This document shows, piece after piece, positions 1 through 64,000 of a stretch of 64,000 nt of DNA. This DNA comes from Stutzerimonas nosocomialis (GTDB lineage Bacteria > Pseudomonadota > Gammaproteobacteria > Pseudomonadales > Pseudomonadaceae). The stretch is taken from NCBI RefSeq assembly GCF_005876855.1, contig NZ_QLAE01000001.1, forward strand, positions 205,418 to 269,417, in the 5' to 3' direction. Each line of letters begins with the position of its first letter. Position 1 is the first letter of the stretch. The translations under genes were made by a program, and so were the position numbers. The notes below the pieces were generated by a model. The model was not told the DNA's origin. It was given only the letters and a program-made list of their open reading frames with translations, and searched no databases.

Positions 1-2
1 AG

Positions 3-1106
3 GCACTGGGCGTGGTGGCCGATACCTATGCGCACAACGTGCGCCAGGGGCGGATCGACGACGCCCAGGCCCAGGCCCGTCGCGCCTGCATCAGCCAGGC
101 GGCAGATTATCGGGCATTGGCGGACGTGGACCTGGTGATCGAGGCGGTCTACGAGAACCTCGAACTCAAGCAGACCCTCTTCCGCGAGCTGGACGGCATC
201 CTTAAGCCCGAGGCGATCCTCGCCAGCAACACCTCGGCGCTGGACATCGACGCCATCGCGGCGGTCACCAGGCGCCCGGAACAGGTGGTGGGCCTGCACT
301 TCTTCAGCCCGGCGCACATCATGAAGCTGCTTGAAATCGTCCGTGGTGCGAAAACCTCGCAAGCGGTGCTCGACGCCTCCAGCGAACTCGGCAAGCGCAT
401 GGGCAAGGTCAGCGTGATCGCCGGCAACTGCCCGGGTTTCATTGGCAACCGCATGCTCAAGACCTACGTGCGCGAGGCGCGGATGATGCTGCTCGAAGGC
501 GCCTACCCACATCAGGTGGACGCCGCGCTGCAGGGCTTCGGCTTCGCCATGGGGCCGTTCCGCATGTACGACGTGGTCGGCATCGACCTGGAGTGGCGCG
601 CCCGCGAGCTGGCCGGCAAGGGGCAGGACGAAGCCGAGGTACAGGTCGACAACCGCCTCTGCGAACTGGGCCGCTTCGGCCAGAAGTCGCGCATGGGGTA
701 CTACCGCTACGCCGAGGGCAGCCGCCAGGCCGAGCACGACCCGGACGTGGATGCGCTGGTGCAGCGCGAATCCGAACGGTTGGGCTTCCAGCGCCGCGAG
801 ATCGGCGAAGAGGAAATTCGCGAGCGCTGCCTGCTGGCCCTGGTCAACGAAGGCGCCAAGATCCTCGAGGAAGGCATGGCCGAGTCCAGCACCGACATCG
901 ACACCGTTTACCTCTACGGCTACGGCTTCCCGGCCGAGGTCGGCGGGCCGATGACCTGGGCGGACCGCCAGGGCCTGCCGGCCATTCGCGACCGGCTCAG
1001 CGCACTGGCCGAGCGCCACGGACCGCATTGGCAACCAGCCGAACTGATCGACAGCCTGGCCACCCTCGGCGGCCGCTTCGTCGACTACAAGAAGAAGGAG
1101 GCCTGA
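3..1106 (+). CDS. 3-hydroxyacyl-CoA dehydrogenase (5' end outside window)
   Basis: This is an NAD-dependent 3-hydroxyacyl-CoA dehydrogenase, which oxidises 3-hydroxyacyl-CoA to 3-ketoacyl-CoA in beta-oxidation. The reading frame is open to the left edge, so the N-terminus is missing: the Rossmann glycine motif and any enoyl-CoA hydratase domain. The visible part has the end of the NAD domain (ASNTSAL), the catalytic-His segment (GLHFFSPAHIMKLLEIV), the GFIGNRM segment and two C-terminal 3HCDH repeats. The stop lies two bases before the next ATG, so it is co-transcribed with the acyl-CoA dehydrogenase. The substrate cannot be read from the sequence; a FadJ-type bifunctional protein is possible because only the C-terminal part is visible. 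Confidence 0.88.
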   Translation, partial: ALGVVADTYAHNVRQGRIDDAQAQARRACISQAADYRALADVDLVIEAVYENLELKQTLFRELDGILKPEAILASNTSALDIDAIAAVTRRPEQVVGLHFFSPAHIMKLLEIVRGAKTSQAVLDASSELGKRMGKVSVIAGNCPGFIGNRMLKTYVREARMMLLEGAYPHQVDAALQGFGFAMGPFRMYDVVGIDLEWRARELAGKGQDEAEVQVDNRLCELGRFGQKSRMGYYRYAEGSRQAEHDPDVDALVQRESERLGFQRREIGEEEIRERCLLALVNEGAKILEEGMAESSTDIDTVYLYGYGFPAEVGGPMTWADRQGLPAIRDRLSALAERHGPHWQPAELIDSLATLGGRFVDYKKKEA

Positions 1107-1108
1107 CC

Positions 1109-2899
1109 ATGGACTACAAGGCACCGCTGCGCGACATGCGCTTCGTCCTGCACGAGTTGTTCGACGCCACCGCGCACTGCGAGCAGCTGGGTAACGGCCT
1201 GGACCGCGAGCTGATCGATGGCGTGCTGGAGGAAGCCGCGCGCTACACCGGCGGCGAGATCGCGCCGCTCAATCGCAACAGCGATGAGGAAGGCGTGACC
1301 CTTGAGAACGGTGAGGTGAGGACGCCCAAGGGCTTCGTCGAGGCTTACAAGCAGTATGTCGATAACGGCTGGGCGAGCATGACCGGCCCGACCGAGTACG
1401 GCGGCCAGGGATTTCCCCAACTGGTGGCCTGCAACTTCCACGAGATGCTGATGGCGGCGTCGCTGTCCTTTCGCATCTATTCGGGGCTGACCGAAGGCGC
1501 GGTGCTGGCGCTGTACAAGCACGGCAGCGAGGCGCTGAAGAATGCCTACCTGGCCAAACTGGTCAGCGGTAGCTGGAGCGGCACCATGTGCCTGACCGAG
1601 CCCCAGGCCGGTACCGATCTCGCGCTGCTGCGCACCCGCGCCGAACCGCAGGCCGACGGCAGCTACCGGGTCACCGGCAGCAAGATCTTCATCTCCGGCG
1701 GCGAGCACGACATGAGCGAGAACATCGTTCATCTGGTGCTGGCGCGCCTGCCCGATGCGCCGGCCGGGGTGAAGGGCATCAGCCTGCTGCTGGTGCCCAA
1801 GTTTCTCGCCAACGTCGACGGCACGCCCGGCGAGCGCAATGCGCTGTCCTGTGGCGCCATCGAGCACAAGATGGGTATCAAGGGCGCGGCCACCTGCGTG
1901 ATGAATTTCGACGGCGCCACGGGCTGGGTCGTCGGTGAGCCGAACCAGGGCCTGGCCTGCATGTTCACCATGATGAACGATGCGCGCTTCCAGGTCGGGT
2001 TGCAGGGCCTCGGGATCGCCGAGCAGGCCTACCAGGGTTCGCTCGCCTATGCCCGCGAGCGGTTGCAGTCGCGTGCGCTGTCGGGCGTGGCGCACCCGGA
2101 CAAGCCCGCCGACCCGATCATCGTTCATCCGGATGTGCGCCGCATGCTGCTGATCCAGAAGACCTTGGTCGAGGGCTGCCGCATGCTGGCAGCCTACTGC
2201 GCCCGTGAGCTGGACCTGGAGCACGGCCATCCGGATACCGCCGCGCGCAAGGCCGCCGGCAAGCGCGCGGCGTTGTTGATCCCGATCGTCAAGGCGTTCT
2301 TCACCGACATGGGCCAGGAAGTGGCGAGCCTGGGCGTGCAGGTCTATGGCGGCCATGGCTACATCCGCGAATGGGGCATGGAGCAGTTGATGCGCGACAG
2401 CCGCATCACCCAGCTGTACGAAGGTACTAACGGCATCCAGGCGCTGGATTACATCCGCCGCAAGCTGATGGGGGACGGTGGTGCCGAGCTGCAGGCGATT
2501 CAGGCCGAATTCCTGTCACTGTGCGACGAGCTGGAAACCCTCAAGGCGCTAGCCGACCTCATCGGACCGGTGCGCGCGCGCCTGATCCAGTGGCGTGAAC
2601 TCACCGACGAAGTGCTGACCCGTGTCGTCCAGGACCCGCAGGAAATCGGTGCGGTGTCGGTGGATTTCCTGCACTACTCATCGTACGCCCTGCTGGCCGG
2701 GCTCTGGCTGAAGGCGGCCGGCACTGCACAGCAGGCGCTGGATGCTGGCAGCGGCGAGGCGGCCTTCTATGAGGCCAAGCTGCATAGCGCCCGCTTCTAC
2801 ATGCGACGCGTACTGCCGCGCGCCAGCGGCCACCGCGAGGCCTTGCTCGGGGGTGCCGAATGCCTCATGGCGATGCCGGAGGCGCAGTTCGCGTTTTGA
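1109..2899 (+). CDS. acyl-CoA dehydrogenase (DmdC/AcdB-like, long form)
   Basis: This FAD-dependent acyl-CoA dehydrogenase of 596 residues introduces the 2,3 double bond of an acyl-CoA. The ATG follows an AAGGAGG ribosome site, two bases after the preceding stop. Features in order are an N-terminal helical domain, the flavin/substrate segment MCLTEPQAGTDLA near residues 165-178, the middle beta domain, and GGHGYIREWG followed by YEGTNG, whose Glu near residue 438 is the expected catalytic base. A roughly 130-residue extension follows, as in the 600-residue class often annotated as 3-methylmercaptopropionyl-CoA dehydrogenase. Specificity for sulfur-containing substrates is not shown by the sequence; a medium- or long-chain acyl-CoA is equally possible. 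Confidence 0.9.
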   Translation: MDYKAPLRDMRFVLHELFDATAHCEQLGNGLDRELIDGVLEEAARYTGGEIAPLNRNSDEEGVTLENGEVRTPKGFVEAYKQYVDNGWASMTGPTEYGGQGFPQLVACNFHEMLMAASLSFRIYSGLTEGAVLALYKHGSEALKNAYLAKLVSGSWSGTMCLTEPQAGTDLALLRTRAEPQADGSYRVTGSKIFISGGEHDMSENIVHLVLARLPDAPAGVKGISLLLVPKFLANVDGTPGERNALSCGAIEHKMGIKGAATCVMNFDGATGWVVGEPNQGLACMFTMMNDARFQVGLQGLGIAEQAYQGSLAYARERLQSRALSGVAHPDKPADPIIVHPDVRRMLLIQKTLVEGCRMLAAYCARELDLEHGHPDTAARKAAGKRAALLIPIVKAFFTDMGQEVASLGVQVYGGHGYIREWGMEQLMRDSRITQLYEGTNGIQALDYIRRKLMGDGGAELQAIQAEFLSLCDELETLKALADLIGPVRARLIQWRELTDEVLTRVVQDPQEIGAVSVDFLHYSSYALLAGLWLKAAGTAQQALDAGSGEAAFYEAKLHSARFYMRRVLPRASGHREALLGGAECLMAMPEAQFAF

Positions 2900-2959
2900 G
2901 CGCCGAGCGCTTTGGGCGGTGTTCGCCGAAGCCCAATCCAATAAAAATCAGGAGGCACC

Positions 2960-4123
2960 ATGCACCCGTTCAGTTTTGCCACCACCGCCCAGCTGATTTG
3001 CGAGCCGGGCTCAGCCAAGCGTCTTGCCAGCCTGTGCCGCGACCGCGAGGCGCGCTCGGTGCTGATCGTCACCGATCCGGGCATCACCCGCCTTGGGCTG
3101 TTGAGCGAGGTTATGCCTGGCTTCCAGAGCGAAGGGCTGGAGGTGGGCATCTACGACCAGGTGATCGCCGACCCGCCGGAGGCGATCGTGCTCGCTGCGG
3201 TGGAGCAGGCGAAGGCGAGCAAGGCCGACCTGATCGTCGGCTTCGGCGGCGGCAGCTCGATGGACGTTGCCAAGCTGGTCGCGTTGCTGGCGCATCCTGA
3301 CAACACCCAGTCGCTGCAGGACATCTACGGCGTCGGCAACGCCAAGGGCAAGCGCCTGCCGCTGATTCAGGTGCCGACCACCGCCGGCACCGGCTCGGAA
3401 GTCACGCAGATCGCCATCATCACCACCGGAGAGACGACGAAGATGGGCGTGGTCTCGCCGATGCTGTTGCCGGACCTGGCGCTCCTCGATGCCGATCTCA
3501 CCCTCGGCCTGCCTCCGGCGGTCACCGCGGCGACGGGGATCGACGCCATGGTGCATGCCATCGAGGCCTATACCAGCGCGTTGAAGAAGAATCCCATGTC
3601 CGACCTGCTGGCGCGGGAGGCGCTGCGCCTGCTGGCGGCCAACCTCGACGAGGCGGTGCACAACGGGCAGAACCGCGAGGCGCGCCAGGCCATGCTGCTC
3701 GGCGCCTGCCTGGCCGGCCAGGCGTTCGCCAATGCGCCAGTGGCGGCGGTGCATGCGCTGGCCTATCCGCTGGGTGGCAACTTCCATATTCCGCACGGGC
3801 TGTCGAATGCGCTGGTGCTGCCGCAGGTGCTGCGCTTCAACGTCAGCGCGGCGACTACCCATTACGGTGAACTGGCGCCGATCGTCCTCGGTGACCGGCT
3901 GCGCTCGGGCGATCCATCCACCTATGCCGAGCAATTGATCGAGGAATTCGAGCGGATGAGCGCCCGCGTCGGGCTGCCGACCCGCCTGCGCGACGCCGGC
4001 GTACCGGAAGACATGCTGCCGCAACTGGCCAAAGAGGCGATGCTGCAACAGCGTTTGCTGGTCAACAACCCGCGAGAGGTCACCGAGGCCGACGCGCTGG
4101 CGATCTACCGCGCCGCTTATTGA
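2960..4123 (+). CDS. iron-containing alcohol dehydrogenase
   Basis: This group III (iron-type) alcohol dehydrogenase has 387 residues, a typical length. The NAD(P)-binding signature [12 protein letters not shown] is near residues 93-105 and [11 protein letters not shown] follows. The metal-binding region contains [10 protein letters not shown] and [16 protein letters not shown], whose histidines are the usual iron ligands. An AGGAGG precedes the ATG by a few bases. It lies 60 bases after the acyl-CoA dehydrogenase and upstream of a thioesterase, so it probably belongs to the same catabolic operon, possibly oxidising an alcohol or reducing an aldehyde linked to an acyl-CoA. The substrate is unknown. 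Confidence 0.9.
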
Positions 4124-4179
4124 TCCTCTGCGGCGCGCGGCCTCCGTCGCGCGCCGGCCCGCCTTCAAGGAATTTTCGA

Positions 4180-4611
4180 ATGGCCGAACAACCGCAGCAT
4201 CTGCGCGCCGACTACCGCCACTTCCGACCGATCACCACGCGCTGGCACGACAACGACCTCTACGGCCACGTGAACAACGTCGTCTACTACAGCTATTTCG
4301 ACAGCGCGGTGAACGCCTACCTGATCGAGCGCGGCGGGCTGGATATCCATGAGGGCGAGGTGGTCGGATTCGTGGTGAGTTCGTCCTGCGACTACTTCGC
4401 CTCCATCGCCTTTCCGGACGCCCTGGACGTCGGCCTGCGGGTCGGCAAGCTGGGCAACAGCTCGGTGCAGTACGAGCTGGCGATCTTCAAGGCGGGCGAA
4501 GAGCAGGCGTGCGCGGCGGGGCGTTTCGTCCACGTCTTCGTCGACCGCGCCAGCAACCGGCCGGTGCCGATTCCCGCCAGGTTGCGCGAGGCGCTGGTAG
4601 CGCTGGGCTGA
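4180..4611 (+). CDS. acyl-CoA thioesterase, YbgC/4HBT hot-dog family
   Basis: This hot-dog-fold thioesterase of 143 residues hydrolyses acyl-CoA to free acid and CoA. The characteristic N-terminal stretch [18 protein letters not shown] carries the conserved Asp of the 4-hydroxybenzoyl-CoA thioesterase family. The start was set at the ATG preceded by AAGGA, since the open frame upstream has no ribosome site. It is the last gene of the fatty-acid-type operon, where it may release CoA from intermediates. The acyl chain preference cannot be predicted. Confidence 0.87.
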
Positions 4612-4666
4612 CCGTCCGTACCGGCCACCCAACGCAGCGGCAAGGGTTCCGTTATGCTCGGCGATC

Positions 4667-6106
4667 ATGACGACCGATGATTTCTATCTGCTGGGCTTCC
4701 TGCTCGGCCTGATCCAGATGCTGGGCATCGCCGCGGCCCTGCATGCCGTGTACACCGTGCGCACGGCGCAGGGGGCGATCGCCTGGGCGATCTCGCTGGT
4801 GTTCATGCCCTACCTCACGCTGCTGCCTTACCTGGTCTTCGGCCGCAGCCGTTTCGATGCCTACATCCGCGCCCGACGCGCCGCCGACGACGAAATGCGC
4901 GAGGCGATACGCGACCTGGACTGGCGGCCCTGGGTCGAGGAGGCGCAGGCGGCGCGCGAGTCGCCCGCCTATGGCGAGCTGAAGGTGCTGGCCGGGCTCG
5001 CCGGGCAGCCGGTGCTGGCCAACAACCGGGTGCGCCTGCTGATCGACGGCGAGGCGGCCTTCGAGGCGATCTTCGAGGCCATCGAGACGGCCCGAAAGGT
5101 GGTGCTCGTCCAGTTCTTCATCGTGCGCGACGACAGGCTCGGCCGCCGTCTGCAGGCCTTGCTGCTGCGCAAGGCCGCCGAGGGCGTGAAGGTCTACCTG
5201 CTGTTCGACAGCATCGGCAGCCATGCGCTGTCGCAGGGTTACGTGAGGGCCCTGCGCGAGGGCGGTGTGAAGGTGAAGGGCTTTTCCGCGCGGCGCGGCA
5301 TGATCACCCGCTTCCAGCTCAATTTCCGCAACCACCGCAAAGTGGTGGTGGTCGATGGCCGGGTCGGCTTCATCGGCGGGCTCAACGTGGGCGACGAGTA
5401 CCTCGGCCTCAAGCCGCCGCTGGCGCCCTGGCGCGACACCCACCTGGAGCTCGAAGGACCGGTGCTGGCCTGCCTGCAGGAGTCCTTCGCCCAGGACTGG
5501 TACTGGGTCACCCACAAGCTGCCGCCGCTGCTGCTGCCCGAGACGTATCCGGAGAACGGGGTGATCTGCCAGATGGTCGCCGCCGGCCCGGCCGACAGCC
5601 AGGAAACCGGGTCGCTGCAGTTCGTCGCGGCGATCAACGCGGCGCGCCAGCGAATCTGGCTGACCAGCCCGTATTTCGTGCCCGACGAGTCCGTGCTCGG
5701 GGCGTTGCGCCTGGCGGTGCTGCGGGGTGTCGAGGTGCGCCTGCTGCTGCCGTCCCGTCCCGATCACCGGGTAGTCTATGCCGCCTCGAGCCTGTATGCG
5801 GGCGAGGCGTTGAAGATAGGCATCCGGGTGTTCCGCTACCAGCCGGGGTTCATGCACCAGAAGGTCCTGCTGATCGATGACATCTGCGCGGCGGTGGGCA
5901 GCGCGAACCTCGACAACCGGTCGTTCCGGCTGAATTTCGAGCTCACCGTGTTCACCGTCGACGAGGTGTTCGCCAGCGAGGTCGAGGCCATGCTGATGGA
6001 TGATTTTGACCGCTCGATCGAGCTCAGCCGGCAGAGCCAGCGCAGCACTCACCGCTTGCGGCGATTCGGCATGCGCATCGCCCGCCTGGTCTCTCCGGTG
6101 CTCTAA
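4667..6106 (+). CDS. cls: cardiolipin synthase, phospholipase D family
   Basis: Cardiolipin synthase (479 residues; about 486 in E. coli ClsA) joins phosphatidylglycerol with a second phospholipid at the inner membrane. Two N-terminal transmembrane segments lie within residues 5-60 ([18 protein letters not shown] and [18 protein letters not shown]). Two HKD catalytic motifs follow: [17 protein letters not shown] near residue 222 and [19 protein letters not shown] near residue 395. It stands 55 bases after the thioesterase and appears to be its own unit. The family match is strong over the full length. Confidence 0.93.
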
Positions 6107-6176
6107 CACGGGGGCTGAAGGAACGACGGCCGCGCCGGACGACTCCAATGGACGAGGAATCCCAACGGAGTCGGGC

Positions 6177-6668
6177 ATGATCAGGAAAGGCAATCCCGAG
6201 GATCTGGAAGCCCTGCTGGCGATCTGGCTGGCCGCTTCGCTGCAGGCGCATGACTTCATCGAGCCGACCTTCTGGCAGAGCAAGATGGAGGACATGCGCA
6301 ATCGCTACCTGCCCAGCGCGGAGATCTGGGTTTACGAGCAATCCGGCGCGATCGAAGGCTTCTGCGCGTTGCAGGGGGATATTCTCGCCGCCCTGTTCGT
6401 CGATCCGGAAAACCACAACCAGGGCGTGGGCTCGGCACTGCTGGACAAGGCCATGGAATGCTCCGGTGGCAGGCTCGAAGTCTGTGTCTACGAGCGCAAC
6501 AGCGACGCCGTCGCCTTCTATCAGCGCCATGGCTTCGTGCAGATCGACCTGCGCACCGACATGCGCTCCGGCCACGTCGAGCTGGTGATGCTGCACATGC
6601 GGGAACTCAGTGACCAGGCGCAGCGCGAGGCGGATCGCGACGCCACGGCCCTGCTCGAACCGTCCTGA
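6177..6668 (+). CDS. GNAT-family N-acetyltransferase, YjaB-like
   Basis: This GNAT acetyltransferase of 163 residues transfers acetyl from acetyl-CoA to an amine. The N-terminal part (IRKGNPEDLEALLAIWLAAS, then FIEPTFWQSKMEDMRNRYLP) resembles E. coli YjaB. The acetyl-CoA loop region is NHNQGVGSALLDKAME, and the end contains SDAVAFYQRHGF, the usual beta6-beta7 signature. The start was placed at the ATG after GGAG, because upstream codons in frame overlap the end of cls. The substrate is unknown. Confidence 0.85.
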   Translation: MIRKGNPEDLEALLAIWLAASLQAHDFIEPTFWQSKMEDMRNRYLPSAEIWVYEQSGAIEGFCALQGDILAALFVDPENHNQGVGSALLDKAMECSGGRLEVCVYERNSDAVAFYQRHGFVQIDLRTDMRSGHVELVMLHMRELSDQAQREADRDATALLEPS

Positions 6669-6710
6669 ACCGCGGACGCCGCGCAAGCTCCCGTTGCGTG
6701 GCCAAAGAAA

Positions 6711-6735
6711 AAGGCCTGCGGGTTTCGCAGGCCTT
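6711..6735 (-). terminator. rho-independent terminator of the glycine-zipper gene
   Basis: A perfect 10-bp stem, AAGGCCTGCG with CGCAGGCCTT, closes a 5-base loop. Read on the minus strand it is followed by a T-rich stretch (TTTCTTTGG). It begins five bases past the stop of the minus-strand glycine-zipper gene. Confidence 0.8.
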
Positions 6736-6739
6736 CTGT

Positions 6740-7201
6740 TCAACGATGTTTCTTGTGCCACTCGTGCTTGTGGTGGCCCTTGCCCGGGTGCTTGCGGTGA
6801 TGCTTGGCGTATCGCTTGTCGTGACGGTGCCTGTCGCTGTCGTCGTCGGCGCCGTAGGCATTGCCGAGCGCGCCGCCGGCGCCGCCACCCACCGCGGCGC
6901 CGATCAGCCCGCCGGTGCTGCCGCCGACCTGCTGGCCGATCACGTTGCCGCCCGCCGCGCCGAGACCGCCGCCGATCGCCGCTTCCGTACGGCTGCGCTT
7001 GTCGGCACCGACGGCGCTGCCGGCGGCGCCGCCGAGGCCCGCACCGATCGCCGCGCCGGTCGATCCGCCCAGGTGTTCGCCTACCACTGTGCCCAGGGCG
7101 CCACCGAGGGCGCCGCCCACGCCGGCTTCGACCGAGCTGCCGGCCATGGCGCTGCTGGCGCAAAGGCCAAGGGACAACAGGAGCATCGAGGAATACTTCA
7201 T
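6740..7201 (-). CDS. secreted glycine-zipper protein with His/Lys-rich tail
   Basis: A protein of 153 residues with an N-terminal signal peptide (MKYSSMLLLSLGLCASSAMA, cleavage after AMA). About 90 residues are repeated glycine-zipper blocks of the GGALGG / GAAIGAGLGGAAG kind. The last 35 residues are dense in His, Lys and Arg (HHRKHPGKGHHKHEWHKKHR). Glycine zippers form membrane-embedded helices in outer-membrane lipoproteins and toxins, and the His-rich tail could bind metal or nucleic acid; both are inference. There is no lipobox. It has its own terminator and stands alone between the acetyltransferase and fdhD. The function is unknown. Confidence 0.8.
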   Translation of the reverse strand: MKYSSMLLLSLGLCASSAMAGSSVEAGVGGALGGALGTVVGEHLGGSTGAAIGAGLGGAAGSAVGADKRSRTEAAIGGGLGAAGGNVIGQQVGGSTGGLIGAAVGGGAGGALGNAYGADDDSDRHRHDKRYAKHHRKHPGKGHHKHEWHKKHR

Positions 7202-7388
7202 AGGGGCTGCGCCTCCACGGGATGACGGCGCGATCCTCGCTTCGCTTGCAGGGCCGGCGCAAGCGATTTCGGCGGGGCGGTGTGAATCACCGCACGTTCG
7301 CTAAGTTTTTGTTTTTTCAGGGGGAACCAGCAGCGAAACGGCGGGTCCGATGCCGCTTCGGAGGGCGAAAGCTGCTGGCTGCGAGGTT

Positions 7389-8225
7389 CTAGCGGCGCGC
7401 CAGTCCGGCGGCGCTGTAGACCCGCGGCGGCGAATGCTGGGGCAGGTGGATCAGGTTCAGCGCGTGGCGCTGGGCCCACTGTACCGCCAGGGCCGTGGGT
7501 GCCGACAGCGACGCCAGGGTGGGAATCCCGGCGCGGACCACCTTGTGGATCAGCTCCAGGCTGCACCGGCTGGTGACGATGGCGACACCGGCGCTGGCGT
7601 CGATCTTCTGCCGCACCAGCGCACCGATCAGCTTGTCCAGCGCGTTATGCCGACCGATGTCCTCGCGCCCCAGCCGCAGCGTGCCGTCGCCATCCATGAA
7701 CAGCGCGGCATGGACCGCACCGCAGTGGCGCCCCAGGACCTGGAAATCACCGATCTTCTGCCGCAGCCCCTCGAACCACTCGGCGCGCGGCAGGCTGCCG
7801 GCCGGCAGGGACTCGAGCTCCGGCAACGCCTGCTCCAGCGCCTCGACGCCGCACAGCCCGCAGCCGCTGTTGCCCGCCAGCTGCCGGCGTTGCTGCTTGA
7901 GCTGCCAGAAAGCGCGGTTGCTCAGGTTCACCTCGGCCCGGCGGGCCTCGCCTTCGCCTTCGATCTGCACGTCGTAGAGATCGTCCGGCGACTCGGCCAG
8001 CCCCGCGGTCAGGGTGAACCCGACCACGAAGTCTTCCAGGTCCAGCGGCGAGACCATCATCACGCTGTGGCTGAGCCCGTTGTAGGCGATCGACAGCGCG
8101 ACTTCCGCCGCCAGCGCGCTGATGCCGACGCTCTGCCCGGGGTTTTCCAGGCTGCTGTAGCGGGCCTGGTCCTGGGCGTGGGCGATGGCGGCGGGAATCG
8201 GGGTATCGGCGCTGGTGCGGGTCAT
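7389..8225 (-). CDS. fdhD: formate dehydrogenase accessory sulfurtransferase FdhD
   Basis: FdhD transfers sulfur to the molybdenum cofactor of formate dehydrogenase. The protein has 278 residues. The redox-active CGLCG motif (CxxC) is near residues 121-125. The family segments SPLDLEDFVVGFTL, GRHCGAVHAA and GREDIGRHNALDKLIG are present. The start was set at MTRTSADTP; in-frame codons further upstream encode low-complexity sequence that runs into the intergenic hairpin. No formate dehydrogenase subunit lies in the window, so its client enzyme must be elsewhere. Confidence 0.93.
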   Translation of the reverse strand: MTRTSADTPIPAAIAHAQDQARYSSLENPGQSVGISALAAEVALSIAYNGLSHSVMMVSPLDLEDFVVGFTLTAGLAESPDDLYDVQIEGEGEARRAEVNLSNRAFWQLKQQRRQLAGNSGCGLCGVEALEQALPELESLPAGSLPRAEWFEGLRQKIGDFQVLGRHCGAVHAALFMDGDGTLRLGREDIGRHNALDKLIGALVRQKIDASAGVAIVTSRCSLELIHKVVRAGIPTLASLSAPTALAVQWAQRHALNLIHLPQHSPPRVYSAAGLARR

Positions 8226-8302
8226 CGGCGTCTCGTTACCGCTGGGCGGTGGTGCGGGGTCAGGAGCGCGAGGGTATGACCAATAGCCTTGCCGGTAAAC
8301 CC

Positions 8303-8330
8303 CGCTTGCCGAGCGGTCGCCCGGCAAGCG
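8303..8330 (-). terminator. hairpin after the sensor kinase gene
   Basis: A 9-bp inverted repeat (CGCTTGCCG with CGGCAAGCG, 10-base loop) lies 4 bases past the kinase stop on the minus strand and upstream of fdhD. It is followed only by GGGGTTTACC, so it is a weak terminator or attenuator candidate. Confidence 0.4.
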
Positions 8331-8334
8331 CGCC

Positions 8335-11265
8335 CTAATGCAGCGCCTCCTGGATCCGCAGGATCAGCTTGTCGATGGTGAAGGGCTTGGTGATCAGGTC
8401 CATGCCCGGTTCGAGGAAGCCGCTGCTGGCCGCCTGCTCGGCGTAGCCGGTCATGAACAGCACGCGCAACTGAGGCCGGTGCTGGCGGGCGATGTCGGCG
8501 AGCTGGCGACCGTTCATGCCCGGCAGGCCGACGTCGGTGAGCAAAAGGTCGATGCGCGCCGGGGAGCTCAGCAGCTCGATCGCGGTGTTGCCTTCGGCCG
8601 CCTCGAGGGTGGCGTAGCCCATTTCGCCGAGCGCATCGATGACCAGCATCCGCACCGCGGCGTCGTCTTCGACGACCAGCACGGTCTCGCCTTCGCTGGC
8701 CGGCAGGGCGTCCTGCCAGGAGCGCTCCGGCTCGACGGCCTCGTCCGGCTTCAGGCTGGCCGGCAGATAGATGCATACCTGGGTGCCCGAGCCGACCTCG
8801 CTGGTCAGCTGGACGCTGCCGCCGGACTGGCGGACGAAACCGTAGATCATCGACAGGCCGAGGCCGGTCCCCTGGCCGATGGGCTTGGTGGTGAAGAAGG
8901 GCTCGAAGGCGCTGGCCAGTACCTTGGGCGGCATGCCGCAGCCGGTGTCGCTGACGGTCAGGGTCACGTACTGGCCGGGCAGCAGTTCGGCCAGCGGCCT
9001 GTCTTCGGTGACCTCGACGTTGCGCGTGGCGATGCGCAGGATGCCGCCGTCGGGCATCGCGTCGCGGGCGTTGATGACCAGGTTCAGCAGCGCGCTTTCC
9101 AGCTGGTTCTCGTCGCTGTCGACCCGCCACAGCCCTTCCTGCAGGTCGCTGACGATCTGGATGTGCGCGCCGAGGGTGCGGCTGAGCAAGTCGCGGATCG
9201 AGAGGATCAGGCCGTTGAGCTCGACCTGCTTGAGGTTCAGTGGTTGGCGACGGGAAAACGCCAGCAGGCGGTGGGTCAGCGCCGAGGCGCGGTTGGCCGA
9301 GGTGATCGCCGCGTCGATGAAACGGCGGGTTTCGCCATGGCGGCCGGTCGCGATGTAGTGCTGCACCAGGTCCAGCCCGCCGATGATGCCGGTGAGCATG
9401 TTGTTGAAGTCGTGGGCGATGCCGCCGGTGAGCTGGCCGACCGCCTCCATCTTCTGCGCCTGGCGCAGCGCTTCCTGGGCCTGCTCGCGCTTGGACATTT
9501 CGGCCAGCAGGCGCTCGTAGACCTCCGCCAGTGCGCGGGTGCGCTCCTGGATGCGGCTTTCCAGGTTCTCGTTCAGCTCGCGCAGCGACTGCTCGGCGGT
9601 GCGCCGGTCGTGGATGTCCTCGGCGGTGCCGTGCCAGCGGATCACCTGGCCGTCGGCATCGTGCAGCGGCAGCGCGCGCAGGCGCATCCAGTGGAAGTCG
9701 CCGCCGACCACCTGCAGGCAGTGCTCGATGTCGAACGGCAGCCCGCTGCGCTGGGCGTCCTGCCAGATGTTGCGCAGCGCCTGCGGGTGCCGCGCGCGGA
9801 CCAGGTCGACCCAGAACCGCCCGAGCGCCTCGTCCTCGGGGACGCTGAGCTGCTGCAGCCAGCGCTCGGAGAGGAAGATGAAGCGGCCCTCGGCATCCAG
9901 GCTCCAGTGCATCGCCGGCGACAGGTCGATGGTGGCGCGCAGGTGCTGTTCGCTCTCGCGCAGCGCCCGCTCGGTGTTCCAGCGTTCGGTGACGTCCAGC
10001 GCCAGCACGTAGAAACCGTGCACCGCGCCGCCGGCATCGCGACGGGGCAGGTACTGCACCAGCGCGCGACGCTGCTGGCCGTCCTGGTGCGGGGTGTAGG
10101 CCTCGAAGGTGACCGGCGAGCCGGACAGCGCGGTGCGGATGTGCTGGCGGCGACTTTCGTAGTCGCGGTCTCCGAGCACCTGGCGCACGGTCTTGCCGGC
10201 CAGCCATTCGGGGGTGTGGCCGTACCACTCCTGGTAGGCGCGGTTGTTGAAGCGGTAGCGCTCGTTCTCGTCGATGTAGCCGATCAGGATCGGCAGCGCG
10301 TCGGTGATCAGCTTCAGCTCCGCCTCGCTCTTGCGCAGCGCCTCTTCGCTGGCCTGCTGGCGGGTGATGTCCATCACCGCGCCGGGGAAGCGTACCGGGC
10401 GGTTCTGCTCGTCATAGTGGACGCGCCCGCGGGCGAAGGCCCAGCGCGTCTTTCCGCCGTCGGCGGCGAGCCGGTAGTACTCGGCGAAACTGCCGGTCTC
10501 GCGGATGCTCTGCTCCAGCGCCGCCTGGACGCGGGCGCGCTCCTCGGGATGGACGTGCAGGAAGAAGTCCTCGAGCGGCAGGTTGCGCTCGGCGTCGCTC
10601 ATGTGCGGCGGCAGGAAGCGCGACAGCGTCATGTCGGCGACGGACGCATCGGCCCCGAGGGTCCAGTCCCAGATGCCGACCAGGTCGCTCGCCTCGAGGG
10701 CGGTCTGCAGGCGCTGCTCGTTCTGGCGGTGCGCTTCGGCGCTGAGCTTGTAGCCGAACGCGGCTTCCGCCAGGCGGGCTTCGGTGCGCATCTGGTCGGT
10801 CGTTTCGATGATGCACAGCAGCAGGCCGTCGACGGCGTCGTCGGGCTCGCCGCGGATCGGGCTCAGCGACAGGTCGAACCAGGCGTCGTGCCTGTCTTCG
10901 CCGCGCTCGATCTGCAGGTACTGGTTCCTGATCAGCCGCGGCTCGCCGCGACGGGCCCTGTCGCAGGCAGGCTCCAGCACTGACCAGGTATCGCCCCAGC
11001 CCTGGCAGGCGGGCGTGCCCAGGTCCTGCCGGTCGCGGTTGCCGATGAGCCGGGCGTGGGCGTCGTTGTAGAGCTGGATGCCGTCGGCACCCCAGAGGAT
11101 GCACATCGGCAGGGGTGCATCGAGGATGGTGTCGAGCAGGATGCGTAGCGAGGGCGGCCAGTTGGCCGGTGCGCCGAGTGGTGTTGCTGCCCAGTCATGA
11201 CGGCGAATCCGTTCGCCCATCTTGCTCGTGCTGCGCGGCCAGGGCGCGGCTCCTTTGGAGGTCAT
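8335..11265 (-). CDS. hybrid PAS-domain sensor histidine kinase with C-terminal receiver
   Basis: This hybrid two-component sensor has 976 residues and no obvious transmembrane segment, so it is probably cytoplasmic. There is an N-terminal PAS-like region (LDAPLPMCILWGADG), then three further PAS/PAC modules. The dimerisation and phosphoacceptor segment GGIAHDFNNMLTG has its His near residue 618. The ATPase domain contains SDTGCGMP, FEPFFTTK and GTGLGLSM. A receiver begins near residue 857 (VLVVEDDAA), with the acceptor Asp near 911 in LLTDVGLPGMNG. It lies downstream of yrfG with 88 bases between them. No DNA-binding partner is adjacent, so it acts as an orphan or feeds a distant regulator. 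The start at MTSKGAAPW is a choice; MGERIRRHDW, 16 residues later, is also possible. Confidence 0.88.
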   Translation of the reverse strand: MTSKGAAPWPRSTSKMGERIRRHDWAATPLGAPANWPPSLRILLDTILDAPLPMCILWGADGIQLYNDAHARLIGNRDRQDLGTPACQGWGDTWSVLEPACDRARRGEPRLIRNQYLQIERGEDRHDAWFDLSLSPIRGEPDDAVDGLLLCIIETTDQMRTEARLAEAAFGYKLSAEAHRQNEQRLQTALEASDLVGIWDWTLGADASVADMTLSRFLPPHMSDAERNLPLEDFFLHVHPEERARVQAALEQSIRETGSFAEYYRLAADGGKTRWAFARGRVHYDEQNRPVRFPGAVMDITRQQASEEALRKSEAELKLITDALPILIGYIDENERYRFNNRAYQEWYGHTPEWLAGKTVRQVLGDRDYESRRQHIRTALSGSPVTFEAYTPHQDGQQRRALVQYLPRRDAGGAVHGFYVLALDVTERWNTERALRESEQHLRATIDLSPAMHWSLDAEGRFIFLSERWLQQLSVPEDEALGRFWVDLVRARHPQALRNIWQDAQRSGLPFDIEHCLQVVGGDFHWMRLRALPLHDADGQVIRWHGTAEDIHDRRTAEQSLRELNENLESRIQERTRALAEVYERLLAEMSKREQAQEALRQAQKMEAVGQLTGGIAHDFNNMLTGIIGGLDLVQHYIATGRHGETRRFIDAAITSANRASALTHRLLAFSRRQPLNLKQVELNGLILSIRDLLSRTLGAHIQIVSDLQEGLWRVDSDENQLESALLNLVINARDAMPDGGILRIATRNVEVTEDRPLAELLPGQYVTLTVSDTGCGMPPKVLASAFEPFFTTKPIGQGTGLGLSMIYGFVRQSGGSVQLTSEVGSGTQVCIYLPASLKPDEAVEPERSWQDALPASEGETVLVVEDDAAVRMLVIDALGEMGYATLEAAEGNTAIELLSSPARIDLLLTDVGLPGMNGRQLADIARQHRPQLRVLFMTGYAEQAASSGFLEPGMDLITKPFTIDKLILRIQEALH

Positions 11266-11353
11266 AAATCGTCCGATTGAACACGTGGTGGAGGGATCTT
11301 CACCTTTCTCTGAGTGTGGTTGGTCAAATGGCTTCGGTAAAGCCGCCAGACGA

Positions 11354-12034
11354 TCAATTGACGAGACCGGCCAGGTTGCGTACCAGCGCGAGGTAGTCCT
11401 CCACGGCGGCGAATTCCTCGGTATCGCGAGGGCCGCCCCGGCTGTCGGGTTCACGCACCGCCAGCAGGTGGGCGACACCGAAGCGCGCGGCGCTGCGCAG
11501 CACCGCCAGGCTGTCGTCGATGAACAGCGTGCGGGAGGGGTCGAAGGGGAAGTCCTGCCGCAGGGCGAACCAGAACTGCTGGTCTTCCTTGGGAAACCCG
11601 TAGTCGTGGGAGCTGATCATGCGGTCGAACCAGGGCGCCAGCTCGATGCGCTCGAGCTTGAGCGACAGCGAGTCGCGGTGGGCGTTGGTGATCAGGGCGA
11701 CGTGCTTGCCGGCCTGGCGCAGGGCGCCGAGGAAGAGGTCGGCGGCCGGGCGCAGGGCGATCAGGTCGGCGATCTCGCGCTTCATCTGGCGGATCGGCAG
11801 GTCGAGTTCGCGGGTCCAGAAGTCGATGCAGTACCAGGTCAACCGGCCCTGATGCTCCTTGAACAGCGGCGCCAGTTCCAGTTCGGCCATGGCCGGGCTG
11901 ATGCCGTGGCGTTCGGCGTAGCGTTGCGGCAGGTACTGGAGCCAGAAATGGTTGTCGAAGTGCAGATCCAGCAGGGTGCCGTCCATGTCGAGCAGGACGG
12001 TGTCGATCTCGGACCAGGGCAGGGATGCGGTCAT
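11354..12034 (-). CDS. yrfG: GMP/IMP nucleotidase YrfG, HAD superfamily
   Basis: A HAD-family phosphatase of 226 residues, matching E. coli YrfG, which dephosphorylates GMP and IMP. Motif I is LLDMDGTLLDLHFDN, motif II LITNAHRDS, the motif III Lys lies in YGFPKEDQQFW, and motif IV is TLFIDDSL. It is divergent from nudE with about 100 bases between, a yrfG/nudE pairing that is conserved in gammaproteobacteria. The specific substrate rests on family knowledge. Confidence 0.9.
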   Translation of the reverse strand: MTASLPWSEIDTVLLDMDGTLLDLHFDNHFWLQYLPQRYAERHGISPAMAELELAPLFKEHQGRLTWYCIDFWTRELDLPIRQMKREIADLIALRPAADLFLGALRQAGKHVALITNAHRDSLSLKLERIELAPWFDRMISSHDYGFPKEDQQFWFALRQDFPFDPSRTLFIDDSLAVLRSAARFGVAHLLAVREPDSRGGPRDTEEFAAVEDYLALVRNLAGLVN

Positions 12035-12135
12035 GGCGGGCTCGTAGCGGGAAGGAAGGCCTCGGTCGTAAACCGGTCGCGGTCGTTGTCATTAGCCGGG
12101 GTATGATAGCCCCTCGCGTTTCCAGGAGTGATGCC

Positions 12136-12702
12136 ATGCGCCAGAAACCCACCGTGCTCGCCCGCGAGATCGTCGCCACCAGCCGGCTGTTCCGCGTCGA
12201 GGAGTTGCAGCTGCGCTTCGCCAACGGCGTGGAGCGAACCTACGAACGGCTGGTCGGCAAGGGGAGCGGCTACGGCGCGGTGATGATCGTGGCGATGGAG
12301 GACGCCGAGCACGTGCTGCTGGTGGAGGAATACTGCGCAGGCACCGACGAATACGAGCTGTCGCTGCCCAAGGGGCTGATCGAGCCCGGCGAGGATGTCC
12401 TGGATGCCGCCAATCGTGAACTCAAGGAGGAGGCCGGCTTCGGTGCCCGCCGTCTGGAACATCTGACCGAGCTGTCACTTTCGCCCGGCTACATGAGTCA
12501 GAAGATCCAGGTCGTGCTCGCCCAGGACCTCTATCCGGAGCAGCTGCCCGGTGACGAACCCGAACCCCTGCGGGTGGATCGGGTCAACCTGCGCGAGCTG
12601 TCGAGTCTCATCCAGCATCCGCAGTTCAGCGAAGGGCGCGCGCTGGCCGCACTCTACCTGGCGCGCGATCTGCTTCAGCAACGAGGGGAGCTGACCCTAT
12701 GA
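12136..12702 (+). CDS. nudE: ADP compounds hydrolase NudE (Nudix)
   Basis: A Nudix hydrolase of 188 residues expected to cleave ADP-ribose, NADH and diadenosine compounds. The Nudix box runs from GLIEPGEDV to RELKEEAGFG around residues 79-102, with its glutamates intact. The start was taken at the ATG preceded by CAGGAGTG. The last four bases overlap the start of cysQ (ATGA), so the two are translationally coupled. Confidence 0.92.
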   Translation: MRQKPTVLAREIVATSRLFRVEELQLRFANGVERTYERLVGKGSGYGAVMIVAMEDAEHVLLVEEYCAGTDEYELSLPKGLIEPGEDVLDAANRELKEEAGFGARRLEHLTELSLSPGYMSQKIQVVLAQDLYPEQLPGDEPEPLRVDRVNLRELSSLIQHPQFSEGRALAALYLARDLLQQRGELTL

Positions 12703-13517
12703 GCCATCCGTATCTGCCGACGGTGATCGACCTGGTCCGCGAGGCCGGCGAGGTGATCCTGCCTTACTGGCGCAGCGAACTCTCCGTCGAGGAAAAGGCC
12801 GACGCCTCGCCGGTCACCGCGGCCGACCTGGCGGCGCACCATCTGCTCAGCGACAAGCTCTCGGCGCTGGATGCGTCGATTCCGGTGCTCTCGGAGGAGG
12901 CCTGCGACCTGCCGTTCGACACGCGTTCGCGCTGGACGCGCTGGTGGCTGGTCGACCCGCTGGACGGCACCAAGGAGTTCATCGCCGGCACCGAAGAGTT
13001 CACCGTCAACGTGGCGCTGATCGAAGAGGGGCGCGTGGTCTTCGGCGTGGTCGGCATTCCCGCCACGGGCCGCTGCTACTACGGCGGCAGCGACATCGGC
13101 GCCTGGGCCTCGGAGAGCAGCGGCGACGCCCGGCCGCTGCGGGTGAGCACCGAGCAGTCGGGCGCCTTTCGCGTGGTGGCCAGCCGGCGCCACTCCAGCG
13201 CCGCCCAGGAGCAGCTGATCGACGGGCTGAAGCAGGCGTTCGGTGCGCTGGAGCTGGTCAACGTCGGCAGTTCGCTCAAGTTCTGCCTGCTGGCCGAGGG
13301 CGAAGCCGACTGCTATCCGCGGCTGGCGCCGACCTCGCAGTGGGACACGGCGGCGGCCCAGGGCGTGCTCGAAGGTGCCGGGGGGCAGGTACTGGACGTG
13401 ACGGGCGCGCCACTCGATTACGCCGCGCGACACGACTTCCTCAACCCGTCGTTTCTCGCCCTGCCGCAGGGCGCGCCCTGGCGCGATCGGCTGGTCGAAC
13501 TGGCCAATCGCGGCTGA
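12699..13517 (+). CDS. cysQ: 3'(2'),5'-bisphosphate nucleotidase CysQ
   Basis: A member of the inositol-monophosphatase-like family (272 residues) that converts the sulfate-assimilation by-product 3'-phosphoadenosine 5'-phosphate to AMP. The metal-binding motifs are SEEACD, WLVDPLDGTKEF and the C-terminal WDTAAAQGVLEGAGG. Coupled to nudE by an ATGA overlap, it forms a small nucleotide clean-up operon. Confidence 0.93.
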   Translation: MSHPYLPTVIDLVREAGEVILPYWRSELSVEEKADASPVTAADLAAHHLLSDKLSALDASIPVLSEEACDLPFDTRSRWTRWWLVDPLDGTKEFIAGTEEFTVNVALIEEGRVVFGVVGIPATGRCYYGGSDIGAWASESSGDARPLRVSTEQSGAFRVVASRRHSSAAQEQLIDGLKQAFGALELVNVGSSLKFCLLAEGEADCYPRLAPTSQWDTAAAQGVLEGAGGQVLDVTGAPLDYAARHDFLNPSFLALPQGAPWRDRLVELANRG

Positions 13518-13519
13518 GC

Positions 13520-13537
13520 CTGCCGCGCGCGCGGCAG
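13520..13537. terminator. small hairpin between convergent genes
   Basis: A 7-bp GC stem (CTGCCGC / GCGGCAG, 4-base loop) exactly fills the gap between the convergent stops of cysQ and the thioesterase gene. No clear T-run follows, so termination here is tentative. Confidence 0.4.
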
Positions 13538-13990
13538 TTACTTGTGCAGGACGAACTGGCCGGTGAAACGCACCGCGTCACGGCCATCGGCCGCGAGGAT
13601 GCGGCTCTGCAGGGTCAGGCGCGAACGTCCTCGGCGGCGGTAGATGGTCTCGAAGCGCTCCCAGGCGTCGTCGGCCGGCGCCGAGCAGATCGCCACGGCG
13701 TCGTCGACCACCGGCAGCGGGTATTCGATCTTGCCTTCGTGGATGACGATATGCCCATCCTCGATGCCCGCCTCGCGCAGCCGCAGGTGCAGCCAGCCCC
13801 AGCCGGCCAGCACCGAGGCGCAGTAGAGGCTGCCGCCGAACATGCTGCTCTTGTGGTTGACGTTGGCCTCCAACGGGACGTTGAGGCGAAGCTCGTGACC
13901 TTCCCATTGCAGTACACGCAGCCCCATGGCGCGCGTCAGCGGAATGTCGTGATGGAGGATGGCTTCCAGGTAGCGACTATCGCGGCTCAT
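13538..13990 (-). CDS. hot-dog thioesterase, YiiD C-terminal-type domain
   Basis: A protein of 150 residues resembling the putative thioesterase domain found at the C-terminus of YiiD. Visible pieces are HHDIPLTRAMGLRVLQW, NHKSSMFGGSLYCASVLAGW and VVDDAVAICSAP, in a hot-dog arrangement. The start was placed at MSRDSRYLE because the earlier in-frame codons look non-coding. The substrate is unknown. It stands alone and converges on cysQ. Confidence 0.78.
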   Translation of the reverse strand: MSRDSRYLEAILHHDIPLTRAMGLRVLQWEGHELRLNVPLEANVNHKSSMFGGSLYCASVLAGWGWLHLRLREAGIEDGHIVIHEGKIEYPLPVVDDAVAICSAPADDAWERFETIYRRRGRSRLTLQSRILAADGRDAVRFTGQFVLHK

Positions 13991-14172
13991 GCCGAGGAGG
14001 TTCCTAAATGTTTCGAAGACAAGGCAGACGCCAAGCATGACTGCTGAGTCACGCTTTTGCCACCCTCGGCGCCCATTCAGTTGCGCTCATCGACCCCTGG
14101 CGCCAGGGGCCGGCGCGGCATGTTCGCGGGTGTGATAGCAGGAGAACAAGGCGGCCTGGTCGCCACCCGATC

Positions 14173-14574
14173 TCAGCGCGCGGCTTTGGGCCGGTACGCG
14201 CAGTGGCCGGGGCGCGGGCCGATGCGCGGGTGGTTGCGACAGGTCTCGGGACGCTTGTCGTAGATGGTGCACAGGCGACTGACGCGATCCAGATAGAGGC
14301 AGTCGTTGTTGGCCAGGCGCACCAGGGTGTAGACCTCGGTCTTCTGGTTGAAGCGCTCGACCACGCCCATCTTGATCAATCGCTTGGCGATCGACTTGCC
14401 CGGCTCGTCGCGCTCGAAGGCATCGACCACGCCGATGCGGATCAGGTCGTCGATGCGCGTTTCCACCGGCAGGGTGCAGCAGGTGGCGTCGCAGCTGCGG
14501 CACATGCCGTTGCTGTAGCGCGGCCAGGTTTCCAGGCGATCGAGGTCGGCGGCGGGGATGACTTTGGGCTTCAC
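14173..14574 (-). CDS. YkgJ/YcgN-type cysteine cluster protein
   Basis: A protein of 133 residues with the eight-cysteine pattern of the UPF0153/YkgJ family: CRSCDATCC near residues 25-33, then single Cys residues in NDCLYL and RLCTIY and in the segment from PETCRNHPR to GHCAY. The family is thought to bind zinc or an iron-sulfur cluster, but its role is not established. The start appears to be GTG with a poor ribosome site, so the N-terminus is uncertain by a few residues. Confidence 0.8.
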   Translation of the reverse strand: MKPKVIPAADLDRLETWPRYSNGMCRSCDATCCTLPVETRIDDLIRIGVVDAFERDEPGKSIAKRLIKMGVVERFNQKTEVYTLVRLANNDCLYLDRVSRLCTIYDKRPETCRNHPRIGPRPGHCAYRPKAAR

Positions 14575-14775
14575 GGGGCATGGCCAGGGCAGGGAGGCGC
14601 GCGATCATAGCCGGCGCGGGAAAAATATCCACTCCGTCCGACGAGGCGAAACCCTGACGGACGGTCACGCAGAGCCGCATGAAACCTGCAACCCTTTGGG
14701 GAATCTATCGCAAGAGTGGCCGCGCAGCCGCCGTGGCCACCCCTCATGTGTTTTCCAATGTCCCGAGGTCAGCCC

Positions 14776-17229
<2,454 letters not shown>

Positions 17230-17272
17230 GGCGCGCCGTCTGGAGGGTGAAGGGGAAGGCGGTGCCGGGCGA

Positions 17273-17296
17273 TCAGCGCGGCGCACGCCGCGCTGA
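17273..17296. repeat. 24-bp inverted repeat between glgP and fbp
   Basis: TCAGCGCGGCG and CGCCGCGCTGA form an 11-bp palindrome around a 2-base centre. As RNA it would fold as a 10-bp GC hairpin. No T-run follows on either strand, so it may be a rho-assisted terminator or a protein-binding site. Confidence 0.5.
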
Positions 17297-17392
17297 ACTC
17301 GCGCGGGCGGCTCCGGTCTCAGGGGAGATATTGCCGTGCCACCGCACTGCCGCCGCGCTAAACTGCGCCGATCCCTCACCCTGGAGCCTTCC

Positions 17393-18403
17393 ATGTCACG
17401 TACGACCCTCAGCCGCTACCTGATCGAGCAGACCCGAAGTCACAACACACCGGCGGATCTGCGCTTCCTCGTCGAGGTGGTGGCGCGCGCATGCAAGGCG
17501 ATCAGCCATGCCGTGTCCAAAGGCGCGTTGGGTGGCGTACTCGGCAGCATGGACACCGAGAACGTCCAGGGCGAGGTGCAGAAGAAGCTGGACGTGATGT
17601 CCAACGAGATCCTGCTCGAAGCCAACGAGTGGGGCGGCACGCTGGCCGGCATGGCGTCCGAGGAAATGGACAAGCCGTACCAGATTCCCGGCCGCTACCC
17701 CAAAGGCGCCTACCTGCTGCTGTTCGATCCGCTCGACGGCTCCTCCAACATCGACGTCAACGTCTCGGTCGGCACCATCTTCTCGGTGCTGCGCTGCCCG
17801 GGCGACTGCTTCAGCCAGAACGACGTACTCGGCGAAGAAGCCTTCCTCCAGCCGGGCACCAAGCAGGTGGCCGCCGGCTACGCGGTGTACGGCCCGCAGA
17901 CCATGCTCATCCTGACCCTGGGCGACGGCGTCAAGGGCTTCACCCTCGACCGCGAGCTGGGCAGCTTCGTGCTCACCCACGAGAACATGCAGGTGCCGCA
18001 GAGCACCGCCGAATTCGCCATCAACATGTCCAACCAGCGCCACTGGGAACCGCCGGTGCAGCGCTACGTCGCCGAGCTCCAGGCCGGCGAGGAAGGCCCG
18101 CTGGGCAAGAACTACAACATGCGCTGGATCGCCTCGATGGTGGCCGACGTGCACCGCATCCTGACCCGCGGCGGCATCTTCATGTACCCGCGCGATGCGC
18201 GTGAGCCGGACAAGCCCGGCAAGCTGCGCCTGATGTACGAGGCCAACCCGATGTCCTTCATCATCGAGCAGGCCGGTGGCATGGCGACCAATGGCCAGCA
18301 ACGCATCCTCGAGGTGGAACCCAAGTCGCTGCACGAGCGTGTCGCGGTGTTCCTGGGCTCCAAGGAGGAAGTCGAGCGCATCACCGGCTACCACCAGGCC
18401 TGA
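17393..18403 (+). CDS. fbp: fructose-1,6-bisphosphatase class 1
   Basis: Class I fructose-1,6-bisphosphatase (336 residues) is the gluconeogenic step to fructose 6-phosphate. The metal and active-site motif [15 protein letters not shown] is near residues 110-124. The C-terminal segments [15 protein letters not shown] and [10 protein letters not shown] are typical. The ATG follows CTGGAG. The stop TGA shares its A with the next gene's ATG (TGATG), so the DUF924 gene is coupled to it. Confidence 0.96.
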
Positions 18404-19008
18404 TGCAGGCCGCGCCCTGGCAGGACTTGCTGGACTGGTGGTTCGGCCAGGGCACCACGTCGATCGAGATCGCCGCCGAGAAGCAGGGCCTCTGGTTCGG
18501 CTACAAGGCGATTCAGGACGACGACGCCCGCCAGCGTTTCGGCCTCCAGGTCGAGCAGGCGCTGGCCGGTGAGCTGGATGGCTGGGCGAGCACGCCGCAG
18601 GGTTGGCTGGCGCTGATCCTGCTGCTCGACCAGCTGCCCCGCATGATCCACCGTGGCACGCCCCGTGCCTTCGCCGGCGACGAACGCGCCCAGCATCTGG
18701 TCCACGACGGCATGGCCCAGGGCGGCGACGTGCTGCTGTCGCCGATCCAGCGGGTCTTCATCTACCTGGTCTGCGAACACGCCGAAAACCTCGCGGTGCA
18801 GGACATCGCCGTCACCCAGTTCACCCTCCTGCGCGACATCGCCGCGCCCGAAGAGCGCCCGCTGTTCGACGACTTCCTGATCTTTGCCGTGCGCCATCGC
18901 GACGTGATCGCACGCTTCGGCCGCTTCCCCCATCGAAACGAGGTGCTGGGCCGCGTCTCCAGCGAGGCCGAAGCGCAGTTTCTGCGCGAGCCCGGCTCGC
19001 GCTTCTGA
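18403..19008 (+). CDS. DUF924 family protein
   Basis: A protein of 201 residues matching the DUF924 family: DLLDWWFGQG at the start, then GWLALILLLDQLPRMIHRGT, DFLIFAVRHRDVIARFGRFPHRN and a C-terminal SEAEAQFL. The family is all-helical (TPR-like in solved examples) and has no assigned activity. Its one-base overlap with fbp makes co-expression likely, but no functional link to sugar metabolism is shown. Confidence 0.85.
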   Translation: MQAAPWQDLLDWWFGQGTTSIEIAAEKQGLWFGYKAIQDDDARQRFGLQVEQALAGELDGWASTPQGWLALILLLDQLPRMIHRGTPRAFAGDERAQHLVHDGMAQGGDVLLSPIQRVFIYLVCEHAENLAVQDIAVTQFTLLRDIAAPEERPLFDDFLIFAVRHRDVIARFGRFPHRNEVLGRVSSEAEAQFLREPGSRF

Positions 19009-19146
19009 ACGCGGCGGCACGCTCCTTCCCCCTCGAGTGGCACAGCCCGCGGAACCTCCAGGCCGCGCCGGCCTCCTAACCAGAGGCGTGAGATGGCCGT
19101 ACGGCTGTGAGAAGCTAGACGCTTTGCGAATCAGAGGATGGTGTTC

Positions 19147-19401
19147 ATGTCGCTGCGTCATCTCGCCCTGCTGGGCTGCGCGTTGTTTCTCGGGGCCTGC
19201 AACCCGATCACCCAGGACAACTACGCCAAGCTCCATGCCGGCATGCATCGCTCCGAGGTCGAGGCGCTGCTCGGCAAACCCTCCGAATGCGCCGGTGCGC
19301 TGGGCGTGTCCAGCTGCACCTGGGGCGACAAGAATCGATTCATCAGCATCCAGTATGCCGGCGACGACGTGATGATGTTTTCCGGCAAGGGACTGAAGTA
19401 A
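19147..19401 (+). CDS. small lipoprotein, BamE/SmpA-like fold
   Basis: A lipoprotein of 84 residues. The signal sequence MSLRHLALLGCALFLGAC ends in a lipobox with the acylated Cys near residue 18. The mature part has YAKLHAGMHRSEVEALLGKP, the helix-turn typical of the SmpA/OmlA (BamE-like) fold, then a short beta region. An ATG three codons upstream is in frame, but AGAGG directly abuts it and is correctly spaced for the start chosen here. The partner is unknown. Confidence 0.78.
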   Translation: MSLRHLALLGCALFLGACNPITQDNYAKLHAGMHRSEVEALLGKPSECAGALGVSSCTWGDKNRFISIQYAGDDVMMFSGKGLK

Positions 19402-19440
19402 AGCGGGACCGACCCTGGGCGGTTCCTGCAGGGAGCCGCC

Positions 19441-20004
19441 ATGCGTTATCTGTTCGCCGTGCTGTTCGCCGCCCTGGTCGCCGGCTGCGCCAGTTCCACG
19501 TCACAGACGCCTCCACTCACCGTCGGCAACGTCGACCTGGACCGTTACCAGGGCACCTGGTACGAGCTGGCCAGGCTGCCGATGTTCTTCCAGCGCAAGT
19601 GCGTGCAGTCCGAGGCGCACTACCAGCGCCGGGACGACGGTCGTCTCGCGGTGACCAATCGCTGCCGCACGCTGAACGGCGACTGGCAGCAGGCCACGGG
19701 CGAGGCCTGGCCGCAGGTCGAGGGCGAGACCGACAAGCTGTGGGTGCGCTTCGACAACTGGGCCAGCAAGCTGCTGCCCTGGTTCACCAAAGGCGACTAC
19801 TGGGTCCTCTACCTCGACGAGGGGTACAACACGGCAGTGGTCGGGCACCCCGATCGCAAATACCTGTGGTTGCTGTCGCGTACGCCGACCGTCTCGACGC
19901 AGACCCAGGCGCACCTGCTGGCCGAGGCGCACAGGCGTGGCTACGACACCAGCCAGCTGATCTGGCGGCTGGACGACGAGACCCTCGAGCGGCCGCTGCC
20001 CTGA
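19441..20004 (+). CDS. blc: outer membrane lipocalin Blc
   Basis: A bacterial lipocalin of 187 residues. The signal peptide ends with lipobox LVAGC, so the protein is a lipoprotein. The first lipocalin motif is YQGTWYELARLPMFFQRK and the second KGDYWVLYLDEGYNTAVVG. Blc proteins bind lysophospholipids or fatty acids at the outer membrane and are often stress-induced. It lies 39 bases after the BamE-like lipoprotein gene on the same strand. Confidence 0.92.
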   Translation: MRYLFAVLFAALVAGCASSTSQTPPLTVGNVDLDRYQGTWYELARLPMFFQRKCVQSEAHYQRRDDGRLAVTNRCRTLNGDWQQATGEAWPQVEGETDKLWVRFDNWASKLLPWFTKGDYWVLYLDEGYNTAVVGHPDRKYLWLLSRTPTVSTQTQAHLLAEAHRRGYDTSQLIWRLDDETLERPLP

Positions 20005-20011
20005 GACCGCT

Positions 20012-20443
20012 TCAGTCCCAGTGCAGCCGCGCCAGGCGCCAGTCCCCGTCCTCGCGCCACCATTCGAGCCGAACGCTGTAGTGACGGACGCTGTCGGGGA
20101 TCAGGCCTTCGGCACCGGTCAGGGTGACCTGGGCGTCGGTGTAGCCCTTGTTGCTGTAGGTCGGGTCGAGTCGGCTCGACTGGCTCAGGGCTATGACGTT
20201 GATCGACCGGTGGCGCATGAACAGCAGCGTCATCGTGCGCTGCGCCCAGGCGCGGTCGCGGTCGTCCCCCGCGTGAAAATCGTCTGCCAGCTGTTCCATC
20301 ACCGCCGAGGTACGGTGCGCCTCGATGTTTTCCTGCAGCCTGCGGGTGGCGGCTTCCAGTTCGGCCAGCGCGTCCTCGCGGGCGCAGCCGTGCAGCAGTG
20401 CCATAATGAAGAACAGCGGCAACATGAGCTTTCGCGGGGGCAT
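20012..20443 (-). CDS. hypothetical lipoprotein
   Basis: A protein of 143 residues with signal sequence MPPRKLMLPLFFIMALLHGC and an acyl Cys near residue 20. A helical stretch follows (ALAELEAATRRLQENIEAHR), then beta strands ending in VRLEWWREDGDWRLARLHW, which has the feel of an NTF2-like/SnoaL cone fold. AGGAGT precedes the ATG. It converges on blc with only seven bases between stops. No function is recognised. Confidence 0.72.
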   Translation of the reverse strand: MPPRKLMLPLFFIMALLHGCAREDALAELEAATRRLQENIEAHRTSAVMEQLADDFHAGDDRDRAWAQRTMTLLFMRHRSINVIALSQSSRLDPTYSNKGYTDAQVTLTGAEGLIPDSVRHYSVRLEWWREDGDWRLARLHWD

Positions 20444-20576
20444 GCTCTACTCCTGATTCGTGGTTATGATGCCCACAGGCCAAGCCTGGCTATAGAAGGG
20501 CGGGAGGGCAGTCGCAGCGGCGCCGGCCATAGGATGACCTAACCGGCGCAGCGCGCCGCAGACTCGGGAGAGCTTC

Positions 20577-21548
20577 ATGCAGAACCTGTTTCCAGAAATC
20601 AAACCCTACGCCCGGCACGAGCTGCCGGTCGGTGATGGTCATGTGCTTTATCTGGATGAAAGCGGCACTCCCGACGGCCTGCCGGTGCTCTTTATACACG
20701 GTGGCCCGGGTGCCGGCTGCGATGGGTTGAGCAGACGCTTCTTCGATCCCACGCTGTACCGCATCGTCACCTTCGATCAGCGCGGCAGCGGTCGCTCGAC
20801 GCCCCACGCCAGCCTCGAGAACAACACCACCGGACACCTGATCGCCGATATCGAGCGCATCCGTGAATTTCTCGGCATCGACGGCTGGGTGCTGTTCGGC
20901 GGCTCCTGGGGCTCGACGCTGGCGCTGGCCTATGCCCAGGCGCATCCGGAGCGGGTGCAGGCGCTGATCCTGCGCGGCATCTTTCTCTGCCGTCCGCAGG
21001 ATCTGCACTGGTTCTACCAGGAGGGCGCGAGCCGGCTGTTCCCCGATTACTGGGAAGACTTCCTCGCGCCGATTCCCCTGGAGGAACGTGGCGACCTGAT
21101 GCAGGCGTTCTACCGGCGCCTGACCGGCAACGACCAGATCGCCCAGATGCATGCCGCCAAGGCCTGGTCCTGCTGGGAGGGTCGGACCGCCACGCTGCGT
21201 CCCAACCACCAAGTGGTGGAGCGTTTCACCGATGCCCACCGGGCCCTTTCGCTGGCGCGTATCGAGTGCCATTACTTCGTCAACCAGGCGTTTCTCGAGC
21301 CTGACCAGCTGCTGCGCGACATGCCGAAGATCGCCCACCTGCCGGGGATCATCGTGCATGGCCGCTATGACCTGATCTGCCCGCTGGACAATGCCTGGGC
21401 GCTGCACAAGGCCTGGCCCAACAGCAAGCTGCATATCATCCGCGAAGCCGGTCACTCGGCATCCGAACCCTGCATCACCGATGCACTGGTGCGCGCCGCG
21501 GCGGACATCGCCCACCGGCTGCTCGACCTGCCGCCCGCGGACGCCTGA
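20577..21548 (+). CDS. pip: proline iminopeptidase
   Basis: Proline iminopeptidase (323 residues, alpha/beta hydrolase, S33) removes N-terminal proline from peptides. The oxyanion segment HGGPGAGCD is near residue 41, the nucleophile Ser lies in [15 protein letters not shown] near residue 110, and the Asp/His of the triad fall in GRYDLICP and REAGHSAS. The stop overlaps the ATG of dtd (TGATG), a pip-dtd pairing common in Pseudomonas. Confidence 0.94.
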
Positions 21549-21985
21549 TGAAAGGCCTGCTGCAACGGGTCCGCCAGGCGCGGGTGGAGGTCGCGGGCGA
21601 GGTGGTCGGCTCGATCGACCAGGGCCTGCTGGTCCTGATCGGCGTGGAGCGGGGCGATGATCCGGCGCGAGCCGACAAGCTGTTGCACCGGTTGCTCAAC
21701 TACCGCGTCTTCAGCGACGAGGCGGGCAGGATGAATCGCTCGCTCAGGGACGTCGAGGGCGGGCTGTTACTGGTGTCCCAGTTCACCCTGGCGGCCGATA
21801 CCCGCAGCGGCATGCGCCCGAGCTTTTCCTCCGCCGCGCCGCCGGACGAGGGCGAGCGCCTGTACGACTACCTGCTCGAGCGGGCACGCGCCAGCCACCC
21901 GCAGGTGGCCTGCGGGCGTTTCGGCGCCGACATGCAGGTCCATCTCGTCAACGACGGGCCGGTGACCCTTCTGCTGGAAACCTGA
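21548..21985 (+). CDS. dtd: D-aminoacyl-tRNA deacylase
   Basis: D-aminoacyl-tRNA deacylase (145 residues) removes D-amino acids mischarged on tRNA. It starts [13 protein letters not shown], with the active-site segment [13 protein letters not shown] and the cross-subunit Gly-cisPro motif in [11 protein letters not shown] at the C-terminus. It is coupled to pip and converges on the MmcQ/YjbR gene with a gap of three bases. Confidence 0.95.
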
Positions 21986-21988
21986 GGC

Positions 21989-22336
21989 TCAGAGCAGCAA
22001 CCCGACCCGTTGCCGCTTCGGCAGGCGGGCCACCACCAGCTGGTGCGAGCGCGTCAGCAGGTCCTTCAGCTCCGCCGCAGCGACGACGCCGGGACGGTCC
22101 AGGCTGACCCAGCGGGCCCGCGCGAGATAGGGCGCCGGACGAAAGCCGGGGCGATCGCAGAAGCCGAGAAAATGGTCGTCGTCGACCTTGAACGCCAGCG
22201 CGCCAGCGCCGGACAGGTGCAGGGTGGCGAACATCTTGCGCTCGCCCACCGAGAAGACATGCACGCCGCCCCATTGCACGCGCTTGTGCGTGCCGGGCAG
22301 CTGCAGGCAGAAACGTTCGATGTCGTCGATGCTCAT
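21989..22336 (-). CDS. MmcQ/YjbR family protein
   Basis: A protein of 115 residues in the MmcQ/YjbR family (CyaY-like fold, DNA-binding suggested for YjbR). It starts MSIDDIERFCLQLPGTHK; the family core is VFSVGERKMFATLHL and ARWVSLDRPGVV, ending with helix LKDLLTRSHQLVVARLPKR. Its role is not established. It is a single gene reading toward dtd. Confidence 0.85.
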   Translation of the reverse strand: MSIDDIERFCLQLPGTHKRVQWGGVHVFSVGERKMFATLHLSGAGALAFKVDDDHFLGFCDRPGFRPAPYLARARWVSLDRPGVVAAAELKDLLTRSHQLVVARLPKRQRVGLLL

Positions 22337-22397
22337 CGCTGTATTTCCGTAGCCCTGAGAGCCGGCAGTCTAGCCGCTTCGCGACGCCGTTTGCCGC

Positions 22398-22826
22398 TCA
22401 GCGGCGCGACGGTTCGAGGCCCTTGTCGTGCAGCCAGGTGATGGCGTATTCGCGCAGTTGGGTGGCCTGGTAGTGCAGCCAGCGTTCGCGGATACGCGGG
22501 AAGTCTTCCAGCTTGAAATCGAAGGTGCGCAGCGGCCGGCGCCCGGACAGTGCATCGCTCAGCACGGCGTGGGCCACGTGCGCGTCCGGATCGTGGATGG
22601 TGAAGAGGAAGGCCTCGCGCATCGCCAGCGACTGGGCCAGGTCCAGGCGCTCGATGTGCAGGTAACGGTCGTGCTGGACGTCGTACTTCTCCTCGGCTCC
22701 GGGCGCGGGGTCGCCGGGGAACACCGCGCGAATCTCCCCGGTTTCCTGGTCGAGGTAGTACTCGGCGGCGTCGCGGCTGTCGAGCGCGTATTCGAGGCGG
22801 TCGAGATCGATGGTCAGGGGGCGCAT
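22398..22826 (-). CDS. UPF0158 family protein
   Basis: A protein of 142 residues resembling UPF0158. It begins MRPLTIDLDRLEYALDSRD and contains YYLDQETGEI and the aromatic/basic end REYAITWLHDKGLEP. AAAGG precedes the chosen ATG; the long in-frame extension upstream covers another gene (tatA2) and is not coding. The function is unknown. It lies about 80 bases downstream of tatA2 on the same strand. Confidence 0.78.
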   Translation of the reverse strand: MRPLTIDLDRLEYALDSRDAAEYYLDQETGEIRAVFPGDPAPGAEEKYDVQHDRYLHIERLDLAQSLAMREAFLFTIHDPDAHVAHAVLSDALSGRRPLRTFDFKLEDFPRIRERWLHYQATQLREYAITWLHDKGLEPSRR

Positions 22827-22906
22827 GAGAGCCTTTCGAAAAAAGGGGTTCAGCATTTCTGACCCTGGCGTCCCGAAGGGGTGCGCGACGTTCATCGGGC
22901 CGTGGT

Positions 22907-23125
22907 TCAGGCCCGCTCGACGGACTCCTGGGTGGTCCGGCTTGGCTGGGTGGTTTGCTCCAGCTGTGGTGACGGCGCCTCGCCGCCGGCCATGGTGCGG
23001 CGGAAGCCGCCCACCGCTTCGCCCAGGTCGCTGCCCAGGCTGCGCAGGCGCCGGCTGCCGAAGAGCATGAGGACGATGAGCAGGATGATGACCAGTTGCC
23101 AGATGCTGATACCGCCGAAGCCCAT
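22907..23125 (-). CDS. tatA2: second TatA-type twin-arginine translocase subunit
   Basis: A TatA paralogue of 72 residues, separate from the tatABC operon at 38-39.5 kb. It starts [20 protein letters not shown], a single membrane helix, then the hinge [15 protein letters not shown] and an amphipathic helix [13 protein letters not shown], with a short polar tail. The housekeeping TatA here has the same layout ([19 protein letters not shown]). It is divergent from gspK and close to a Tat-targeted PhoX, so it may supply Tat pores for exporting that phosphatase; this link is inference. Confidence 0.88.
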
Positions 23126-23180
23126 GAGGTGTCTCCCTGTCTGTCGAAAAAATGGGTTCGGCATAGCCTGCCGCACGGGT

Positions 23181-23198
23181 GTGACCGGGCGATGACGC
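23181..23198 (-). promoter_or_regulatory. candidate Pho box upstream of tatA2
   Basis: On the minus strand the 18-mer GCGTCATCGCCCGGTCAC carries GTCAT and GTCAC exactly 11 bases apart, the same phasing as the E. coli phoA Pho box. It ends 56 bases before the tatA2 ATG. The heptamers match CTGTCAT at only 5 of 7 positions each, so this is tentative. Confidence 0.35.
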
Positions 23199-23261
23199 CG
23201 AGGCCGGCCTGCCACGCTTCTGCAACCTTGCCCGCGTTTACTAGGGCGCCAGGATTGGTGG

Positions 23262-24281
23262 ATGGCAGTGATGAATTACGGGCGGCAGCGGGGCGTGGCC
23301 CTGCTCATGGTGTTGATGGCGCTGGCGATGCTGGCGGGCGGGCTGACCTGGCTGGTCCAGCAGGGCCGTGAGGAGATCGAGCGCACGCGGCAACTGCAGA
23401 CGCGGATCCAGGCACGGGCGGTCGACACCGCGGCGCGGGCCTTCGCCGTGCAGGCGATGCGCGATCCGGCCTGGCGCGAGAGCCCCCTGTTCTGGCAGGC
23501 ACTGCGCGGCATGCCGCTGCCGTACCGTTTCGAGGGCGGCCAGGCGCGCCTGCTGCTGCGCGACCTGCGTACCTGCTTCAACCTCAATGCGCTGGTTGGC
23601 GAGGATCAGGCCCGTGCACGGCGGCAACTGGCCCATCTGCTCGGCGGCGGACGGCCCTCGTTCGACGACGACCGCCTGATCGATGGGCTGATCGACTGGA
23701 TGGACGCCGATCACCAGGCGCAGGTGCTGGGCGCGGAAACCGACCAGTATCTGCGCCTGCCCCGGCCGCGGGTGGCCGCGAACCAGCCACTGCGCGACAC
23801 CAGCGAGCTGAACCTGCTGCTGCCGGCCGAACCGCAGCGCTACCTGCGCCACCCCCAGCTGTGCGCGCTGCCGGAAAACACAGGCTGGCGGCTCAACGTC
23901 AACGCGCTGACCCTGGAGCAATTGCCGCTTCTGGACGCGCTGTACGAGGGCGGACTGCCGCGCAGCCTGCTGACCCGCCTGATCAGTGCGCGCCCCGCCG
24001 GCGGCTACCGTGACGCCGATGACCTGCGCCGCCATCTGGGCGCGCTGGACGAGGCGACCTTCGAGCGCCTGAGCGAAGGCCTGCTGCTGAACAGCGACCA
24101 CTTCCTGTTGGGCATCGAGATACGGCTGGACGAGGCGGACTACCGAACCCTGCACCAGGTCGAGGTGCGCGGGGTCTCGCGCTGGCACAGTCGGGTGCCG
24201 GCGCAGCAGGTGCTCTTTCGCAGCCGCCAGCCCGCGCCGTTCTGGACCGCGCAGACGCCGGCCCGCCTCCTGGTGCCCTGA
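23262..24281 (+). CDS. gspK: type II secretion minor pseudopilin GspK
   Basis: GspK (339 residues) is the large minor pseudopilin capping the type II secretion pseudopilus. A short leader ([11 protein letters not shown]) precedes the hydrophobic helix [21 protein letters not shown] long periplasmic domain follows, with [18 protein letters not shown], and a C-terminal segment [20 protein letters not shown]. It is detached from the rest of the gsp genes: phoX lies between, in the opposite direction, and the gspC-N operon starts 4 kb away. Two ATGs nine bases apart could serve as start. Confidence 0.9.
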
Positions 24282-24404
24282 GCCGAGCGTCGCTTGGGGG
24301 CCGGCAGGCCGAAGCACGCTTCGTTCGATCAGCGAATACGCAGCGAAGGGCGCCTTGCCGGGGCAGCCGGGTAGGCGTGCGGCTGCCGTTACGGAGAGGC
24401 GAAT

Positions 24405-24438
24405 AAAAAAGGCCGGCACCGTTTCCGGTGCCGGCCTT
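24405..24438 (-). terminator. rho-independent terminator of phoX
   Basis: A 13-bp stem, AAGGCCGGCACCG with CGGTGCCGGCCTT, has a 4-base loop (stem 24409-24421 and 24426-24438). On the minus strand it runs into six T residues. It sits just past the phoX stop. Confidence 0.92.
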
Positions 24439-24454
24439 GTTCAGGCAGGAGGGA

Positions 24455-26506
24455 TCAGACGCCGATCGGGCCGCCGTCCACCTTCTGGATCACTACCGTC
24501 GAGGCGCGCGGGCGAACCGTGACGCCGGCCGGCGTCGCTTCGGTCGCATCGTCGCTGTACGGCCAGTTACCCGGATGCTGGATGTTGACGAACATCGAGG
24601 TGTAGTCCGGGGTGTAGGCGATGCCGGTCACTTCGCTGCCATTGGGGCCGATGAAGAAGCGGCGCAGCTCGCTCTGGTTGTCGGCCGTCACCGGCACCTG
24701 GTTGCCCTGGGCGTCGACGAGGTTGGTCGGGATTACCGCCAGCATCTGGTCGTTGGTCTGGCTGGCCACGGCGTTGCCGCTGTTGTCGGTCTGGATCCAG
24801 AGGATGCCGCGGTTATCGAAGATCATGCCGTCCGGGCTGGCGAACTGGTTCAGGTCGGTCAGGCCCGAGCGGTTGGTGGAGGGGGCGGCGGTCGCCTCGG
24901 AACCGAAGACGAAGATGTCCCAGGTGAAGTTGAGCTGATCGTCGGCGTCGTGCCAGCGGATGATGTGGCCGTTGACGTTGTTCGTACGCGGGTTGGCTGC
25001 GTTCGGCGTGGTGCGCGATGAGTTGTTGGTCAGGGTCAGGTAGATGTCGCCGTTGAGCGGGTTGACCGTGGTCCATTCCGGGCGGTCCATCGGCGTGGCG
25101 CCAAGGGCGTCGGCCGCACCGCGGGTGTTGAGGATGATGTCGTCGATATCGCCGAACAGCGTGCCCAGGGTCTGCCCGTTGGTGGCGACGCTGGCGACCG
25201 TCAGCGGCAGCCAGACACCGGTGCCGTTGTCGTCGAAGCGCGCCACGTAGAGGGTGCCCTGGTCCATGTACTTGGCACCGGTGGCCAGGCGATCGCTCGG
25301 GTTGGCATCGGCCGGGTCCCAGAGGGCGGTGGAGACGAACTTGTAGACGTACTCGTTCTGAGCGTCGTCGCCGCTGTAGAACACCACCGGCTTGCCGGCT
25401 TCCAGCAGGCCCGGCCAGCAGCCTTCGTGACGGAAGCGGCCCAGCGCGGTGCGCTTCACGGCGCGGGTGTTGGCATTGTACGGATCGATCTCGACGATGT
25501 AGCCGTAGGTGCTCGCCTCGTTGCGGTAATCCTGGGTGAAGTCGGCCCCGGTCGGGGTGATGTTGAAACGGGCGAATTCGTCGTCGACCTCGCTCGGATC
25601 GCCCGCGGCGGTTTCCCAGGCGTACTGGCTGGTACCGCTGTTGCGGATGCCGATGCGCGCCTGGTCGGCGGGCAGGGGCTGCTGCGTGTTGACGAAGACG
25701 TTCGGCCAGTTCTCCTCGCAGGTCAGATAGGTGCCCCAAGGGGTGTAGCCGTTGCCGCAGTTGTTGTTGGTGCCGCGGGTCTCGGTGCCGTTGGGCGAGA
25801 AGGGCGTACGCACGTGGTCGGTGCCCCGCATCGGCCCGGACAGGTCCATCACGCTGGCGGTGGTGAAGCGACGGTTCAGCGGGTCGTTCTCGACCACCTG
25901 CCAGTTGCCGTTGATCTTGGTGATACGCACCACGGCCACGCCATGGGCGTTGATGTCCTTGCGCACTTCCTCTACCGGACGAACGCCGCCGACCCGGGTC
26001 GGGCCGTTGGGGTGCAGCACGTTTTCGATGTACTCGTGGTTCATCACCAGCAGCCCGTCGTCCGAGCTGCCGTTGATGGGGAAGAAGTGCATGCCGTCGT
26101 GGTTCATGCCCATCGCGTTGGCCTGGTCGACCGAAGTGTTGGTGCCGTCGTCCTTCCAGGGAGCGGCGTTGCTGTTGATCGGCTGGCCCCAGGGCGCCAG
26201 GACACTCGCGGTATAGCCGGCGGCGACGACGCAGGCATCGGTGCGCGAAACAGGAATCGAGTCGAAGCTCAGGGCCAGCGGCTGTGCCGGGGTGTTCGGG
26301 TTGCCCGGGTTCGGGTTGTTCCGGCGCGAACTGCTGCCGCCGCTGTCGAAGCAACCGGTCAGGCCGGTGCCCGCGATCATGGCGATCGCAGCGCCCAGGC
26401 CGCCACGCAGAACGGTACGGCGGGAAAGGTAGGACTCGAGTACCGAGTCCATCGGCCGGTTGTCGCTGGGGTTGGCATTCACGTTGGTGCCAGTATGACG
26501 GCTCAT
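24455..26506 (-). CDS. phoX: PhoX-type alkaline phosphatase, Tat signal, possible lipoprotein
   Basis: A PhoX family (DUF839) phosphatase of 683 residues, which liberates phosphate from organic phosphomonoesters outside the cytoplasm. A twin-arginine signal (SRRTVLRGG, Arg 29-30) leads into a hydrophobic stretch ending GTGLTGC, which also reads as a lipobox with Cys 52. Family segments include WGTYLTCEENWPN, GRFRHEGCWPG, FYSGDDAQNEYVYKF and NQFASPDGMIFD; PhoX enzymes bind iron and calcium. The ATG follows AAGGAG. The gene has its own terminator and shares a Pho-box intergenic region with the divergent SoxB-like/gsp operon. Position inside a T2SS cluster suggests onward secretion or surface display; that is inference. 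Confidence 0.93.
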   Translation of the reverse strand: MSRHTGTNVNANPSDNRPMDSVLESYLSRRTVLRGGLGAAIAMIAGTGLTGCFDSGGSSSRRNNPNPGNPNTPAQPLALSFDSIPVSRTDACVVAAGYTASVLAPWGQPINSNAAPWKDDGTNTSVDQANAMGMNHDGMHFFPINGSSDDGLLVMNHEYIENVLHPNGPTRVGGVRPVEEVRKDINAHGVAVVRITKINGNWQVVENDPLNRRFTTASVMDLSGPMRGTDHVRTPFSPNGTETRGTNNNCGNGYTPWGTYLTCEENWPNVFVNTQQPLPADQARIGIRNSGTSQYAWETAAGDPSEVDDEFARFNITPTGADFTQDYRNEASTYGYIVEIDPYNANTRAVKRTALGRFRHEGCWPGLLEAGKPVVFYSGDDAQNEYVYKFVSTALWDPADANPSDRLATGAKYMDQGTLYVARFDDNGTGVWLPLTVASVATNGQTLGTLFGDIDDIILNTRGAADALGATPMDRPEWTTVNPLNGDIYLTLTNNSSRTTPNAANPRTNNVNGHIIRWHDADDQLNFTWDIFVFGSEATAAPSTNRSGLTDLNQFASPDGMIFDNRGILWIQTDNSGNAVASQTNDQMLAVIPTNLVDAQGNQVPVTADNQSELRRFFIGPNGSEVTGIAYTPDYTSMFVNIQHPGNWPYSDDATEATPAGVTVRPRASTVVIQKVDGGPIGV

Positions 26507-26591
26507 GCTTACAGCTCCTTGGCTTAGGTGTTGGCGAGCCAGGACTGTAGGTAGCGAATGTGATAATTCTTTTATAGTTATATGAAGATAT

Positions 26592-26605
26592 GTTCTAAAA
26601 AGAAC
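26592..26605. repeat. short inverted repeat upstream of phoX
   Basis: GTTCT and AGAAC arms flank AAAA in the phoX/SoxB-like intergenic region. It could be an operator or part of the AT-rich phoX promoter; no regulator is recognised. Confidence 0.35.
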
Positions 26606-26635
26606 TGCTTCTCCTGACAGACGGCCGATGGCTGT

Positions 26636-26653
26636 CTGACATGTCCCTGTCAT
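26636..26653 (+). promoter_or_regulatory. Pho box of the SoxB-like/gsp operon and phoX
   Basis: CTGACAT-GTCC-CTGTCAT matches the Pho box pattern of two CTGTCAT heptamers with a 4-base spacer; 13 of 14 heptamer positions agree. It is followed after 10 bases by CAATAT, a possible -10, and ends 49 bases before the ATG of the SoxB-like gene. On the opposite strand, GTCAG half-sites at 26636-26640 and 26614-26618 are exactly 22 bases apart, so PhoB could also act on phoX. Confidence 0.75.
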
Positions 26654-26701
26654 CTGACTGCCGCAATATCCCCACGCATTCGAGTTGTGGGTGACAGATT
26701 G

Positions 26702-28327
26702 ATGACAAGGTTGGCGCGCCGCGAGGCGCTGGCGTGGTTGATGGCGGGGGCCTCGCTGCCCTGGCTGGGGGGCTGCGCCAGCAGCGCGCGATCGGCCAGT
26801 GGCCGGGGCCCTTTCGAGCTTCTCTACTACGCCGATACCCTGGATGCACGCCAGCCGGGTTTGCCGGTGGTGCCGCGCACCCGGCTGGGCGCCGCCTCGC
26901 GTATCGGCCAGGCGCCGTGGCTGACCGGCCCGAGCGCCCGCGCCGCCTTCCCCGATGCCCCCCAGTTCGGACCCTTGCTCGATGCCGCGTTGCCAGCGTC
27001 GGAAATCGGCGGTTACGCGACGCTCGGCGCCCTGCTCGAACATTTGCGCCGCGAAGCCGGCGTCGACAATTGCCTGGTGCTGGAGAACGGCCAGTGCTGG
27101 AACGGCAGCGGGCTGGCCATGCTGACCCAAGGGGCGTCGGGCCTCCAGGGCAGTGAACTGCTCGGCGCCGAGGTGCGGGTCAGCAGCGACGAGCGTGTGC
27201 TCTGGCCGGAGCAGGCCGCCGGGCTGTACCGCCAGTGGGGCCGCCCGGTGCTTGGCGCCGGGCTGCAGAGCCCGGGCGTTCAGCCGCTGGCGCGCTTTCG
27301 ACGCGCAGGCGTCGAGATCGCCGTGGTCGGTCTGCCGGACCCCTATGCCGCGGACCAGGCCGGCACCCTGGCGCAATGGTTCGACGCCCTTCAGCCGAGC
27401 CTCGACGAGGCCCGCCGGCAGGCCGACCTGGTGATCGCCCTGGCTGACGTTGGCACCGGCCCCGGCCTGTGGCTGGCCGAGCGGCTGGAACAGGTGGACC
27501 TGGTGCTCGCGGCCCGCGGGCAGGACCTCTGGCCGCGCCCGATCGAGGTCCGTCAGGCGTCGGGCCGCCGCGTGCCGCTGGTGGTGGCCGGCAGCCGCGG
27601 CTGCGGCGCCTTTCGCATTCGCTGCCTGCCGGGCGACACGGGCTGGCGCTTCGAGGCGAGCTTCCATCCGGCCTATGCCGGCAGCCTGGATGCCGCCGGC
27701 CGCGAGACCCAGGCCCGCTTGTCGCGCGAGCTCGCTGTCCAGCGTGCGGCCCATGCCGGCTGGCTCGACCAGCCGCTGGCACGGGCGCCCGAACCGCTCT
27801 GGCGGCGGGACGTGCGCGGTGGCAGCTGGGACCGCCTCATTCACCAGGCCCTCGCCGAGGGCTACGACGGCGGCGTGCTGCTGCCGGGCCTGCGCTATGA
27901 CGTGCCGCTGCGCCAGGGCCAGGTCATCACCCGCGAACACCTGCTGTGCCTGACCGGCAGCCACCCGGCGCCGGTGCGCGAGGTGGCGGCGGGTTCGCTG
28001 GGGCGGGTTCTGGAGAACGCCGCCGAACAGCTGTTCGGCGACCTGGCCATTCTCGACAACAGCCAAGACCTGCCGCGCCTGTTCGGCCAGTCCTGGCAGG
28101 TCGCCTACAGCCCGAGCGGGCAGCGCGTCCAGGCGCCCGCCGCGCCGGCGCGGCTGCGTACCTTCGGCCTCGGTCCGCAGGCGGGCGGTCAACCGCTCTG
28201 GCAGATGCTGGAAGCCTACCTGCGCGAGCAGCCGGGCGACTGGCGACTGCCGGCGCTGGCCGTGCCGCAGTTGCGCTACCTGCAGGGCCATCCCGGTTGG
28301 CATCCGGCACCGGGGGAGACGGCATGA
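26702..28327 (+). CDS. SoxB/5'-nucleotidase-like lipoprotein, apparently inactive
   Basis: A protein of 541 residues, first in the gsp operon. The N-terminus (LARREALAWLM, then PWLGGC) combines a possible twin-arginine motif with a lipobox at Cys 25. The body resembles SoxB and related 5'-nucleotidase metallophosphatases: LLYYADTL, LVLENGQCWNGSGLAML and LVLAARGQDLW align with SoxB-type DxH, GGDTWQG and GHTHD motifs. The ligand residues are largely replaced: His by Leu 47, the GGD Asp by Gln 131, and both His of GHxH (residues 271-274 read ARGQ). It is therefore probably a pseudoenzyme with a binding or structural role in secretion. The start is the ATG after GGGTGA. It overlaps gspC by ATGA. 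Confidence 0.72.
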   Translation: MTRLARREALAWLMAGASLPWLGGCASSARSASGRGPFELLYYADTLDARQPGLPVVPRTRLGAASRIGQAPWLTGPSARAAFPDAPQFGPLLDAALPASEIGGYATLGALLEHLRREAGVDNCLVLENGQCWNGSGLAMLTQGASGLQGSELLGAEVRVSSDERVLWPEQAAGLYRQWGRPVLGAGLQSPGVQPLARFRRAGVEIAVVGLPDPYAADQAGTLAQWFDALQPSLDEARRQADLVIALADVGTGPGLWLAERLEQVDLVLAARGQDLWPRPIEVRQASGRRVPLVVAGSRGCGAFRIRCLPGDTGWRFEASFHPAYAGSLDAAGRETQARLSRELAVQRAAHAGWLDQPLARAPEPLWRRDVRGGSWDRLIHQALAEGYDGGVLLPGLRYDVPLRQGQVITREHLLCLTGSHPAPVREVAAGSLGRVLENAAEQLFGDLAILDNSQDLPRLFGQSWQVAYSPSGQRVQAPAAPARLRTFGLGPQAGGQPLWQMLEAYLREQPGDWRLPALAVPQLRYLQGHPGWHPAPGETA

Positions 28328-28749
28328 CCGGCGTCCTGCAGCTGGGGCTGGCCACGCTCGCCGCGTGGCTGGCCGCCCAGTGCCTGCTGACGCTCTGGCA
28401 CGGGCCGGCACCCCTGCCGCTGACGGCCCCGGCCCGCACGGTGCCGCCGCTGGATCTTCTGACCGAGCACTGGACACCCCGCACCGCGCCGGTCAGCGAC
28501 GAGATTCCCGTGACCGGCCTGCCGCTGACCTGGGTGGGCGGGCTGAAGGCCGAGCCGCTGCAGGCCACCGTGGTCGTACTCGGTTACCGCGAGCAGCAGC
28601 ACACCCTGACCGAGGGCCAGTCGCTGGCACCCGGCATCGTGCTGCGCCGCATCGACGAGCGCGGCCTGATCTTCGAACACAACGGCCGGCTGGAGCGTCT
28701 GCCCTGGCCCGCCGAGCGCCCCCTGCAAGGACTCAAACGCCATGGTTAG
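28324..28749 (+). CDS. gspC: type II secretion protein GspC, short form
   Basis: GspC links the inner-membrane platform to the secretin. It has 141 residues: one N-terminal membrane helix (LQLGLATLAAWLAAQCLLTL), a Pro-rich linker and the HR domain (LPLTWVGGLKAEP, LTEGQSLAPGIVLRRIDE, HNGRLERLPWP). The PDZ or coiled-coil domain of longer GspC proteins is absent. The ATG overlaps the preceding stop, and the end overlaps gspD by eight bases. Confidence 0.85.
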   Translation: MTGVLQLGLATLAAWLAAQCLLTLWHGPAPLPLTAPARTVPPLDLLTEHWTPRTAPVSDEIPVTGLPLTWVGGLKAEPLQATVVVLGYREQQHTLTEGQSLAPGIVLRRIDERGLIFEHNGRLERLPWPAERPLQGLKRHG

Positions 28750-30673
28750 GTTGTCCATAGCAACTCCGCTGCTGTTCTGCCTGCTCGCGTCGCCGCTCGC
28801 GGCCGAGGAATTCCCGCTCGCCGAGCCGCAGCGCTACGAGGTCAATTTCGTCGACACCGAGATGGGCGAGTTCATCGACAGCGTCTCGCGGATCACCGGC
28901 ACCACCTTCATCGTCGACCCGCGGGTGCAGGGCAGGGTCACCGTGCGGACGGTCACCCGCCACACCCCGGACGAAATCTACGACCTTTTCCTCGCTCAGC
29001 TGCGCGCCCAGGGCTTCGCCGCGGTGGACCTGGCCGACGGCCAGGTGAAGATCGTGCCCGACCAGGCGGCGCGCCTCGAACCGGTGCCGGTGGATACGCC
29101 GCAGCGCACCGCGCAGGCCGCCAACGGCATGGCCACCCGGGTGTTCAGCGTGCGCAATGCCAGCAGCGCCCAGATCCTGGACGTGATCAAGCCGCTGATC
29201 GACCCGCGGGTCGGGGTCATCACCCCCTATCCGTCGGCCAATCTGCTGGTGGTCACCGACTGGCGCAGCAACCTGGGCCGCATCGAGGCCCTGCTGCGCC
29301 AGCTCGATCAGGTCAGCGACGAGCCGGTGGAGACCCTGCCGTTGCGTCATGCCAATGCCCGCGACACCGCTAAGGTGGTCACCGAGCTGCTGGGCCGGGA
29401 AGGCGCCGGCGACAGCGCCAAGGTGGTCGCCGACCAGCGCGGCAACGCCCTGCTGGTACGCGGCAGCGGCGCGGCCCGCGAGCGCGTGCGGCAGCTGCTC
29501 GGCCAGCTGGACGTGGCCCGCGAGCACGTCGGCAACACCGAAGTGATCTACCTGCGCCACGCCCGCGCCGGCGACGTGCTCAAGGTGTTGCGCGGGCTCG
29601 GCCAGGAGTCCGGCGCGGTGCCGGCCGAAGAGGGCGCGGCGGCAACGCCGGTGGCCACGGTCGAAGGCGTGCGGCTGGAAGCCGAGGAGGGCGCCAACGC
29701 CATCGTCATGCTCGGCCCCGACAACGATCTGTCCACCTACCGGCAGATCATCGAACGGCTCGACATCCGTCGTGCCCAGGTGGTGGTCGAGGCGATCATC
29801 GCCGAGGTTTCCGACACCCGTGCCCAGGAGCTGGGCGTGCAGTGGCTGTTCCTCGACCCGGACAGCAAGCTGCCGGCCGGCAGCGTCAGCTTCGGCAACA
29901 ACGGCATCAATCGCCTCGCCGCGGCGGCGGCCAGCCGGAACTACACCCAGGCCGGCTCGCTGCTGTCGAACATACAGGGCGTGACAGCCGGCGTCGGGCA
30001 CGTCGGCGGCGGCATCAACTTCATCGCGCTGCTCAACGCCCTGCGCAACGAGAACGGCTTCAACCTGCTGTCCACGCCCACGCTGGTGACCCTCGACAAT
30101 GCCGAGGCTTCCATCCTGGTGGGCCAGGAAGTGCCCTTCGTCACCGGTTCGATCACCCAGAACAACGCCAACCCCTACCAGACCATCGAGCGCAGGGAAG
30201 TCGGCGTGAAGCTGCGCCTCAAGCCGCAGATCAACGTCGACAACACGGTGCGGCTGGACATCATCCAGGAAGTCTCCTCGATCGCCGATACCAGCAGCGC
30301 CAGCGACGTCATCACCAACAAGCGCGAGATCAAGACCACGGTGATGGTCGAGGACAACGGCATGGTGGTGCTCGGCGGGCTGATCAGCGACGAGCGTGCC
30401 AACAGCGACCAGCGCGTGCCGCTGCTCGGCGACGTGCCCGGGCTGGGCCGGCTGTTCCGCTCCACCGCGCGCAGCCAGGTCAAGCAGAACCTGATGGTGT
30501 TCATCCGCCCGCGCATCGTGCGCGACGCCCTGACCCTCGGCCAGCTGAGCGACGAGAAATACCGCAACCTGAAGGCCGCCAGCCCCCTGGAACTGCCGGC
30601 CCTGGCCGAGCAGGGCGAGCTGCTCGGCCTGTTCCCCTCGAGCCGGGCGCGGCTCGGCGAACTGGTGCGCTGA
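28742..30673 (+). CDS. gspD: type II secretion secretin GspD
   Basis: GspD (643 residues) forms the outer-membrane channel. A signal peptide (LLFCLLASPLAA) is followed by the N0 domain (YEVNFVDTEMGEFIDSVSRI) and N1-N3 repeats, seen as FSVRNASSAQILDVIKPL, LPLRHANARDTAKVVTEL and IYLRHARAGDVLKVLRGL. The C-terminal secretin domain has VVVEAIIAEVSD, VPFVTGSITQ and VPLLGDVPGLGRLFRS. Little sequence follows the secretin domain and no pilotin gene is adjacent, so its route to the outer membrane is unclear. Confidence 0.95.
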   Translation: MVRLSIATPLLFCLLASPLAAEEFPLAEPQRYEVNFVDTEMGEFIDSVSRITGTTFIVDPRVQGRVTVRTVTRHTPDEIYDLFLAQLRAQGFAAVDLADGQVKIVPDQAARLEPVPVDTPQRTAQAANGMATRVFSVRNASSAQILDVIKPLIDPRVGVITPYPSANLLVVTDWRSNLGRIEALLRQLDQVSDEPVETLPLRHANARDTAKVVTELLGREGAGDSAKVVADQRGNALLVRGSGAARERVRQLLGQLDVAREHVGNTEVIYLRHARAGDVLKVLRGLGQESGAVPAEEGAAATPVATVEGVRLEAEEGANAIVMLGPDNDLSTYRQIIERLDIRRAQVVVEAIIAEVSDTRAQELGVQWLFLDPDSKLPAGSVSFGNNGINRLAAAAASRNYTQAGSLLSNIQGVTAGVGHVGGGINFIALLNALRNENGFNLLSTPTLVTLDNAEASILVGQEVPFVTGSITQNNANPYQTIERREVGVKLRLKPQINVDNTVRLDIIQEVSSIADTSSASDVITNKREIKTTVMVEDNGMVVLGGLISDERANSDQRVPLLGDVPGLGRLFRSTARSQVKQNLMVFIRPRIVRDALTLGQLSDEKYRNLKAASPLELPALAEQGELLGLFPSSRARLGELVR

Positions 30674-32133
30674 TGGCCGAGCCCCTGCTGCCCTATCGTC
30701 TGGCCCGCCAGTGCGGCGTGGCCTTGCGCGCCGAGGCCGGCGGCTTGCACCTGCTGCTGCGCGAGGCGCCGGACCTGGGCCAGCTGCAGGAAGTGCTGCG
30801 GGTGCACGGCGCGCCGAGCGCCTGTACCACCCTGGCCGGCGAAGCCTTCGAGCAGGCTCTGGGGACGCTCTACCAGGCGGGGGAGCCGACCAGCGCGGCG
30901 TGGATCGACGGCATCGCCGAGCAGGTCGATCTGGCCGGATTGATGAGCGAACTGCCGCGCATCGAGGATCTGCTCGACAGCGAGAACGAGGCGCCGGTGA
31001 TCCGGCTGATCAACGGGCTGCTGGCCGAGGCGCTGCGGCTCAAGGCCTCGGACATTCACATCGAGACCTTCGAGCAGTGCCTGGTGGTGCGCCTGCGGGT
31101 GGACGGCCAGCTGCGCGAGGTGCTCAGCCCGCCGCGAGCGCTGTCGGCCATGCTGGTGTCGCGGATCAAGGTCATGGCACGCCTGGACATCGCCGAGAAG
31201 CGCCAGCCGCAGGACGGCCGTATCAGCCTGCGCCTGGGCGGACGCGACGTGGACATCCGCGTCTCCACCCTGCCGGGCATCCATGGCGAGCGGGTGGTGA
31301 TGCGGGTGCTGGACAAGCAGGCCAGCCTGCTCGAACTCGCCAACCTGGGCATGCCGGCGGAGGTGGAGGAGCGCCTGCGGCGCTGCCTGCAGCAGCCCAA
31401 CGGCATCCTGCTCAGCACCGGCCCGACCGGCTCGGGCAAGACCACCACGCTGTACGCCAGCCTCAATGGGCTCAACGACGGGACGCGCAACATCCTCACC
31501 GTCGAGGACCCGGTCGAGTACGCCATCACCGGCATCGGCCAGACCGCCATCAACCCGCGCGCCGGCCTGACCTTCGCCAGCGGCCTGCGCGCCATCCTGC
31601 GCCAGGACCCGGACGTGATCATGGTGGGCGAGATCCGCGACATGGAGACCGCGCAGATCGCCGTGCAGGCCAGCCTCACCGGCCACCTGGTGCTCTCCAC
31701 GCTGCACACCAACAGCGCGGTGGGCGCGGTGACCCGCCTGCGCGACATGGGCATCGAGCCGTTCCTGATCGCCTCCAGCCTCAAGGGCGTGCTGGCCCAG
31801 CGGCTGGTGCGCCAGCTGTGCGACTGCGCCCGGCCGCGATCGCTGCTGCCGGCCGAACAGGCTTTGCTCGAAGGGCTCGATGCGCTGGAGGCGCTCTTCG
31901 AGCCGGTCGGCTGCGAAGCCTGCGCCCACACCGGCTACCGCGGGCGGCTGGGGCTGTACGAATTCATCGAGCTGGACCCGGGCCTGATCGGCCTGCTCTA
32001 CGCCGGTGCCAGCGAGCCGGAGATGGAGCGCTATCTCGCCGGCCGCCGCCAGAGCCTGGCTCAGGCGGCCCAGGCCCAGTTGCGCCAGGGCCGCACCAGC
32101 CTCGCCGAAGTGCTGCGCGCGGTGCAGCGCTAA
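30673..32133 (+). CDS. gspE: type II secretion ATPase GspE
   Basis: GspE (486 residues) is the cytoplasmic ATPase that drives pseudopilus assembly. Walker A is GPTGSGKTTTLYA near residue 251; the Asp box is LTVEDPVEY, Walker B IMVGEIRD and the His box VLSTLHTNSA. The zinc-finger region reads LCDCARP and later GCEACAHTGYRGR, so the first pair is CxC instead of the usual CxxC. The ATG overlaps the gspD stop (TGATG). Confidence 0.95.
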   Translation: MAEPLLPYRLARQCGVALRAEAGGLHLLLREAPDLGQLQEVLRVHGAPSACTTLAGEAFEQALGTLYQAGEPTSAAWIDGIAEQVDLAGLMSELPRIEDLLDSENEAPVIRLINGLLAEALRLKASDIHIETFEQCLVVRLRVDGQLREVLSPPRALSAMLVSRIKVMARLDIAEKRQPQDGRISLRLGGRDVDIRVSTLPGIHGERVVMRVLDKQASLLELANLGMPAEVEERLRRCLQQPNGILLSTGPTGSGKTTTLYASLNGLNDGTRNILTVEDPVEYAITGIGQTAINPRAGLTFASGLRAILRQDPDVIMVGEIRDMETAQIAVQASLTGHLVLSTLHTNSAVGAVTRLRDMGIEPFLIASSLKGVLAQRLVRQLCDCARPRSLLPAEQALLEGLDALEALFEPVGCEACAHTGYRGRLGLYEFIELDPGLIGLLYAGASEPEMERYLAGRRQSLAQAAQAQLRQGRTSLAEVLRAVQR

Positions 32134-32145
32134 CGGGACGCCGCC

Positions 32146-33345
32146 ATGCCGACCTACCTCTACCACGCCCTCGACCCCCAGGGCCGCCGCTGCCGCGACC
32201 TGGTGCAGGCCGACAGCGAGCGCCACGCCCGCCAGCTGCTGCGCGAACAGGGCCTGTTCGCCCGCCGCCTCGAGCTGCAGGTGCAAGGCGGGCGGCGCGC
32301 GGCCGGTCGACGGCTGAGCCATGCCCAGCTCTGCGAACTGACCCGCCAGCTGGCGACCCTGCTCGGCGCGGCGATACCCCTGGCCGAGGCGCTGGCCACC
32401 CTGGAGCGCCAGCTCGACGCGGCGTCGCGGCGGGTGCTGGCCAGCGTCGGCGCCTCGGTGGCCGAGGGTCACGGGCTGGCCGAGAGCCTGCGCCGCCATG
32501 GCGCGCCCTTCGATACGCTCTATTGCGCGCTGGTCGAGGCCGGCGAGCGCTCCGGCCGCCTGGCGCCGGTACTCGAACGCCTGGCCGACTACCTCGAACA
32601 GGTCCAGCGCCAGCGCCACAAGGCACGTACCGCGCTGGTCTACCCGGCGGTGCTGATGCTGGTCTCGGTGATCGTCGTGGTGGGCCTGATGACCTTCGTG
32701 GTGCCGCGCCTGACCGAGCAGTTCGATCACCTCGGGCGCAGCCTGCCCCCCATCACCCGGGTGCTGATCGGCCTCAGCGAGGCGCTGGTCGCGGCCGGGC
32801 CCTGGCTGCTCGGCGCACTGGTGCTGGCCGCGATCGGCGGCGGCGCGCTGCTGCGACGGCCGCACTGGCGCTTTCGCCGCGACCGCCTGCTGCTCGGCCT
32901 GCCGCGCGTGGGCGTGCTGCTGCGTGTGCTCGACAGCGCGCGCCTGTCGCGCAGCCTGGCGATCCTCTGCGGCAGCGGAGTTCCGCTGCTCGACGCCTTG
33001 CAGGTCGGCACCGCCACGGTCGGCAGCCTGCCGATCCGCGCGGCGCTCGAGCGTGCCCGCGAACAGGTCAAGGGCGGCCTGAGCCTCCACCGCTCGCTGT
33101 CCACCGACGGCCACTTCCCGCCGATGCTCATCAACATGGTGGCCAGTGGCGAGGCCAGCGGCACGCTGGCCGAGATGCTCGAGCGCGTGGCCGACAACCA
33201 GGAGCGCGCCTTCGCCCGCCAGGTCGACCTGGCCCTGGCGCTGTTCGAGCCGGCGATGATCCTGGTGATGGGTGCCATCGTGCTGTTCATCGTCCTCGCC
33301 GTGCTGCTGCCGATCATGCAACTCAACCAGGGCCTCACCTTCTAG
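32146..33345 (+). CDS. gspF: type II secretion inner membrane protein GspF
   Basis: GspF (399 residues) is the polytopic platform protein. It starts MPTYLYHALDPQGRRCRDL, then two homologous helical domains (LTRQLATLLGAAIPLAEAL and LSRSLAILCGSGVPLLDAL), each followed by membrane helices such as ALVYPAVLMLVSVIVVVGL and PAMILVMGAIVLFIVLAVL. The TF signature MLINMVASGEASGTLAEML is present. Spacing to gspE is 12 bases. Confidence 0.95.
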   Translation: MPTYLYHALDPQGRRCRDLVQADSERHARQLLREQGLFARRLELQVQGGRRAAGRRLSHAQLCELTRQLATLLGAAIPLAEALATLERQLDAASRRVLASVGASVAEGHGLAESLRRHGAPFDTLYCALVEAGERSGRLAPVLERLADYLEQVQRQRHKARTALVYPAVLMLVSVIVVVGLMTFVVPRLTEQFDHLGRSLPPITRVLIGLSEALVAAGPWLLGALVLAAIGGGALLRRPHWRFRRDRLLLGLPRVGVLLRVLDSARLSRSLAILCGSGVPLLDALQVGTATVGSLPIRAALERAREQVKGGLSLHRSLSTDGHFPPMLINMVASGEASGTLAEMLERVADNQERAFARQVDLALALFEPAMILVMGAIVLFIVLAVLLPIMQLNQGLTF

Positions 33346-33356
33346 GAGTCCAGACC

Positions 33357-33800
33357 ATGCGCGATTCGTCCTTGTCCTGCCGCCGGCAACGCGGTTTCAC
33401 CCTGATGGAAATCATGGTGGTGATCTTCATCATCGGCCTGCTGGTGGCCATCGTCGCGCCCAACGTGCTCGGCAACCAGGATCAGGCCATGCAGCAGAAG
33501 GTGCGCGCGGATCTCGCCACCCTCGAGCAGGCGCTGGACCTCTACCGCCTGGAAAACCTGCGCTACCCGACCACCGAGCAGGGCCTGGCGGCGCTGATCG
33601 AAAAGCCCGTCAGCGAGCCGCTGCCGCGCGCCTGGCGTGCCGACGGCTACCTGCGCCGCCTGCCGAAGGACCCCTGGGGGCAGGCCTACCAGTACCGCTC
33701 GCCCGGACAGCACGGGCGCTTCGACGTCTATTCCCTCGGCGCCGACGGCATCGCGGGCGGCGAGGGCACCGATGCCGACATCGGCAACTGGAACCTGTGA
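33357..33800 (+). CDS. gspG: type II secretion major pseudopilin GspG
   Basis: The major pseudopilin (147 residues). The prepilin leader ends RQRG, followed by FTLMEIMVVIFIIGLLVAIV with Glu at +5; the calcium-site end is YSLGADGIAGGEGTDADIGN. No prepilin peptidase gene lies in the cluster, so the type IV pilus peptidase PilD, expected elsewhere, must process it. AGGAG precedes the ATG. Confidence 0.96.
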   Translation: MRDSSLSCRRQRGFTLMEIMVVIFIIGLLVAIVAPNVLGNQDQAMQQKVRADLATLEQALDLYRLENLRYPTTEQGLAALIEKPVSEPLPRAWRADGYLRRLPKDPWGQAYQYRSPGQHGRFDVYSLGADGIAGGEGTDADIGNWNL

Positions 33801-34252
33801 AACGCCGCCGTGCCGCGGGCTTCAGCCTGCTGGAGCTGCTGCTGGTGCTGCTGATCGTCGGGCTGCTGACGGGGTTGTCGGTCGCCTGGCTGGCGCGGGG
33901 CGAAACCGCGGTGCCCGACGCGCTTGGCCGGCTGGCGCAGCGTGCCGCCAGCCTGGCCGAGGAGGCCCGCGACAGCGGTCGGTTGCTCGGGCTCGGCTGG
34001 TCGAACGGGGCGCCGGCGTTGCTGCGTCTGCACCCGAACACCGGCGGGACCGGCTGGCAGGCCGAACCGCTCGGCCTGGGCGACTGGCCGGAGGCGCTGC
34101 AACCGCGGCCGGCGGCCGAAGGCCGGCCGTGGGTGGTGTTCACCCCGACCGGCGTCGCGGGCGCGGCGCTGCTCGACTGGTCCTGGCCGCAGGGCGGCGA
34201 GCGTTGGCAGTGGGCCGGCGACGGCCAGCTGCGAATCGGTCCGCAGCCATGA
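33797..34252 (+). CDS. gspH: type II secretion minor pseudopilin GspH
   Basis: A minor pseudopilin (151 residues) with a GTG start overlapping the gspG stop. The leader KRRRAAG is followed by FSLLELLLVLLIVGLLTGLS, then an alpha/beta domain with LAEEARDSGRLLGLGW typical of GspH. It probably sits near the pseudopilus tip complex. Confidence 0.9.
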   Translation: MKRRRAAGFSLLELLLVLLIVGLLTGLSVAWLARGETAVPDALGRLAQRAASLAEEARDSGRLLGLGWSNGAPALLRLHPNTGGTGWQAEPLGLGDWPEALQPRPAAEGRPWVVFTPTGVAGAALLDWSWPQGGERWQWAGDGQLRIGPQP

Positions 34253-34608
34253 ACCGCAGCGCCGGCTTCACCTTGCTGGAGGTCATGGTGGCGCTGCTGA
34301 TCGCGGCGACCCTGGCGGTGATGGTCGGCGGCGTGCTGCGTCAGCGCATCGACGGCCACCTGGCGGTACGCGACCACCAGTACGGGGCGCTCTGCGCGCG
34401 CGAGCTGCTGGCGCGCTTCGAGGTCGAGCAGTACTGGCCGATGCGTGACGAGGTGGGCGGCGAACTGCGCCAGGGCCCCGGCCTGTGCCTGTGGCAGCTC
34501 ACGCTCGGTTACACGGGCGTGGCCAATCTGCGCCGCGGCGAGTTGATGCTGCGCGCCGAGGACGGTCGTCCGCTCGGCCAGTACAGCCTGTTCCTGCAAC
34601 GACCATGA
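34249..34608 (+). CDS. gspI: type II secretion minor pseudopilin GspI
   Basis: A minor pseudopilin (119 residues) with leader MNRSAG and helix FTLLEVMVALLIAATLAVMV. The segment ALCARELLARFEVEQYWP is in the position of the conserved GspI helix. GspI is the hub of the I-J-K tip complex. It overlaps gspH and gspJ by four bases each. Confidence 0.92.
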   Translation: MNRSAGFTLLEVMVALLIAATLAVMVGGVLRQRIDGHLAVRDHQYGALCARELLARFEVEQYWPMRDEVGGELRQGPGLCLWQLTLGYTGVANLRRGELMLRAEDGRPLGQYSLFLQRP

Positions 34609-35192
34609 TCGACCGCCAGCAGGGCCTGACCCTGATCGAACTGCTGGTGGCGATCGCCCTGACCGCCGTGCTCGGGGTGCTGGTCGCGGCGCTGGTCAAC
34701 GGCTGGCTGCAGGTACGCGAGCGCCTGGGCGCCGCCGAGCGGCCGCCGGTGCTGGATTTCTGCCTGGCGCTCGAAAGCCGCTTCGACGGCCTTGCCCTGC
34801 GCCAGTTGTACGAGCAGCGCCTGCCGTTGCCGATGGCCTGGCTCGACTGGCAGCCCGACCGCCTGCAACTGCAGTGGACGGCCCTGACCGGCTGGCCGCC
34901 GGTTACCGAAGGCTCGCGCCTGCAGCGTCAGCGGCTGGTCTACCAGGCCGGGGACGCGCGACTGGCGCTGTACAGCAGCGACGACCTCTACGCGGCCGAT
35001 CAGCCGCAATGGAGGCTGCGCGAACGCCTGGAAGAGGTCACTCAGCCACGCCTGAGCTTTCGCCAGGGCCAGCGCTGGCTGGCCTATCCCTCCACGGTGG
35101 CGGCGCAGCCCAACGCGGGCGTGCGGCTCGAATTCCTGTTTCGCGGAGACCCTTATGTCTGCACCTTCGCCCTGCCGGATACCCGGCCATGA
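34605..35192 (+). CDS. gspJ: type II secretion minor pseudopilin GspJ
   Basis: A minor pseudopilin (195 residues) with leader MIDRQQG and helix LTLIELLVAIALTAVLGVLV. The C-terminal region LSFRQGQRWLAYPS, ending with VRLEFLFRGDPYVCTFAL, is consistent with GspJ. It forms the tip with GspI and with GspK, which here is encoded 11 kb upstream. It overlaps gspL by ATGA. Confidence 0.9.
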   Translation: MIDRQQGLTLIELLVAIALTAVLGVLVAALVNGWLQVRERLGAAERPPVLDFCLALESRFDGLALRQLYEQRLPLPMAWLDWQPDRLQLQWTALTGWPPVTEGSRLQRQRLVYQAGDARLALYSSDDLYAADQPQWRLRERLEEVTQPRLSFRQGQRWLAYPSTVAAQPNAGVRLEFLFRGDPYVCTFALPDTRP

Positions 35193-36298
35193 TTGAGGCC
35201 CTGCGGCGACACCTGGCCCGCCCGGCGGCGGACGACTGGCTGCTGCTGCGCCCGAGCGACGCCGGGCCGTGGCGCTGGCTGCACTGGCGCGCCGGGCAGC
35301 TGCTTGCCGAAGGCGACTGGCCGCCCGCGCGGCATGACGAGACGCTGCGCCGTGCGCTGCTGGTTCCGGCGACGGCGTGCAGCCAGTTCGAAGTGGCGGC
35401 GCCACCGGGCGTGCGCCCGTCGGAATGGCCGCTGTTGCTCGAGGACCGCCTGCTGCAGCCTCCCGAGGCGGTGCAGGTGACCTGCGTCGGCCGCCACGCT
35501 GGGCGCTTGCGTCTGCTGGTCGTCGAGCGCAGCCGGCTGACCGCCTGGCAGCAGGCCGCCGCCGAGCATGGCATGCGCATCGAGCGCTGCTGGAGCGAGT
35601 ATCAGCTGCTGCCCGACATCGCGCCGGGGCAGGCGCTCGTCTGGCCGCGTGACGGTTACCGGTGCGTGGCGGGTCTCGACGAGGCCGGGTTGCCGTACTG
35701 GTTCGCCTGGCCGGACCCGCTCGGACCCTGGACCTCCGCCGACGGGGCGCAGGAACTGCCGCGCCAGGCGCCGGGTGGGCCCGGGCAGCCACTGGCGTCG
35801 CTGGCCGACCTGACACCTGGGCATCGGGCACGGCGCCCGTCGGCTTCCGGTCGGGGCCTGCGCCAGCTGGCCGCGCTCTGCGCCGTTTGCGCCCTGGCCT
35901 GGGGGCTGGCGCAGCTTGGCCAGACCTACCGTGAGGGCGAGCAGGGGCGTGTGCGCCTGGCCGAACGGCTCGGCGGTGTGACCACGCCGCCGCAGGCCGA
36001 GGCGCGCCTGCGGCGGCTGCAGCGGGACGACCAGGCGGCGGCGTTCCGTCAGCAGCAACTGGCCGCGCTGGGCTCGGCCGTTGACGCCTTGCTGGCCGCA
36101 GCGCCTGGCGTCCAGCTGGAAGCCCTCGGCTTCGACGGTCGTCACTGGACCCTGACCCTGAGCGGCGCCGACGGCTCGTTGAGCGACGGACGACGTTGGG
36201 ATGCCCTCGGCGAGGCGCTCGGGATGACTGCGACCCTGGAGCAGGACGGCACGCAGCTGACTGCCCGCTTCGATCTGGATACAGGAGGCGACTCATGA
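35189..36298 (+). CDS. gspL: type II secretion protein GspL
   Basis: GspL (369 residues) anchors the GspE ATPase. A cytoplasmic actin-like part (WLLLRPSDAGPWRWLHW, LLVVERSRLTAWQQAAAEHG) precedes one membrane helix (LAALCAVCALAWGLAQLG, near residue 230-247), followed by a periplasmic ferredoxin-like domain (GVQLEALGFDGRHWTL). Sequence conservation in GspL is low, so the call rests on layout and position between gspJ and gspM. Confidence 0.87.
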   Translation: MIEALRRHLARPAADDWLLLRPSDAGPWRWLHWRAGQLLAEGDWPPARHDETLRRALLVPATACSQFEVAAPPGVRPSEWPLLLEDRLLQPPEAVQVTCVGRHAGRLRLLVVERSRLTAWQQAAAEHGMRIERCWSEYQLLPDIAPGQALVWPRDGYRCVAGLDEAGLPYWFAWPDPLGPWTSADGAQELPRQAPGGPGQPLASLADLTPGHRARRPSASGRGLRQLAALCAVCALAWGLAQLGQTYREGEQGRVRLAERLGGVTTPPQAEARLRRLQRDDQAAAFRQQQLAALGSAVDALLAAAPGVQLEALGFDGRHWTLTLSGADGSLSDGRRWDALGEALGMTATLEQDGTQLTARFDLDTGGDS

Positions 36299-36732
36299 GC
36301 CTGGACCGTTTGTTCAGCCACTGGCAGGGCCTGCCGCCGGCACGCCAGCGTCTGCTGGCCGTCGGCTGGCTGCTGGTGGCGCTGATGGCGGCCTACGTGG
36401 CCGGCCGCCCGTTGCTCAACGGCTGGCAGGACGCCCTGCGCTGGCGACAGCTGGCCATCGAGGCCCAGGCGCTGGCGCAGTCCCGCGCGCTGGTCGCCGA
36501 CGACTGGGGCGCGCTGGGCCAGGCCAGCGGCGTAGTACTCACCGAAGTGCGCGAGGCCGATGGCGACTGGTCGGTGGAGGGCCGCCTGCCACGAGCCGGC
36601 GCCCTGGCGGCGTTGGTCGAGCGCGTGGTTGCCCAGGGCTGGCGAGTCGAGGCGTGGGCCGTGCGGCGCGATGCCGAGGGGTTCGCCTTCACCCTGGTGG
36701 CGCGGCCGGCCGGTCGGGAGCCGATGCGTTGA
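36295..36732 (+). CDS. gspM: type II secretion protein GspM
   Basis: GspM (145 residues) has a short cytoplasmic N-terminus, one membrane helix (LLAVGWLLVALMAAYVAG) and a small periplasmic ferredoxin-like domain (LVERVVAQGWRVEAWAV). It pairs with GspL. AGGAGG precedes the ATG, and the start overlaps the gspL stop. Confidence 0.86.
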   Translation: MSLDRLFSHWQGLPPARQRLLAVGWLLVALMAAYVAGRPLLNGWQDALRWRQLAIEAQALAQSRALVADDWGALGQASGVVLTEVREADGDWSVEGRLPRAGALAALVERVVAQGWRVEAWAVRRDAEGFAFTLVARPAGREPMR

Positions 36733-37403
36733 GGCCGGCGCTGCTCGTCTGGGCACTGGCGGTGTTCGTCCTGGTGGCGCTGGCCGGTGCGCCGGCCGCC
36801 TTCTGGTCGCGCTGGATACCCTGGCCGGAAGGCTGGGCGCCGCAAGCGGTCAGCGGCACCCTGTGGCGCGGCCAGGCCGAGCGGCTGGGTGCGCTGGCTC
36901 CGTTGCGCTGGCGGGTGCGGCTGGCCGACGGTCCGGCGCTCGAGGTGAGCGCCGGTGCCTTGCAGCGGGACTGGCATGCCGTCGTGCGCGGCTGGCCCTG
37001 GGCCTGGCAGGCGACGCTGGAGGATGGAGGGCCAGGACCGGCGAGCGGCGAGCTGGTTCGTCTGGAGGGTGCCTGGCAGGGCAGCGTGCTGGTGCGGGGG
37101 CAAGGCCGTCGTTGCGTGGCCGCCGAGGGCGGTTTGCACGCGCCACGGCTGGTCCTGATCGCCCCCTGGGGCATGCCGCTGGGACGAGGCGATCTGGAAC
37201 TCGACTGCACGGGACCGCCTCGGTTGAACGCGCGCCTGGAACGCGCCGGGCATCATCGCTTCGCGCTGACGGCGTTGCGGGATGCGCGCCGCAGCGACCT
37301 GGCCGGCAGCGTCGAACCGGGCTCGGAACTGGCAGCGCTGCTCCGTCAGTTCGGCCTGATCGATGCCGGTCAGCAGCGTTTCGAGACGTCGATGAGCTGG
37401 TGA
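36729..37403 (+). CDS. gspN: type II secretion protein GspN
   Basis: GspN (224 residues) begins with a TTG that overlaps the gspM stop and a membrane anchor LLVWALAVFVLVALAGAP. The family segments FWSRWIPWPEGWAP, AVSGTLWRGQAERL and the terminal LIDAGQQRFETSMSW are present. GspN occurs in only some T2SSs and its role is unclear. It is the last gene of the operon and ends four bases from the convergent rsmE stop. Confidence 0.82.
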   Translation: MRPALLVWALAVFVLVALAGAPAAFWSRWIPWPEGWAPQAVSGTLWRGQAERLGALAPLRWRVRLADGPALEVSAGALQRDWHAVVRGWPWAWQATLEDGGPGPASGELVRLEGAWQGSVLVRGQGRRCVAAEGGLHAPRLVLIAPWGMPLGRGDLELDCTGPPRLNARLERAGHHRFALTALRDARRSDLAGSVEPGSELAALLRQFGLIDAGQQRFETSMSW

Positions 37404-37407
37404 GGCT

Positions 37408-38115
37408 TCAGAACAGCCGTGCCAGCAGCGCCGGGACGGCCGTCTCGACGCGCAGGATGCGCTCGCCCAGTTGCACCGGCGCGAGGCCGGCGGCGGCGAG
37501 CTTTTCCACTTCATAGGGAATCCAGCCGCCTTCCGGGCCGATGGCCAGGGTCACCGGCTCGCTCAGGGCGCGAGGGCAGGGCGGATAGTCGCCGGGGTGG
37601 CCGGTGAGACCGAGGCTGCCGGCCGCCAGGGCGGGCAGGCGATCCTCGACGAAGGGTTTGAAGCGCTTCTCGATGATGACCTCGGGCAGCAGGGTGTCGC
37701 GGGCCTGTTCGAGGCCGAGCACGAGCTGTTCGCGGATCGCGGCGGGTTCGAGGAAGGGGGTCTGCCAGAAGCTCTTTTCCACCCGGTAGCTGTTGAGCAG
37801 CACCAGACGCGGCACGCCCATGGCGGCGACCGTCTGCAGCACGCGGCGCAGCATCTTGGGACGCGGCAAGGCGAGCAGCAGGGTGAGGGGGAGCTTGGCC
37901 GGCGGCGGCTGGTCGAGACTGATCTCGAGTTCGGCTTCCTGTTCGTCCAGGCGTAACAGGCGCCCTTCGCCCATCAGCCCGCCGAGCTGGCCGACCCGCA
38001 GGGTCTGCCCGACCTCGGCCTCGTGGACCTCGCGCAGATGCCTGAGGCGCCGGTCGCGCAGGACGACCCGGTCGCCCGCCACATGGTCGGCGGGCTCGAG
38101 CAGCAGCAGGTTCAC
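37408..38115 (-). CDS. rsmE: 16S rRNA (uracil-1498-N3)-methyltransferase RsmE
   Basis: RsmE (235 residues) methylates U1498 of 16S rRNA using SAM. It has an N-terminal PUA-like part ([19 protein letters not shown]) and a C-terminal SPOUT knot ([32 protein letters not shown]). The GTG start overlaps the tatC stop. It is the last gene of the ubiE-to-rsmE run. Confidence 0.95.
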
Positions 38116-38903
38116 GGGCGCGGTGCGGGCGGCTGGCTACCATTGGCCGCAGGGTCGGCCTCTTCGGCCTGCTGCTTCTTGGCCACCATGCTGCCGCAGA
38201 TGACGCCCATCTCGAACAGCAGCCACATCGGCACGGCGAGCAGTGTCTGGGAGAAGACGTCGGGCGGCGTCAGCACCATGCCGACACCGAAGCAGCCGAC
38301 GATGACGTAGGGGCGGCTCTTGCGCAGTGTCTGCACGTCGACGATGCCGACCCAGATCAGCAGGAAGGTCGCCACCGGGATCTCGAAGGCCACGCCGAAG
38401 GCGAAGAACAGCGTCAGCACGAAGTCCAGGTACTGGCCGATGTCGGTCATCATCGCCACGCCCTGCGGGGTCACGCTGGCGAAGAAGCCGAACATGATCG
38501 GGAAAACCACGAAATAGGCGAACGCCATGCCAGCGTAGAACAGCACGATGCTGGAGATCAGCAGCGGCACCGCGATGCGCTTCTCGTGCTTGTACAGCCC
38601 GGGCGCGATGAAGCCCCAGATCTGGTGCAGGATGACCGGCATCGAGAGGAACAGCGCCACCATCAGGGTGAGCTTGAAGGGCGTCAGGAACGGCGAGGCG
38701 ACGCCCGTGGCGATCATGGTCGCGCCTTCGGGCAGGTAGGCGCGCAGCGGCGCGGCCACCAGGGCGTAGATCTGCTGGGAGAAATAGAACAGGCCGCCGA
38801 ACAGCAGCAGGATCGCCACCACGCAGCGCAGGATGCGCTTGCGCAGTTCGGTCAGGTGGGCGACCAGGGGCATTTCCTGGTCATCGTTGGCTCTGTTGGT
38901 CAT
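38112..38903 (-). CDS. tatC: twin-arginine translocase subunit TatC
   Basis: TatC (263 residues) recognises twin-arginine signals together with TatB. The conserved N-terminal [36 protein letters not shown] and [12 protein letters not shown] segments and six hydrophobic helices are visible. Overlaps of four bases link it to tatB and rsmE. Its likely clients in this window are PhoX and possibly the SoxB-like lipoprotein. Confidence 0.96.
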
Positions 38904-39247
38904 GGTTCAGGCGATCTGTCCGGACGTGGGGCGGGCGCGGTCGGTTCGGGAGCCGGTGCGACGTCTTGCGGCTCTGCCGGTTTGGTCTCGGGCGCGCTGG
39001 AAGGCGGCATGATGCTCTGCTTCATTTCCCGCTCGAGGTCGAGGATGCGCTCGTTGTGCAGCTGCCGGCGGATCTCGTCGGCCCCGATCTCCCGCTCGAC
39101 CTCCGCCTTGATGGTGCTGAAGCTGCGCTTGAGCCGGCCGATCCACAGCCCGGCGGTCCGCGCGGCGCCGGGCAGGCGCTCGGGGCCGAGGACCAGCAGC
39201 GCCACCAGACCGACCAGCATCAGCTCGGTGAAACCTACGTCGAACAT
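38900..39247 (-). CDS. tatB: Sec-independent translocase protein TatB
   Basis: TatB (115 residues) begins [20 protein letters not shown], then [13 protein letters not shown] and an amphipathic helix ([17 protein letters not shown]), with a charged Pro-rich tail. The Glu at residue 8 in the membrane helix is typical of TatB. It lies between tatA and tatC. Confidence 0.95.
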
Positions 39248-39262
39248 CGCGGCGGACCCCGG

Positions 39263-39493
39263 TTAGTCTTTCTTGACCGGCTCGTCGACCTTGCGGGCTT
39301 CGGCATCGATGGTGTGCGGACGCTTTTCCTCGACGCCGGGTTTCTCGTCCTCGGTGCCCATGGACTTGCGGAATCCCTTGATCGCATCGCCAAGGTCCGA
39401 GCCCAGCCCTTTGAGGCGCTTGGTACCGAACAGCATGACTACGATGAGAAGGACGATCAGTAGTTGCCAGACGCTAATGCCACCTAAACCCAT
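39263..39493 (-). CDS. tatA: twin-arginine translocase subunit TatA
   Basis: TatA (76 residues) is the pore-forming Tat subunit: [20 protein letters not shown] as membrane helix, then [15 protein letters not shown] and an amphipathic helix [11 protein letters not shown] with an acidic/basic tail. It is the housekeeping copy, in the classic tatABC order; a paralogue lies at 22.9-23.1 kb. Confidence 0.96.
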
Positions 39494-39515
39494 GGTGATG
39501 TCTCCGGAAGATGAA

Positions 39516-39848
39516 TCAGGTTTGCGGGCGCGCGGCTTTTTCCGCGTGCCCAGAGAGGCCGAAGCGGCGATCCAGCTCGTCCAGCACGGCCTGCGGATGC
39601 TGGCCGAGGGCGGCGAGCATCACCATGCTGTGGAACCAGAGGTCCGCGGTTTCGTATATCAGGTCGCTGCAGTCGCCGCTGCCGGCAGCGTCCTTGGCGG
39701 CCAGGATGGTTTCCACCGATTCCTCGCCGACCTTTTCCAGGATCTTGTTCAGTCCCTTGTGATACAGGCTGGCCACATAGGAGCTGTCCGGCGCCGCACC
39801 CTTGCGGGCCTCCAGTACCTCGGCCAGACGGGCGAGCGTGTCAGTCAT
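39516..39848 (-). CDS. hisE: phosphoribosyl-ATP pyrophosphatase HisE
   Basis: HisE (110 residues) performs step two of histidine synthesis. It is helical and contains [15 protein letters not shown] and [16 protein letters not shown], the acidic metal-binding helices of the MazG-like fold. The start overlaps the end of hisI by eight bases, so the two activities, fused in enterobacteria, are separate here. Confidence 0.95.
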
Positions 39849-40236
39849 GCGTATGTCCTGCATAGATGGCGTGCGGGTCCTTGAGCACCGGCTCGACGGT
39901 TTTCCAGTCGCCGTCCTGGTAGACGCGGTAGAAGCAGCTTTCGCGCCCGGTATGGCAGGCGATGCCGCCGACCTGCTCAACCATCAGGATGACCACATCG
40001 GCGTCGCAGTCCAGGCGCAGCTCGTGGAGCTTCTGCACATGCCCGGACTCCTCGCCCTTTCGCCATAGCCTGCCACGCGAACGTGACCAGTAGATGGCAC
40101 GGCCTTCCTGCGCGGTCAGTTGCAGGGCTTCGCGGTTCATCCAGGCCATCATCAGCACCCGGCCGCTTTGCCAGTCCTGGGCGATCGCCGGCACCAGGCC
40201 GTCGTCGTTCCAGTTGATTTCGTCCAGCCAGTTCAT
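39841..40236 (-). CDS. hisI: phosphoribosyl-AMP cyclohydrolase HisI
   Basis: HisI (131 residues) opens the purine ring of phosphoribosyl-AMP, step three of histidine synthesis. The family segments [27 protein letters not shown] and the metal-binding CDAD and [14 protein letters not shown] are present. A GGAG precedes the ATG. It sits between ubiB and hisE. Confidence 0.96.
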
Positions 40237-40284
40237 CGCAATCTCCGCTAGAGGGCCAAGTGTGCCAGTGCGCTGCGCGGCTGG

Positions 40285-41895
40285 CTATCGGCGCACGACG
40301 ATGAACAGGCCGGTCACCAGCATCACCCAGGCGGGCCAGGCAGCCGCGGCGGTGACGCTGTCGGCCCCGGCCGCGAGTGTCGCGCCGCTGCCGATCAGCA
40401 CGGCCCCGATCAGCCGCAACGGCCAGCCGTGATGGCGCTCGCGCCACGGCGGCGGCGGGTTGTGGGCGTGCGGATGGGCCATGCGTTCGAGCAGCTCGCG
40501 GGTCATGCCGGCCAGGTGGGGAAGCTGTTCGATCTGCCCGTGCAGGTTCTTCACCAGTTGCCTGGGGCTCAGGCGCTCGCGCATCCAGCGCTCCAGATAG
40601 GGCTGGCCGGTCTTCCACAGGTCCAGTTCGGGATAGAGTTCGCGGCCCAGGCCCTCGATGTTGAGCAGGGTCTTCTGCAGCAGCACCAGCTGCGGCTGGA
40701 CTTCCATGTTGAAGCGCCGCGCCACCTGGAACAGGCGCACCAGCAGCTGGCCGAAGGAGATGTCCTTGAGCGGCTTTTCGAAGATCGGCTCGCAGACGGT
40801 GCGGATCGCCGCCTCGAACTCGTTGACCTTGGTTTCGGCCGGCACCCAGCCCGAGTCGATGTGCAGCTGCGCCACTTTGCGGTAGTCGCGCTTGAAGAAG
40901 GCCATCAGGTTGCGCGCCAGATAGTCCTGATCCTCCGGCGTCAGGCTGCCGACGATGCCGCAGTCCACCGCGATGTACTGCGGGTCCCACGGCTGGCGGG
41001 TGCTGACGAAGATGTTGCCCGGATGCATGTCGGCGTGGAAGAAACTGTCGCGGAAGACCTGGGTGAAGAAGATTTCCACGCCACGCTCGGCGAGCTTCTT
41101 CATGTCGGTGCGCTGATCGGCCAGGGCCGCCATGTCGGTCACCGGAATGCCGTAGATGCGCTCCATCACCAGCACCTTCGGGCGGCAGTAGTCCCAGTAC
41201 ACCTGCGGCACGTAGAGCAGCTGGGAATCTTCGAAGTTGCGCTTGAGCTGGCTGGAGTTGGCCGCCTCGCGCAGCAGGTCGAGTTCGTCGTAGATGGTTC
41301 TGGCGTAGTCGTCGACCACCTCCACCAGATGCAGCCGACGCGCTTCGGTGGAGGCGCGCTCGGCGGTCTTGGCGAGCACGAACAGCCAGGCGATGTCCTG
41401 GGCGATCACCGGACGCAGGTTCGGTCGCACCACCTTGACCACCACTTCCTCGCCGCTGCGCAGCTTGGCGGCGTGGACCTGCGCGACCGAGGCCGAGGCC
41501 AGCGGCTTGCTGTCGAAGCGGGCGAACACCTGGCCCACCGGCGCGCCCAGCTGTTGCTCGATCAGCGCGATGGCCTTTTCCGAGCTGAACGGCGGTACGC
41601 GGTCCTGCAGCATCGCCAGCTCTTCGGCGATGTCCGGCGGCATGAGGTCACGGCGAGTGGACAGCAGCTGGCCGAACTTGATGAAGATCGGCCCCAGGCC
41701 TTCGAGGGCCAGCCGCAGGCGGGCACCGCGGCTGAGCGTGGTGCGCCGGCGCGGTATCCAGCGCCAGGGCAGCAGGTAGCTCGGCGCGCGCAGCCACCAG
41801 GGCATCGGCAGGTCGAGAATGATGTCGTCGAGGCGGTAGCGGATCACCACCAGCAGGATGCGGAACAGGCGGCGGGTGGCGGCGAACAGCTTCAT
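40285..41895 (-). CDS. ubiB: ubiquinone biosynthesis protein UbiB (atypical kinase/ATPase)
   Basis: UbiB (536 residues) is an ADCK-family ATPase required for coenzyme Q synthesis. The KxGQ motif lies in [15 protein letters not shown], the nucleotide loop in [11 protein letters not shown], and the catalytic segment is [10 protein letters not shown] with VDCGIVG. Two membrane helices are at the C-terminus ([34 protein letters not shown]). The start [14 protein letters not shown] overlaps the ubiJ stop; the in-frame upstream extension is inside ubiJ and not coding. Confidence 0.95.
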
Positions 41896-42518
41896 TCTTC
41901 GGCGTCGTTGGCGGTAAGGGGATGGGCGAGGCGGCGGTGGCGGGCTTCGAGTCGATCGAGCCGCAGCTTGAGGTCGTCCAGTTCGGCGAAGCGTGCCTCG
42001 GCTTCGGCCTTGCCGACCAGGCTGCGGCTTTCCTCGGCCAGGTAGTCGGCCAGGTCGCGGCGCAGCGTCTCGATGCTGTTGCGCGTCCAGCGCGCCTGGC
42101 CGCGAAGGCTCGAGCCGACCAGCTGCGCGCCCACCGGGCCGAGCCACTGGGAGAGCGAGTATTCCCAGTCCAGGTCGAGGTCCTGCAGTACGTCGGCGAG
42201 GCTGGTCAGGGCGTGGGTGTCGCCTTCCAGCGTGACGTCATCGGCATGCAGCACGGCGGTCTTGTTGCGGCTGACGGCCAGTTGCAGCAGGCGCGAGGCC
42301 GGTGCGGTCAGCCGGCAATCGGGTTCGGCCGCCCAGTCCGAAGCCAGGCGCAGGCCCTGCTCGTCGGCGAGGATGAACAGGGTCAGCGTGGGTGTGCTGC
42401 AGCGTACCTCGATGACCTTGCCGGCAAGACGGCCCAGGCGCGGCAACGCCGTGCTGTCCATCCGCAACACGCGGTTGAGGCCGGTTTCGGCGCTGGCGAG
42501 CAGGGCGGCGCGCAACAT
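41892..42518 (-). CDS. ubiJ: ubiquinone biosynthesis accessory factor UbiJ
   Basis: UbiJ (208 residues) has an SCP2-like lipid-binding N-terminal domain ([20 protein letters not shown], then [20 protein letters not shown]) and a C-terminal coiled coil ([20 protein letters not shown]). It carries ubiquinone intermediates in the Ubi complex. Four-base overlaps join it to ubiE and ubiB. Confidence 0.92.
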
Positions 42519-43288
42519 CAGGGTTTGATACCGCGATGCAGGGCGACGATGCCGCCGGTCATGTTGTGATAGGTGACGCGCTCGAAGCCGGCCTCGGCCA
42601 TCATCGACCTGAGCGTTTCCTGGTCCGGATGCATGCGGATCGATTCGGCCAGATAGCGGTAGCTGTCGGCGTCGTTGGTGATCAGCTTGCCCATCATCGG
42701 CAGCAGGCTGAACGAATAGGCGTCGTAGGCCTTGGAGAGCAGCGGATTGGTCGGCTTGGAGAATTCCAGCACCAGCAGTCGGCCGCCGGGCTTGAGCACG
42801 CGCAGCATGGAGGCGATGGCGTCCTCCTTGTGGGTCACGTTGCGCAGGCCGAAGGCGATGGTCACCACGTCGAAATGGTTGTCCGGGAACGGCAGCTTCT
42901 CGGCGTCGGCCTGGACGAACTTCACGTTGCCCGAAACGCCCTTGTCCAGCAGGCGGTCACGGCCGACCTTGAGCATCGAGGCGTTGATGTCGGCCAGCAC
43001 TACCTCGCCGGTGGGGCCGACGATGCGCGAGAACTGGCGGGTCAGGTCGCCGGTGCCGCCGGCGATGTCGAGCACGCGGTTGCCGTGACGGGCGCCGGAC
43101 AGCTCGATGGTGAAGCGCTTCCACAGGCGGTGCACGCCGGCGGACATGAGGTCGTTCATCAGGTCGTACTTGGCGGCCACCGAGTGGAAGACCTCCGCGA
43201 CCTTCTGCGCCTTCTGGCTCTCGGGCACGCTCTGGTAGCCGAAATGGGTGATGCCGTCTACGTCTGGCTCTTTGCGGGGATCGGTCAT
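42518..43288 (-). CDS. ubiE: ubiquinone/menaquinone C-methyltransferase UbiE
   Basis: UbiE (256 residues) is the SAM-dependent C-methyltransferase of ubiquinone synthesis. Motif I is [15 protein letters not shown]; other segments are [19 protein letters not shown] and [16 protein letters not shown], with a C-terminal [19 protein letters not shown]. The start MTDPRKEPD was chosen over a longer low-complexity extension. It is the first gene of the run through rsmE. Confidence 0.96.
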
Positions 43289-43585
43289 GTCACTTTCACC
43301 GGAAGAATGTGCCGGCATTCTAAACCTAAAAGGCTGCGCTTTTGCCCCACCTCGCGCGTCGCCTTCGCCAAGCGGGCCGGCGCGCCTGTCGCTTGAGGAG
43401 CGGGGCGCGGCTTTTTGACCCGGGGAGGCGGCGCCTGGATCGGTGTCCAGCGTGAATCGCGGAGTGAGAGGCACGGCGGCGGGCGCCGAAGCGTGCAGGC
43501 GGGAGGGCGGGCGGTGAACGCTCGGGGCGCCGGGCGGACGGGACGGGGCACTGGCGCTCGGTGCCGAGCGCCAGACCTCATCAGG
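43289..43585. other. ubiE upstream region, no gene; PHA locus absent
   Basis: This 297-base gap between ubiE and the DUF971 gene has no credible coding region. It must hold the ubiE promoter. A perfect 10-bp hairpin (CTGGCGCTCG / CGAGCGCCAG, 43551-43574) sits just past the DUF971 stop without a clear T-run. In P. aeruginosa the phaC1-Z-C2-D-F-I genes lie at this point (from memory); here they are missing. Confidence 0.6.
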
Positions 43586-43960
43586 TCAGAGCATCAGCTT
43601 GACCGGGGATACCTGAGGGTCGCGGGACTTGCCGGCGGCGGCCAGCTCTTCGAGGTAGGCGGCCCAGAGCGCATCCTGCTGGGTGGCCAGCTTCTCCAGG
43701 TAGTCCCAGGTGAACAGCCCGCTGTCGTGCCCGTCGCTGAAGGTGAGCTTGAGCGCGTACTGGCCGGCCGGTTCGATGTGGGTCAGCCCGACGCCGAGCT
43801 TGCCGGTCTGCAGGATCGGGTTGCCATGGCCCTGCACTTCGGCCGAGGGCGAATGGACGCGCAGCAGCTCGGCACTCAGCACGTAGCGCTCGTTCGGCCC
43901 GTATTCGAGCTCCAGCGTCTTGGAGGCCTTGTGCAGCTTGATGGCGGTGGGGATGCGCAT
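43586..43960 (-). CDS. DUF971 / gamma-butyrobetaine hydroxylase-like N-terminal domain protein
   Basis: A protein of 124 residues with the DUF971 domain: IPTAIKLHKASKTLELEYG, YVLSAELLRVHSP, GVGLTHIEPAGQYALKLTF and SGLFTWDYLEKLA. The family is suggested to bind zinc or act in Fe-S or cofactor handling, but this is not settled. The second of two nearby ATGs was chosen because CGGAG is spaced for it. It follows hslU in the same direction, as in other Pseudomonas. Confidence 0.87.
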   Translation of the reverse strand: MRIPTAIKLHKASKTLELEYGPNERYVLSAELLRVHSPSAEVQGHGNPILQTGKLGVGLTHIEPAGQYALKLTFSDGHDSGLFTWDYLEKLATQQDALWAAYLEELAAAGKSRDPQVSPVKLML

Positions 43961-43980
43961 GGGCATGCTCCGTGTGAGCG

Positions 43981-44003
43981 GGAAGCTGGTGAACGCAGCT
44001 TCC
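43981..44003 (-). other. hairpin between hslU and the DUF971 gene
   Basis: GGAAGCTG and CAGCTTCC form an 8-bp stem with a 7-base loop, 8 bases past the hslU stop. No T-run follows; it may mark partial termination or mRNA processing. Confidence 0.4.
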
Positions 44004-44011
44004 GGCTGCTT

Positions 44012-45355
44012 TTAAAGGATGTACCGCGACAGGTCTTCGTCCTGGGCCAGCTCACCGAGGTGGCTGTTGACGTAGTCGGTATCGATACGGATCGGTTCGC
44101 CGTTCTGCTGGCCGGCCAGGTCGGCGGCGCTGAAGGATACTTCTTCCAGCAGCCGCTCGAGCAGGGTGTGCAGTCTGCGCGCCCCGATGTTCTCGGTCTT
44201 CTCGTTGACCTGCCAGGCGATCTCGGCGAGCCGCTTGATGCCGTCTTCGGCGAATTCGACGTGCAGCCCCTCGGTCTTGAGCAGTTCGCGGTACTGCTCG
44301 GTGAGCGACGCGTGGGGCTCGGTGAGGATGCGTTCGAAATCTTCCGGCGACAGCGCCTTCAGCTCGACCCGGATCGGCAGGCGACCCTGCAGTTCGGGCA
44401 CCAGGTCGCTGGGCTTGGACAGATGGAAGGCGCCGCTGGCGATGAACAGGATGTGGTCGGTCTTGACCATGCCCAGCTTGGTGTTGACGGTGCTGCCTTC
44501 GATCAGCGGCAGCAGGTCGCGCTGCACGCCTTCGCGGGACACGTCGGCGCCGCTGGTGTTGCCGCGCTTGGCCACCTTGTCGATCTCGTCGATGAAGACG
44601 ATGCCGTTCTGCTCCACCGCTTCGAGCGCGCGGGCCTTGAGCTCCTCCTCGTTGACCAGGCGGGCCGCTTCCTCGTCGCGGACCATCTTCAGCGCGTCCT
44701 TGATCTTGAGCTTGCGCGACTTCTTCTTGCCCTTGCCCATGCTGGAAAACAGGTTCTGCAACTGGCTGGTCATTTCCTCCATGCCGGGCGGGGCCATGAT
44801 TTCCACGCCGGCGGGCGTCTCGGCCACCTCGATGTCGATTTCCTTGTCGTCGAGCTGGCCCTCGCGCAGGCGCTTGCGAAAGAGCTGGCGGGTATTGGAA
44901 TCGTCACTGCGGGTCGGTTCCTCGCTGAAGCCCACCGGGCGGGCGGGCGGCAGCAGCGCGTCGAGGATGCGTTCTTCGGCGGCATCTTCGGCGCGGTGGC
45001 GCATCCTGTGGACTTCCTGCTCGCGCAGCATCTTCAGGGCGGCGTCGGCAAGGTCGCGGATGATCGACTCGACGTCACGTCCCACATAGCCCACCTCGGT
45101 GAACTTGGTCGCCTCGACCTTCAGGAAGGGCGCATTGGCGAGCTTGGCCAGGCGCCGGGCGATCTCGGTCTTGCCGACCCCGGTGGGGCCGATCATCAGG
45201 ATGTTCTTGGGCGTGACTTCCTGGCGCAGCTCGGCAGGCAGCTGCATGCGCCGCCAGCGGTTGCGCAGGGCGATGGCGACGGCGCGCTTGGCGTCGTCCT
45301 GGCCGATGATGTGGCGGTTGAGTTCGTGGACGATCTCGCGGGGCGTCATGGACAT
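44012..45355 (-). CDS. hslU: ATP-dependent protease ATPase subunit HslU
   Basis: HslU/ClpY (447 residues) is the AAA+ unfoldase of the HslVU protease. Walker A is [17 protein letters not shown] near residue 57, Walker [14 protein letters not shown], and the pore/GYVG segment [13 protein letters not shown]. The intermediate domain is charged and variable. The C-terminal EDLSRYIL tail inserts into HslV. It follows hslV by 38 bases in the same unit. Confidence 0.97.
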
Positions 45356-45393
45356 GCGGGTACTCCGGAGCGGGAAACGGTTCTCAGGGCCGG

Positions 45394-45930
45394 TCAGACC
45401 GCGGAATCCAGCTCTTCAATGGTCAGGTTCTGATTAGTAAAGACGCAGATGCTGCCGGCGATGTTCAACGCGGCTTCGGTGATGTCCTGGGCCGACAGCG
45501 CGGCGTCGCCCTTCTGCATCAGCGCCATCGCCGCCGCCTGGGCGAAGCCGCCGCCCGAGCCCATGGCGATCAGATCGTCTTCGGGCTGCACGACGTCGCC
45601 ATTGCCGGTGATGATCAGCGAGGCATCCTTGTTGGCGACGGCCAGCATCGCCTCGAGGCGGCTAAGGGAGCGGTCGGTGCGCCAGTCCTTGGCCAGTTCG
45701 ACGGCGGCGCGCACCAGATGACCCTGGTGCTTCTCCAGCTGACCTTCGAAGCGTTCGAACAGGGTGAAGGCATCGGCGGTGGCGCCGGCGAAGCCGGCCA
45801 GGACCTGGCCGTGATAGAGGCGCCGGACCTTCTTGGCGTTGCCTTTCATGACGGTGTTGCCGAGCGATACCTGGCCGTCGCCGCCCATGACGACTTTGCC
45901 GTTGCGGCGTACTGAAACGATGGTGGTCAA
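45394..45930 (-). CDS. hslV: ATP-dependent protease peptidase subunit HslV, TTG start
   Basis: HslV/ClpQ (178 residues) is the proteasome-like peptidase. The mature N-terminus [19 protein letters not shown] has the catalytic Thr exposed after removal of the initiator. The start codon is TTG with GGAGA upstream; an ATG-based start would add residues before the catalytic Thr. Other segments are [16 protein letters not shown] and [10 protein letters not shown]. It is preceded by a near-perfect heat-shock promoter. Confidence 0.95.
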
Positions 45931-45977
45931 GGTGAAATCTCCACGCAGCGGGGCGATGAATGCCCGAATGCCTGGGG

Positions 45978-46006
45978 ATATGGGGACGCGGTCGGCAGGC
46001 TTCAAG
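45978..46006 (-). promoter_or_regulatory. sigma-32 heat-shock promoter of hslVU
   Basis: Read on the minus strand, CTTGAAG (46006-46000), a 14-base spacer, then CCCCATAT (45985-45978) match the sigma-32 consensus CTTGAAA / CCCCATNT. It ends 47 bases upstream of the hslV TTG, inside the gap after the SPOR gene. Confidence 0.85.
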
Positions 46007-46044
46007 GATGACGCCGTCATCCGGGTGCCTGCCGGCCCGGTCGG

Positions 46045-46716
46045 TTAGCGGCCCTGGCGCTGTTGCAGCAGCAGGTTCTTGTAACCGCTGGCGGCGAGGG
46101 TCTTCTGCGCCTGGGCGAGCTGTTCGCGGGTGCCGTACGGCCCGACCAGCACCCGGTGCCAGGTTTCGTTGTTGACGGTACCGGCTTCGACCCGCACGTC
46201 ATTGCCGAGCAGGATGATCTGGGCACGGACGCGGTCGGCGTCTTCCTTCTTGCGGAACGAACCGGCCTGCAGGAAGTACTGGGTCACCGGCGCCTTAGCG
46301 ACGGTCGGCGGAGGCGGCGGCGTCTGCCCGTTGAGCGCGGCCTCGGCGCGGGCGGCGTCGATCCGGGCGGCTTCCTCGGGCGTCACCGTCGGCGTTTGCG
46401 GAGCCGGCGGCGTGGCGTCCGGCGGCAGGATCACTTCCGACTCGGGCAACAGGGTGTAGAAATCGTACTTGGGCTTGGCCGGCTCCGGCTTGGCCGGCGT
46501 GGTGGCCCGCTTGGGCTGCTCCTTGGCGGTCTGTCGGGCGTCTTCCTTGACCCGTTTGACCTGGTCGTCACCGGGTTCGAGGGTGGTCAGGAACACCACG
46601 AAGGCCCCGATCACCAGCCCGCAGACGAGCCATACCCAGCCCGGGACGGGTTTTTTCGAGGGGGCTTGATAGCGACTGGCGCCGCGCTTGGGCGCGGCTC
46701 TCTTCTTTGCTGCCAC
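46045..46716 (-). CDS. FtsN-like SPOR domain protein
   Basis: A protein of 223 residues with a GTG start. It has a basic cytoplasmic N-terminus (AAKKRAAPKRGASRYQ), one membrane helix (VWLVCGLVIGAFVVFLTTL), a Pro/Ala/Glu-rich linker, and a C-terminal SPOR domain (YFLQAGSFRKKEDADR, WHRVLVGPYGTREQL) that binds denuded glycan strands at the septum. This is the Pseudomonas FtsN-like gene position, directly after argS. Confidence 0.9.
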   Translation of the reverse strand: MAAKKRAAPKRGASRYQAPSKKPVPGWVWLVCGLVIGAFVVFLTTLEPGDDQVKRVKEDARQTAKEQPKRATTPAKPEPAKPKYDFYTLLPESEVILPPDATPPAPQTPTVTPEEAARIDAARAEAALNGQTPPPPPTVAKAPVTQYFLQAGSFRKKEDADRVRAQIILLGNDVRVEAGTVNNETWHRVLVGPYGTREQLAQAQKTLAASGYKNLLLQQRQGR

Positions 46717-48456
46717 TTACATCCGCTCCAGTGGTTCCAGGCCGAGCAGTTCCAGCCCCTGCTTGAGCGTGCGGCCGGTCAGGGCGGCCAGGCGCAGGCG
46801 GCTCTGCTTGCGGGTTTCGCTGTCTGCCGCAAGGATCGGGCAGTGCTCGTAGAAGCTGGAGAACAGTCCGGCGAGATCGTACAGATAGCTGCACAACAGG
46901 TGTGGGACGCCTTTCTCGCCGACGTTGTTGAGCACGTCGGCGAACTGCGCGAGCTTGGCGGCCAGCGCCTGCTCCTGTTCGGCCTCGAGCTGGATGTGGC
47001 CGCCGATCTCGTCCACGCCCTTGCCCAGCTTGCGGAACAGGCTGGCGACCCGGGTGTAGGCATAGAGCAGGTAGGGCGCGGTATTGCCCTCGAAACTCAG
47101 CATCTGCTCGAAGTTGAAGCTGTAGTCGCTGGTGCGGTGCTTGGACAGATCGGCGTACTTGACTGCGCCGATGCCCACGGCGCGGGCGATCTGGCGCAGC
47201 TCGGCCTCGTCGAGGTCGGCGTTCTTGCTCTTGACCAGCGTGTAGGCGCGTTCCTGGGCTTCGTCGAGCAGGTCGATCAGCTTGACCGTGCCGCCGTCGC
47301 GGGTCTTGAACGGGCGGCCATCGGCGCCGTTCATGGTGCCGAAGCCCATGTGCTCGAGCTGCATGCCCGGGTGCACGAAGCCGGCGCGACGGGCCACTTC
47401 GAACGCCATCTGGAAATGCAGCGCCTGGCGCTGGTCGACGAAGTAGAGCACCCGGTCGGCCTTGAGCACCTGGCTGCGGTAACGCATGGCCGCCAGGTCG
47501 GTGGTGGCGTAGAGGTAGCCGCCGCCGGCCTTCTGCACGATCACCGGCAGGGGGTTGCCTTCGGCGTTCTTGAACTCGTCCATGAAGACGCACTGCGCGC
47601 CGTCGCTTTCGCTGAGCAGGCCCTTGTCCCGCAGAGCGTCGACGATACCGGGCAGCTCGTCGTTGTAGGCGCTCTCGCCGCGTACGTCGGCGGGGCTCAG
47701 GCGGACGTTGAGGCGGTCGTAGACCTTCTGGCAGTGAGACAGGGAAATGTCGTTGAAGCGGTTCCACAACCGCAGGCAGTCGGCATCACCGGCCTGCAAC
47801 TTCACCACCAGGGCGCGGGCCCGGTCGGCGAACTCGGCGCTCTCGTCGAAGCGCTTCTTGGCGGCGCGGTAGAACTCTTCCAGGTCCGCCAGCTCGCTTT
47901 GCGCCGCCACCGGGCGTTCTTCCAGATAGGCCAGCAGCATGCCGAACTGGGTGCCCCAGTCGCCCACGTGGTTCTGCCGGATCACCTCGTCGCCGAGAAA
48001 CTCAAGAACTCGGCCCACGCCGTCACCGATGATGGTCGAGCGCAGGTGGCCGACGTGCATCTCCTTGGCCAGGTTCGGAGACGACAGGTCGATGACGACC
48101 TTCTGCGCCGGGCCGGCCTTGCGTACACCCAGGTGCTCGTCGGCCAGCGCGGCTTCGAGTCGTTCGGCCAGCGCGGCGCTGTTCTGGAAGAAGTTGAGAA
48201 AGCCCGGCCCTGCGATCTCCACCTTGGTGATTCCTTCATCGGCCGGCAGCGCGGCGATGAGCTTCTCGGCCAGATCGCGCGGCTTCATGCCGGCCGGTTT
48301 GGCCAGCATCATCGCGATGTTGCTGGCGAAGTCGCCGTGGCTCTTGTCCTTGGTGTTCTCCACCTGGATCGTCGGGGTCAGCCCCTCGGGCAGCACGCCT
48401 TCGCCGACGAGGCGGTTCAGGGCTTGCTGGATCAGGTGGCGGATGCTGTCTTTCAT
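46717..48456 (-). CDS. argS: arginyl-tRNA synthetase
   Basis: ArgS (579 residues) is a class I synthetase. The HIGH-like signature is [19 protein letters not shown] in the form [36 protein letters not shown] marks the catalytic region and the C-terminal anticodon-binding helices end [17 protein letters not shown]. The start [14 protein letters not shown] was chosen over an earlier in-frame ATG. Confidence 0.97.
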
Positions 48457-48576
48457 CGGATAAGGCCTTGCCTGCGGACGCGGTAAACCCTGCATTATAA
48501 AAGTAGCGGCAAGCTGCAAGCCACCCGCTTCAGGTAAAAGCGGAAAAGCGCGCCGGCGGGTTCCTGCCAGCTCCCG

Positions 48577-50796
48577 CTAAAAAAGGTCGATCGGGTCTAC
48601 GTCCAGCGACCAGCGTACCGTGCGGCTGTCGGGCAGTTGCTCGAGCAGCGGCAGCCAGGCGGCCATGAGGCGATGCAGCGGAGCGCGTGCGCTGGACTGC
48701 AGCAGCAATTGCGCACGGAACCGCCCGGCGCGCCGCTCCATGGGCGCCGGTACCGGGCCGAGCAGTTCGACGCCGCCGAGCTGCAGCGCGCCCAGCAGCC
48801 CTTCCGCCTCGGCGCAGGCGTCATCGAGGAAGGCTTCCGCCTGGCCCGGCTTGTGGGCCTCGGCGCGCAGCAGCGCGAGGTGGCTGAACGGCGGCAGGCC
48901 GGCGGCACGCCGTTCGGACAGGGCCTGCTCGGCGAAGGCGAAGTAGCCCTGTTCGGTCAGTTGCACCAGCAGTGGATGGTCTGCCAGGTGGGTCTGGATG
49001 ATCACCTGGCCCGGCTCTTCGGCACGCCCCGCGCGGCCGGCGACCTGCAGGATCAGCTGCGCCATGCGCTCGCTTGCGCGAAAGTCGGCCGAGAACAGGC
49101 CGCCATCGGCATCGAGGATGGCGACCAGGGTCACGCGGGGGAAGTGGTGCCCCTTGGCGAGCATCTGCGTACCGACCAGCAGGCAGGGCTCGCCCCGGTT
49201 GATGGTCCCCAGCAACTGGTCCATGGCGCCCTTTCGCGCGGTGCTGTCGCGGTCGACGCGCAAGACCGGGTAATCGGGAAACAGCACCGCCAGGCGCTCC
49301 TCGGCGCGCTCGGTACCGGCACCGACCGGTCGCAGGTCGACGTGCGCGCAACTGGGGCAGTTGCTCGGCGGACGTTCGCTATGGCCACAGTGATGGCAGC
49401 GCAGCTCGTTGTGGCGCTGATGCAGCGTCATTCGCGCGTCGCAGCGGGGGCACTGGCTGAGCCAGCCGCAGTCGTGGCACAGCAGTGTCGGCGCGAAGCC
49501 CCGGCGGTTGAGGAACACCAGCACCTGCTGGCCGGCCGCCAGGGTCTGCGCCATGGCCTGCTGCAGGGGGCCGGAGATGCCTGAATCCAGCGGGCGGCTG
49601 CGCACGTCGAGGCGGTGGAACCGCGGCGGCTTCGCGCCGCCGGCGCGCTCGGTCAGTTTGAGCAGGGCATAGCGGCCGCTGTGGGCGTTGTGCAGGCTTT
49701 CCAGCGAGGGGGTGGCCGAGCCGAGCACGATCGGCAGGTTTTCCTGCCGGGCGCGTACCACGGCGAGGTCACGCGCGTGGTAGCGCAGGCCTTCCTGCTG
49801 TTTATAAGAGGCGTCGTGCTCCTCGTCGATGATGATCAGCCCCGGGTTCTTCATCGGGGTGAACAGCGCCGAGCGGGTGCCGATGATGATGTCCGCCTCG
49901 CCGTCGCGCGCCGCCAGCCAGGCATCGAGGCGCTCGCGGTCGTTGACGTTGGAATGCAGCAGCGCGATGCGTGCGTTGAAGCGACGCTCGAAGCGGGCCA
50001 GCGTCTGCGGGCCGAGGTTGATCTCGGGGATGAGTACCAGCGCCTGCCTGCCCGCCGCGAGCACCTGGTGGATCAGCTGCAGGTAGACTTCGGTCTTGCC
50101 GCTGCCGGTCACGCCAGCCAGCAGGAAGGCCTGGTAGCCGCCCAGGCCCGCGCGTACCGCTTCGACGGCCAGGCGTTGCTGGGGGTTGAGCGGCAGTTCC
50201 GGCTGCAGCAGCCAGCTGCCATGGTGTTCGGCCGGCACATGGCGGCGCACTTCGACGCGCAGCAGTCCTTTCTGGCGCAGCAGGTCGAGGCTGTCCTTGC
50301 TCAGCTGCAGCTTCGCCAGCAGCGCATGGGCAACGCCATGGGGATGCTGGGCGATGGCCTTGAGCGCCTCGCGCTGGCGCGGCGCGCGTGCCAGGCGCGG
50401 GTCATCGATGCGCGCGCCCTCGGCCAGGTACCAGAAGCGCTCCTGGCGCGCTTCGGCCGGCTCGCCCTGGCGCAGCAGGGTCGGCAGGGCCCAACTGAAG
50501 GTGTCCCCCAGGCTGTGCTGGTAATACTGGGCGGTCCACAGGCAGAGCTTGAATAATGCCGTCGGCAGCGGTGGCTGGAGGTCGAGTACTTCCAACGCTG
50601 CCTTGAGCTTGGCCTCCGGCACTTCGCTCTGGTCTGCGATCTCCACCAGCACGCCGATCACCTCGCGCCTGCCGAACGGCACGCGCAGCCGCATGCCCGG
50701 TTGCAGTGCCGTATGCGGCACGCCATCCGGCGCCCGGTAGTCGAACAGTCGGCGCAGCGGCGAAGGCAGGGCGAGGCGTAGGATCGGGATGGGCAC
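48577..50796 (-). CDS. priA: primosomal protein N' (replication restart helicase PriA)
   Basis: PriA (739 residues, GTG start) restarts stalled replication forks. The DNA-binding N-terminus begins PIPILRLALPSPLRRLFDY. Walker A is LAGVTGSGKTEVYLQL, the DEEH box IIIDEEHDASYKQ, and cysteine pairs CHDCGWLSQCPRCDAR and CHHCGHSERPPSNCPSC bind zinc. The C-terminal helicase motifs LVGTQMLAKGHHFP and QVAGRAGRAEE are complete. It is divergent from rpmE. Confidence 0.97.
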   Translation of the reverse strand: MPIPILRLALPSPLRRLFDYRAPDGVPHTALQPGMRLRVPFGRREVIGVLVEIADQSEVPEAKLKAALEVLDLQPPLPTALFKLCLWTAQYYQHSLGDTFSWALPTLLRQGEPAEARQERFWYLAEGARIDDPRLARAPRQREALKAIAQHPHGVAHALLAKLQLSKDSLDLLRQKGLLRVEVRRHVPAEHHGSWLLQPELPLNPQQRLAVEAVRAGLGGYQAFLLAGVTGSGKTEVYLQLIHQVLAAGRQALVLIPEINLGPQTLARFERRFNARIALLHSNVNDRERLDAWLAARDGEADIIIGTRSALFTPMKNPGLIIIDEEHDASYKQQEGLRYHARDLAVVRARQENLPIVLGSATPSLESLHNAHSGRYALLKLTERAGGAKPPRFHRLDVRSRPLDSGISGPLQQAMAQTLAAGQQVLVFLNRRGFAPTLLCHDCGWLSQCPRCDARMTLHQRHNELRCHHCGHSERPPSNCPSCAHVDLRPVGAGTERAEERLAVLFPDYPVLRVDRDSTARKGAMDQLLGTINRGEPCLLVGTQMLAKGHHFPRVTLVAILDADGGLFSADFRASERMAQLILQVAGRAGRAEEPGQVIIQTHLADHPLLVQLTEQGYFAFAEQALSERRAAGLPPFSHLALLRAEAHKPGQAEAFLDDACAEAEGLLGALQLGGVELLGPVPAPMERRAGRFRAQLLLQSSARAPLHRLMAAWLPLLEQLPDSRTVRWSLDVDPIDLF

Positions 50797-50882
50797 GCGA
50801 GCGGTCCTTGGGGGCGAGGCGCGATCTTATCAGCGAAGCCGGGCGCGGCGCAGAGGGCGTCGGCCGATCATCGCTGCGGCCC

Positions 50883-50910
50883 TTGCATCGTGCCCTTGCT
50901 CTGGTATCAT
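50883..50910 (+). promoter_or_regulatory. putative sigma-70 promoter of rpmE
   Basis: TTGCAT (50883-50888), a 16-base spacer and TATCAT (50905-50910) resemble -35 and -10 boxes. They lie 70 bases before the rpmE ATG, in the rpmE/priA divergent gap. Confidence 0.55.
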
Positions 50911-50979
50911 CCGCGCCCTTAATCCGTGCGGTGCTCGACATAGGGTCGGGTGGCGGCACATCAGACGTGAGGATTCATC

Positions 50980-51192
50980 ATGAAAGCCGATATCCATCCG
51001 AAGTACCAAGAAATCGAAGCCACCTGCAGCTGCGGCAACGTCATCAAGACCCGCTCCACGCTGGGCAAGAACATGAACCTGGACGTGTGCTCCGAATGCC
51101 ACCCGTTCTACACCGGCAAGCAGAAAGTGCTGGATACCGGCGGCCGTATCGACCGCTTCAAGCAGCGCTTCGGCGTATTCGGCGCCAAGTAA
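50980..51192 (+). CDS. rpmE: 50S ribosomal protein L31
   Basis: L31 (70 residues). Four cysteines (16 and 18 in TCSCGN; 37 and 40 in [14 protein letters not shown]) mark the zinc-containing form. A second zinc-free copy might exist elsewhere. The ATG follows GAGGATTC. It ends 23 bases before the nuclease gene and is terminated by a hairpin lying within that gene. Confidence 0.97.
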
Positions 51193-51215
51193 GCTTGGGC
51201 CGAGACGAAAAGCCG

Positions 51216-52007
51216 ATGGGCTTCTTCGTTACAGCGACACTGAAAAAGGCGCCCCTCGTGGGCGCCTTTTTCGTTTGTCTGTCATCTGCGGTTCAGGCGT
51301 CCTGTCCTGCGCCCGGCCCCCTGCCACAGGTCGAGGTGGCGCGGGTGGTGGATGGCGACACCCTGCGCCTGGCCGACGGGCGCAGCGTTCGGCTGATCGG
51401 GCTGAACACGCCGGAGCTCGGCGGGGGCGGGCGGGCAGAGGAACCCTTCGCCGTGTTGGCGCGGCGAGAACTGGAGGCGCGGGTCCGGGCCAGTGGCGGG
51501 CGCGTCGGCCTGCAGGTCGGCGCCGAAGCGAAGGACCGCTACGGTCGCACCCTGGCGCATGTCTACGACAGCGCGGGTGCGAGTCTCGAAGCGGCGCTGC
51601 TTGGTGAAGGGCTTGGTTACTTCGTTGCTCAGGCGCCCAATGTCGAGCTCTGGCAATGCCATCAGGCCGCCGAGCGGCAGGCGCGCGAGGCGGGCCGAAA
51701 CCTCTGGCGCAAGCCCTCCGTTCTTGCGCCCGATGCCCTCGCCCAGGCGGGCTTCGCGCTGATCGAGGCGCGGGTGGAGCGCGTCGAGCGCAACCGGGGC
51801 GGGGTATGGCTCGAGCTCGAAGGGCCGGCGGTCCTGCACATCGCGATGCGACACCTGGACAGTTTCGACAGCGCTGCGCTCGACGCCCTGGCCGGTCGCC
51901 GGGTTCAGGCGCGCGGCTGGGTGATCGAGCGCAGAGGCGTCAGGGCAGGGCAGGCCCGCTGGATGCTGCCGATCACCCATCCGTCGATGCTGGAGGCGCG
52001 CGACTGA
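51216..52007 (+). CDS. thermonuclease (SNase-like) family protein, secreted
   Basis: A protein of 263 residues. The N-terminus (GFFVTATLKKAPLVGAFFVC, then LSSAVQA) reads as a signal peptide. The SNase-like domain follows: VVDGDTLRLADGRSVRLIGL, NTPELG, AKDRYGRTLAHVY (catalytic Arg region) and AREAGRNLWR. A C-terminal OB-like tail (VWLELEGPAVLHIAMRHLDS) follows. The rpmE terminator hairpin falls inside codons for the signal peptide, so part of the transcript probably ends there and expression of the nuclease depends on readthrough or its own promoter. Confidence 0.85.
   Translation: MGFFVTATLKKAPLVGAFFVCLSSAVQASCPAPGPLPQVEVARVVDGDTLRLADGRSVRLIGLNTPELGGGGRAEEPFAVLARRELEARVRASGGRVGLQVGAEAKDRYGRTLAHVYDSAGASLEAALLGEGLGYFVAQAPNVELWQCHQAAERQAREAGRNLWRKPSVLAPDALAQAGFALIEARVERVERNRGGVWLELEGPAVLHIAMRHLDSFDSAALDALAGRRVQARGWVIERRGVRAGQARWMLPITHPSMLEARD
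51243..51271 (+). terminator. rpmE terminator overlapping a signal-peptide coding region
   Basis: AAAAAGGCGCCC pairs with GGGCGCCTTTTT (12-bp stem, 5-base loop), with the T-run forming the 3' arm. In the nuclease frame these bases encode KKAPLVGAFF. Confidence 0.9.
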
Positions 52008-52008
52008 G

Positions 52009-52086
52009 TCATCGCTCGGAGCGATCGGCATGACGCTTGGCGGGGTGGGCGTTCTCGCTTGGCACCGGGGTTCCGCTGTCGGTCAT
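52009..52086 (-). CDS. possible 25-residue peptide
   Basis: A short frame in the nuclease/malic-enzyme gap encodes MTDSGTPVPSENAHPAKRHA followed by DRSER. Only AAAGG about 11 bases upstream resembles a ribosome site. It is very polar, with no recognisable family, and could be a remnant or chance. Confidence 0.2.
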   Translation of the reverse strand: MTDSGTPVPSENAHPAKRHADRSER

Positions 52087-52215
52087 AACGTAAGCGCCTT
52101 TTCGGCTGGCGTGCCCGTGGCGTCTGGGCTGCGGCGGTGGCAACCTTGTGAGGGCCCACCTTCTTGCGTATGCTCGACCGTCTGTCTGTTCCAGTAAAAC
52201 AAGCGGAATGCCAAC

Positions 52216-53484
52216 ATGACCGACCTGAAAACTGCCGCGCTCGAGTATCACTGCCAGCCCCGTCCCGGGAAGCTGAGTGTCGAGCTGACCAAGCCCACCG
52301 CGACTGCCCGCGACCTGTCCCTGGCATACAGCCCTGGTGTCGCCGAGCCCGTGCGCGAGATCGCTCGCGATCCGGAGCTGGCCTTCAAATACACCGGCAA
52401 AGGCAACCTGGTCGCAGTCATTTCCGACGGTACGGCTATCCTGGGTCTCGGCGATCTCGGCCCGCTGGCCTCCAAGCCGGTGATGGAAGGCAAGGGCGTT
52501 CTGTTCAAGCGCTTCGCCGGCGTCGATGTCTTCGACATCGAAGTGGATGCCGAAAGCCCGCAGGCTTTCATCGACACCGTCAAGCGTATCTCCATCACCT
52601 TCGGTGGCATCAACCTCGAAGACATCAAGGCGCCTGAGTGCTTCGAGATCGAGCGTGCGCTGATCGAACAGTGCGACATTCCGGTCTTCCACGACGACCA
52701 GCACGGCACAGCCATCGTGACCGCAGCCGGCATGCTCAACGCGCTGGAAATCGCCGGCAAGTCGCTGGAATCGGCTAAGATCGTCTGCCTTGGCGCCGGT
52801 GCTGCAGCCACCTCCTGCATGAAGTTGCTGGTGAGCATGGGCGCGAAGATCGAGAACATCTTCATGATCGACCGCAAGGGCGTGATCCATGCCGGGCGCG
52901 ACGATCTGAACCAGTACAAGGCCGTGTTTGCCCATGAAACCGACAAGCGCACCCTGTCCGATGCGCTGGACGGCGCCGATGTGTTCGTCGGTCTTTCCGG
53001 AGCCAATCTGCTGAGCCCGGAAAACCTCAACCGCATGGCGGCCAACCCGATCGTGTTCGCCTGCTCGAACCCTGATCCGGAAATCAGCCCCGAGCTGGCC
53101 CATGCGACGCGCTCCGACGTGATCATGGCGACCGGTCGTTCCGACTACCCGAACCAGGTCAACAACGTGCTGGGCTTCCCGTTCATCTTCCGTGGTGCTC
53201 TGGACGTGCGCGCCAAGCGCATCAACGAAGAGATGAAGATCGCCGCTGCGCTGGCCCTGCGTGACCTGGCCAAGCTGCCGGTGCCGGCCGAAGTCGCCGC
53301 AGCCTATGGTGTCGACAGCCTGGAGTTCGGTCGCGAGTACATCATTCCCAAGCCGATGGATCCTCGCCTGATCACCCTGGTATCCGACGCGGTCGCCAAG
53401 GCGGCGATCGAGACGGGCGTGGCCACGCTGCCATATCCGAAGCACTATCCGCTGCAGTCGGTAAACGACGTGTTCAACGGCTGA
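52216..53484 (+). CDS. maeB: malic enzyme (oxaloacetate-decarboxylating, NADP type)
   Basis: Malic enzyme (422 residues) makes pyruvate, CO2 and NAD(P)H from malate. It begins MTDLKTAALEYHCQPRPGKL, with AYSPGVAEPVREIA, substrate/metal segments FDIEVDAESPQAF and PVFHDDQHGTAIVTAAGMLN, and the dinucleotide fold KIVCLGAGAAATSCMKLL. It is the short form without the phosphotransacetylase-like C-terminal domain of E. coli MaeB. It shares a bidirectional terminator with ponA. Confidence 0.93.
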   Translation: MTDLKTAALEYHCQPRPGKLSVELTKPTATARDLSLAYSPGVAEPVREIARDPELAFKYTGKGNLVAVISDGTAILGLGDLGPLASKPVMEGKGVLFKRFAGVDVFDIEVDAESPQAFIDTVKRISITFGGINLEDIKAPECFEIERALIEQCDIPVFHDDQHGTAIVTAAGMLNALEIAGKSLESAKIVCLGAGAAATSCMKLLVSMGAKIENIFMIDRKGVIHAGRDDLNQYKAVFAHETDKRTLSDALDGADVFVGLSGANLLSPENLNRMAANPIVFACSNPDPEISPELAHATRSDVIMATGRSDYPNQVNNVLGFPFIFRGALDVRAKRINEEMKIAAALALRDLAKLPVPAEVAAAYGVDSLEFGREYIIPKPMDPRLITLVSDAVAKAAIETGVATLPYPKHYPLQSVNDVFNG

Positions 53485-53510
53485 TCGCCGCAGACCGCCG
53501 AAGACAAATG

Positions 53511-53540
53511 AAAAAACCCCGCTGATGCGGGGTTTTTTTT
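53511..53540. terminator. bidirectional terminator between maeB and ponA
   Basis: AAAAAACCCCGC pairs with GCGGGGTTTTTT (12 bp, loop TGAT), with T-runs on both strands. It lies between the convergent stops of maeB and ponA. Confidence 0.93.
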
Positions 53541-53589
53541 GCCCGTTGCCGCGTGCCGGATGCTTCGTCTCGATGCGTCCGGCTGGCGG

Positions 53590-56001
53590 TCAGAACAGGT
53601 CCAGCGGTGCGGCTTCGGATTCGGGCAGCGGTGTGCCGGGAATCTGCAGGCCGCCGTCGAACTCGCCCATGGAGGGCGGCGAGTCCTCGTACTTGAACAG
53701 CTCGAAGTACGCATCCGGCGTGCCGGGCGATGCGGCACGACCGCTGACCGGATCGATGCGCAGGGTCGTGATGCCGTCGGGTTCGGGCGGCAGGTGCTCC
53801 GGTCGACCTTCGAGCACCGCCGACATGTAATGCATCCAGATCGGCAGAGCGACCGTGCCGCCGTATTCGTTGCGCCCGAGGCTCTGGGGCTGGTCGAAGC
53901 CGGCCCACACCGTAGTGACGAAATCGGCGTTGTAGCCGGAGAACCAGCTGTCGATCGAATCGTTGGTGGTGCCGGTCTTGCCAGCGAGATCGCCACGGTT
54001 CATCGCCAGCGCCCGGCGGCCCGTGCCCTTCTTGATCACGTCCTGCAGCATGCTGGTCATGATGTAGGCGGTGCGCTCGTCGATCACCTGTTCGGCGGCG
54101 ATCGGGGTCTGCGCGTCCGGGGCGTCTGCCGCGGCGTGCTGGCCGACGGTTTCGGCCTTGGCGGAGGGCTGTTCCGTGGCGCCGACCCGTGGCGGGTTGG
54201 CCTGGAAGATCACCTTGCCTTCGCGGTCTTCGATGCGCTGGATCAGGTACGGCTGGATCTTGTGCCCGCCGTTGGCGAAGGTCGTCCAGCCCGTGGCGAT
54301 TTCCATCGGCGTCAGGGTGGCGGTACCCAGTGCGAGCGAAAGATTGCGCGGCAGGTCCTGGCGATTGAAGCCGAAGCGGGTGATGTAGTCGATGGCGTAA
54401 TCGATGCCGATGGTCTGCAGCATCCGGATCGAGACCAGGTTGCGCGATTTGTACAGGGCCTCGCGCATGCGGATCGGCCCCAGGAAGGTGTTGTTGTCGT
54501 TCTTGGGGCGCCAGACGCGATCCATGCCCTGCTCGGTAAACACGATGGGGGCGTCGTTGACCATGCTCGCGGCGGTGAAACCGGCGTCCAGCGCGGCGCT
54601 GTAGATGAACGGCTTGAAGCTCGAGCCGGGCTGGCGCTTGGCCTGGACGGCACGGTTGTAGCTGCTCTGGTCGAAAGAGAAGCCGCCGACCAGGGCTTCG
54701 ATCGAGCCATCCTGCGGGTCCAGTGACACCAGTGCCGCCTGGGCAGCGGGGATCTGACTGAACAGCAGGGATTCGTCCTGCTGACGCACCCGAATGACGT
54801 CACCTGGTTTGACCACATCGGCTGGGCGCTGCGGCCTTGGGCCCAGGCTGTTGGTACCCAGATGGGGGCGGGCCCACTTCATGCTGTCCCAGGCGACTGG
54901 CTGTTCGGTGCCGTCGCGCAGCAGCACCATGATGCCGCTGTTCTCCACCTGGGTGACCACGGCGGGCAGCATGCCGGAAACCGCCCGGCGCTTGCCGAGC
55001 TCGGTCAGCCACTCTTCGCGGGACCGGCCTTCCAGTCGGGCTTCCGGGCCGCGGTAGCCGTGGCGCTGGTCGTATTCGATCAGGCCGGTATCGAGCGCGG
55101 CGTTGGCGGCCAGTTGGCGCTCGCTGGTGATGGTGGTGTAGACCCGATAGCCCTCGGTGTAGGCGTCGCTGCCGTAACGGCCGACCATTTCGGCGCGGGC
55201 CATCTCGGCGATATAGGCGGCGTTGAGCTCCGGCGCGGCGAAGTGATACTTGGCGTCGACCGGCTCGGCGAGGGCCTCTTCATAGCGCGCCTGGTCGATG
55301 GAGCCCAGGCGCCGCATACGTCCCAGGATCCAGTCGCGACGCTCCTTGGAGCGCGTCGGATTCACCAGGGGGTTGAATGCCGAAGGGGCTTTCGGCAGAC
55401 CGGCTATCATCGCCATCTGCGCGAGGCTCAAGTCTTTGATGGATTTGCCGTAATAGACATGAGCGGCTGCTTCGATCCCGTAGGCGCGGTTGCCGAGGTA
55501 AATCTTGTTGACGTAAAGCTCGAGAATTTCGTCCTTACTCAGCTCGCGTTCGATCTGCAGTGCGAGCAGGATTTCGTTGATCTTGCGGGAAAAGCTCCGT
55601 TCGCTGGTGAGGAAGTAATTCTTCGCGACCTGCATGGTGATGGTGCTGCCGCCGGTCTGGATCTGCCCGCTCTTCAATATTTGCGTGGCAGCGCGCATCA
55701 GGCTGGTCAGCTCGACGCCATAATGGTTCGCAAAGTTGTCATCCTCTGCCGCGAGCAACGCATGGATGAAGTCCTTCGGGATCTCGTCGAAGCGAATCGG
55801 CGACCGGCGCATTTCCCCGAATTCTGCAATCAGCTTTTCATCACTGCTGTAGACCCTCAGCGGGATCTGGAGCTGGATGCTGCGAAGTGCGTCGACGGAA
55901 GGCAGGTTGGGGCTTAGATAAAGGAAGGCACCGCTCAAACTGAGCAGCAGTCCGCAGAAAATAGCTAAGCCAGACCAAAGGAAAAACTTCAGGAAACGCA
56001 T
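53590..56001 (-). CDS. ponA: penicillin-binding protein 1A
   Basis: PBP1A (803 residues) is a bifunctional murein synthase. A cytoplasmic tip and membrane helix (FFLWSGLAIFCGLLLSLSGA) are followed by the glycosyltransferase domain with LLAAEDDNFANHYGVE and GGSTITMQVAKNYFL. After an insert comes the transpeptidase domain with the serine in QPGSSFKPFIYS, a second-motif region YKSRNLVSIRM, and KTGTTNDSIDSWFSGY. It is divergent from pilM, as in other Pseudomonas. The ATG at 56001 is preferred to an upstream TTG. Confidence 0.96.
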   Translation of the reverse strand: MRFLKFFLWSGLAIFCGLLLSLSGAFLYLSPNLPSVDALRSIQLQIPLRVYSSDEKLIAEFGEMRRSPIRFDEIPKDFIHALLAAEDDNFANHYGVELTSLMRAATQILKSGQIQTGGSTITMQVAKNYFLTSERSFSRKINEILLALQIERELSKDEILELYVNKIYLGNRAYGIEAAAHVYYGKSIKDLSLAQMAMIAGLPKAPSAFNPLVNPTRSKERRDWILGRMRRLGSIDQARYEEALAEPVDAKYHFAAPELNAAYIAEMARAEMVGRYGSDAYTEGYRVYTTITSERQLAANAALDTGLIEYDQRHGYRGPEARLEGRSREEWLTELGKRRAVSGMLPAVVTQVENSGIMVLLRDGTEQPVAWDSMKWARPHLGTNSLGPRPQRPADVVKPGDVIRVRQQDESLLFSQIPAAQAALVSLDPQDGSIEALVGGFSFDQSSYNRAVQAKRQPGSSFKPFIYSAALDAGFTAASMVNDAPIVFTEQGMDRVWRPKNDNNTFLGPIRMREALYKSRNLVSIRMLQTIGIDYAIDYITRFGFNRQDLPRNLSLALGTATLTPMEIATGWTTFANGGHKIQPYLIQRIEDREGKVIFQANPPRVGATEQPSAKAETVGQHAAADAPDAQTPIAAEQVIDERTAYIMTSMLQDVIKKGTGRRALAMNRGDLAGKTGTTNDSIDSWFSGYNADFVTTVWAGFDQPQSLGRNEYGGTVALPIWMHYMSAVLEGRPEHLPPEPDGITTLRIDPVSGRAASPGTPDAYFELFKYEDSPPSMGEFDGGLQIPGTPLPESEAAPLDLF

Positions 56002-56074
56002 CAAGGTTCTTGGGGTTCCAGGTGGGTAAAGTGAGTGCTGCCGGAGGCGATGCTGAAAGGGAAAAACCGTTCAC

Positions 56075-56080
56075 ATTATA
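56075..56080 (-). promoter_or_regulatory. possible -10 box of ponA
   Basis: TATAAT occurs on the minus strand 74 bases before the ponA ATG. No good -35 is seen 16-18 bases upstream. The flanking AAAAACCG...CGGTTTTT arms could form a weak hairpin. Confidence 0.4.
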
Positions 56081-56159
56081 AGCGGTTTTTTTGCTGGGGA
56101 GCCATTTGCGCTTCTGTCAAGACTGTTATCTAATGTGGAAAAACATAATTAATCCGTAA

Positions 56160-57247
<1,088 letters not shown>

Positions 57248-57248
<1 letters not shown>

Positions 57249-57820
57249 TGGCGCGGATCAACTTACTTCCCTGGCGTGAACAGCTGCGTGAAGAGCGAAA
57301 GCAGCGCTTTCTCGTCACTCTGGTGGGCGTGCTCGTCGTCTCCGCCGGACTCGTCTTCCTGGGTGACCAATACCTCGAAGGCGCCATCAGCCAGCAGCAG
57401 GCGCGCAATGATTTCGTCCGCAAGGAGATCGCCGTTCTCGATGCTCGGATCAAGGAAATCAGCGAACTCAAGCAGCGTCGTCAGCAGCTGCTCGAGCGGA
57501 TGAAGATCATCCAGGATCTGCAGGGCAATCGTCCGATCATCGGTCGCGTATTCGACCAGCTGGTACGGACGCTTCCGGATGGTGTGTATTTCACCGGCCT
57601 GAAGATGACCGGCAAGAACATCGCCATCGTGGGTGCGGCCGAGTCGAACAACCGCGTCTCCAATCTGATGCGTAACCTCGATGGCTCCGAGTGGCTCCAG
57701 GCGCCCAACCTCAACGAGGTCAAGGCTGTGACTGCTGGTGCAGTGGAGCAGGCCAACGTCTTTCAACTCACCGTGCAGCAAACGCAGCCAGTGGTCGCTA
57801 CGGAAGGAGCCAAACAATGA
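57248..57820 (+). CDS. pilN: type IV pilus assembly protein PilN
   Basis: PilN (190 residues) begins with the PilM-binding motif ARINLLPWREQLREERKQRF, then one membrane helix (FLVTLVGVLVVSAGLVFLG), a coiled coil and a periplasmic ferredoxin-like domain (RTLPDGVYFTGLKMTGKN). Its start overlaps the pilM stop by one base (TGATG). Confidence 0.96.
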
Positions 57821-58440
57821 GCTTGGCTAAATCGCTGGAAAGTCTGCGCCAGGTCGATCTTGCCGACCTGGACATGAACAACCTGGGCTCCTGGCCCGCG
57901 CCGGTAAAGGTCATTGCCTGCATTCTGGTGTTTATTGCAGTGCTCGCGCTTGGCTATAACTTTCACCTGAAAGATATTCAGGCTCGGCTTGAGCGAGAAC
58001 AAAGCCAGGAAGAAACGTTGAAGCAACAGTTTTCCACCAAGGCGTTCCAGGCGGCGAATCTGGAGGCCTATATCGATCAGATGAAGGAGATGGAAACTTC
58101 CTTCGGCGCCATGCTGAGGCAGTTGCCCAGCGATACCGAAGTGCCTGGCCTGCTTGAAGACATTACCCGGACCGGCCTCGGCAGTGGCTTGGAGTTCGAG
58201 GAAATCAAATTGCAGCCTGAAGTAGTCCAGCAGTTCTATATCGAATTGCCCATCGACATCAAGGCGGTCGGTACTTACCACGATCTTGCGACTTTCGTCA
58301 GTGGCGTCGCCAGTCTGCCGCGCATCGTCACGCTGCACGATTTCGAGCTGAAGCCGGAAAGCGCCGAAACCACTTCGCGGCTGCGGATGAGTATTCGGGC
58401 CAAGACCTATCGTTATAACGACAAGGGGGCGCAGCAATGA
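57817..58440 (+). CDS. pilO: type IV pilus assembly protein PilO
   Basis: PilO (207 residues) has one membrane helix (VKVIACILVFIAVLALGYNF), a coiled coil (LEREQSQEETLKQQF) and a periplasmic ferredoxin-like domain (LPIDIKAVGTYHDLATFVSG). It pairs with PilN. Four-base overlaps link it to pilN and pilP. Confidence 0.96.
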   Translation: MSLAKSLESLRQVDLADLDMNNLGSWPAPVKVIACILVFIAVLALGYNFHLKDIQARLEREQSQEETLKQQFSTKAFQAANLEAYIDQMKEMETSFGAMLRQLPSDTEVPGLLEDITRTGLGSGLEFEEIKLQPEVVQQFYIELPIDIKAVGTYHDLATFVSGVASLPRIVTLHDFELKPESAETTSRLRMSIRAKTYRYNDKGAQQ

Positions 58441-58964
58441 ACAGCGTCCGTTTGATTTCACTCAGCCTTTCTTTTGCTGTACTCGCCGGCTGTGGCAGTG
58501 GCGGCAACTTCGCTGACCTGCAGGCCTATATGGATGAGGTCAGGGCCAAGCCCAAGGGTTCGATCGAGCCGCTACCGGCCTTTCAGCCTTACGAAGCCTT
58601 CACCTATAGCGCTTCTGCGCTGCGCAGTCCATTCCAGCCGCCGGTCAAGATCGATCTCGCCCGACAGCAGAAAGGCACCAAGGATATCCGTCCCGACGAT
58701 ACGCGTATCAAGCAGTTCCTCGAGGGCTTCAATATCGAGAACTTCACCATGGTGGGTTCGCTGTCCAACGACGGTGGCATGTACGCCTTGGTCCAAGGGG
58801 CTGGCGGCGTGCATCGGGTGCGTGTCGGCGATTATCTCGGGCGCAACCATGGGCGCGTCGTTTCCATCAATGAAGCCGCTGTGGATGTGCTTGAGATCGT
58901 GCCCGACGGGGACGGTGGATGGCTTGAACGTCCCCGGAGTTTGACCCTGAAAGAGCGCTCCTGA
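58437..58964 (+). CDS. pilP: type IV pilus assembly lipoprotein PilP
   Basis: PilP (175 residues) is an inner-membrane lipoprotein with signal SLSLSFAVLAGC (acyl Cys near residue 19). A disordered linker is followed by the beta-sandwich domain (MVGSLSNDGGMYALVQGAGG, HRVRVGDYLGRNHGRV) that contacts the PilQ secretin. Confidence 0.95.
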   Translation: MNSVRLISLSLSFAVLAGCGSGGNFADLQAYMDEVRAKPKGSIEPLPAFQPYEAFTYSASALRSPFQPPVKIDLARQQKGTKDIRPDDTRIKQFLEGFNIENFTMVGSLSNDGGMYALVQGAGGVHRVRVGDYLGRNHGRVVSINEAAVDVLEIVPDGDGGWLERPRSLTLKERS

Positions 58965-59017
58965 GCGCGGGATAAATAATGGAAAACCTATACCGGTCTG
59001 CACAACGGAAGCCTCTT

Positions 59018-61132
59018 ATGAACAGCACCTTATCTCGCCTCGGTTTGTCCATGCTGGCGGTCTTCATATCGCCCGCGCTGCTCGCGGCCAACCTGACGGC
59101 CCTCGACGTGGCGTCGCTGCCGGGGGATCGCGTCGAGCTCAAGCTGGGTTTCGACGAGCCCGTCGCCAATCCTCGTGGCTATACCATCGACCAGCCGGCG
59201 CGTATCGCGCTGGACCTGCCTGGCGTTTCGAACAAGCTCGGCGCGAAGAATCGTGAACTGGGTGTGGGCAATGCCCGCAGCGTCACGGTTGTCGAAGCCA
59301 AGGATCGTACGCGCGTCATCGTCAACCTGACCTCGCTGGTCCCGTATTCGACCCGGGTCGACGGCAAGAACATGTTCGTGGTCCTGGGCGAAAGTGCCGG
59401 CGCGCCGGCTGCGGTTTCCGCCGCGCCAGCCACGGCTCCGGTTGCGTCGGCGCCGGTGGTGCGCGCTGCGGCGGGCAAGGCCATCAGCAATATCGACTTC
59501 CAGCGCGGGGAAGACGGCGCGGGTAACGTGGTCATTTCGTTGTCCGATCCGTCGGTCAGCCCGAGCATCGAAGAGCAGGGCGGCAAGATCCGCGTGTCCT
59601 TTGCCAAGACTCAACTGCCGGAAGCCTTGCGCGTGCGTCTGGACGTGCAGGATTTCGCGACGCCGGTGCGCTTCGTCAATGCCTCCAGCAAGTCCGACGG
59701 CGCCGACATCGTCATCGAGCCAAGTGGCTTCTACGATTACCTGGCTTATCAGACGGACGACAAGCTGACCATCAGCATCAAGCCGTTGACCCAGGACGAC
59801 ATGGAGAAGCGCAAGGCCGAGCGGTTCGCCTATTCCGGCGAGAAGCTGTCCCTGAACTTCCAGGACATCGATGTGCGCTCCGTGCTGCAGCTGATTGCCG
59901 ACTTCACGGATCTCAACCTGGTTGCCAGCGATACCGTCCAGGGCAACATTACCCTGCGTCTGCAGAACGTGCCCTGGGACCAGGCGCTGGATCTGGTCCT
60001 GAAAACCAAGGGCCTGGACAAGCGCCAGGTAGGCAATGTGCTCCTGGTCGCACCGGCTGACGAAATCGCTGCACGGGAACGTCAGGAGCTCGAAGCCAAG
60101 CGTCAGATCGCCGAACTGGCCCCGTTGCGCCGCGAAGTGGTTCAGGTGAACTATGCCAAGGCTTCGGATATCGCCAAGTTGTTCCAGACCGTGACGACCA
60201 GCGCGGGGCAGGCCGATGATCGCGGTTCGATCGCCGTTGATGACCGCACCAATAACATCATTGCCTATCAGACCCAGGAGCGCCTGGACGAGCTGCGCCG
60301 GATCGTGACTCAGCTGGACATCCCGGTTCGTCAGGTGATGATCGAAGCGCGCATCGTTGAAGCCAACGTCGATTACGACAAGGCGCTCGGTGTACGTTGG
60401 GGTGGCAACCTGACCTCGGGTAATTCGACTATCTATGGCAAGGATGGCGCTACCACCTTCATTGATGGAGACCGTAATCAGCCTCGGTGGCCAGGTACCG
60501 ATACCGTCGGCAACGTAACTGCCGCCGAAGGTATCGCTCCGGTTCCTTTCGTGGACCTGGGGGCTCAGGGTACGGCTGGCCTCGGCATTGGCTTCATCAC
60601 CAACAATCTGATCCTTGACCTGCAACTGTCTGCGATGGAAAAGACCGGTAACGGTGAAATCGTCTCGCAGCCGAAAGTCATGACCGCTGACAAGGAAACC
60701 GCCAAGATCCTGCGTGGCTCGGAAATTCCTTACCAGGAAGCCAGCTCCAGTGGCGCGACTTCGACTTCGTTCAAGGAGGCGGCCCTGTCGCTGGAAGTGA
60801 CGCCGCAGATCACGCCGGACAACCGTGTGATTCTCGAAGTGAAGGTGACCAAGGACGCGGCGGACTTCCAGCGTGCTATGAACGGTGTGCCTCCGATCAG
60901 CAAAAACGAGGTCAACGCCAAGGTGCTGGTGGCTGACGGCGAGACCGTGGTGATCGGGGGCGTGTTCTCCAATACCCAGACTCAGGCTGTCGACAAGGTT
61001 CCGTTCCTGGGCGACCTGCCTTATCTGGGTCGGCTGTTCCGTCGCGACATCGTGTCCGATGCCAAATCGGAGCTGCTGATTTTCCTCACTCCGCGTATCC
61101 TGAATCATCAAGCCATTGCAGTGAGCCGCTGA
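59018..61132 (+). CDS. pilQ: type IV pilus secretin PilQ
   Basis: PilQ (704 residues) is the outer-membrane pilus channel. The start MNSTLSRLGLSMLAVFISPA was chosen over an ATG 13 codons upstream because it gives a clean signal peptide and follows GGAAG. Two AMIN domains follow (RVELKLGFDEPVANPRGY; AGNVVISLSDPSVSPSIEE), then the N0/N1 region (LSLNFQDIDVRSVLQLIAD, VVQVNYAKASDIAKLF) and the secretin domain (VMIEARIVEANVDYDKALGV, VDKVPFLGDLPYLGRLFRR). Confidence 0.96.
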   Translation: MNSTLSRLGLSMLAVFISPALLAANLTALDVASLPGDRVELKLGFDEPVANPRGYTIDQPARIALDLPGVSNKLGAKNRELGVGNARSVTVVEAKDRTRVIVNLTSLVPYSTRVDGKNMFVVLGESAGAPAAVSAAPATAPVASAPVVRAAAGKAISNIDFQRGEDGAGNVVISLSDPSVSPSIEEQGGKIRVSFAKTQLPEALRVRLDVQDFATPVRFVNASSKSDGADIVIEPSGFYDYLAYQTDDKLTISIKPLTQDDMEKRKAERFAYSGEKLSLNFQDIDVRSVLQLIADFTDLNLVASDTVQGNITLRLQNVPWDQALDLVLKTKGLDKRQVGNVLLVAPADEIAARERQELEAKRQIAELAPLRREVVQVNYAKASDIAKLFQTVTTSAGQADDRGSIAVDDRTNNIIAYQTQERLDELRRIVTQLDIPVRQVMIEARIVEANVDYDKALGVRWGGNLTSGNSTIYGKDGATTFIDGDRNQPRWPGTDTVGNVTAAEGIAPVPFVDLGAQGTAGLGIGFITNNLILDLQLSAMEKTGNGEIVSQPKVMTADKETAKILRGSEIPYQEASSSGATSTSFKEAALSLEVTPQITPDNRVILEVKVTKDAADFQRAMNGVPPISKNEVNAKVLVADGETVVIGGVFSNTQTQAVDKVPFLGDLPYLGRLFRRDIVSDAKSELLIFLTPRILNHQAIAVSR

Positions 61133-61137
61133 TTTAG

Positions 61138-61683
61138 GTGCAGAACACCATACTTGTGGGCCCGATGGGTGCTGGTAAAAGCACCATCGGGCGTCTTCTT
61201 GCCAAAGAGCTTCGCATCCCGTTCAAGGATTCCGACAAGGAAATCGAACAGCGTACCGGGGCGAGCATTCCGCTGATCTTCGATGTGGAAGGTGAGCAGG
61301 GATTCCGCGAGCGCGAGCATGCGGTCATTGCCGATCTTTGCCGTCTGGAAGGATTGGTGCTGGCGACCGGCGGCGGGGCTGTTCTGCGTGACGACAACCG
61401 TCGGGCTTTGCGCGCCGGCGGTCGGGTCGTCTACCTCTGTACTTCGGTCGAGCAGCAGCTCGATCGAACCGCTCGGGATCGCAACCGCCCGCTTCTGCGT
61501 GCAGCCGATCCGGAGGCCATCCTGCGTCAGCTGATGGCTGTGCGCGACCCTCTTTATCGAAGCATCGCCGACATCATCGTCGAGACGGACGAGCGTCCGC
61601 CGCGTCTGGTGGTGATGGAAATCCTCGATCGCCTGCAGGGGCTCATGCCCCGTGAAAGCCGCGACCAATCTGCGCTATCCTAG
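61138..61683 (+). CDS. aroK: shikimate kinase AroK
   Basis: Shikimate kinase (181 residues with a GTG start) phosphorylates shikimate in aromatic amino acid synthesis. Walker A is [20 protein letters not shown]; shikimate contacts lie in [13 protein letters not shown] and [13 protein letters not shown]; the lid is [11 protein letters not shown]. The start lies 5 bases after pilQ with no good ribosome site, so translation is probably coupled. Confidence 0.95.
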
Positions 61684-61704
61684 GGCCCTTTGAGCGGGGG
61701 TGTC

Positions 61705-62808
61705 ATGCAGACTCTTGAAGTCGATCTTGGCGAGCGTAGCTATCCCATTCATATCGGCGACCAGCTGCTCGGTCGTGGTGAGCTCTTTGGCGAGCACATT
61801 GGCGGCAAGCAGGTCGCGATCGTTACCAACGAGACGGTTGCGCCCCTGTACCTGGACCGCCTGATTGATTCGCTCTCCGGCGTGGCGGTGACGCCTGTCG
61901 TGCTTCCCGATGGCGAGGCCTACAAGAACTGGCAGACGCTCAATCTCATCTTCGATGCACTGCTTACGGCCCGGCTGGACCGCAAGGTCACCCTCATTGC
62001 GCTCGGCGGCGGTGTCGTCGGTGACATGGCCGGCTTTGCGGCCGCCTGCTATCAGCGGGGGGTCGATTTCATCCAGGTGCCGACGACGCTGCTGTCGCAG
62101 GTCGACTCCTCGGTGGGGGGGAAAACCGGTATCAACCACCCGCTGGGCAAGAACATGATCGGTGCGTTCTACCAGCCGCAGGCGGTGATCATCGATACCT
62201 CGACCCTGTCCACCCTCCCTCCTCGCGAGCTGTCCGCGGGCCTTGCCGAGGTGATCAAGTACGGATTGATCTGTGACGAGCCCTTCCTCGGCTGGCTCGA
62301 AGAGCACGTTCAGGCACTGCGTTCGCTTGATGCGGCTGCGCTGACCGAAGCCATTCGGCGCTCCTGCGCCGCCAAGGCGAGGGTGGTCGGGGCGGACGAG
62401 CGGGAGTCGGGTATTCGAGCCATTCTCAACCTGGGCCATACCTTTGGTCACGCCATCGAAACCCATCAGGGTTATGGCGTATGGCTGCACGGCGAGGCCG
62501 TCTCCGCGGGTACGGTGATGGCGCTGGAAATGTCCTGCCGCCTCGGTTGGCTGTCGGCTGCGGATCGCGACCGTGCGGTGCGCCTGCTGGCGCGCGCCGG
62601 GTTACCCGTTACCCCTCCAGCCGACATGACGCCCGAGGATTTTCTGCGCCATATGGCCGTCGACAAGAAAGTCATCGATGGGCAGCTGCGTCTGGTGCTG
62701 CTCAAGCGCCTGGGAGAGGCTGTCGTAACCGCCGATTTCCCCCGTGAAGTGCTGGAAGCCACCTTGCGCGCCGATTACGACGCGCTGCTGGCTCAGCTAG
62801 GAGTCTAA
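61705..62808 (+). CDS. aroB: 3-dehydroquinate synthase AroB
   Basis: AroB (367 residues) cyclises DAHP to 3-dehydroquinate with NAD and a metal ion. The NAD loop is [20 protein letters not shown], followed by [19 protein letters not shown]; metal ligands lie in [11 protein letters not shown] and [18 protein letters not shown] precedes the chosen ATG. It sits between aroK and the DamX-like gene, the standard order. Confidence 0.97.
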
Positions 62809-62816
62809 GAATTTCC

Positions 62817-64000
62817 ATGACCAGTTTGTCCGCTGACGAGTCCTACCTGAGCCATTATGGGTTCAGTCACGACCCCTTCGCCGCTCGCGTGCCGGGCTTC
62901 AAGTTCTTCCCTGCCCAGCGCAAACCGGTGTTGGGCCAGCTGCACCACCTCGCTCGTTACAGCCAGCTCCTGCTCGTGGTCACGGGGCCGGCCGGCAGTG
63001 GCAAGACACTGTTGCGCCAAGCGCTGGTCGCCAGCACCAACAAACAGGCGGTGCAAAGCGTCGTGGTGGCCCTGCAGGACGCTACCGGACCGGGCGATCT
63101 GCTGCAGCAGATCGCCCAGGGGCTGGGCGTCAAGCGCGCGGACTTCGACGGCATCATGGCGCAGATCGTCCAGCTGGCCTTGACCGGTCAGGAAGTCTAC
63201 CTGCTGTTCGATGACGCCGAGCTGCTCAGCGACGATGCCGTGGAGCTTCTGCTGCGGCTGGCGGCGGGCAGTCCCGAGGCGCGGCCGCATGTGTTTCTTT
63301 TCGGCAAGGCGACCCTGGTGGCCCGGCTCGAGGTACTGGCCGATGGCGAGGAGCGCTATCACGCCATCGAGCTGCAGCCGTACGACGAAGACGAGACGCG
63401 CGATTACCTCGCGGCTCGCCTGGAGGGTGCCGACAGCAGTCTCGACGTGCTGAGCGAACAGCAGGTCGAGGATATTCACGCCGAATCCGGCGGCTGGCCG
63501 GGAAAGATCAACCAGGTGGCACGCGAGGTGCTGATCGAGGCGATGCGGGTATCGCGCAAGGGGGGCGTCAAGGGCGCCGGTTTCGCCCTGCCGAAAAAGC
63601 ATCTTCTCGCAGCGGCGGCTGTGCTGGTGGTGATCGCTCTCGCGCTGGTGTTCCGAGGTGGCAGCGAGGAGACCGAGCTGGCGGGAGACGAAGCCGGGCA
63701 GTCGCGTGGAACCGCCATCGAATTCGCGGGAAACAATCAGCCGGTGCCGTTGCCGCTCGGCAGTGACCCGCAGCCGGTGATGCGCGAGCCATTGGCCGCC
63801 GCTTCGGGTGGCGAAGAGGAGGACTATGCAGGCGGCGTCGACGAGCCTGCCCCTCAGCTCGATCCGCCTGTGGCTGCCGTGCCTGCCCCTTCGCAGCCGG
63901 TCGAGGCGCCGCGCCAGACCGTCAACGAGACGCCTCCGCTAGCTGCGGCTGCACCCTCGGCACCGGCACCGGCACCGGCACCGGCACCTGCTCCCGCCCC
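62817..64000 (+). CDS. DamX/ExeA-like AAA ATPase membrane protein (3' end outside window)
   Basis: At least 394 residues are visible; the frame is open at the right edge. An AAA/ExeA-like domain comes first (HYGFSHDPFA, Walker A VVTGPAGSGKTLLRQALVA near residue 58, LLFDDAELLSDDAV). A basic stretch and one membrane helix follow near residues 263-280 (HLLAAAAVLVVIALALVF), then an acidic Pro/Ala-rich linker. In this position after aroB, Pseudomonas carries a protein ending in a SPOR domain; that end is not visible here. Confidence 0.88.
   Translation, partial: MTSLSADESYLSHYGFSHDPFAARVPGFKFFPAQRKPVLGQLHHLARYSQLLLVVTGPAGSGKTLLRQALVASTNKQAVQSVVVALQDATGPGDLLQQIAQGLGVKRADFDGIMAQIVQLALTGQEVYLLFDDAELLSDDAVELLLRLAAGSPEARPHVFLFGKATLVARLEVLADGEERYHAIELQPYDEDETRDYLAARLEGADSSLDVLSEQQVEDIHAESGGWPGKINQVAREVLIEAMRVSRKGGVKGAGFALPKKHLLAAAAVLVVIALALVFRGGSEETELAGDEAGQSRGTAIEFAGNNQPVPLPLGSDPQPVMREPLAAASGGEEEDYAGGVDEPAPQLDPPVAAVPAPSQPVEAPRQTVNETPPLAAAAPSAPAPAPAPAPAPA
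63959..63988 (+). repeat. GGCACC hexanucleotide tandem repeat
   Basis: Five perfect GGCACC copies encode Ala-Pro dipeptides in the linker of the DamX-like protein. The array could vary in length by slippage without changing frame, since the unit is six bases. Confidence 0.85.

Follow-up and report, generated by a model that had tools for sequence, protein, structure and literature searches.

The block at positions 22907-37403 of the window (the whole 64,000-nucleotide stretch of Stutzerimonas nosocomialis DNA analyzed here) is, judged from gene order and locus numbers, a locus of the Pseudomonas putida Xcp/UxpB type. As a whole, it is best explained, with a probability that we put at roughly 0.7, as a PhoB-controlled locus for the two-step secretion of a PhoX phosphatase by the Tat system and a type II secretion system (T2SS), in which a lone TatA paralogue (TatA2) would top up the Tat system and a SoxB-like pseudoenzyme would act as an accessory. 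The apparent novelty lies in the SoxB-like protein, which is UxpA by position and in which the metal site has been lost and kept lost.

Gene content of the block

Profile searches of the window proteins recovered all of the genes that the first-pass annotation had named for the block, namely a TatA paralogue, gspK, a PhoX with a Tat signal, a SoxB-like protein, and gspC-N. On the minus strand, tatA2 (22907..23125) encodes a lone TatA paralogue of 72 aa, assigned to TatA by PF02416 (E 5e-10) and by TIGR01411 over its cut-off, and phoX (24455..26506), the uxpB orthologue, matches PF05787 (E 2e-140, scanned inside a longer frame). Between them, on the plus strand, is the minor pseudopilin gene gspK (23262..24281; PF21687, E 5e-20; PF03934; NF037980 over cut-off). 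The SoxB-like gene (26702..28327, plus strand; TIGR04486, E 2e-32), which is the uxpA orthologue by position, is followed on the same strand by gspC (28324..28749; PF11356 and TIGR01713 weak and below cut-off, placed by its position after the SoxB-like gene), the secretin gene gspD (28742..30673; TIGR02517, E 4e-176; PF00263), the ATPase gene gspE (30673..32133; PF00437, E 8e-141, scanned inside a longer frame), gspF (32146..33345; PF00482, E 6.5e-62), the major pseudopilin gene gspG (33357..33800; PF08334, E 6e-42, inside a longer frame, with matches to solved GspG), gspH (33797..34252) and gspJ (34605..35192), each recognized by an N_methyl motif and operon position, gspI (34249..34608; PF02501, E 2e-6, inside a longer frame), gspL (35189..36298; PF12693 and PF05134, both below cut-off), gspM (36295..36732), and gspN (36729..37403; PF01203, E 0.0017, below cut-off, and position). 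The names of gspC, gspL, gspM, and gspN are based partly on operon position, with Pfam scores below cut-off or absent; for gspM, the Pfam search gave no match and tblastn gave weak matches in many loci.

The genes gspD, E, F, G, I, and K score over their profile cut-offs, and the secretin, ATPase, platform protein, and pseudopilins that make up a T2SS are encoded together. The block is not the sole T2SS of the genome, as a second GspD over cut-off is encoded on contig C17. The long frames open on the opposite strand, such as 30175-33321 and, upstream of phoX, the remainder of 24455-28477, appear to be shadow frames in high-GC DNA.

The block is flanked by dtd and rsmE, with the housekeeping tatABC genes next to rsmE. 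It had been placed directly beside tatABC, which is wrong, as rsmE (37408-38115) separates gspN from the housekeeping tatC (38112-38903), tatB (38900-39247), and tatA1 (39263-39493), all three on the minus strand and identified by PF00902 and PF02416.

Relation to known phosphatase secretion loci

Like the window, the P. putida Xcp/UxpB locus has divergent phoX (uxpB) and SoxB-like (uxpA) genes, a gspK apart from gspC-N, Pho control (predicted in the case of the window), and a phosphatase with a Tat signal. The order gspK, divergent phoX, SoxB-like gene, gspC-N is common to WCS358 (L048), P. putida (L040, L054, and L064), and most of the 80 related loci compared, which are the best 80 of 99 found. 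Within this sample, the SoxB-like gene is directly followed by gspC in all 80 loci, with a 4-base overlap in 73 of them and in the window; phoX lies inside the fetched stretch in 79, and in the 80th, from Azomonas, the contig carries a phoX some 0.7 kb past that stretch. The linkage of the SoxB-like gene, gspC, and phoX is not due to chance, and the possibility that these genes co-occur only in this strain is excluded by their presence in 80 related loci. Within the window's own genus, the SoxB-like gene was found in only 2 of 56 genomes.

The Hxc T2SS of P. aeruginosa is phosphate-regulated. It resembles the T2SS of the window in serving a phosphatase, the link between LapA and Hxc being given in a table (excerpt of PMC4899797), and differs in its substrate, which is LapA rather than PhoX. 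HxcQ is a liposecretin (excerpt of PMC2996285), whereas the window GspD is without a typical lipobox by eye.

According to an excerpt of PMC4509608, citing Putker 2013 in wording that is ambiguous as to species, an Xcp T2SS secretes UxpB, a phosphatase of the PhoX type, when phosphate is low, and UxpB is identified as PP_1043 with a Tat signal in an excerpt of PMC12700990. The earlier proposal of a phosphate-controlled Tat-then-T2SS route for PhoX is well supported, but its description as an undescribed system fails, as papers on the corresponding locus of P. putida have already been published (excerpts of PMC4509608, PMC12700990, and PMC5082522).

Probable phosphate control and export of PhoX

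Between the divergent phoX and SoxB-like genes lies a candidate Pho box (26636..26653, plus strand, CTGACAT-GTCC-CTGTCAT). Scored against the sequence that we take to be the Pho box consensus, it has one mismatch. The site is kept in the phoX/SoxB-like gap of 79 loci, with a mean of 2.04 mismatches versus 5.23 in the single-base shuffles used as control; in L027, this gap was computed as 3218 bases. The tatA-gspK gap holds Pho-like sites that are weaker than the phoX sites, with only weak sites of 4 mismatches in the window and a mean of 3.83 mismatches versus 5.60 in shuffles across 66 loci, and they are not leaned on here. Control of the block by PhoB is predicted from the conserved candidate Pho box, and PhoBR dependence of gspK, PhoX, and UxpA is reported in strain BIRD-1 (excerpt of PMC5082522).

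The window PhoX has the PF05787 domain and the Tat signal of PhoX alkaline phosphatases, with an SRR motif plus an LTGC lipobox at its N-terminus, and the lipobox pattern is present in 77 of the 79 PhoX N-termini compared. The nearest solved structure is PhoX 3zwu, aligned over residues 78-682. PhoX would fold in the cytoplasm and then cross the inner membrane by Tat; it is probably lipidated, judging from the lipobox, and the T2SS encoded with it would take it across the outer membrane, as reported for UxpB in P. putida. The purpose of this export would be the cleavage of organic phosphate outside the cell.

The SoxB-like protein as a conserved pseudoenzyme

The SoxB-like protein is predicted to have the SoxB fold and is homologous over its full length to SoxB (structures 2wdc and 4uwq), and its score of 112 bits on TIGR04486 lies under the curated cut-off of 550. 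A Pfam search at max_evalue 10, in which most weak matches are removed by filters, gave no match. The ligands of the dinuclear metal site are taken here to lie in the motifs D-x-H, GGD, HWE, SHNG, and GHTH. In the alignment, six of the seven ligands are replaced, with the same substitutions in 80-81 of the 81 SoxB-like sequences, whereas all seven are intact in 53/53 other homologues sampled. A lipobox, found in 81/81, and the T2SS/PhoX context further set these proteins apart from the SoxB thiosulfohydrolase. Order- and class-wide searches yielded 59 loci, in which all six metal-free proteins adjoin gspC and phoX and none of the 53 with a metal site does; four of the six are the window or among the first 80 loci, and only two are fresh. 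The residues that replace the ligands, with Asp, Gln, Ser, and Arg among those of the old pocket, are near-invariant, and the low dN/dS of the gene indicates purifying selection.

On this alignment, the SoxB-like protein is a conserved pseudoenzyme. The loss of the catalytic metal site had gone unseen in the first-pass annotation. A working metallophosphatase is rejected, since six of the seven ligands are gone and the site is absent in all sequences aligned. The N-terminus carries an RR motif and an LGGC lipobox, from which export by Tat and lipidation are predicted. RR signals are also present in members of the SoxB thiosulfohydrolase family. UxpA is annotated as a 2',3'-cyclic-nucleotide 2'-phosphodiesterase and putative intracellular phosphatase in an excerpt of PMC5082522, a label that is questioned by the absence of the needed metal site from every sequence aligned. 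A literature search of open-licence PMC papers did not find the pseudoenzyme status or a role of UxpA in print.

It is possible, although not the reading favored here, that the SoxB-like protein is a second T2SS substrate with no part in PhoX secretion, namely a lipoprotein that is displayed on the surface or released and binds phosphate esters or nucleotides outside the cell. In favor of this reading, the gene lies at the Pho box, the protein is predicted to be Tat-exported and lipidated like PhoX, and the invariance of the former active-site pocket fits ligand binding; the gene, however, heads the gsp operon and overlaps gspC in most loci, whereas phoX, the gene for the substrate, is transcribed in the opposite direction. 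ElpS of Caulobacter crescentus is a precedent, as a lipoprotein induced by phosphate starvation whose gene adjoins a T2SS set; the T2SS is required for the release of ElpS but not for its arrival at the surface (excerpt of PMC2996285).

Tat genes beside the T2SS

A complete tatABC lies beside gspK in 56 of the best 80 of 99 loci, at 131-261 bases from match edge to match edge. The P. putida-type loci (L040, L048, L054, and L064) have tatABC at gspK, whereas the window has only the housekeeping-like TatA2 there and no dedicated tatABC; the only tatC found in its genome is that of the housekeeping tatABC. In a FastTree phylogeny built on about 50 residues, TatA2 clusters with housekeeping TatAs and not with the dedicated ones (clade support 0.84). 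This combined clade, in which most inner nodes have a support of 0.2-0.3, has the dedicated clade as its sister (0.91); L009 has a block TatA that lies outside the dedicated clade. The tree suggests that TatA2 is closer to housekeeping TatAs than to the dedicated set. An origin as a decayed leftover of a dedicated tatABC is disfavored by this grouping, in which inner support is weak. In this lineage, TatA2 probably arose by copying of a housekeeping TatA and would top up the single TatABC, standing in place of the dedicated TatABC borne by most sampled relatives.

Eight of the best 80 of 99 loci have gspK with full flanks and no tat gene beside it, so that local Tat genes are not obligatory. 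These loci would suit the view that tat and T2SS genes are neighbors only because of the site at which the block inserted and that TatA2 adds nothing to PhoX export, as would the site of the window block, where the housekeeping tatABC is next door anyway. We consider this unlikely in view of the short distance of full tatABC from gspK in the 56 loci and of lone TatAs, apparently of different origins, that occupy this position in P. matsuisoli on the one hand and in the window and Stutzerimonas KOS6 on the other. In Halomonas-type loci (L076, L079, L081, L082, and L083), about 3.6-4.6 kb separate the end of tatC from phoX; this tatABC is not claimed as adjacent, and in L079 and L081, the two genomes in which tatC genes were counted, that tatC is the only one. 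Deletion of both tatC genes failed in P. putida (excerpt of PMC6839425), in which TatC1 is PP_1039 (excerpts of PMC6839425 and PMC12700990). TatC1 seems to belong to a secretion unit that scavenges phosphate, a role that may bear on the failed double deletion.

Possible role of the SoxB-like protein

The loss of the metal site, kept in relatives, suggests a helper role. The pseudoenzyme would be derived from the SoxB thiosulfohydrolase family and would be a lipoprotein of the outer membrane or cell surface that is exported by Tat and produced together with the T2SS. Its function would be that of a receptor or adaptor, accessory to the secretion route, and not that of a phosphatase. A more specific and rather improbable form of this idea is a dedicated Tat-T2SS coupling factor, the old pocket of which would recognize the folded, lipidated PhoX, or its linker, on leaving Tat and pass it to GspC/GspD. 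In that case, the relay would function as a single unit, which would be the reason why Tat genes are retained at the locus or recruited to it again. To our knowledge, no pseudoenzyme adaptor of any T2SS has been described.

An enzyme with new metal-free or differently liganded chemistry, which the near-invariant pocket replacements and low dN/dS would allow, is very unlikely, as six of the seven ligands of the superfamily's known mechanism are gone under our presumed assignment and Pfam gave no match within its filters.

The accessory role preferred here touches on the old question of how T2SSs choose their folded substrates. With its strict conservation and its place in the gspC operon, in loci that usually have their own Tat genes, the pseudoenzyme is a concrete candidate for an accessory that is specific to one substrate.

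Gene content and boundaries of the block

The block at 22907–37403 contains, in order, tatA2 (a lone TatA paralogue, minus strand), gspK, phoX (minus strand), the SoxB-like gene, and gspCDEFGHIJLMN. The first-pass annotation had listed these genes, and profile and Pfam matches together with position agree with it; profile scores are weak for GspC, GspL, and GspN, and GspM had no match in the Pfam scan of the window proteins, so that these four names rest partly on position. The SoxB-like gene ends in a 4-base overlap with gspC. An RR motif is present at the N-termini of both PhoX and the SoxB-like protein, together with the lipoboxes LTGC and LGGC, respectively. The block had also been placed directly beside tatABC, but the order is gspN, rsmE, tatCBA, and a single gene separates it from the housekeeping Tat operon. 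Because dtd and rsmE lie only ~550–680 bases apart in five of the seven same-genus genomes without the block (dtd was outside the fetched stretch in the other two), the block occupies a defined point between these genes. A UPF0158 protein gene (22336–22906; same strand as tatA2 and immediately downstream) and the adjoining YjbR-family gene (21989–22336) border the inserted block.

The region separating phoX from the SoxB-like gene, which are transcribed divergently, holds a near-perfect Pho box at 26636 (one mismatch to the consensus), and a second Pho-like site (26691; opposite strand; two mismatches) overlaps the start of the SoxB-like gene. At low phosphate, PhoB probably switches on both phoX and the SoxB-like/gsp operon from this common intergenic region.

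Linkage of the SoxB-like gene to the T2SS operon

When named genomes were scanned using the SoxB-like protein as query, 99 relatives emerged, of which the best 80 loci were analyzed. Among these 80, gspC lies directly 3′ of the SoxB-like gene in every locus, with the same 4-base overlap as in the window in 73, and phoX is inside the fetched stretch in 79; in the Azomonas locus, phoX is on the same contig just past the end of that stretch. The hosts are mainly Pseudomonas, but include Stutzerimonas KOS6, Azomonas, Marinobacterium, Halomonas relatives, and two Pantoea-titled records. In Pseudomonas sp. SDI (L027), the fetched piece stops soon after the SoxB-like–gspC pair; the computed phoX–SoxB-like gap of 3218 bases is probably an artefact of match choice.

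Since these 80 loci were the top matches to a SoxB-like query, further samples were searched without selection for context. An order-wide sample of 390 genomes contained six full-length relatives above 700 bits (the window, three already among the 80 loci, and two fresh), all adjoining gspC, gspD, and phoX. In the genus of the window, the SoxB-like gene was found in only 2 of 56 genomes, the window genome and one whose coordinates agree with KOS6.

Tat genes adjoining gspK

Complete tatABC adjoins gspK in 56 of the 80 loci (minus strand; 131–261 bases from gspK by match edges), and a lone tatA in two. No tat gene adjoins gspK in eight loci, and gspK is absent from that side in 14, of which four are cut by a contig end and five are Halomonas-type with tatABC some kilobases off. 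Among 32 genomes (the window genome, G006, and those of 30 of the 80 loci; G006 is apparently identical to the KOS6 genome), 17 have two tatC copies and 15, including the window genome, have one. Marinobacterium mangrovicola (L078/G082) has two tatC on contig C6 (282–914 and 63493–64125), one of which is on the gspN side of the fetched block and not beside gspK.

In a TatA tree built on ~50 residues, with inner nodes mostly at 0.2–0.3, the TatAs of the dedicated operons beside gspK fall into a single clade (46 distinct cores; support 0.77), with that of L009 outside. TatA2 of the window and of KOS6 cluster with housekeeping TatAs of Stutzerimonas, Azomonas, P. mendocina, and P. cuatrocienegasensis (0.84), and the clade holding the window TatA2 is sister to the dedicated-operon clade (0.91). 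In P. matsuisoli (L080), the lone TatA groups with the other housekeeping type (0.98). The tree thus suggests, with moderate confidence, that a lone TatA was recruited beside gspK at least twice. TatA2 would supply extra TatA during abundant PhoX synthesis.

Proposed roles of PhoX and the SoxB-like protein

PhoX would fold with its cofactors, cross the inner membrane by Tat, probably become lipidated, and be carried over the outer membrane by the T2SS. A lipobox is present in 77 of 79 PhoX; those of Halomonas L079 and L081 keep the RR motif and lack the lipobox pattern, providing a natural test of the importance of lipidation. The block PhoX is one of three in the genome, as contigs C14 (3628–5277) and C9 (76979–78619) each carry another. 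A second T2SS secretin gene, on contig C17 (9544–11217), passes the GspD cut-off, so two or more T2SSs are probably present in this strain.

The SoxB-like protein, which has a lipobox, likely shares the Tat step with PhoX, as RR signals occur in 52 of 53 SoxB-family frames. It is more likely an accessory factor acting at the outer membrane, because its gene is first in the gsp operon and bound to gspC in every locus examined, whereas the known substrate gene, phoX, is divergent from that operon. Nearly as likely, the protein is itself exported as a second substrate and serves in binding.

Relation to the UxpB/Xcp system

The first-pass annotation saw in the combination of an extra TatA, a T2SS, PhoX, and the SoxB-like protein the best candidate for an undescribed system. 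However, an Xcp T2SS is reported to secrete the PhoX-type phosphatase UxpB at low phosphate in P. putida, in wording that could also denote P. aeruginosa (PMC4509608), and Tat-then-T2SS export in general is already known in P. aeruginosa (PMC4899797). UxpB is PP_1043 of P. putida and has a Tat signal (PMC12700990), and PP_1039 is tatC1, the spacing expected for tatC, tatB, tatA, gspK, and phoX; a double tatC mutant was not obtainable (PMC6839425). In strain BIRD-1, the GspK, PhoX, UxpA, and GspG proteins (1091, 1093, 1094, and 1099) are PhoBR-dependent (PMC5082522). Given these reports on UxpB, tatC1, and PhoBR, the route is not new for the block phosphatase. The block matches the P. putida Xcp/UxpB locus, KT2440 and BIRD-1 being likened by gene order and numbering, and the SoxB-like protein corresponds by position to UxpA.

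In the open-licence papers searched, neither UxpA as a pseudoenzyme nor its strict operon bond with the T2SS was found reported. The system in the window is of a known kind, with its Tat part changed.
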